Source: a virus. Taken from it: a stretch of 26,071 nucleotides of DNA. The stretch lies in IMG/VR virus record IMGVR_UViG_3300028393_003326, positions 1 through 26,071 of that record; one strand, given 5' to 3'. The notes beneath the pieces are model-generated. The model had not been told where the DNA came from. It saw nothing but the letters and a program-made list of their open reading frames with translations, and made no database searches. A program made the translations under genes and the position numbers. Below, in pieces: positions 1 through 26,071 of the stretch (positions are counted from its first letter, which is position 1; every line of letters starts with the position of its first letter).

Positions 1-1
1 T

Positions 2-412
2 TTGAATAATACGATAGATGCGAATAATACATGGGCATTTTATCAAGCAAAAAGTATTAAAGGTACATTAGCCGAAATGGCATATGAAGATGCTGAAAGA
101 ATACACGATAAAAAGAAAACCGAAGCTTTAAAATCAAAAATACAAAGATATGAATCCGATCCCGTAACAGGAGAAGGTAAAAAAGAATTAATGGCCAAAG
201 CACGTAAGCTGGAAGCAGATCGTGCTGTAGCAAAAAGTCGTAGTCCATGGTATACTTATGCAGGGTCATTGTTACAAATTGCGATTGTTCTATTAACAGC
301 AAGTATATTAGCTGTTAATAATAGATTATACTGGGCAAGCCTAGGAGTAGGCGCTTTTGCTATGTTATTGATGAGCCAAGCTGTATGGTTATGGATTCCT
401 TTAATGCTATAA
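2..412 (+). CDS. DUF4337-like membrane protein (5' partial)
   Basis: The frame is open from the left edge, and only a TTG near the edge could serve as a start, so the true start is probably upstream of the window. The visible 136 residues begin with a segment (NNTWAFYQAKSIKGTL) typical of the DUF4337 family of small membrane proteins. A charged helical stretch rich in Lys, Glu and Arg follows (about residues 25-80). Two hydrophobic segments (about 85-105 and 109-134) then form a C-terminal membrane hairpin. The stop codon TAA is followed at once by the ATG of the next gene, so the two are probably translationally coupled. Function is unknown. The family call rests on the N-terminal motif plus the layout of long helix then two TM segments; moderately sure. 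Confidence 0.65.
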   Translation: MNNTIDANNTWAFYQAKSIKGTLAEMAYEDAERIHDKKKTEALKSKIQRYESDPVTGEGKKELMAKARKLEADRAVAKSRSPWYTYAGSLLQIAIVLLTASILAVNNRLYWASLGVGAFAMLLMSQAVWLWIPLML

Positions 413-1234
413 ATGGATCCATTAACACTATTTGCTCTTTGCAATGGTGCGGTAGCAGCGGTAAAAAAAGGATGTCAATTATATAAAGACATCAAAAGTG
501 CTGCTGGTGATGTGAAAGGCGTACTTAAAGATCTTGATGATCAGTTCCATAAAAAGTATGAGGGGAAAGCCGCGCCCCCTGAAGCTAAAAAACAATTGGC
601 AGAAGAAAAAGCTCGTGTTACTGAACTAAATAAACGCAGCGAAGAAACATCAAATCTTTATGCAGAAATCGGCGACTATCTTGGACAATACTATGACAAC
701 TATTTTAAATGTCTAGCAGTACTGGAAGACGAGGAAACACGCAGTGCAACTGAAGTTTATACTGGCGGAGATAGTTTAGCAAAGCGCGCATTAAAAAGAG
801 TTCTAATGCAAAAACAATTAGAACAAATGGGTAAAGAATTGCGCGAGCTAATGATATACCAAAGTCCTCCAGAACTAGGCGCTCTCTTTACTGAAGTAGA
901 GGGTATGACTAGAAAATTAGGCGCACAACAAAAAATTCTAGTAACAAAAGAAATAGAAAAATCTAGACTTCGTAAACAAAGAATGACAATATATCAGTTT
1001 GAAATAGCAATTGGTGTTTTTAGTATAATATTTGTATTTTTTACGATGATGATGTTTATGTATATTGCCCATGATGCAAAACGGAGATGGGACAATCTAG
1101 ATGATAAACCCTATCAAAAAAGATTAGAAGCAGTTAGACGACAAGAATGGTACGACCATAAGCGCAAATTACAAGAATATGAGGATTACCTATATTTAAA
1201 AAATTCTCAAAAGGAAAATGAAACCAACAACTAA
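413..1234 (+). CDS. Coiled-coil protein with one transmembrane segment, unknown function
   Basis: A 273-residue protein that I do not recognise beyond a general likeness to hypothetical proteins of marine T4-like phages. Residues 1-40 are mildly hydrophobic, then low-complexity charged helix dominates (about 40-190), probably coiled coil. A single strong membrane segment lies at about 195-219 (IAIGVFSIIFVFFTMMMFMY) and is followed by a highly charged C-terminal tail rich in Arg, Lys, Asp and Tyr. The ATG directly abuts the previous stop and has no convincing Shine-Dalgarno sequence, so translation is probably coupled. The tail overlaps the next gene by 17 nt. The layout suggests a membrane-anchored protein exposed mostly on one side; no enzymatic motif was seen. 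Confidence 0.8.
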   Translation: MDPLTLFALCNGAVAAVKKGCQLYKDIKSAAGDVKGVLKDLDDQFHKKYEGKAAPPEAKKQLAEEKARVTELNKRSEETSNLYAEIGDYLGQYYDNYFKCLAVLEDEETRSATEVYTGGDSLAKRALKRVLMQKQLEQMGKELRELMIYQSPPELGALFTEVEGMTRKLGAQQKILVTKEIEKSRLRKQRMTIYQFEIAIGVFSIIFVFFTMMMFMYIAHDAKRRWDNLDDKPYQKRLEAVRRQEWYDHKRKLQEYEDYLYLKNSQKENETNN

Positions 1235-1562
1235 AACCTTTTTAATAGTTGTGAGTTGTTTTGCAGGAATATTCATAGTCCCAGGAATTTTAGTATTATT
1301 ACATAATTATATAAGTGCAATAATTTTTGCATCTGCAACTATTGCATGCTTTGCTTTGGTTGGTTATTATGCATATCACGATTTATTACCAGTAATTAGA
1401 CAACATGAAATAGAAGAAGAACAAATGCTACATAGATTTCATAGTAACAAACAAATACTTGCAAGGTACAAAGCATTTAGAAGGTATTTTGACGGCGACA
1501 TTAATTTAAAAGAATTAGAAAACTCGATTGAAAAACATAGTATATTCAACAGTAAAAATTAA
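1218..1562 (+). CDS. Small two-TM membrane protein, unknown function
   Basis: A 114-residue protein starting at an ATG preceded by AAGGA (1211-1215), a good ribosome-binding site inside the end of the upstream gene. Two hydrophobic segments at about residues 7-28 and 33-54 form a membrane hairpin. A soluble C-terminal half follows, rich in Glu, His, Lys and Arg and predicted helical. No family is recognised. Position in a run of small membrane-protein genes on the plus strand suggests joint expression with its neighbours. Confidence 0.75.
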   Translation: MKPTTKTFLIVVSCFAGIFIVPGILVLLHNYISAIIFASATIACFALVGYYAYHDLLPVIRQHEIEEEQMLHRFHSNKQILARYKAFRRYFDGDINLKELENSIEKHSIFNSKN

Positions 1563-1579
1563 TTTTAAAGAAGGGCATC

Positions 1580-1729
1580 ATGCCAATAAAAAGCGCATCA
1601 AAATTATGGGTGTGGCTTGAAAAAGTAAATACAGTAAAATTTATGATCGGATCTGTACTTATTGCTACAATGGCAGCAGTAATAGCATTGACAATAGTTT
1701 GGTTTGTAACTGATCCAACTCGTTACTAA
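1580..1729 (+). CDS. Very small one-TM protein (49 aa)
   Basis: A 49-codon frame starting MPIKSASKLW and ending VTDPTRY. The ATG follows AAGAAGGG closely, a good ribosome-binding site. Residues about 21-43 form one hydrophobic membrane segment; the N-terminal part is basic and amphipathic. The gene fits exactly between its neighbours, 17 nt after one and 3 nt before the next. It has no homologue I can name. Single-TM micro-proteins are common in phage operons, but the role here is unknown. Confidence 0.65.
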   Translation: MPIKSASKLWVWLEKVNTVKFMIGSVLIATMAAVIALTIVWFVTDPTRY

Positions 1730-1732
1730 ATT

Positions 1733-2026
1733 ATGATTAGTAAAAAAACACTTATGGGCATTGCTGCAGTTTCTACGGCAGTTGCTCCTTTGGTTTCAAA
1801 TTTTGATTTTGATCTTAGAATGGCAGTAACATCTAAAGAAAGATCGTATGTAGTTGTGGAAACTGCATGCGATCTTACAAGTAAAAAATCCTCAGGCGGT
1901 CTTTTAGTATGCGATTATAAATGCAGGGATGGGGATAAAAGTCATGTAAATAGAACTTACTATAATAATTCTAGTTTTTGCCCTGCAACTATAACTGAAC
2001 GAATAAAATTAACTAAAAGAAATTAA
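1733..2026 (+). CDS. Small exported-type Cys-containing protein
   Basis: A 97-residue protein. Its N-terminus looks like a short signal peptide or anchor: two lysines, then a small-residue hydrophobic stretch (about residues 7-22). The rest is polar with four cysteines in a CDL...CDYKC...FC pattern, suggestive of two disulfides if exported. The ATG starts 3 nt after the previous stop without a clear Shine-Dalgarno sequence, so coupling is likely. The stop codon overlaps the stop of the convergent gene on the other strand. No function is recognised; expression outside the cytoplasm is inference. Confidence 0.65.
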   Translation: MISKKTLMGIAAVSTAVAPLVSNFDFDLRMAVTSKERSYVVVETACDLTSKKSSGGLLVCDYKCRDGDKSHVNRTYYNNSSFCPATITERIKLTKRN

Positions 2027-2355
2027 TTCTGTACAATATTTAGTGATGCATGATTCGGAGACATTGCAGATTGCTCCGAAACTATTTGAATACCTGATCC
2101 GAAAATAGATTGGTATTGATTGTAAACAGAATCTTCTAATTCCGCTTCCCAAATAACTGCTCTTTCATCTATTGTAATAGTATGATCTTTAGCGTAACCT
2201 GCGTATGGGATCAATGCCATGGAATGTTGATCAGGCGTAGACTTAGATGAAATTAACATAACAGCACACGGGCGTGTTACTTCAATCTTTGTTTCTGAGT
2301 ATTTTAATTGTCCGATGATTTCTTCACCAGTAACAAGTTTGAGTATTTTAATCAT
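2023..2355 (-). CDS. Sm-like small phage protein
   Basis: A 110-residue protein beginning MIKILKLVTGEEIIGQL. The pattern of a short beta strand with K-L-x-T-G-E-E-I-I-G, then a P-rich strand region and a conserved late IPYAGYAKD segment, resembles Sm/LSM-fold small proteins found in marine T4-like phages. The ATG at 2355 is preceded by AGGAA at suitable spacing, and that site lies in the last codons of the upstream gene. A longer frame reaching 2385 lacks such a site and would overlap that gene, so I rejected it. RNA binding is possible for this fold but unproven here. The stop overlaps that of the convergent plus-strand gene. Confidence 0.65.
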   Translation of the reverse strand: MIKILKLVTGEEIIGQLKYSETKIEVTRPCAVMLISSKSTPDQHSMALIPYAGYAKDHTITIDERAVIWEAELEDSVYNQYQSIFGSGIQIVSEQSAMSPNHASLNIVQN

Positions 2356-2356
2356 T

Positions 2357-2635
2357 TTATTTCCTATTATTTTGTTGGTAGGCATCCCAACCAGCCTGAA
2401 ACCAATCTATACCAAAAGGATTATATAACTTTTCTAATTTGGTATCCATAAATGTTTTAGTCAATTCGGACGTCACTTCTAATTGCGTTTCTAGTGCACT
2501 ATGTAAAAATGCACCTTGTGTATCTACATATTTTGTCCAAGACTTTTTAAGATTTGGATTCTTTATGTATTTTTCAATAAACTGTTTCTTGCCATTTTGT
2601 ATTGAGTCTATAGTTAGATTTACTGGATCTAGCAT
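2357..2635 (-). CDS. Phasin-like small helical protein, unknown function
   Basis: A 92-residue, mostly helical protein with an ATG preceded by AGGAAATAAA, a good ribosome-binding site. The sequence has amphipathic helices and a phasin-like flavour (FIEKYIKNPNLKKSW, then a TQGAFLHSALETQLEVTSEL-type helix). The C-terminus is aromatic (FGIDWFQAGWDAYQ). It stops one nucleotide before the next gene, whose ribosome-binding site it contains. The gene sits just downstream of the hairpin that follows hsp20, so it may be transcribed by readthrough or from its own promoter. The phasin comparison concerns shape only; function is unknown. Confidence 0.6.
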   Translation of the reverse strand: MLDPVNLTIDSIQNGKKQFIEKYIKNPNLKKSWTKYVDTQGAFLHSALETQLEVTSELTKTFMDTKLEKLYNPFGIDWFQAGWDAYQQNNRK

Positions 2636-2654
2636 TTTATTTCCTTTATTTTAA

Positions 2655-2672
2655 ATGGGGCCGAAGCCCCAT
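2655..2672 (-). terminator. UUCG-tetraloop hairpin terminator after hsp20
   Basis: A perfect 7-bp inverted repeat, ATGGGGC/GCCCCAT, encloses a 4-nt loop. Read on the minus strand the loop is TTCG closed by C-G, the exceptionally stable cUUCGg tetraloop used in many phage terminators. It begins 4 nt beyond the hsp20 stop. The following bases (TTAAAATAAAGG) give only a weak U-tract, so termination may be partial. Confidence 0.7.
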
Positions 2673-2675
2673 GGA

Positions 2676-3179
2676 TTATAGTACCCTAGATTCAGGATCT
2701 TCTGAAAGTAATTGTCTTTTAGCCTTAGTTTTTACTTCAGCTTCAGAATCTTTTACTTCAATTTTTTTTGGCTTCTTATGTTCAGGAATAATACGCTCCA
2801 AGAAAACTTTTAGCATGCCATTCATTATAGCTGCATCTTTTACTTCAACGGTGTCTTCTAAAGCAAAAGTTCTTGTGAATGCGCGATTAGCAATTCCTTT
2901 AAATAAGAATGAGTCATCAGCGTCTTCATTATGTACATTACCTTTGACAATCATCTTGCCATCAGCTAATTCAATTTCAATATCCTGTTTAGCAAAACCA
3001 GCAACAGCCAATTCGATAACGTAAGTGTTATCGCCTGTTTTCTTGATATTGTATGGAGGATAGTTTGGGATTGCCTTTGTTAGATCATCATGGATCTTTG
3101 ATAGGCGATTGAATTGATCATCAAACCCTACAAAAAATCTATCAAAATCTTTAGGCAGGTTATTTAAAAAATATGTCAT
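2676..3179 (-). CDS. hsp20: Hsp20 small heat-shock protein (alpha-crystallin family)
   Basis: A 167-residue ATP-independent chaperone that would hold unfolded proteins during infection. The alpha-crystallin domain spans about residues 42-132: it opens with PPYNIKKTGDNTYVIELAVAG, includes AFTRTFALEDTVEV, and ends with the NGMLKVFLERIIPE strand typical of IbpA-like proteins. A short helical N-terminus and a charged C-terminal tail flank it. The ATG at 3179 has a strong GGAG site upstream; the longer frame to 3260 would run through a hairpin and lacks support. Hsp20 is a common gene of marine T4-like phages. It lies between two UUCG hairpins, so its expression may be separate from regA and from the two small genes downstream. 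Confidence 0.95.
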   Translation of the reverse strand: MTYFLNNLPKDFDRFFVGFDDQFNRLSKIHDDLTKAIPNYPPYNIKKTGDNTYVIELAVAGFAKQDIEIELADGKMIVKGNVHNEDADDSFLFKGIANRAFTRTFALEDTVEVKDAAIMNGMLKVFLERIIPEHKKPKKIEVKDSEAEVKTKAKRQLLSEDPESRVL

Positions 3180-3210
3180 TGTGTGCTCCTTAATTAAGCG
3201 AGTTAATAAT

Positions 3211-3229
3211 GCTACCCCGAAGGCGTAGC
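3211..3229 (-). terminator. UUCG hairpin between regA and hsp20
   Basis: On the minus strand the bases fold as GCTAC-(bulged G)-CC, loop TTCG, GG-GTAGC, again a cUUCGg-type loop. It lies in the 105-nt gap between regA and hsp20, the longest gap in the window. ATTATTAA follows, a weak U-rich run. It could end regA-operon transcripts or act as a 5' leader structure for hsp20. No convincing promoter fits in the 31 nt between it and the hsp20 start. Confidence 0.5.
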
Positions 3230-3247
3230 GTTTAGTGACGGTTTTAT

Positions 3248-3270
3248 TGGGATCCGTCAACCCTATCCCA
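3248..3270. repeat. Short inverted repeat in the regA-hsp20 gap
   Basis: TGGGAT at 3248-3253 is repeated inverted as ATCCCA at 3265-3270, with an 11-nt loop. It lies just after the regA stop on the minus strand, next to the UUCG hairpin. It may be a second stem in the same non-coding leader. A 6-bp stem of this kind can arise by chance. Confidence 0.3.
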
Positions 3271-3284
3271 TCCCTGAGATATAA

Positions 3285-3719
3285 TTATTTATTGCCAGAT
3301 GATAACTTTTTCTTACCAATGTTATACTTTGTTTCAAGCATCCACTCATTTTTCTCTTTGTGAGAAATCACTTTGATTTGTGAAAGTGGTGCATAATCAG
3401 TAAAATAATCTGGGTCGTTAATTTTAATTAATCCCCAATCCACTAGCAACTTAGCAATCGTGTTTCTTCTCTGTAAGTCATTATCTGATAGATCAGCGGT
3501 CTTCCCATCTAAGGCAAAGAGCTCTTTGAAATGAACTATAAAATAATGTCCTTGTTTGTGTAGTATATGGCAAGATTGAAATAGTGTTTTATCTTTTCTG
3601 GATGCCACACCGATTCGTGTTAGAGTTTCTCTTACCTTTAAAAAATCGTCGGGTTCTGTTAGTATTACTTCCAAGGGTTTATACCCCGGATAGTTTATAC
3701 TTATCATTTCAGTACTCAT
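3285..3719 (-). CDS. regA: RegA translational repressor
   Basis: A 144-residue homologue of T4 RegA, an RNA-binding protein that blocks translation of early phage mRNAs, including gp44, gp45 and its own, by covering their start sites. Family landmarks are PDDFLKVRETLTRIG (about residues 23-37), LFQSCHILHKQGHYFIVHFK (46-65), the acidic LSDNDLQRRNTIAKLL segment, LVDWGLI, and the C-terminal WMLETKYNIG. It is longer than T4's 122 residues owing to extra N-terminal and loop residues. The ATG at 3719 is preferred to a GTG nine bases upstream; it overlaps the gp62 end by 11 nt with AGGTGG ahead of it. Order 45-44-62-regA matches T4. Confidence 0.95.
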   Translation of the reverse strand: MSTEMISINYPGYKPLEVILTEPDDFLKVRETLTRIGVASRKDKTLFQSCHILHKQGHYFIVHFKELFALDGKTADLSDNDLQRRNTIAKLLVDWGLIKINDPDYFTDYAPLSQIKVISHKEKNEWMLETKYNIGKKKLSSGNK

Positions 3720-4152
3720 TCCTGCCACCTTTTGTTATTTTTCTTTTCATATCGTCAATAATCTTATCATCTAGAAGTGGGAGTACTTGCTTAGCTTTTT
3801 CTGTGCTGTAGCCATAGTATTCTTTTATAACTTCCAAATCATTGATTTTCTCAGCCTTGATCCATTTATTGAATCTCTTCTTAGGCCTAATAATATTTAT
3901 AAGAAAGTGAAATTGAAGGATCTTATCCAAATGGGGACGAGAGTTCATTTCATTGGCGGGGATTATTGTATCTGGCCCATAGGATAAACCCTTATTAATA
4001 ATATAGGGGTTATATTGTTTCTCAGACCAATCATCTACTATTAAATTTTCCTTACTGTGATGGATTGCATTAATAAAATCAAAGGGCGAAATCGCAGGAG
4101 CCTTATAAGGAACTTCCTCTATTTTTTCTACAGGTGTTCCAAACAAATTCAT
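3709..4152 (-). CDS. gp62: Clamp-loader small subunit gp62
   Basis: A 147-residue protein in the T4 gene 62 position, directly upstream of regA. It matches the marine T4-like version of the small clamp-loader subunit, with landmarks SPFDFINAIHHSK, YNPYIINKGLSYGPDTI, ANEMN, FHFLINIIRPKKRFNKWIKA and YYGYS. It would pair with four gp44 subunits to load the gp45 clamp on DNA. It is shorter than T4 gp62 (187 residues), as is usual for this branch. It overlaps the membrane-protein gene upstream by 4 nt and regA downstream by 11 nt, so translation is tightly coupled. Assignment relies on motif memory plus gene order. Confidence 0.9.
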   Translation of the reverse strand: MNLFGTPVEKIEEVPYKAPAISPFDFINAIHHSKENLIVDDWSEKQYNPYIINKGLSYGPDTIIPANEMNSRPHLDKILQFHFLINIIRPKKRFNKWIKAEKINDLEVIKEYYGYSTEKAKQVLPLLDDKIIDDMKRKITKGGRNEY

Positions 4153-4436
4153 AGTACCATCCTTAATAAGCCTATGGTATCTATTGCAACTAACAATAAG
4201 TAGTTAGCCAACATTCCAAATGATTTCCTAGTATAAGCAGCCCAAGAATAGATAGCACAACCACAAATCCATATAGGATATAATATAAGCAAAGGAGGAT
4301 TGGGAACCGTGAATGCCATTGTGATAGAGCACCCAATAGATATACCCCAAGCAAGACACTCCAGCATAAACCTATTAGAATTAGTCCGCCAGTCATCTCT
4401 TATCCATTCTAAAGTTGGTCTAAATAGTTCAATCAT
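4149..4436 (-). CDS. Small three-TM membrane protein inside the clamp-loader operon
   Basis: A 95-residue protein with a polar N-terminus (MIELFRPTLEWIRDDWRTNS) and three hydrophobic segments at about residues 24-43, 47-68 and 73-93. It shares ATGA overlaps of 4 nt with gp44 upstream and with gp62 downstream, so it is translated between the two subunits of one enzyme complex. In T4 the genes 44 and 62 are adjacent, so this is an insertion relative to T4. I know of no function. A role in placing the replisome near the membrane or in nucleoside or ion transport is possible but unsupported. Confidence 0.8.
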   Translation of the reverse strand: MIELFRPTLEWIRDDWRTNSNRFMLECLAWGISIGCSITMAFTVPNPPLLILYPIWICGCAIYSWAAYTRKSFGMLANYLLLVAIDTIGLLRMVL

Positions 4437-5374
4437 TTAAATTCCACCGCTGCCATAATCTCAGTTAGACATGCTACAAGATTAATTTCTTGATCTGCAC
4501 AAAATGCTGCCTTATACTGATAATCTGCAAGTAATAAGATTAACTGTGGAACTTGTTTAACTTGATCCGTCAATGTGTCGTACAACTTTCTAAAGATAGT
4601 TCCAGAATCATTGTCAATATTATTAACAACCCATGTACGCATCTTTTTCCAATCTCCATCTTTTAAAGAAGAGACAAGTTCCTGCATATTGGATTCGCCT
4701 AAATTAACAAAGATACCTTCGTCAATTTTACCCGAGGCTGAGTATCTCTGCAATTCATTTAAGACACGTCTGTAATCAGGGAAATGCTTTTCAATTACCT
4801 TTGCGATTACTTTACCATCTGCCTCAATTTTTTCGATAGACATAATCTCAGTAACACGCTTAAAGAATGCTGCCGCAATCTTAGGCTTATCTGCTTTAGG
4901 TAATTTAAATTCAATAACCGCAGTACGAGAATGAAGCGGAGGAATTATTCTATTCTTAAAGTTACAAGTAAGAATAAATCTACAATTAGATGAGAACTCT
5001 TCTATAAATGCTCTTAATGCAGGTTGTGTGGAGTTAGGATTAAGATAGTCCGCCTCATCTAAAATTACAACCTTTGGCTTACCGCTGAATGATACGGTAG
5101 ATGCAAACTGTTTAATCTTTGTACGAAGAACATCAATACCAGATTCTTCCGATCCGTTAATAATAAGATAATCTGTTTCTAATTCTTCGCATAATGCTCG
5201 AGCAACTGTGGTCTTGCCCATGCCCGCACCACCACATAATAGCATGTTCTGAATCTCACCCTTAGACAACATCTCTTGAAAGATGTTCTTTTGATCTGCG
5301 GGTAAGATGCAGTCATCTAGTTTGCGAGGGCGATATTTCTCAACCCATAAAAATTCATTTTCACGATATTCCAT
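4433..5374 (-). CDS. gp44: Clamp-loader large subunit gp44 (AAA+ ATPase)
   Basis: A 313-residue AAA+ ATPase of the replication factor C type, the homologue of T4 gp44 (319 residues). It hydrolyses ATP to open and load the gp45 ring. Visible landmarks are WVEKYRPRKLDDCILP (10-25), Walker A GGAGMGKT (48-55), Walker B VVILDEAD (102-109), sensor 1 TCN (136-138) and the arginine-finger region PPLHSR (145-150). The C-terminal collar contains HFPDYRRVLNELQRYS. The ATG is preceded by GAGG in a sequence closely resembling the T4 gene 44 RegA site. It overlaps the next gene by 4 nt. Confidence 0.97.
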   Translation of the reverse strand: MEYRENEFLWVEKYRPRKLDDCILPADQKNIFQEMLSKGEIQNMLLCGGAGMGKTTVARALCEELETDYLIINGSEESGIDVLRTKIKQFASTVSFSGKPKVVILDEADYLNPNSTQPALRAFIEEFSSNCRFILTCNFKNRIIPPLHSRTAVIEFKLPKADKPKIAAAFFKRVTEIMSIEKIEADGKVIAKVIEKHFPDYRRVLNELQRYSASGKIDEGIFVNLGESNMQELVSSLKDGDWKKMRTWVVNNIDNDSGTIFRKLYDTLTDQVKQVPQLILLLADYQYKAAFCADQEINLVACLTEIMAAVEFK

Positions 5375-5386
5375 AATAACCTCATA
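5371..5386 (-). promoter_or_regulatory. Ribosome-binding site and likely RegA operator of gp44
   Basis: The minus-strand sequence TATGAGGTTATTATGG spans the gp44 Shine-Dalgarno (GAGG), a 5-nt spacer and the start codon. It closely resembles the T4 gene 44 initiation region as I recall it (AATGAGGAAATTATGA), the best-studied RegA target. Since regA is encoded two genes downstream, repression of gp44 translation at this site is likely. This is inference from similarity; binding was not shown. Confidence 0.5.
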
Positions 5387-5389
5387 ATA

Positions 5390-5689
5390 TTAATTTTTTT
5401 TCCACTTCATACCCAAAGACCAATAAATTAATCTTTTAATAATATTTGGTCTGTTCTTAGATCGAATAGTTATTGGAGCTTGATCTAGATCAATAATAAA
5501 AGATGAAGTAGCAGCACTACCAATAGTATAAAATGCATTCGTACCATTAGCCCAACAATCAATTCGATTACCTACGTAAAGTGATTCTTTTCTCTTATTT
5601 TCTTCGTAATCTAAACAGGGTTTAAAATCTAACCCTAACAAAATTTGTTCCGTTAGGGGATAGAAATAGTCAATCTCAAACTGTTGCAT
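5390..5689 (-). CDS. Small phage protein of unknown function
   Basis: A 99-residue protein beginning MQQFEIDYFYPLTEQ, with a mixed sequence that has aromatic and basic patches and ends SLGMKWKKN. The open frame reaches 5803, but that upstream part is the out-of-frame shadow of the 58-codon gene that overlaps it, so I chose the ATG at 5689, which overlaps that gene by 14 nt. No strong ribosome-binding site is seen, which fits coupled translation. It sits between gp45 and gp44. No motif or family was recognised. Confidence 0.6.
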   Translation of the reverse strand: MQQFEIDYFYPLTEQILLGLDFKPCLDYEENKRKESLYVGNRIDCWANGTNAFYTIGSAATSSFIIDLDQAPITIRSKNRPNIIKRLIYWSLGMKWKKN

Positions 5690-5852
5690 CTGGGACAGTA
5701 GTAATTTCTTTAATACGTTGTTCCAATACGTTAATTGCAGTATTAAAATGTCCCGTGCCTTCTTCAGAGGGTTTGTAATACCGTCGAAGAGTTTCAATTT
5801 CATTCATTAAAACTGCAACATATTCTTCTCTAGATGTTTGAAAAGTGTTCAT
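5676..5852 (-). CDS. Small helical phage protein (58 aa) next to gp45
   Basis: A 58-codon frame that starts MNTFQTSREEYVAVLMNEIE, continues with LRRYYKPSEEGTGHFNTAIN and ends at TGA after DATV. The composition is protein-like (charged, amphipathic helices, heptad spacing), unlike the low-quality translation of the overlapping frame. It starts 2 nt after the gp45 stop and overlaps the next gene by 14 nt, so it fills the gap exactly. Similar short proteins occur near gp45 in marine T4-like phages as far as I recall. Function is unknown. Confidence 0.7.
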   Translation of the reverse strand: MNTFQTSREEYVAVLMNEIETLRRYYKPSEEGTGHFNTAINVLEQRIKEITTVPDATV

Positions 5853-5854
5853 AA

Positions 5855-6511
5855 TTATACCACCGAATCAGGTTCCATTGCAATAAAATAACCCAATGGC
5901 TTTGTTGCGTGTTTAAATTGGAATGCTTTCTTTTTCGAGATTGTAACATTATATGCATCAGGAACAATCTTAAAGTTTTCAACTGCCATGTGGCAATCAA
6001 ATGAATGTTCGCTTTTACCAATAATTTTCTTATAGGTATTTGCGGTATCATTCTTTTTATCACCGATAGTCAATGTAACATTCTCGCCTTTGCTGGAGAT
6101 TGTGATTGTCGGTGCACCTGTAATAGCAGCTGCCTTCATAATCATATTAACATCTTCTGCTGTCAATTTAAATTCATAGTGTGAATCTATTTCGATTTCC
6201 TTTGCAGGTGCTGCTACAATTACGTTTGGTGCAGAATAGAAGTATTCAAACTTGCCGTTGTCCTTCGACATGGTTAAGCTTTTCTCACCAAATTCTACAG
6301 TCTGATTTTCCATTAGTGTTAGCAAAGCTAACAAAGAATTTAAATCGTATACTGCGACTTCCTCTGGAAAGTCTTCAGCAACTTCTGCTCTCGCATAAAT
6401 GTTTTTTGCTGTGCTGATTGTGGATAATACCTTACCTTTTCGGATAAGAATGTTGCTGTTGATACTAGCAAAATTCTTTAGGATATCAATTGTTTCTTTA
6501 CTGATTTGCAT
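5855..6511 (-). CDS. gp45: Sliding clamp gp45 (DNA polymerase processivity factor)
   Basis: A 218-residue homologue of T4 gp45 (228 residues), the trimeric ring that tethers the phage DNA polymerase and, in T4, also activates late transcription. N-terminal MQISKETIDILKNFASINSN parallels T4 MKLSKDTTALLKNFATINSG, and AVYDLNSLLALLTLME parallels the T4 AIYDLNGFLGILSLV segment. The C-terminal GYFIAMEPDSVV parallels T4 YVVALEADS. A strong AAGGAG precedes the ATG. The gene overlaps the upstream DUF3310 gene by 14 nt, so it receives transcripts from the glycan block unless an internal promoter exists in that gene. Confidence 0.96.
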   Translation of the reverse strand: MQISKETIDILKNFASINSNILIRKGKVLSTISTAKNIYARAEVAEDFPEEVAVYDLNSLLALLTLMENQTVEFGEKSLTMSKDNGKFEYFYSAPNVIVAAPAKEIEIDSHYEFKLTAEDVNMIMKAAAITGAPTITISSKGENVTLTIGDKKNDTANTYKKIIGKSEHSFDCHMAVENFKIVPDAYNVTISKKKAFQFKHATKPLGYFIAMEPDSVV

Positions 6512-6797
6512 TATTTAACTCCTTGGTTTCAATGTCATGTACATATAATAACATCATGCTATAGTGTAACACCTTTAGTATGTCTTGTCTATTCCTTCCG
6601 GCTTTCTTTCCGTATCTTTGAACATATTTCATTACGTTCCCTGCGGTAAATCCGACACCGTGTCCATTATCAATAATAAATTCAGTTGCCTGAAATTTAT
6701 TCATTGAATAATGTTGGCCGTAAGTGGCGTCGATATATTCTTTCAACTCGTTTAAAAGTTGATCTTCATTATATTTGTAGTTTATTTCTTTCTCCAT
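6498..6797 (-). CDS. DUF3310 protein (T7 gp1.7-like family)
   Basis: A 99-residue phage protein with the DUF3310 signature: QHYSMNKFQATEFIIDNGHG, then GNVMKYVQRYGKKAGRNRQD and ILKVLHYSMMLLYVHD. The family includes proteins related to T7 gp1.7, which has nucleotide-kinase activity; whether this one does is not known. The start ATG has AAGGA upstream inside the end of the glycosyltransferase gene (16-nt overlap). The gene is the junction between the glycan block and the replication block: it overlaps a glycosyltransferase on one side and gp45 on the other. Confidence 0.9.
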   Translation of the reverse strand: MEKEINYKYNEDQLLNELKEYIDATYGQHYSMNKFQATEFIIDNGHGVGFTAGNVMKYVQRYGKKAGRNRQDILKVLHYSMMLLYVHDIETKELNNANQ

Positions 6798-7513
6798 GGG
6801 TATCCATCCTTAAATTTCTTTTCCATCACACTATTGCCCCATAAAAAGAAGTCAGCCTTGACCGAATCTTCTCTATTACCAACTCTATAATTCAATGAAT
6901 ATATTCCATTAGTATCATACGTAAACTCATGTTCGCGTAATACTTGCATTATGATACGATCTACTTCGGGTTGGTCGTCTGGATGCCTGGCCCTACGATA
7001 CCATAAAGGAGATATTTGTATTGCGATAGATGTAGGTAAAAAGTATGCGCCCACATCCACAAAGAATTCTTGTTCGCTTAAACACGTATGCCATTTACCT
7101 AAGTTTTCACAATCGTCAAGACAAACATACTTACTATCTTTATCAACAATTTTTCTTAATGAGAATGCCCAGTCATTAGTTTCACAAACTTTAACTAATG
7201 TTTCAATATGAGCAGGGTCAATGTAATTATCTTCGTCGAGAAACATCACATAATCAGAATCAACTAGATAAGGAAATGAACCATATATTCTATGACCATT
7301 ATATTGGCTGTGCCCCGTATTGTGGGGCAAGGTAACTACCGTCGCGGAAGTTTCTAAATCTAATTGTTTAACCGCTTTTTCCTGAAACTCAGGCCCATCT
7401 ATTACTATAAGATGTTCCACATTTTCATATGTCTGTTTTACTACAGAATCTGCATTTTGTTTTAGGTAATCAGATCCTGTTGTAGGAGTGATTACCGTCA
7501 CCTTTTTACTCAT
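6782..7513 (-). CDS. GT-A family 2 glycosyltransferase
   Basis: A 243-residue soluble glycosyltransferase. The N-terminus KVTVITPTTGSDYLKQNADS, then TYENVEHLIVIDG, is the classic family-2 nucleotide-binding start. A DED metal/nucleotide-sugar motif (FLDEDNYIDP, residues 93-95) follows SDYVM. PDDQPEVDRIIMQVLREH and the late RVGNRED segment make up the acceptor half. The ATG at 7513 is chosen because an AAGG lies upstream and it falls 2 nt after the previous stop; the longer frame to 7573 overlaps that gene. Sugar specificity is unknown. It is the last enzyme of the glycan block before the replication genes. Confidence 0.85.
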   Translation of the reverse strand: MSKKVTVITPTTGSDYLKQNADSVVKQTYENVEHLIVIDGPEFQEKAVKQLDLETSATVVTLPHNTGHSQYNGHRIYGSFPYLVDSDYVMFLDEDNYIDPAHIETLVKVCETNDWAFSLRKIVDKDSKYVCLDDCENLGKWHTCLSEQEFFVDVGAYFLPTSIAIQISPLWYRRARHPDDQPEVDRIIMQVLREHEFTYDTNGIYSLNYRVGNREDSVKADFFLWGNSVMEKKFKDGYPWRKK

Positions 7514-7515
7514 AA

Positions 7516-8889
7516 TTAAACCTTGTAATTTTGTAAGAAATAATTTAAATCTTCTGGAGTACCAATGCCCCACATATTTTTAATCTCTTTTACACGAATC
7601 TTCTTTTCATCTAAAATTGCTTCATTGTATACCGGACAAACATAAAACTCATTATTTGTTCTAATATTCTTTTCTATCATTTGACTAGTATACTTAACAT
7701 AGTCGCTTCCTCGTTTCCAATAATAAACACCGACGGTGGCGTTATTACTAATAACTTTTTTCTCCGCAACTTCTTTTACAAATCCATCCTCGCCGATTGA
7801 GGCATAACTCCATTTAGGATGACTTGCTTCAAATGTTAAAATGCCACCTTCAATCGAATCTGCACTAAAAGCATACATACATGAATTAGAATCCCATTCC
7901 ATATATTGATCGCTATTAGCAATTAACAATGGGTTATCATTATCTATAAATTCTTTTGCCAATAGCGTTGTGCATGCCGCACCTTCAGTTACTCCCTCGA
8001 CTTGTACTATTTTACAGTCTGGAGCTATTAAGTTCAATAGATATTTTAAATTATATTTGTCATAATGTTCTTTTTGTACTATGAAGATATAATTGGCATC
8101 TATATTCAAATTATTAACAACAACCTGAATCATTGGTTTACCATTAACCTCAATTAAAGGTTTAGGAAATGTGTATCCCGCAGTGGCAAATCTTGATCCT
8201 GCACCTGCCATTGGAATCAATACATTCAATTTATTATCACGCCAAGGTACCTTTGGACTGTTAGCTAATCCGTTTAGTAACATTAATTCTTTTCTTATTT
8301 TCTCCATAGATAAATCTTCGCAATTTTCTACAGGTAATAAATGTGCTCCGCTAGCAATTGCTCCTGTCCTTCCGATATGACTATCCTCAATTATTAAAGT
8401 TTCTTTTGCAGTATATCCCATGGCAGTCATACATTTCCAATACATTTCCGGAAATGGTTTCGGTCTTTTAACATCCTCATTACTAACATAGTAATCTATG
8501 TATTCCAATATACCAATTTTTAATAAAGATAATTTTACTGTTTCTCTAATACTATTACTTGCAACAACTATTTTATATCCTATTTGCTTTAGTTCTGTGA
8601 ATATGGATATTAATTTTTGGTCATGTGTAAAATGTTTAAATGCATCTATGGTTGCAGATTGTTTATTTTGCCATACAGAATTAAATTCCGCTTTTGGTAA
8701 TCCTTTTTCTGAATGTAGTAATTCTAATTTGGCAGTGGTATTTAATCCATCATACTTACTTAGATGTTCCTCTCTGGTAATTACATACTTAGGATCAATT
8801 TTATTTAAAGCAGAATTCAATGCATCGTAATGAAGTTCTCTACTATCAATTAGAACTCCATCCAAATCAAAAATTATTAATTTAATCAT
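7516..8889 (-). CDS. HAD hydrolase fused to a sugar nucleotidyltransferase
   Basis: A 457-residue fusion. Residues 1-210 are a beta-phosphoglucomutase-like HAD domain: FDLDGVLIDS with D8 and D10, VVASNS (motif II), a Lys in KRPKPFPEMY and IEDSHIG (E168, D169). Residues 221-457 are an RmlA/GlmU-type nucleotidyltransferase: IPMAGAGSRF, KPLIEVNGKPM, EGAACTT, SDQYMEWDS and a late GIGTPEDL. The pair would supply a sugar 1-phosphate (or remove a phosphate) and activate it to an NDP-sugar. The substrate is not readable. It overlaps the gene upstream by 4 nt. A second protein in this block (13396-14493) carries the same kinds of domain in reverse order. Confidence 0.88.
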   Translation of the reverse strand: MIKLIIFDLDGVLIDSRELHYDALNSALNKIDPKYVITREEHLSKYDGLNTTAKLELLHSEKGLPKAEFNSVWQNKQSATIDAFKHFTHDQKLISIFTELKQIGYKIVVASNSIRETVKLSLLKIGILEYIDYYVSNEDVKRPKPFPEMYWKCMTAMGYTAKETLIIEDSHIGRTGAIASGAHLLPVENCEDLSMEKIRKELMLLNGLANSPKVPWRDNKLNVLIPMAGAGSRFATAGYTFPKPLIEVNGKPMIQVVVNNLNIDANYIFIVQKEHYDKYNLKYLLNLIAPDCKIVQVEGVTEGAACTTLLAKEFIDNDNPLLIANSDQYMEWDSNSCMYAFSADSIEGGILTFEASHPKWSYASIGEDGFVKEVAEKKVISNNATVGVYYWKRGSDYVKYTSQMIEKNIRTNNEFYVCPVYNEAILDEKKIRVKEIKNMWGIGTPEDLNYFLQNYKV

Positions 8890-9812
8890 ACTCGGTTAGG
8901 TTTAAAAATTTCAAAAGGATTTACAGGAATAGGTGCCAGTCTTTGTAACGGCACATGTCTAATAATATTATTATAGTATTGTACAAAACAATCTTCGGGC
9001 GTGTGGTATGTTTCGTAGGAATTTAAACTTCTACTTCCCCACTCCCTCCATCGTTCTTCTTCTAAAAGCCACACTATTTTATCTTTTAGATCAGAACAAT
9101 CCATATTGTATTCTACATATTCATCAAAGAACATATGTCCTTTTGATATACTATCTAAAGGTAACTTAGGTTGTAAAATTGCTGCACCTGCACTTGCCGC
9201 TTCCCAAATTCTCCAGCTATCGTAACTGTTACCTGGATAATTTACCACAATCTTAGATCTATTTAAAATATCTAAAGTTTTAGGAATATTTCTTTCATGC
9301 GAATACTTTATTGCCCAATTGATATTTAACTGTGGTTGTATTTGAACTAATTTATCTACAAAAAAGTTTCGTCTTTGATTTGTAGGTGCTCCAATAAAAC
9401 AAACATCCACATCTCTTTCCCTATTTAAATAATCGTTCACCGATGGAATAGGAAAGTGCATTGGATATATAGGACAATTATAATGTCTATTGGTGTTACT
9501 TGTCAATTCTCTATGCATAATTAAATCGGGTGATCTCGAGAACCATCTACTAACATCTTCCGAATCTGTATCATCATGCTGAATAAAGAAACTATTCTTT
9601 AAAGAAGTTTCTAGCAATCTACTAATTATAGGTAAATGATGCGGGTCATGTAGATATGCAATTACAACTTTATACTCACAGTTAGGAACGAATGATTCTA
9701 GTTCAGGCTCTCCTATAAAATCACAGTCGTACCCAGTATTTTCTAATGATTTAAAAATAAAAGTACTATTAGGTACCCAATGGTAATTTAAAAATAAAAT
9801 ATCTTTTATCAT
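8886..9812 (-). CDS. CgeB/YkvP-like group 1 glycosyltransferase
   Basis: A 308-residue GT-B glycosyltransferase of the CgeB-like 'glycosyl transferases group 1_2' type. The C-terminal donor-binding region is clear: NYPGNSYDSWRIWEAASAGA, then AILQPKLP and a HMFFDEYVEY segment. The N-terminal half begins DILFLNYHWVPNSTFIF and contains YLHDPHHLP and FIQHDDTDSEDVSRWF. DVDVCFIGAP marks the start of the second Rossmann domain near residue 135. No membrane segment. It begins 2 nt after the preceding gene's stop and overlaps the next by 4 nt. Donor sugar unknown. Confidence 0.8.
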   Translation of the reverse strand: MIKDILFLNYHWVPNSTFIFKSLENTGYDCDFIGEPELESFVPNCEYKVVIAYLHDPHHLPIISRLLETSLKNSFFIQHDDTDSEDVSRWFSRSPDLIMHRELTSNTNRHYNCPIYPMHFPIPSVNDYLNRERDVDVCFIGAPTNQRRNFFVDKLVQIQPQLNINWAIKYSHERNIPKTLDILNRSKIVVNYPGNSYDSWRIWEAASAGAAILQPKLPLDSISKGHMFFDEYVEYNMDCSDLKDKIVWLLEEERWREWGSRSLNSYETYHTPEDCFVQYYNNIIRHVPLQRLAPIPVNPFEIFKPNRV

Positions 9813-9814
9813 AG

Positions 9815-10456
9815 TTATTCCACTTCCATAAATTCATATGATATTGCAACTTTGTCTCCGGCACCGTGTTTGCATTGAAAGACTTTAAATCCACGATCTA
9901 TAAGCATATTGTCTAATACATCAGGATCCTTAACGTGTGGAAATTCGTATCTTATAAAAGATATTGGTATGTTTATAGTCCTAAAAATGTTATCAAGAAC
10001 ATCATATTCTAATCCTTCAATATCTATAAACAATCCATGTATTTTAGTTAAGTTATATTTTTCAACCAAATACTTAAATTCTTCAACTTTAACAAGGTCA
10101 AAAATTTCAGAAGCTTCATATCTAACAAGACTACTTTGTACACCCGGTTCGCGGACATGATCCTCGTTATGGTAAATCTTTTCATACTCATTTGTTTTTG
10201 TCGGAACAACGGCAATATTTTCAAAGTATAGTGTACTATTTGCATCCTTATAATTTTCTTTACACCGCTCAAATACTTCAGGCAATGGTTCTACTAGTAT
10301 AGCGTTGTGTTTTTGTTCTAGGAGAATAGATCGTAACCCATACCCCTCACACATTATTCCGTCATTTGCTCCTAGTTGAATAAACCATTGCGTTTCCCCT
10401 GGTTTTAATTGTTCCTGATTTATTCGAATTAGATTTTGAAAGTCTATAGTTTTCAT
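9815..10456 (-). CDS. FkbM-family SAM methyltransferase (first of three)
   Basis: A 213-residue class I methyltransferase. The SAM-binding loop is FIQLGANDG (residues 25-33), followed by AILVEPLPEVFERC, the acidic second strand of the FkbM family, and by FIDIEGLEYDVLDN, the conserved D-x-E-G-x-E motif. FkbM enzymes usually O-methylate sugars or polyketides. Here it most likely caps or modifies a glycan residue built by the neighbouring transferases. 4-nt overlap with the upstream gene. Acceptor not predictable. Confidence 0.9.
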   Translation of the reverse strand: MKTIDFQNLIRINQEQLKPGETQWFIQLGANDGIMCEGYGLRSILLEQKHNAILVEPLPEVFERCKENYKDANSTLYFENIAVVPTKTNEYEKIYHNEDHVREPGVQSSLVRYEASEIFDLVKVEEFKYLVEKYNLTKIHGLFIDIEGLEYDVLDNIFRTINIPISFIRYEFPHVKDPDVLDNMLIDRGFKVFQCKHGAGDKVAISYEFMEVE

Positions 10457-11130
10457 ATTATTTTGTATGTTATGTTATTATCTATTTTATGTTCCGAAGG
10501 AGTACCATAATTTGAAATATAAAATTTAAGGAAGTTTACTGCGTGCGTTGGATCAACATTGTGTTTGTCGTATATGTCTTGCATATGTTTATAAAAGGTA
10601 CAATACTTTTCCATTACAGTATGATTACCAAATGCTAAATGATCTGAAAAATCCCAGCCACCTATATCGGCAGGTATAATGAGTTCATCACTTTTATATA
10701 ATTCTATATTCTTATAAGCAATATCTAATCGGGTTCTTAATATTATATCGTATTCACTAATAATAGATTTGAATCCCTCATTAACAAGATACCATTGGTC
10801 TCGGCATCTGTTAGCCCAAAATGTTCCATGTTCTATTGCTCTTGGATCAGTAACCATTACGTCATCCGATCTGTCGTTTTGTATAAAAGGTATTTTATTT
10901 TTATTGTAATGCTCAAGGTCAAAAATAGAACATGACATTAGATTAGGAACATCCTTGAATATATCTCTTGTTACCTCAGAAGATATTATTTCTTTAGTTA
11001 ATCTATTGTCACTAACATCCCAAGTTGCTATATACACGTCAGCATTATATTTGCGTATAAGTTCTTCTATAGTAAAAAATACTTTTTCAAATGTTCTAGA
11101 AAATCCTGTTAATAAAATTGCTACTCGCAT
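10453..11130 (-). CDS. Putative glycosyltransferase, WavE-like group
   Basis: A 225-residue soluble protein. It begins MRVAILLTGFSRTFEKVFFT and continues with an ADVYIATWD strand; this opening is typical of a poorly described group of LPS/capsule glycosyltransferase-like proteins. A strand with acidic end, YDIILRTRLDIAYKN, resembles the K/R-x-R-x-D nucleotide-sugar binding segment of the WavE group. It sits beside another WavE-like gene and may be a diverged duplicate. It overlaps that gene by 10 nt. The catalytic class is inferred, not certain. Confidence 0.6.
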   Translation of the reverse strand: MRVAILLTGFSRTFEKVFFTIEELIRKYNADVYIATWDVSDNRLTKEIISSEVTRDIFKDVPNLMSCSIFDLEHYNKNKIPFIQNDRSDDVMVTDPRAIEHGTFWANRCRDQWYLVNEGFKSIISEYDIILRTRLDIAYKNIELYKSDELIIPADIGGWDFSDHLAFGNHTVMEKYCTFYKHMQDIYDKHNVDPTHAVNFLKFYISNYGTPSEHKIDNNITYKII

Positions 11131-11909
11131 AAGGCATTATACTCATGTAAATATTGTTCTTCAGTTAAATAGCATCCGAGCCGTTGTGGTTGAAAAGCCC
11201 AATTTAAATTTATAGCTCTTGCAGTAGTTATAGTATTCATAACCTCAAAATTGTCAATTAGTGCGTGCATTGCTAAATCGTCTGGCCACTCTGTTATATC
11301 CAACTCAGGATTAACATATCTTTTAAGTAACATTTTGAACCAAAGATTCTCAGTACAAATAGAACCATTATTTCTTAACTCGGTTATTCTATTTATATCT
11401 AATTTTGGTATGTCCTCAAATACACGACCCCATTTTAAAATATCTTCTCTGGTACCAACTTGAAACCAATCGTTTGCCCTATATGTAGATATATCGATAT
11501 CCGACCCTGGCCTAATAGTCATCATATTACCTATTAGTAATTTCTCATCAAATGCACTAATGTTTGTTTTTGTTTTTTTTGGATAAGTATTTCTTAATTC
11601 GAATAGGTCTCTAAAATGTAATATGTCTGTTCTAGTAACCATTACTTCAGACCCTGTACTAACAGATACGCCTACATAATAACTTTGTGCTTGTCTAAGA
11701 AACTGTTGCACAGGCCCTTCGCCTGGATCATCCGAACAAACAATTTTATCCACACCAACTAACCCTTGTGTAGCATGTTGTTGACTATTCCATGTACTTA
11801 AGATAAGTTCTCCAGTATGCCAACTACGAATACTATCAATGACCTGTTGTATATACACACTAGGTCTCTTATCAAATGCAATACTACCTCTTATAACTAC
11901 AGATCTCAT
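11121..11909 (-). CDS. WavE-like LPS-synthesis glycosyltransferase
   Basis: A 262-residue protein resembling the WavE lipopolysaccharide-synthesis family. Landmarks are an opening beta strand (RSVVIRGSIAF), GELILSTWN (family position of the STW motif), VCSDDPGEGPVQQFLRQAQS, where D-P-G and the later R-Q are typical, and EVMVTRTDILHF with its TRTD segment. ENLWFKMLLKRY and an Asn-rich end follow. WavE was defined in Vibrio cholerae core-oligosaccharide synthesis. Role in this phage: transfer of one sugar of the glycan; donor unknown. 4-nt overlap upstream. Confidence 0.75.
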   Translation of the reverse strand: MRSVVIRGSIAFDKRPSVYIQQVIDSIRSWHTGELILSTWNSQQHATQGLVGVDKIVCSDDPGEGPVQQFLRQAQSYYVGVSVSTGSEVMVTRTDILHFRDLFELRNTYPKKTKTNISAFDEKLLIGNMMTIRPGSDIDISTYRANDWFQVGTREDILKWGRVFEDIPKLDINRITELRNNGSICTENLWFKMLLKRYVNPELDITEWPDDLAMHALIDNFEVMNTITTARAINLNWAFQPQRLGCYLTEEQYLHEYNALCE

Positions 11910-12346
11910 TTTAGTTTTCCTACAAAATCGCTACATACTCCGTAACAGTTTAAATCTTTTATTCCGTCAAGGGTAGGATTCTTCCACTCAGGCATAACAC
12001 ATACACTACGAGTGGTTAGATCTTTGCCGGGATATGTCCATATCCATTTATGACTAGTAATAACATAATCGTCATTCTGATGCCAAAAATAATTAAGTTG
12101 AGTATTTGTCAACCATCTTAGTGCTGATAAATTTTTGGCATGTATCCAAAGACCAAACTGATTAAGAAAATCTTCTCTGATATGATAATCGGGCCTATCA
12201 TGACCTAACCACAATTCACTATTCTCAACCCATAGATCAATTTCACAATCAAAGCCTTCCTTGAGAGCAACTTTAATTTGTTCTGGTCTATTTTCTAAAT
12301 TTACATTTGGCCCATCGAATAGGCCTCTATGAGCAATTAATTTCAT
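11906..12346 (-). CDS. Short GDPD-like phosphodiesterase domain protein
   Basis: A 146-residue protein with the N-terminal half of the glycerophosphodiester phosphodiesterase pattern: IAHRG (H6, R7), LENRPEQI, CEIDLW (E35, D37) and WLGHD (H49, D50). These are the metal and catalytic residues of the family. It is much shorter than typical GDPD enzymes (about 250 residues), but short versions exist in surface-polysaccharide loci. Its substrate could be a phosphodiester-linked glycan or glycerophosphate substituent rather than a lipid. No membrane segment. 4-nt overlaps on both sides place it in the same operon. Confidence 0.8.
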   Translation of the reverse strand: MKLIAHRGLFDGPNVNLENRPEQIKVALKEGFDCEIDLWVENSELWLGHDRPDYHIREDFLNQFGLWIHAKNLSALRWLTNTQLNYFWHQNDDYVITSHKWIWTYPGKDLTTRSVCVMPEWKNPTLDGIKDLNCYGVCSDFVGKLK

Positions 12347-13080
12347 TTTCTAATATAGATGTTGTTGCCTTCATATTCGAAACCATTAATTTCAAATCCT
12401 CCAGGCAGTTCTTCAAAGCCAAGCTTAAATAAAAATTCTTCTATTTCAGGTTTTAAACTTTGGCCTTCGTAATATTCCTTTAGCCCAACTTCTGTAAAAA
12501 TAACCTTTACATTTTTTAGTGTTTGAGAACCACCCTTAAATACATCTAGTTCTCCACCCTGCACATCTACCCATAAGGCATCAACAGATTTGATACCATT
12601 AGTCATTGCCCAGTGATCTAAGGTAAGTGCTTCCACCATAATTTCTTTTTGTATCCAATTCTGATTAAAGAAAGTACCATTCATACCGTCAATAAATTTA
12701 TACTTACTAGCAGCACCTGGATTATATCCTACGCCCTGAGATGTATCAATATCATAAAATGTTAGTGGTCCATTTTTATTGGACAAGGCTACATTATAAA
12801 TTTGTATTCTATCTTGTACGTCCTTTGGAACGCTACTCTTCATCTGAATACATTCTCTTAAATTTTGAGGGCTAGGTTCAAATGCATGAATTGTTGCTGT
12901 AGGAAAAGCATAAGCAAATTCAATACTTTGTTTTAAATGCCAACTACCTATATCCAATACTGTTTCTATTGTATCAAAATCAATATAGTCAGCAATCTGT
13001 AATATTTTAGGTGAAGCAATATTTTCTCTGCCCGAGTTTGCCCAGCCTTTTAGTCTTTCTATGTAGTGATCATTCGCCAT
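12343..13080 (-). CDS. FkbM-family methyltransferase (second of three)
   Basis: A 245-residue SAM-dependent methyltransferase. The glycine-rich loop is altered to VLDIGSWHLKQS (residues 40-51), then FPTATIHAFEPSPQNLREC, the FkbM second strand with F-E-P-S, and DALWVDVQGGELDVFKGG, where D-V-Q-G-x-E replaces the commoner D-I-E-G. The substitution is seen in other FkbM members. A sugar hydroxyl is the likely acceptor. It overlaps the cupin gene upstream by 11 nt and the GDPD-like gene by 4 nt. Confidence 0.85.
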   Translation of the reverse strand: MANDHYIERLKGWANSGRENIASPKILQIADYIDFDTIETVLDIGSWHLKQSIEFAYAFPTATIHAFEPSPQNLRECIQMKSSVPKDVQDRIQIYNVALSNKNGPLTFYDIDTSQGVGYNPGAASKYKFIDGMNGTFFNQNWIQKEIMVEALTLDHWAMTNGIKSVDALWVDVQGGELDVFKGGSQTLKNVKVIFTEVGLKEYYEGQSLKPEIEEFLFKLGFEELPGGFEINGFEYEGNNIYIRK

Positions 13081-13399
13081 GTTGTATTACCTTTTTATCA
13101 TTGCCGCTAGGCGTCTTTACACAAACAACCGTAGTATCTTCCAAAAATACAGGATCAGAAATTTCCCAGGGTTCGACTATAAAGATATCGCCAGTTTTTA
13201 ATTCCTTATCCTGCATTATCATTCTACCACTAACTAATAAATTAATCTCTGTGGTTGTGGTGTGATAATGCATATCCCATTTTTGACCTGCAGGATGTGT
13301 TCTATAATTAACTTCAAAATCTTTAGTATGATATGCAGTTGGTTCAAAGCCTCCGACAAACCAACCATCATGCATATCTTTTATGTTTAGTATTTTCAT
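13070..13399 (-). CDS. Small cupin-fold protein
   Basis: A 109-residue single-domain cupin. Cupin motif 1 is complete: G38-QKWDM-H44-Y-H46-TTTT-E51-INLLVSG, the G(X)5HXH(X)4E metal-binding pattern. Motif 2 is weaker (GDIFIVEPWEISDPVF). Many small cupins in glycan loci act as sugar epimerases, isomerases or regulators, but this one is not clearly of the RmlC type. The ATG at 13399 shares ATGA with the preceding gene's stop, so I prefer it to the longer frame. It lies between a nucleotidyltransferase-HAD fusion and an FkbM methyltransferase. Confidence 0.85.
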   Translation of the reverse strand: MKILNIKDMHDGWFVGGFEPTAYHTKDFEVNYRTHPAGQKWDMHYHTTTTEINLLVSGRMIMQDKELKTGDIFIVEPWEISDPVFLEDTTVVCVKTPSGNDKKVIQHGE

Positions 13400-14493
13400 A
13401 ATCCGTAATCTGTCCAATTTATAGTATTAAATCCAGAGTTTGTAATTGCACTTATACCTACTGCTCTATCCATATCATCAATATTCATTTTATCATTAAT
13501 GATGTATCTGGATCCGCCACCCACTCCCATTACTAACTGATCCCAAGCTAACCCAAAAGAAGTTAATTGTTCTTCGGTTATTTTGCGTGTGCTTTCTTTT
13601 CTTGCGGTGACAAAGATAATCTTATGACCTTTGCTATCCCATTCATTAATTTTGTCAACTACACCCGGTAATATTGTAGGGGCATTCTTATAGACACCGC
13701 TTATAGTATGTTCATGTTTTAATACCGTACCATCTATATCTATGAATAATGTCTTAGGTTTATTAGTATCAAATTCACCAACCTTGCCTAAATATTTTGC
13801 GACATCTTCAGGTGTACCTAACGGAATATATGCATTATTAATTATATGAAAAGGTAAAATTTTAGCGTCACGCAAATAATTGAATGTCTCACTAATATAG
13901 CATTCTGGTCTTCCGGATATTCTAAAAGTATCTAGTAATTTTTTTGCGCTGGTGACAAAGTCTTTCCCTCTTTTCCAATAATGGAATCCAATCAGGGCAT
14001 TATCAGAAATAGGATCCTTCTCCACAACCTTAAAAATTCTATTTAACTTTATTTCAGCAAAACTATTTTTTGGATCTTTACTCTTATATAAAACAAGAGC
14101 AGCATCGGGGTCTTTATCTTTGACCCAAGATAAAAATGACATAGGATCCCATTTAATTATTTGATCGCAATTATAAACAACCAATGGATTATCGTTATCA
14201 ATAAGATCCTTTGCAAACAATACTGTATCTGCTGCACCATCTGTAGTATTACTTATTCTTATTTCTGTATAGTCTATATTTTTGTATTCAAAGATATCTG
14301 TCAATTCTTTATTATGCTCGGGATCATCAAAATCTCTAGTAATAAAAATGAACTTACCCTTAACATTAAAACTATCTATAGAATGTTCTATTAAAGTTTT
14401 ACCATTAACAACAATTAACGGTTTCGGTTTATCTATTCCGATTTTTTGAAATCTAGTTCCCAGTCCTGCCATAGGGATAACAATGTTTATCAT
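13396..14493 (-). CDS. Sugar nucleotidyltransferase fused to a HAD phosphatase
   Basis: A 365-residue fusion with the nucleotidyltransferase first. Residues 1-238: IVIPMAGLGTRFQ, KPKPLIVVNGK, TTDGAADTVL, NDNPLVVYNCDQI, FHYWKRG and LGTPEDVAKYL, all shared with the other fusion (7516-8889). Residues 248-350: a HAD domain with LFIDIDGTVLKHE (D252, D254), PGVVDKINEWDSKGHKIIFV, TARKEST and INDKM. This HAD lacks the long cap of the other fusion and is more like KdsC/PNK-type phosphatases. The ATG at 14493 forms a 4-nt ATGA overlap with the previous stop. It may supply an NDP-sugar to the deoxysugar genes nearby. Confidence 0.88.
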   Translation of the reverse strand: MINIVIPMAGLGTRFQKIGIDKPKPLIVVNGKTLIEHSIDSFNVKGKFIFITRDFDDPEHNKELTDIFEYKNIDYTEIRISNTTDGAADTVLFAKDLIDNDNPLVVYNCDQIIKWDPMSFLSWVKDKDPDAALVLYKSKDPKNSFAEIKLNRIFKVVEKDPISDNALIGFHYWKRGKDFVTSAKKLLDTFRISGRPECYISETFNYLRDAKILPFHIINNAYIPLGTPEDVAKYLGKVGEFDTNKPKTLFIDIDGTVLKHEHTISGVYKNAPTILPGVVDKINEWDSKGHKIIFVTARKESTRKITEEQLTSFGLAWDQLVMGVGGGSRYIINDKMNIDDMDRAVGISAITNSGFNTINWTDYGL

Positions 14494-15170
14494 ACCCTTA
14501 CCCAATCATTAATAAGATGAAATTGGCTGCCTCGACCAACATCATGATAGTATAATTTCTCAGCAGTTAAGTCTAAACTATCTGCTAGATGAATTATGCT
14601 ACTATCTATACAATGTATTTCTTTGGCGTTTTTAATTACGTCTGTCCAATCTAATATAGTATCGGTCAATCCTGATTCAACATAGTATATAGGCAAATCT
14701 GTTGTTATGTCTAAATTGTAAGAACCAGGACTACCTTGACAATGTACTAAGCAATAGTCTTTATCTTTTATAAACTTATTAAAGAATTCTTTACTAGAAG
14801 AATCATCTTTCGGCATTTGAAATTTATCCCATCTATCCTGAAATTCAATACCCGACATACCATAGAATTCAATATCGAAAAATTCAGATCCGCCACCCGT
14901 ATAAATTATATCTAAGTGCGGTATATCTGTACGATACTCGGCAACAAATTGTTGTTCTTTTTCATATGTCTCATAAGGAATAGATACAGGAATTACTATA
15001 TCAGAGTCTTCGTATAGTTTATTTACTGTAGGCAAATTAATATCTTTAACCATAAGATATAATCGCTCTACATCATATTTTTCTATAAGTCCATAAACCA
15101 TACCATTACATATGATGTGGTCACCTAAACCTAAGTGGTGGTGTAATACTAATTCTTTAAATTTTTCCAT
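14490..15170 (-). CDS. GT9-like (heptosyltransferase-type) protein, copy 1
   Basis: A 226-residue soluble protein that opens MEKFKELVLHHHLGLGDHII followed by CNGMVYGL. The H-x-GLGD-x-I-x-NGMV start is shared with the gene at 23087-23869 and resembles the N-terminal loop of GT9 ADP-heptose LPS heptosyltransferases (GDxxxxxP/NG type). A middle YCLVHCQGSPGSY and the late AKEIHCIDSSIIHLADSL match the donor-binding half of that GT-B fold. An upstream ATG (15185) is possible; I prefer 15170 because it aligns with the paralogue and overlaps the preceding gene by only 14 nt. Specificity unknown. Confidence 0.65.
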   Translation of the reverse strand: MEKFKELVLHHHLGLGDHIICNGMVYGLIEKYDVERLYLMVKDINLPTVNKLYEDSDIVIPVSIPYETYEKEQQFVAEYRTDIPHLDIIYTGGGSEFFDIEFYGMSGIEFQDRWDKFQMPKDDSSSKEFFNKFIKDKDYCLVHCQGSPGSYNLDITTDLPIYYVESGLTDTILDWTDVIKNAKEIHCIDSSIIHLADSLDLTAEKLYYHDVGRGSQFHLINDWVRV

Positions 15171-15798
15171 CGTATACAGGCTCATCGTTTTCTGTGTATG
15201 TTTGACCTATGAAATTGTTATTTTCAAAATCATATGTCTCTCTCATCCAATCTACTTCTTTAACTCCATATATTGCAGTATCGTTCATTATGTTTGGCCA
15301 AACTTTATCTCTCAAATAAAATTGATCTACCAAATATTGTTTAACGGAAATATATTCTTGCATAGCATCCTTAAGTGTACTATCCATTATTATATTCTTC
15401 TTACCCCACATACCTGCTAATATAGGAAATTCGTAGTGTGCGTCGTGGTCTCGAATAACCATATAATTATATTCGGATTCGAGCCAGTTGTCAATAAGTT
15501 CTTTTTCTCTTAAACTTAATCTTGAATCTGTGTCCCTAGATAATATCACACCTGGATTATTGAACATCATTTCAAATCTCCAGAATGCACCAAAACTATC
15601 ATCTGTTACTTCTTTAACTATTGTATTTTTAAATGCAGATAGTTTATCTATTGTTTCTTTTGGTACGGTTGCATCGTAGTAAAATACGCATTTCCATTCA
15701 GGAAATATTTCTTCTGCAAGTTCTGCATTTCTAATTGCGCCCTGAAGATATTTAGGATTATCGCCCCAAATACTAAATGTGAAGTATTTGTCTACCAT
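15157..15798 (-). CDS. Putative GT-A glycosyltransferase with a DTD motif
   Basis: A 213-residue soluble protein. It begins MVDKYFTFSIWGDNPKYLQG with a FPEWKCVFYYDATVPKETI strand pair, then FGAFWRFEMMFNNPGVILSR followed by DTDSRLSLRE. The D-T-D (residues 89-91) at the end of a hydrophobic strand is the usual GT-A metal site. A later YNYMVIRDHDAHYEFPILAG continues the pocket. The ATG at 15798 sits inside the tail of the RmlB-like gene (7-nt overlap); a longer frame to 15840 is a shadow of that gene. Donor and acceptor unknown. Confidence 0.65.
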   Translation of the reverse strand: MVDKYFTFSIWGDNPKYLQGAIRNAELAEEIFPEWKCVFYYDATVPKETIDKLSAFKNTIVKEVTDDSFGAFWRFEMMFNNPGVILSRDTDSRLSLREKELIDNWLESEYNYMVIRDHDAHYEFPILAGMWGKKNIIMDSTLKDAMQEYISVKQYLVDQFYLRDKVWPNIMNDTAIYGVKEVDWMRETYDFENNNFIGQTYTENDEPVYDGKI

Positions 15799-16736
15799 AC
15801 AAAATTTGACTTGTGCCAATCCACAACTTCTTCCAAACAAGTATCAAAATCTGCTTCGCATGACCAACCTATACTTTTTAACTTACTATCATCTATAGCA
15901 TAACGTACATCTTGACCCTGGCGCTTTTCCGAAAAATCCATATACTTGTCGTAGTCTGTTCCGGTGCCAAAATAATTATCTATAATTTTTCTTGCAACAA
16001 CGATATTCTTTTCTTCATAGTTACCCGAGATATTATAAATCTCATTGGTAACATTTTGAGAAACAATTAAAGAAACTGCATTTGCCGTATCTGAAACATG
16101 AAGCCATGTTCTAATAGGTTCACCGTTATCGTGCATAACGATTGGTCTATTTAAAGTTAAATTCTTGCATGCTCGTGGAATAAATTTTTCTACATATTGT
16201 CCTATGCCATAATTATTAGTTGGTCTAACAATTACGTAAGGAATATCATATGTTCTTGCCCAGGCAATAACTAACATATCTGCGGCAGCTTTAGTTGCGG
16301 AATATGGATTGCTTGGTTTTAATAAATCTGTTTCAGTATGAAACCCTGAGACTAAGTCACCATACACTTCATCTGTACTAAAGTGTAGCAGTGTCGGTCT
16401 TCGTGATTTTGGTTTTTGTTTGATGAGTTCTAATATCTTATGAACTCCGTTGATGTTACTTCGCAGGAAAACATCTGAGCTGACAATACTATTGTCCACA
16501 TGAGTTTCTGCGGCAGTATTAATAAAGTAATCACAATCAACTAATCGTTCGATATTGTTTATATCGCAACCATCAAATTTAAAATTTTTATATTCTAGTA
16601 ATTCATAAAGAAAGTCTCTATTACTAGCGTATGTTTTACTATCTATACCATAAACATAATGACCTTCATCTAGGAATTTTTTGGTTACATGGTAACCTAT
16701 AAATCCTAAACATCCTGTGACATAAAGTATTTTCAT
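15792..16736 (-). CDS. RmlB-like NDP-sugar 4,6-dehydratase (SDR)
   Basis: A 314-residue extended short-chain dehydrogenase. It makes the NDP-4-keto-6-deoxy intermediate used by 6-deoxyhexose pathways. Visible residues: NAD-binding TGCLGFIG (7-14), NTAAETHVD (73-81), the active-site triad STDEVYGD (T121, D122, E123) and YSATK (Y145, K149), PTNNYG, and RTWLHVSD late in the chain. The STDEVYG motif and overall shape match RmlB (dTDP-glucose) more than the CDP-glucose DdhB type. It may still serve CDP- or GDP-sugars. It overlaps the reductase gene by 4 nt. Confidence 0.9.
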   Translation of the reverse strand: MKILYVTGCLGFIGYHVTKKFLDEGHYVYGIDSKTYASNRDFLYELLEYKNFKFDGCDINNIERLVDCDYFINTAAETHVDNSIVSSDVFLRSNINGVHKILELIKQKPKSRRPTLLHFSTDEVYGDLVSGFHTETDLLKPSNPYSATKAAADMLVIAWARTYDIPYVIVRPTNNYGIGQYVEKFIPRACKNLTLNRPIVMHDNGEPIRTWLHVSDTANAVSLIVSQNVTNEIYNISGNYEEKNIVVARKIIDNYFGTGTDYDKYMDFSEKRQGQDVRYAIDDSKLKSIGWSCEADFDTCLEEVVDWHKSNFVW

Positions 16737-17497
16737 TTCATATATTCTTTCATTCCGTACATAACACCATATAGATCAAAATCTGATAAAAGATCTAGCA
16801 TAGTGGAATCGCCAATATATGGTTTATCACTTGTGGATTCAACTATTATTTCTTTATCTATATTATTTATATCGCAGAATAGTTGTAAAAATTCACTCAA
16901 TGTTCTTTTCTTTTTATACACGCAATCTATTTGCCTGTGATGATAGTTGTTGTTTATAACATATTCTATAATTTTATAAAAATCGCCAATGTAGATATAA
17001 TCAAATTTTCTATCATTAGTTAAAACGAAAGGACCATCCGATGCTAAAAATTTTTTTAATAATCTACTTTCCTTTTCTTCGGAACCAAAACATCCAAACA
17101 ATTTAAGATTGGTAAATTTACTGGGATCTAAATCCCTAGAAATCATTCTTTTAGAAAAAGCATATGCGCTGTTATTGGAATAATCTTGTTCAATACCGGA
17201 TCCTATATTAATGTATCTTCCAAATAAATCAGAATTGGATTTGAAATTATAATACATTGCTAAGTTTTTAGCAACTATACTTGGATCATTACTGTTAACA
17301 TTTTCGTTGCCACCAAAAGTAAGACAATTTATAACGAAATCGGGTTGAGATAGTTCTAATACATTTCTTACAGCGGCAGCGTCAGTTACATCTATACCCG
17401 GTTTGGAGATAGACATTACTGCATTATTCTTTGCTAATCGAGGAGCTATGTATGAACCTATAAATCCTCCAGCACCTAAAATAAGAATATTCTTCAT
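16733..17497 (-). CDS. RmlD/SDR-type NDP-sugar reductase or epimerase
   Basis: A 254-residue SDR protein. The NAD(P) loop is GAGGFIGS (8-15); the catalytic pair is Y112 and K116 in SAYAFSKRM with S100 in NIGSG. Lacking a strong C-terminal signature it is shorter than full RmlD (about 300). It would reduce a 4-keto sugar or a keto branch, or epimerise. Its place between the ThDP genes and the 4,6-dehydratase makes it a candidate for the reduction that completes a deoxysugar (as YerF does in yersiniose synthesis). That role is inferred from position. 4-nt ATGA overlaps on both sides. Confidence 0.8.
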   Translation of the reverse strand: MKNILILGAGGFIGSYIAPRLAKNNAVMSISKPGIDVTDAAAVRNVLELSQPDFVINCLTFGGNENVNSNDPSIVAKNLAMYYNFKSNSDLFGRYINIGSGIEQDYSNNSAYAFSKRMISRDLDPSKFTNLKLFGCFGSEEKESRLLKKFLASDGPFVLTNDRKFDYIYIGDFYKIIEYVINNNYHHRQIDCVYKKKRTLSEFLQLFCDINNIDKEIIVESTSDKPYIGDSTMLDLLSDFDLYGVMYGMKEYMK

Positions 17498-18237
17498 TTT
17501 ATTTTCACTATCATTTCTTTGGTTAATTCCTCATCTGAAAGGAACGGAGTCATATCATGCAGACCAGCTTGCTTGCCATTCTTCAATGCTTGCGCTGGTA
17601 AGATCTCCTGGTCTTCTAAACATTTACAATCTATAATCATAGGACCAACTGTTTCTAATAATCTAGGTAAATTATCAAGACTAGTTTTATTTTTAATAGG
17701 AGCATATTTCATACCAAAGGATGCAGCAATGTTTCTAAAATCAGGAAACCATAATCCTGATTCAGAACTTGTACCGAATACTCGCCCATCAAAGTATTTA
17801 GATTGAGTATTTTTAATACTTAAGTAGCCATTGTTATTCAATATAATAAACTTAATATTAAGATCATGGAGTTTTACCACAGCCAGTTCTTGAAGATTGC
17901 TCATAAAACTACCATCACCCATAATAGATACAACAGGTTGATTACTAGCCATGCTTACACCGATTGCCGCCGGTAATGCCCAGCCCATATCTGCTTGTGC
18001 TGGGCTCGATATAAATCGTTGTCCCTGTTTAACATTTAATGCAACAGGACCAGCATAACTAATACTACCAGCATCCCCCATTAAAATGTCTTCGGGTCTA
18101 CTGTGTTTATTAATAGCATCTAATACTGCGTATAAATTTAATGCGTTATTTTCATTAGTTGCTTCCCACTCGGGTTGCATTACCGGCCAAATATTTTTCC
18201 AATGGTTACATTTATCTATCCAATGTTGATGCTTCAT
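17494..18237 (-). CDS. ThDP-dependent enzyme, C-terminal (PP) subunit
   Basis: A 247-residue protein equal to the C-terminal third of acetolactate-synthase-like enzymes. It binds the diphosphate of thiamine diphosphate through GDG (107-109) followed about 24 residues later by NN (134-135), the GDG-x24-26-NN ThDP motif, in VVSIMGDGSFMSNLQEL. An ISSPAQADMGWALPAAIG segment (76-93) is the usual lead-in to this fold. It lacks the pyrimidine-binding and central domains, which are on the gene immediately upstream (4-nt overlap), so the two would form one active site. Together 583 residues, the size of a normal one-chain enzyme. Confidence 0.92.
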   Translation of the reverse strand: MKHQHWIDKCNHWKNIWPVMQPEWEATNENNALNLYAVLDAINKHSRPEDILMGDAGSISYAGPVALNVKQGQRFISSPAQADMGWALPAAIGVSMASNQPVVSIMGDGSFMSNLQELAVVKLHDLNIKFIILNNNGYLSIKNTQSKYFDGRVFGTSSESGLWFPDFRNIAASFGMKYAPIKNKTSLDNLPRLLETVGPMIIDCKCLEDQEILPAQALKNGKQAGLHDMTPFLSDEELTKEMIVKIK

Positions 18238-19244
18238 ATCATTTCCTTAAAAAAGTCAGATAGCGACATACAAATCTTTTCATTGATAAATAGTACATCT
18301 TTCTTTAGTTCATTATCATCTATGTCAATTAGTATTTTATAACTCTCAGGGCTAAACTGGGTTGGGTCATATCCAACAACACTAGAATTTAAACTACTAC
18401 CCAATACTAATAAACAATCCGCATTCTGCATAGCAAAATTCCCTGCTCTGCTACCCTTAATACCTACCGCACCAATATTCAAAGGATGTGACCCAGGAAA
18501 GTAATCTCTTGCACCATATGTACTAACAAAAGGTAAATCATATGTTTCAATAAAATTTACAAATTCTTTAACTGTGTTACTTTGTCTGATACCGTAACCT
18601 GCCAAGACAACTGGTCTTTGTGCTGTATCTAGTATAGTCTTTATTCTAGATAAATTATTTCTCGTATAGGATGGGGCTGGGTCTACATATAAAGTATAAT
18701 CCTCTGGCATTTGTGCTGTTTGTACATCTCCCGGAATATCTATCCAAACAGGACCTCGACGACCTTCTTTAGCTAGGTGTATAGCATAACTTAATTGATA
18801 TGCTACATCTTCGGGGCTAGTAATAAACTTACTATATTTAGTCATCCCGGCATATGTACTAACAATATCGTGTTCTTGGACACCATATTTTCTAAGACTA
18901 ATACCCTTTTGCATATTGATCCAACTACTACAAGTATTTAATCTAACATTGCCTGATAAAAATAAAACAGGGACACCATCTTGCCAGGCATTTAATACAG
19001 ATGTAGCACAGTTAGTTCCCGCACATCCTGTTGTAGGATTGACTACTGAGAGTTCACCTGTAAATTTACTCTCACCAATAGCAGCATGACCGGCACCTTG
19101 TTCATGATGATAACAGATATAACCTATCTTACCGTGCTTAATAAAACCATCGTTTAATCCGCTAGCACCCCCGCCCATTAACCCATGGACTTTAGTAATA
19201 CCTTGCTGGTATAAGTAATTAGCAATCCAATCGCATACTCTCAT
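18234..19244 (-). CDS. ThDP-dependent enzyme, N-terminal (PYR and central) subunit
   Basis: A 336-residue protein holding the pyrimidine-binding domain and the central domain of the acetolactate-synthase/YerE type. The activating glutamate is E48 in ICYHHEQGAGHAA. VVNPTTGCAGTNCATSVLNA (following the ELS strand), VPVLFLSGN and WIDIPGDVQ are conserved. A central FAD/nucleotide-like domain runs from about 175 to 325 (VVLAGYGIR, LVLGSSLNSSVVGYDP, LIDIDDNELKK). The ThDP diphosphate motif is absent and is supplied by the downstream gene. The ATG at 19244 has AGGAA at good spacing; a longer frame to 19277 overlaps the RfbH gene. Next to rfbH, a YerE-like two-carbon transfer to a 4-keto sugar is plausible. 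Confidence 0.9.
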   Translation of the reverse strand: MRVCDWIANYLYQQGITKVHGLMGGGASGLNDGFIKHGKIGYICYHHEQGAGHAAIGESKFTGELSVVNPTTGCAGTNCATSVLNAWQDGVPVLFLSGNVRLNTCSSWINMQKGISLRKYGVQEHDIVSTYAGMTKYSKFITSPEDVAYQLSYAIHLAKEGRRGPVWIDIPGDVQTAQMPEDYTLYVDPAPSYTRNNLSRIKTILDTAQRPVVLAGYGIRQSNTVKEFVNFIETYDLPFVSTYGARDYFPGSHPLNIGAVGIKGSRAGNFAMQNADCLLVLGSSLNSSVVGYDPTQFSPESYKILIDIDDNELKKDVLFINEKICMSLSDFFKEMI

Positions 19245-19251
19245 ATTTTTC

Positions 19252-20574
19252 CTAAGTAAATAAACCCATAAATCCATCTACAACTTCACCAATATATTCA
19301 ATTTGTTCGGGTGTAATAACTGGACTTGTTCCATGGAAGAATGTGTTTGTCATAACCATTGTTGCAATAGGGAAATTTGCTTTAGCATCTGCAGGATCCA
19401 TAATATGAGAATACGCAGGTTGTAGCATAATATTACCAGCAAAATATGGCCTTGTCTGAATAAGTTTCTCTTCTAAGTATTCCACAATATCACTTCGTGT
19501 AAAAGGAGAACCTTTACGAATAGTTAAGGGGAATGCAAACCAACTGGGATCAGAATGTTCTTGTGGTCTAGGCAAATGGAAATACTCTTCATACTTACTA
19601 TAGATATCAAATAACAATTTATAGTTACGTCTGCGTAGGAAATGAATCTGATCTAATTTTTCTAGTTGAACTAATCCCATTGCTCCCTGCATTTCAATTG
19701 GTTTTAAATTATAACCAATTTCATCATACACATACTTGTGGTCAAATATTTCACCCGGCATTGTAGGAATCCATTCTTGGAATCGTTTACCGCAAGTACC
19801 ACACTTTAGTTTGTTGGCTTCAGGACCTACACAATAACAACCTCTGCCCCATTCTCTAAATGATCTAGCAATAACTTCTGTCTCATAAGTTTTACATGCT
19901 ACAAATCCGCCCTCACCCATAGTCATATGATGTGCAGGATAAAAAGAACAAGATGCCATTTCACCAAATGATCCTAATGGCTTGCCGTCATAAGTACTAC
20001 CTAAAGCATCACAACAATCTTCCAATAAGATTAAATCATACTTATTAACTAATTCCATAACCCATCTCATATTAGGAGGATTGCCTAATACGTGAGCAAA
20101 TGTAATTACCTTAATATTATGTTGCTTAATTAATTCTTCTGCTTTGGTTAAATCTAGATTAAGTGTGTCTAATTCAATGTCTAAAAATACAGGTTCAAAC
20201 CCTAGTTGTAATGTAGGGTTTAGCGTTGTAGGAAATCCTGCGATTGGCATTAATACTTTAGTACCTTTAGGTAAATTATAACCTCTTTTAGAAGTCAATG
20301 TAGCCATCATAAGTAGATTGGAACTTGATCCTGAGTTTGTTAAGATACCGCGTTCTTTACCAAACTGTTTAGGGAATTCCTTCTCAAACTTTAATGACTT
20401 GTCCCCCATAACTAACCAACCATCGAGTAAAGTATCTATGACAGACAAATACTCGTGTTCGTCAAAATAGGGGCCTGCGTAATTTACGAAATCTTTACCC
20501 GCAGTCCATGTCTTATTTGCTGCCTTATTCTGAAAATAAGCAGCTACACCATTAATGATATCTTGTTTATTCAT
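19252..20574 (-). CDS. rfbH: CDP-4-keto-6-deoxyglucose 3-dehydrase-like (RfbH/DdhC type)
   Basis: A 440-residue PLP/PMP enzyme of the DegT fold, matching RfbH/DdhC (437 residues), which removes the C3 hydroxyl of a CDP-4-keto-6-deoxyhexose. The lysine that binds PLP in aminotransferases is replaced by H215 in SFYPAHHMTMGEGG, as in that family. The [2Fe-2S] cysteines are present: C188-x57-C246-x-C248-x12-C261, ending in CGTCGKRF; the spacer to the last Cys is five residues longer than the x7 known in DdhC. FDHKYVYDEIGYNLKPIEMQ follows. The partner reductase (DdhD/E3) is not in the window. The ATG at 20574 starts just after the previous stop; a TTG upstream is rejected. Confidence 0.93.
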   Translation of the reverse strand: MNKQDIINGVAAYFQNKAANKTWTAGKDFVNYAGPYFDEHEYLSVIDTLLDGWLVMGDKSLKFEKEFPKQFGKERGILTNSGSSSNLLMMATLTSKRGYNLPKGTKVLMPIAGFPTTLNPTLQLGFEPVFLDIELDTLNLDLTKAEELIKQHNIKVITFAHVLGNPPNMRWVMELVNKYDLILLEDCCDALGSTYDGKPLGSFGEMASCSFYPAHHMTMGEGGFVACKTYETEVIARSFREWGRGCYCVGPEANKLKCGTCGKRFQEWIPTMPGEIFDHKYVYDEIGYNLKPIEMQGAMGLVQLEKLDQIHFLRRRNYKLLFDIYSKYEEYFHLPRPQEHSDPSWFAFPLTIRKGSPFTRSDIVEYLEEKLIQTRPYFAGNIMLQPAYSHIMDPADAKANFPIATMVMTNTFFHGTSPVITPEQIEYIGEVVDGFMGLFT

Positions 20575-20575
20575 A

Positions 20576-21496
20576 TTACCAGTATGCAAAATTAGTTTCT
20601 AAAAATTTATAATCCTCGCGCTTCTGCGCACTATCTATGGGCATAGGATACATCCAATGGTCATTGTACATATTATACCAACCTTTGTAACCATCAACCT
20701 TTGTCCATCTATATCCTAGTATACCAAAGAATATTTGTATAGCTCCACCCGTTTGAATACCTATTTTACCTTGTTGTTTAGCATAGTCTACATAAAAAGG
20801 AGACGATGTTGTTGCGCCAGAAAGTAAAACATCATAGTCATATTTAGACATTTCTTCCATAATATAACCGACAGTATCCGACCAACTATTACAACCGGGA
20901 TATTGTCTATCATCCATCATAGGATGAAATGGACTTCGTATAACACCTGCTAGTTCAAAAGGTGCAATTATATCTTTATCCTTGCCCCATATTTGTTTTA
21001 TACGATTCCATTGATACTTAATTGTTTCTGCGTGCGTGGATATTACTAATACTTTTTTACCCTTGAGGTATTTTGTCCAAGGATCAATACAACCTGGCAC
21101 ATGAGATGCATGACCTAGAATTGCCCCCGGATCCATAACAAGTATAGAATGCCCAGAATAAATTGGTCTGCCTGCAAAGGTATCATATATGAATTGTTTA
21201 CTAGGATCGTTGTGCATAGAATTTTCTACATCAACAAATCCCAATAAATCAGATTGTTTCATTAAGTCAATAGTTGCAGGATAAATGCTATCCAATAGAT
21301 ATTCTACACTTGTAGGAAATACTCCTGCTTGAACTACCGTGGAATCATTACAAAATTCAGAAGAAGGTTGTTTATTACTTAAGATACATTCTATAATATA
21401 CTTGGCTGTATTGTCAATACGAAGAATAGATGCAGGATCACCTTTAATTAAGGTATCCCTAATTATATCATTCGTTTGTTGATAGCTGATCTTCAT
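20576..21496 (-). CDS. Putative GT-D-like glycosyltransferase, family uncertain
   Basis: A 306-residue soluble protein. A segment DPASILRIDNTAKYII near the start, a strand KKVLVISTHAETIKYQWNRI (about 148-167), YDVLLSGATTSSPFYVDYAK and GKIGIQTGGAIQIFFGILGY resemble the GT-D (DUF1792-like) glycosyltransferase layout, in which R-x-G/D-x-E is expected near the start and a G-x-x-x-D/G loop late. The start motif is only partly conserved (LRIDN). The C-terminus is aromatic (MYNDHWMYPMP). Its gene overlaps the next-upstream transferase by 29 nt. I rate the glycosyltransferase call as fair only. Confidence 0.5.
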   Translation of the reverse strand: MKISYQQTNDIIRDTLIKGDPASILRIDNTAKYIIECILSNKQPSSEFCNDSTVVQAGVFPTSVEYLLDSIYPATIDLMKQSDLLGFVDVENSMHNDPSKQFIYDTFAGRPIYSGHSILVMDPGAILGHASHVPGCIDPWTKYLKGKKVLVISTHAETIKYQWNRIKQIWGKDKDIIAPFELAGVIRSPFHPMMDDRQYPGCNSWSDTVGYIMEEMSKYDYDVLLSGATTSSPFYVDYAKQQGKIGIQTGGAIQIFFGILGYRWTKVDGYKGWYNMYNDHWMYPMPIDSAQKREDYKFLETNFAYW

Positions 21497-22199
21497 AGTA
21501 TTTTGATAGATTAGTAATGTCTGTTTTAATGAAATAGAATGCTTCCTTGACGTCTTCTTCTAAGGACTCATACAATTCTGCCATCTCTCTTTCACCTTGA
21601 TCCTTATTATAATTGGTTCCTGGCGGATGGTCAATAGTATGTGAATAATCTCGGAGAACTGGTCTTTGACTTAAAAAGCTAAGAGCAGAATAAATTATAT
21701 CAAAACTCCAACCCATCTTATACGGAGAGAAATCAATTCCTTTTTCATCTGCCATATTAATAATGTCTTTGTGGATAAACCAACAAGTACAATCTGTATC
21801 TGCTACCATTTTAAGATTGGGTTCATCTATATTAAATTGTAGATCAACTCTGGAAGAATTATACCAAGTATAATCCACATTGGGTGCATAGATTCCCCAT
21901 TCATAAGTTTCAAAATATTTTTCTGCATCAGCATATAATTGTTTCCAATTATCGTATGATGCATCACCCTGAATATGAAATAATACGTCACCGTTTTCTT
22001 TCTTAAAGATTTCCAAAGCTTTCATAAACTGAGCAGTAAAATAACTATCCTCGCCTATGTTATGCCAATCAGGATCGTTATGGTCATCATCACTATTAAT
22101 TACGATTGGTTCAACTCCCATCCCTCTGAGTTGATCTATCTTTTTAATTGTTTTGTCGTATTGTCCGCGCCAATTAAATATAAATGTAAGTATTTTCAT
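21468..22199 (-). CDS. Putative GT-A-like glycosyltransferase
   Basis: A 243-residue soluble protein that begins MKILTFIFNWRGQYDKTIKK with VEPIVINSDD (strand 2 with acidic end), VLFHIQGDASYDNWKQLYAD as the likely nucleotide-sugar/metal site (D after HIQG), and WGIYAPNVDYTWYNSSRVDL. A CTCWFIHKDII segment and MGWSFDIIYSALSFL fit the acceptor half of GT-A enzymes that handle rhamnose- or hexose-like sugars. No membrane segment. Its start overlaps the GT10 stop by one base (TAATG). Exact family not recognised. Confidence 0.6.
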   Translation of the reverse strand: MKILTFIFNWRGQYDKTIKKIDQLRGMGVEPIVINSDDDHNDPDWHNIGEDSYFTAQFMKALEIFKKENGDVLFHIQGDASYDNWKQLYADAEKYFETYEWGIYAPNVDYTWYNSSRVDLQFNIDEPNLKMVADTDCTCWFIHKDIINMADEKGIDFSPYKMGWSFDIIYSALSFLSQRPVLRDYSHTIDHPPGTNYNKDQGEREMAELYESLEEDVKEAFYFIKTDITNLSKYYEDQLSTNE

Positions 22200-23077
22200 T
22201 ATTCTCTCATGTCTTGTTTGTTATAAACTACAGACTCAAACCAATTTAAAAAATTGTTCAAGATCATATAATCTCTAGGGATGCCTGCTGCTAAAGGAGG
22301 CGCTGATATTACTCTGTTATATAGATCCTCATCTGAATCTAATCTCATAACAAAATCAATTACTTCTTCATGATTACTAAAATCATGTACATTAATAAAA
22401 GATTGAATATTAAAGTCTGATGCTATTGTAGGGCTGCCCCAATAGATAGGAATAGTTCTAGCATAAAAAGCATGGAGAATTTTTTCTGTGGCATAACCGG
22501 GATAAGAACCAGACTCAAAACATATATTAAATTTACGCTTGGTCAAGAAATTAATCTTAGCAAGTTCCCCGTCTAGTTTGCTACCTATATTATTGTATAA
22601 GCCTCCGCCGCTATCTACCTTCTTTATCTTATTCAATTCTTTAAAAAATTCATTACGCTCTTCGCAACCTGGATTGCTAACAACAAAAGAACAAAAATCT
22701 GTTTTTAGAATTGGATTATGCTCGCCGAGAATGTGATAATACTTATGCCCAGTGTTGTGAATAGCATCTAATGCCCACATATAAACTACGAACAAGGGTA
22801 AGCGGAAATGCCAATTACTATAGTTATGATCAAAAGTAATTGCATAATGACAGTCATAATTGTCTGGTCTTTGATTCTCACCTGTATAGAAAATCTTAAC
22901 ACAATCCGATTTACTAAATTTTTTATTATTTGTTCCAAAATTACTATCACCGAAGATCAAATAATCAGGATTTTCATTATCTATTTCCACATCAAATCTA
23001 TTTGCCAATAGACTATGGAAGAATTGTGATATATGCTCGTGCGTGTCAGCAAAACCTAATTTTATTTTTTTACTCAT
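22199..23077 (-). CDS. GT10-like alpha-1,3-fucosyltransferase
   Basis: A 292-residue protein with the GT10 donor-binding signature in its C-terminal half: FNICFESGSYPGYATEKILH, then AFYARTIPIYWGSPTIASDF (about residues 200-245). FESG, the T-E-K and IYWGSP are the family hallmarks for GDP-fucose binding. The N-terminal half (YLIFGDSN, IFYTGENQRPD) matches bacterial GT10 proteins. Together with gmd and fcl further upstream it makes a complete route from GDP-mannose to fucosylated product. RBS AGGAA precedes the ATG. No TM segment. Confidence 0.9.
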   Translation of the reverse strand: MSKKIKLGFADTHEHISQFFHSLLANRFDVEIDNENPDYLIFGDSNFGTNNKKFSKSDCVKIFYTGENQRPDNYDCHYAITFDHNYSNWHFRLPLFVVYMWALDAIHNTGHKYYHILGEHNPILKTDFCSFVVSNPGCEERNEFFKELNKIKKVDSGGGLYNNIGSKLDGELAKINFLTKRKFNICFESGSYPGYATEKILHAFYARTIPIYWGSPTIASDFNIQSFINVHDFSNHEEVIDFVMRLDSDEDLYNRVISAPPLAAGIPRDYMILNNFLNWFESVVYNKQDMRE

Positions 23078-23086
23078 TTAATTTCC

Positions 23087-23869
23087 TCAATACTTATTTC
23101 TATACTCAATTTGTATCCATCGTCTATCATTCCATTCACAATTTATTTGTGCATCATGTTTTATCATAATATTATGAAAGAATAGATCTGCAGATGTTTG
23201 ATCAACCATACTATCTACAATGCATTGGAAAAAACTTCCTACTGCGTGTATCTCTTTTGCTCGCTTTATTAAGTCGACAAAATCAAAAACATTATTAGTT
23301 ACACCCATTTGTATTTTAACTACTTTAAGATTTTTGTGTTTAGATACTTGATCTAAAGCTAACGGTAACTGAGAACTAATACTACTATTATCATGTACTA
23401 GAATAAAATCTTCTTCATTAGTTAATTGCTTATAAATTTCTAAGGATCTTTCTGTGGATTCGGGAATTTTAGCATGAGTATATCTAATAGAGAAATGCAT
23501 GCCAGCCAATTCATAGAATTGACGATCAAAGTTTGTAGCAATGTTTCTCATCTCTAACTCACCCTTAGAATTCATTACTATTCTTCCTGGATAGTATAAT
23601 AAAGGATCACCGACACCTATATACTCAGATTTAGTATCATCCACTATCTTTTGTATTAGATGCCTACCATTAAGATTGATGTCTATATCTGGCAATGAAA
23701 CAGGTTCTACTTTATCAAATCCTTTATATAGAGCATTTATAGATTCACTAAACATCTTTATATGAGGCACATAAACTTTGTCATAGTCTTCGGTAAACGA
23801 ATGAACCATGCCATTAGTAATGATATGGTCACCTAACCCAGTATGAGTGTGTAATACTAAAGAGTTCAT
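23087..23869 (-). CDS. GT9-like (heptosyltransferase-type) protein, copy 2
   Basis: A 260-residue soluble protein opening MNSLVLHTHTGLGDHIITNG and continuing MVHSF, the same H-x-GLGDHII-x-NGMV start as the gene at 14490-15170. EDFILVHDNSSISSQLPLAL and AKEIHAVGSFFQCIVDSM parallel its donor half. The resemblance to GT9 heptosyltransferases is limited to the glycine-rich start and the general strand order. The two copies are clearly paralogous but diverged in their middle parts. It lies between an FkbM gene and the GT10 gene. Substrate unknown. Confidence 0.65.
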   Translation of the reverse strand: MNSLVLHTHTGLGDHIITNGMVHSFTEDYDKVYVPHIKMFSESINALYKGFDKVEPVSLPDIDINLNGRHLIQKIVDDTKSEYIGVGDPLLYYPGRIVMNSKGELEMRNIATNFDRQFYELAGMHFSIRYTHAKIPESTERSLEIYKQLTNEEDFILVHDNSSISSQLPLALDQVSKHKNLKVVKIQMGVTNNVFDFVDLIKRAKEIHAVGSFFQCIVDSMVDQTSADLFFHNIMIKHDAQINCEWNDRRWIQIEYRNKY

Positions 23870-24621
23870 CGGTTACCTAAGATACCCGATGCTTTAATTT
23901 TTTCTGAAGGCGCACAAAGCATATTTTGCCAATCCACAATGTGATATTCATAATCCGTTAGACTAGACAATTCTTTTTTAATATTATCCTCGCCTGCCAT
24001 ATTATACTCAATCCAAATCCATGGCCTATGTGCTTCTATAGTATTAATTGCTCCACGTAATGCTTCACATTCAAAACCTTCAATGTCTAATTTTAAAAAG
24101 TCTAATCTAGGAAGTTCCATATAGTCTAAAGGAATAACATCTACAGAACTATAATCTAACGACCCAGCTGAGTCTGTTGCTTTAATAGTAACCATACCAT
24201 AATCAGTATTTAAACTATAGTCTACAGGAGATACTTCAGCAGTAGTTTGTTCACTACCTATTCCTAAATTATATAAAAAGACATTTGGTAATTCATTTAA
24301 CGCAATGGTTCCGCCCAACGCATAGAATAATTGTTTCTGTGGTTCAAAAGAAACAACTTTGCTATTTTTTGCCTTTACCATTTGTGCCACAGGAATAGTA
24401 AAGAATCCCATATTAGCTCCGCCGTCCACAATAATAGCATTTTCGGGCAAAGTGTTTATGATTGCGAAGATATTATTTAATTCTTGCTCTATGTGTGTTT
24501 TGCCTGTCATCAGCATTACAGATGCCGGATTAGGTGTTGGGTGACCGGGTGTGCAATTTCTAGGCAAAATAAATTTACCATATGCAGAATCCATTACCAT
24601 AAAATTGCCTAGTGTGCTCAT
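23866..24621 (-). CDS. FkbM-family methyltransferase (third of three)
   Basis: A 251-residue SAM methyltransferase. The SAM loop is VDGGANMGFFTIP (about residues 65-77); VVSFEPQKQLFYALGGTIAL is the second strand; LDFLKLDIEGFECEALRGA holds the conserved D-I-E-G-x-E. It is the most canonical FkbM member of the three in the window. It follows fcl and precedes a GT9-like and GT10 gene, so O-methylation of fucose is a reasonable guess but not established. 4-nt overlaps with both neighbours. Confidence 0.92.
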   Translation of the reverse strand: MSTLGNFMVMDSAYGKFILPRNCTPGHPTPNPASVMLMTGKTHIEQELNNIFAIINTLPENAIIVDGGANMGFFTIPVAQMVKAKNSKVVSFEPQKQLFYALGGTIALNELPNVFLYNLGIGSEQTTAEVSPVDYSLNTDYGMVTIKATDSAGSLDYSSVDVIPLDYMELPRLDFLKLDIEGFECEALRGAINTIEAHRPWIWIEYNMAGEDNIKKELSSLTDYEYHIVDWQNMLCAPSEKIKASGILGNR

Positions 24622-25553
24622 ATCATTCCTCGATCTTTTTTATACCAATCAATAGTAAGTTTTAACCCGTCGTCAAAACTTGTTTTAGATTTCCATCCCA
24701 ATTTTTTTAATTTAGTGTTATCTAGTTTGCGTCTTGGTTGTCCGTTGGGTTTATCCTTATTCCAAACAACCTTGCCTGTAAATCCAAAAGCTTTTGTTAA
24801 TTTGGTTACAAGTTCTTTGATAGTTAATTCTTCATCACTTCCGATATTAACAAATTCTTTTTCATTATAATTTTGCATTAACCAAAAGCAAGCATCTGCC
24901 AAATCATCTACATATAAAAACTCTCGCGTTGGAGTTCCGTCACCCCAACATTCAATACTATCCTCACCATTCTTTATCGCATTATGCATCTTAGTAATAA
25001 TGCCAGGAATAACGTGCCCATGTTCTGGAATAAAATTATCATTAACACCATATAGATTCGCGGGCATACAACTAATAGCATTAAACCCATACTGACGTCT
25101 GTAGTATTCGCACATTCTTAAGCCAGCAATTTTAGCAAGAGCATATCCCTCATTCGATGGCTCAAGAGAAGCTGTAAGAAGATATTCTTCTTTGATAGGT
25201 TGAGGAGTAATTTTTGGATAGATACAAGCAGAACCTAAAAACAATAATTTTTTAGCGCCACTTCTATATGCCGCATCTATAACATTTGTTTGAATAATTA
25301 AATTATCATATATGAATTCTGCGGGGTTAGTTGAATTCCAACTAATGCCACCAACTTTAGCAGCACTTAAAATTACATACTCAGGTAACTCTATACTAAA
25401 AAAATTCTTGACAGCCCTTTGATCTCGAAGATCTAATTCTGCCTTTGTCCTAAGAATTAGATTTGTATAACCTTCTTCTTTTAATTTTCTAACAATCGCA
25501 GATCCAACTAATCCTTTATGGCCTGCTACATAAATTTTACTATTTTTTTCCAT
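24618..25553 (-). CDS. fcl: GDP-L-fucose synthase
   Basis: A 311-residue SDR that epimerises at C3/C5 and reduces GDP-4-keto-6-deoxy-D-mannose to GDP-L-fucose. Signature features: GHKGLVGSA (11-19), SAAKVGGI (63-70), FLGSACIYPK with S108 and C110, and Y137-ALA-K141 (compare E. coli Fcl S107, C109, Y136, K140). The next block, NLYGVNDNF then HVIPGI, is also diagnostic. The ATG at 25553 is chosen with AAGG upstream over a TTG; it starts 7 nt after the gmd stop. Its product would feed the GT10 enzyme in this block. Confidence 0.97.
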   Translation of the reverse strand: MEKNSKIYVAGHKGLVGSAIVRKLKEEGYTNLILRTKAELDLRDQRAVKNFFSIELPEYVILSAAKVGGISWNSTNPAEFIYDNLIIQTNVIDAAYRSGAKKLLFLGSACIYPKITPQPIKEEYLLTASLEPSNEGYALAKIAGLRMCEYYRRQYGFNAISCMPANLYGVNDNFIPEHGHVIPGIITKMHNAIKNGEDSIECWGDGTPTREFLYVDDLADACFWLMQNYNEKEFVNIGSDEELTIKELVTKLTKAFGFTGKVVWNKDKPNGQPRRKLDNTKLKKLGWKSKTSFDDGLKLTIDWYKKDRGMI

Positions 25554-25560
25554 AAAATCC

Positions 25561-26071
25561 TTAACCAAAATTAATACACATATCCTCTACCAGAGCATCG
25601 AAAGTATATTCTGGCTCCCAACCTAAAACGCTCTTAGCTTTTGAGGGATCACCGAGCAAAGTCTCAACTTCAGCTGGTCTAAAATATTTAGGATCAACTC
25701 TAATTATAACTTTACCCGTATTAACATTAATGCCTACTTCATTTAATCCTTCGCCTTCCCAACGAATTTTTAGATAGAAATATGGGGCACATTTCTCAAT
25801 AAAGTCCTTAACCGAATATTGTTTACCTGTAGCAATGACAAAGTCTTCTGGTTTATCCTGTTGTAACATTAACCACATTGCCTTAACATAATCCTTAGCA
25901 TGCCCCCAATCTCGTAAAGCATTCAGATTGCCCATATACAAACACTCTTGGCGACCTGCACTAATTGCTTCTAAACCATCTACAACCTTCTTTGTGACAA
26001 AATTAAATCCACGGCGAGGAGATTCGTGATTAAATAAAATACCAGAACAACAAAACATATCATATGATTCA
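25561..26071 (-). CDS. gmd: GDP-mannose 4,6-dehydratase, C-terminal part (cut by window edge)
   Basis: About 170 C-terminal residues of Gmd, which converts GDP-D-mannose to GDP-4-keto-6-deoxy-D-mannose. The frame stays open to the right edge, reading [20 protein letters not shown], close to E. coli [20 protein letters not shown] as recalled. [20 protein letters not shown] (NADP/substrate region), [14 protein letters not shown] and [18 protein letters not shown] are all family hallmarks. The internal ATG at 26058 is not the start. The product feeds fcl directly downstream. Confidence 0.97.

Follow-up and report, generated by a model that had tools for sequence, protein, structure and literature searches.

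A Conserved Enzyme Set of a T4-like Phage and Its Relatives Probably Makes a Sugar with a Carbon Side Branch

Introduction

The yersiniose A pathway of Yersinia pseudotuberculosis runs in the order DdhA-DdhB-DdhC-DdhD-YerE-YerF, with the known DdhC acting on a CDP sugar. Passages of PMC12247030 give the substrate of YerE as a CDP sugar, describe ErwE as favouring hydroxylated donors longer than pyruvate, and list alphaKADH2 and transketolase-type enzymes as makers of C-branched antibiotic sugars. Cyanophage S-B43 carries an RfbH homologue (42%) within a run of sugar genes, as does the virus described here, but a ThDP enzyme was not found in the S-B43 stretch examined.

We analyzed a 26,071-nt stretch of viral DNA (IMGVR_UViG_3300028393_003326, positions 1-26,071; hereafter the window). 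As in yersiniose A biosynthesis, a DdhC-type 3-dehydrase, a YerE-like ThDP enzyme, and an SDR are clustered, and the same reaction order is possible. The differences are that an RmlB-like enzyme replaces DdhA/DdhB, that the ThDP enzyme comes in two subunits, and that the genes are phage-carried and include an exchange slot. In this T4-like phage and many relatives, the conserved enzyme set probably makes a sugar with a carbon side branch. More specifically, we favor, with a probability of roughly two in three, the reading that the phage genes encode a pathway to a nucleotide-activated 3,6-dideoxyhexose branched at C4, with dTDP-type entry and an exchangeable branch slot. The set of functions fits the branched 3,6-dideoxy sugar of the original prediction, while we infer the 3,6-dideoxyhexose nature of the product and its branch length. 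That prediction also knew of no described phage set of this kind. The papers found contain no report of the whole set in phages; rfbH or ddhC alone, however, is already named among viral (auxiliary) genes in portions of PMC10653327 and PMC11295528, from which the word "acetolactate" is absent.

Gene Layout and Phage Origin

The five pathway genes had been described as adjacent, overlapping, and co-directional, and the ORF map agrees. They lie where they had been placed, tightly packed on the minus strand, with a 4-nt overlap at each of the three junctions among the ThDP N+M, ThDP C, SDR, and RmlB-like genes. The features discussed below are as follows.

4433-5374: T4-type clamp loader (61.6% to its best match, in Methylophilales phage Melnitz)
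5855-6511: putative sliding clamp, from a reading of the ORF
15792..16736, minus strand: RmlB-like NDP-glucose 4,6-dehydratase (TIGR01181; TDE and YxxxK motifs)
16733..17497, minus strand: extended-SDR reductase (PF01370/PF04321)
17494..18237, minus strand: C half of the ThDP enzyme, a separate subunit with the PP domain (PF02775)
18234..19277, minus strand: ThDP enzyme, PYR and middle domains (N+M half; PF02776, PF00205)
19252..20574 (ATG) or 19252-20589 (TTG), minus strand: RfbH/DdhC-type PMP-dependent 3-dehydrase (NF011936, structure match, kept residues)
20576..21496, minus strand: conserved upstream neighbor of RfbH, perhaps a GT-D-type glycosyltransferase (PF22882 at E 0.0026, a weak match that misses the cut-off)
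22199..23077, minus strand: family 10 fucosyltransferase-like glycosyltransferase (PF18025 and PF00852 over cut-off)
24618..25568, minus strand: GDP-L-fucose synthase-like gene (clusters with a protein of locus L022)
25561-26070: gmd-like gene, cut by the window end

An alignment favors an inner ATG at 19244 as the start of the ThDP N+M half, in which case this gene no longer overlaps RfbH. The T4-type clamp loader gene marks the window contig as phage; this gene and the recurrence in many contigs rule out contamination or an assembly artifact. Across the five genes, dN/dS against the relative locus L025 is 0.03-0.19, which indicates purifying selection.

Further sugar genes belong to the same run. 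The homologue of the possible glycosyltransferase gene at 20576..21496 adjoins RfbH in many window-like relatives. In L022, the GDP-L-fucose synthase-like protein reaches 427.6 bits against NF047922 (cut-off 500), and the gmd product 540.4 bits against TIGR01472 (cut-off 415). A crude hydrophobicity scan, suggestive only, counted at most four segments per ORF of at least 200 aa on a 222-kb contig, a number reached by a single ORF; in the bacterial neighborhoods considered below, at least 12 ORFs have eight or more.

The Predicted Sugar-Core Enzymes

RfbH scores above the curated NF011936 cut-off (445.7 bits vs 423), and its closest solved structure is DdhC/E1 3bcx (344 bits, with ColD-type 2gms at 188 bits). 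The residues corresponding to His220 and Cys193/251/253/261 of E1 are kept in 88/88 rows aligned to E1, comprising main-group phages (64/64), a second phage group (7/7), other phages (3/3), and bacteria (14/14). We take the His at the position of the PLP lysine, together with C193, C251, C253, and C261 of E1, to be the 3-dehydrase/Fe-S motif. The earlier assignment to the DdhC kind is thus upheld by the family cut-off and by the His and four Cys. The chemistry of the original prediction is supported, with 3-dehydration of an NDP-4-keto-6-deoxyhexose, aided by a reductase partner, as the predicted activity of RfbH.

The dehydratase matches TIGR01181 at 292 bits (cut-off 365) and CDP_4_6_dhtase at 65 bits; because the former lies below its cut-off, we name the protein RmlB-like rather than filing it as RmlB. 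In a 4,6-dehydratase tree it groups with E. coli RffG and the L002 protein (96/93), apart from DdhB. All 14 phage rows examined share the RmlB-like placement and the TDE motif (14/14 each), and the YxxxK motif is present in the window's sequence. What the original prediction had listed as a weak point, a dehydratase that looked RmlB-like rather than CDP-specific, is therefore a consistent property of the phage rows, and the yersiniose route that it had invoked finds no support in that form: the dehydratase stands apart from DdhB, and neither DdhA nor DdhD was found on the 222-kb contig. There, bacterial DdhA gave no match as a query at E 1e-3, and DdhB queries retrieved only the gmd-like and RmlB-like genes, weakly (up to 48 bits). 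One DdhD-like phmmer query retrieved nothing, either from the 222-kb contig (E 1e-3) or from the viral loci; these contigs may be incomplete. A PF00175 search of six large contigs yielded no reductase match and was rechecked by phmmer because a companion PF00483 search had missed a gene known to be on the contig it covered. Host enzymes may serve in place of DdhD.

The same chemistry could instead proceed on a CDP- or GDP-sugar, with the RmlB-like enzyme serving another pathway and RfbH using host CDP-4-keto-6-deoxyglucose or GDP-4-keto-6-deoxymannose from the phage Gmd. Many window-like contigs have Gmd- and Fcl-like genes upstream, separated by a few genes, the known DdhC is CDP-specific, and the second phage group (7 contigs, SDR C21) combines RfbH with the ThDP pair, with RmlB not found in the stretches examined. 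Among the 45 window-like contigs that have 6 kb of flank on either side, however, RmlB lies near the ThDP gene in 45/45 and RfbH is present in 44/45, vs gmd/fcl in 18/45 of these loci, which reach only about 8 kb on each side. We consider entry through a CDP- or GDP-sugar unlikely and retain the dTDP-type entry.

The predicted SDR structure (pLDDT 94.3) matches RmlD and GalE-type SDRs with Z about 26. The fold and motif pattern are present, and the structure comparison resolves only the extended-SDR class. The reductase had been called RmlD-like: it is an extended SDR that matches RmlD, but the likeness is a general RmlD/GalE one. We propose for it a YerF-like reduction of the branch ketone.

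A Two-Subunit ThDP Enzyme

As predicted, the ThDP enzyme occupies two genes, with PF02776 and PF00205 in one ORF and PF02775 in the next. Among 102 viral contigs counted, excluding locus L021 with its broken-up ORFs, the enzyme is present in 100, and 84 of these carry the split form. At 81 of the 84 split loci the first gene terminates in ATGA, which rules out a frameshift as the origin of the two genes. The recurrence of the split and of the ATGA end, together with the low dN/dS, shows that the cassette is neither chance nor a sequencing artifact. Its genes indicate an enzyme made as two subunits whose translation is coupled.

For the N+M half, the closest solved structure is JanthE 8rph; for the C half, 8rph scores 113 bits and the next structure 72 bits. 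The window enzyme shares the HHEQ and GYD motifs with JanthE of Janthinobacterium sp. HH01 (PDB 8rph-8rpj; described in passages of PMC12188165) and falls in the same clade once outgroups are included; unlike the single-chain JanthE with its CDG motif, it keeps GDG and is divided into two chains at the linker preceding the PP domain. When PoxB, Oxc, Gcl, AlsS, and AHAS serve as tree references, the phage rows join the YerE-like rows, of which JanthE is the sole characterized one, in one clade (100/98) that also takes in RfbH-linked bacterial relatives. A constraint joining the main phage rows with AHAS was rejected (p-AU 0.0105). Unrooted, the tree alone cannot place the phage clade nearer to YerE-like enzymes or AHAS; the YerE-like placement depends on the outgroups PoxB, Oxc, Gcl, and AlsS, themselves long branches. 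In a tree not relied on, whose AlsS row carried upstream translation and stops, joining the phage rows with the outgroups gave p-AU 0.0217. With that row shortened at an inner Met, the YerE-like branch received 64/85, and the test of main phage rows plus outgroups is uninformative there: those rows make up the opposite side of this very branch.

Residue comparisons point the same way as the clade. The AHAS residues R276, W464, F109, and K159 occur in 0/43 split phage rows; of these, Arg276 and Trp464 are acceptor-site residues of acetolactate synthase. The W464 place holds T in 43/43 split phage rows and likewise in 19/20 bacterial YerE-like rows, and the JanthE tyrosine Y297 is present in all 43, with a counterpart in 0/9 AHAS rows. 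R276 separates imperfectly, being present, as in AHAS, in 14/20 bacterial YerE-like rows.

Could the pair nonetheless belong to amino acid metabolism as an acetolactate-synthase-like enzyme, or be some other ThDP enzyme that uses pyruvate, and stand next to sugar genes by position only? Most of the best 25 NCBIfam matches listed per half are named acetolactate synthase, and the N+M fold matches AHAS (Z 26.7) as well as JanthE (Z 26.8), with phenylpyruvate decarboxylase within one Z unit, a tie from which nothing about function follows. Yet scores fall far below the AHAS cut-off (TIGR00118, 538 bits; halves 175-177 and 102 bits, a fused relative 319 bits), the acceptor-site residues are absent, and the tree rejects AHAS kinship. 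Homologues of ilvC, ilvD, and ilvN were not found in the viral loci, where RfbH lies near the ThDP enzyme in 96 of the 100 contigs. An acetolactate synthase is thus very unlikely; the phylogeny that the original prediction had called for groups the pair with YerE-like enzymes, and the family placement supports a predicted acyl addition to a ketone rather than catabolic or biosynthetic acetolactate synthesis.

When bacterial genomes were scanned once with the phage alignment, no close relatives of the split form came up: 5/180 pattern matches were confirmed, at 29-31% identity, all beside ilv-type genes by eye (L052 only beside an IlvN-like ORF; at L053 the ThDP ORF was cut off). Among plasmid matches listed (40 of 1439 records), most were annotated acetolactate synthase and some were unannotated; a further plasmid search gave five E. 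coli records, two annotated ilvG. In 37 annotated phage records the best ThDP identity was 36.9% over half of the query, and no ThDP match was found in three annotated-phage stretches examined.

The nearest full-length bacterial relatives resemble the phage loci in having RfbH near a YerE-like ThDP gene (14 of 20 neighborhoods), in DdhA-DdhB-RfbH-ThDP clusters of one sampled phylum (that of G007). They differ in using CDP-glucose enzymes in place of RmlB (CDP-glucose 4,6-dehydratase in 15 by motif, the STDEVYG motif in 0/20) and a single-chain ThDP enzyme (20/20). NCBIfam confirmed two neighborhoods; five, some of them short, had neither RfbH nor DdhB by the tests used. Such related gene sets would be expected if the cassette were a carried-over bacterial fragment devoid of phage function, but dN/dS, recurrence in many viral contigs, and the absence of the split enzyme from the bacterial scan make this highly improbable.

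An Exchange Slot for Putative Branch-Adding Enzymes

The interval between RfbH and the SDR is an exchange slot in which differing ThDP ligases and partner genes alternate. Between window DNA and L046, matching stretches (83.5% up to window position 19260, 82.3% from 17497 on) flank an interval without any match. Neither this slot nor a coupled two-subunit form that the one bacterial scan did not return had been foreseen. Three ThDP classes occur there: YerE-like, PDH-E1 alpha/beta-like, and transketolase-like, the last two as pairs that join or occupy the slot in L036, L037, L081, L048, and L042. These are the classes that passages of PMC12247030 name as C-branched sugar makers; the phage pairs resemble the alphaKADH2 and transketolase-type enzymes of antibiotic sugars described there but lie in RfbH cassettes and score below NCBIfam cut-offs.

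The partner genes bear on branch length. A class I aminotransferase lies beside the ThDP gene in 39/100 contigs, and HpcH-like and AroB-like genes accompany a fused ThDP form in seven. These partners (aminotransferase, HpcH-like aldolase, AroB-like phospholyase) could make a 2-oxo acid donor for a longer functionalized branch like that of erwiniose or caryophyllose, a reading in keeping with the donor preference of ErwE reported in parts of PMC12247030. The partners could, however, have other roles, the HpcH match is below cut-off, and the window slot has no partner gene, which fits pyruvate as donor. A longer branch is possible, though we regard it as the less probable outcome.

Proposed Pathway and Meaning

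In the favored route to a C4-branched 3,6-dideoxyhexose, the RmlB-like enzyme would convert host dTDP-glucose to an NDP-4-keto-6-deoxyglucose, most likely dTDP-linked. RfbH, with PMP and its Fe-S cluster, would take off the C3 hydroxyl, a host reductase supplying the electrons. The two-subunit ThDP enzyme would decarboxylate a 2-oxo acid (pyruvate or longer) and join the acyl carbanion so formed to the keto group at C4. The SDR would next reduce the branch ketone, and glycosyltransferases of the same gene run would attach the finished sugar. The slot would hold the branch-adding ligase and partner genes; by their exchange among phages, the branch, and hence the glycan, could change while the backbone enzymes stay.

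A broader picture, tentative and held at less than even odds, extends this to aquatic T4-like phages: a fixed RmlB-RfbH-SDR core would supply a dTDP-3,6-dideoxy-4-keto sugar, slot ligases (YerE-like split or fused, PDH-E1-like, transketolase-like) with donor-making partners would set the branch, lineages would vary the virion or DNA glycan for evasion or recognition, and the split YerE-like enzyme would be a phage invention.

If the favored route is true, these phages carry a near-complete branched-sugar route whose architecture is its own, with entry of the dTDP type, a ThDP ligase in two subunits, and a slot through which the branch is exchanged. The phage loci would also give biocatalysis a natural collection of ThDP enzymes that are candidates for ketone acceptance. 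Whether slot exchange affects host range or resistance to host defenses is a question that the finding raises. With the branch-adding gene swapped between phages, they may produce sugar decorations of their own and diversify them, and the finding gives a handle on why aquatic phages carry long sugar-gene runs, through the questions of which glycan is made and where it is placed.

A Five-Gene Sugar Cassette in a T4-Type Phage Setting

The window, a 26,071-base fragment of a virus record, contains a gene for a T4-type clamp loader (4433–5374), with the best match in Methylophilales phage Melnitz (61.6%), and a gene at 5855–6511 that reads as a putative sliding clamp. The clamp-loader match makes freshwater Methylophilaceae candidate hosts. 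The original prediction of a branched 3,6-dideoxyhexose pathway rested on five neighboring genes, whose positions and families were all borne out by ORF and family searches:

15792–16736, minus strand, RmlB-like 4,6-dehydratase
16733–17497, minus strand, SDR, RmlD-like by family search
17494–18237, minus strand, C-terminal (PP) half of a ThDP enzyme
18234–19277, minus strand, N-terminal and middle half of the ThDP enzyme
19252–20574, minus strand, RfbH-type 3-dehydrase (445.7 bits; curated cut-off of 423)

The ThDP enzyme is split between its middle and PP domains. A 222-kb contig carries all five genes with 100% protein identity to the window, and comparison with the related locus L025 (dN/dS of 0.03–0.19) indicates that they are under purifying selection. 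The same run of sugar genes includes a WavE-like LPS synthesis protein (PF07507, 11121–11909). HAD phosphatase and sugar nucleotidyltransferase domains are joined in two window genes (7516–8889 and 13396–14505), with the domain order reversed between them.

Distribution among Viral Contigs

Related viral loci (L005–L048 and L054–L125) were gathered in three scans of viral contigs, the third of which retained the nearest 80 of 117 relatives, so the sample is biased toward window-like sequences. Counting was done on 102 contigs, after 23 of 125 loci had been set aside: 13 that were a contig's second locus, five from bacteria, three from annotated phage records, that of the window itself, and L021 with its broken ORFs. 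The ThDP enzyme is present in 100 of these and split in 84; RfbH lies at most six ORFs away in 96 and RmlB at most eight ORFs away in 84. Many contigs are closely related, and thinning by ThDP similarity leaves 62, with RfbH in 59. Among the 45 contigs of the window-like main group with at least 6 kb on both flanks, RmlB occurs in 45, RfbH in 44, the split ThDP enzyme in 41, an SDR of family C2 in 28, and an aminotransferase adjoining the ThDP gene in 23.

A second phage group, comprising seven contigs with an SDR of family C21 plus L018, combines an RfbH of ∼38–41% identity with a split ThDP enzyme; RmlB was not seen within the stretches covered. Loci L012–L019, from a phage group other than the window's, have RfbH and the split enzyme, mostly with this other SDR (C21) and likewise with no RmlB seen within the stretches covered; several members contain an ORF that is very large, at roughly 1,800 aa or above. 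The marine virus AG-345-D19 (L002:6188–9230) pairs an RmlB-like gene with RfbH (44%), with no ThDP enzyme seen within the stretch covered.

The ThDP Pair Groups with YerE-like Enzymes

The original prediction left room for the ThDP pair to be an acetolactate synthase (AHAS) and called for a phylogeny. In a 67-row tree with Oxc, PoxB, Gcl, AlsS (row verified), and AHAS as references, the main phage clade (30 rows, support 100/100) joined 24 YerE-like rows (20 bacterial, JanthE, and three other phage forms) in one clade (100/98), and placing the main phage rows with AHAS was rejected (p-AU 0.0105); this tree contains few references, and its outgroups are long branches. The YerE-like rows themselves cohere at 93/93. 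JanthE (PDB 8rph), a YerE-like enzyme according to PMC12188165, is the top solved structure for both halves (162 bits in the first half, where the runner-up has 145, and 113 versus 72 in the second) and for a fused relative in L026 (308 versus 204 bits). Structure comparison of the N-terminal and middle half did not separate JanthE from AHAS.

The tyrosine at Y297 of JanthE, which by our count is numbered one higher than in the JanthE paper, is found in all 43 split phage rows and 16 of 20 bacterial rows, with a counterpart in none of nine AHAS rows. Arg276 and Trp464, residues of the AHAS acceptor site, are both missing from the aligned split phage rows (43/43). The Trp464 position holds Thr in all 43 of these and in 19/20 bacterial rows, versus Trp in 6/9 AHAS rows; Arg276 is less informative because 14/20 bacterial YerE-like rows retain it.

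Of the 84 split loci, 81 have a first gene that terminates in ATGA and two have TTGA there; in the remaining locus the ending is GTGA and the overlap is longer. A fused form occurs in five contigs (L118–L121 and L125), of which four distinct rows nest inside the split clade. The tree requires two changes. With fused enzymes in both the sister phage form and the bacterial relatives, these are most simply one fission and one re-fusion. No close relative of the split form turned up in one scan of bacterial genomes: of 180 pattern matches, 5 were upheld, at 29–31% identity, and all lie, by eye, beside ilv-type genes.

A Different Sugar Entry

The view that the 4,6-dehydratase is RmlB-like rather than CDP-specific held up: the dTDP-glucose 4,6-dehydratase model is nearest, at 292 bits, although its cut-off of 365 is not reached, and the CDP model gives 65. 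A 36-row tree places the 14 phage dehydratases together (100/100), with E. coli RffG and an RmlB-like protein of a marine virus alongside (96/93), and puts 15 bacterial DdhB rows in a separate clade (100/98). All 14 phage rows have TDE, versus TDK or SDK in DdhB rows. Two bacterial DdhA queries had no match on the 222-kb contig at E 1e-3, and in the viral loci they gave a single weak one of 16.7 bits; DdhB queries reached at most 54 bits, against gmd-like and RmlB-like genes.

Twenty bacterial neighborhoods around the nearest full-length ThDP relatives (taken from the best 25 loci in 392 genomes belonging to one phylum) were examined by motif: RfbH is present in 14, DdhB in 15, a DdhA-like gene in 11, and an STDEVYG dehydratase in none. 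DdhA, DdhB, and RfbH of two such neighborhoods, L182 and L183, exceed family cut-offs. The phage cassette has an RmlB-like enzyme where these clusters mostly have DdhA/DdhB.

Among RfbH rows longer than 395 aa, with identical rows counted once, the E1 His at the lysine position and Cys193/251/253/261 are kept throughout (64/64 main-group, 7/7 second-group, 3/3 other phage, and 14/14 bacterial rows), a pattern like that of DdhC and unlike that of ColD. DdhC requires a reductase. Neither the 222-kb contig nor the viral loci gave a hit with a DdhD-like query. Only 2/20 bacterial neighborhoods have a DdhD-like reductase nearby, so a distant or general reductase is a plausible partner.

An Exchange Slot within the Cassette

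The ligase and its partner genes vary between RfbH and the SDR/RmlB genes, and in some contigs SDR and RmlB instead lie upstream of RfbH.

Table. Contents of the slot
Split ThDP enzyme alone
Class I aminotransferase, then split ThDP enzyme
Fused ThDP enzyme with HpcH-like, SDR, and AroB-like genes: seven contigs
Other fused ThDP form with cupin and a small ORF lacking a family match: L034, L035, L039
That other fused form without cupin and small ORF: L046
Split enzyme plus this cupin and this small ORF: L102
PDH-E1 alpha/beta-like genes with split enzyme: L036, L037, L081
PDH-E1 alpha/beta-like genes replacing split enzyme: L048
Transketolase-like N and C halves between RfbH and RmlB, replacing the YerE-like enzyme: L042:10122–11209

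Window and L046 DNA are 83.5% identical up to 19260, eight bases before the RfbH end, and 82.3% identical from 17497, the first SDR base, with no match in between; this segment has been cleanly exchanged. In the tree, the ligase of L046 falls with JanthE, apart from the window enzyme (100/98). A review (PMC12247030) ascribes the attachment of carbon branches to sugars to three kinds of ThDP enzyme: YerE-like decarboxylases, alphaKADH2, and transketolases. The slot contains relatives of all three. We infer that the partner genes would supply the 2-oxo acid donor.

The AroB-like slot gene scores 369.7 bits against TIGR04425 (cut-off 400). In L038 and L043, the slot AroB-like and SDR genes lie on the opposite strand, with the rest of the cassette co-directional. 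A fused slot ligase (L026:11889–13667; also L030, L032, L038, L041, L043, and L047) has GEG where ThDP enzymes have GDG (7/7 rows), and JanthE has CDG.

Proposed Pathway and Relation to Known Systems

The RmlB-like enzyme likely yields a 4-keto-6-deoxy sugar, which RfbH would likely 3-deoxygenate, perhaps in a dTDP-linked form. By kinship and linkage, the ThDP pair likely adds an acyl group at C4, and the SDR possibly reduces the branch. Glycosyltransferases, such as a family 10 enzyme (22199–23077), could then use the branched sugar or others, possibly GDP-fucose, which Gmd and Fcl would make. A crude scan of the 222-kb contig revealed no flippase- or polymerase-like membrane protein, which hints that the target is cytoplasmic (e.g., DNA or proteins of the virion) and that no new O-antigen is built.

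Consistent with the original prediction, no described phage set of this kind was found in the open PubMed Central literature. In that literature, ddhC and rfbH are listed as viral auxiliary genes (PMC10653327), rfbH appears among Sargassum virus genes (PMC11295528), such genes are listed in viral metagenomes with caution about cellular contamination (PMC3877843), and GDP-fucose genes are reported in phages (PMC10611076, PMC9602691); the word acetolactate is absent from all five. Giant virus glycans are the subject of PMC9614988. An annotated phage collection yielded RfbH homologues of up to 44% among the best 60 of 79 records and a ThDP enzyme match of only up to 36.9%. Compared with known YerE-like sugar branching, the phage set differs in its sugar entry, split ligase, and exchange slot.
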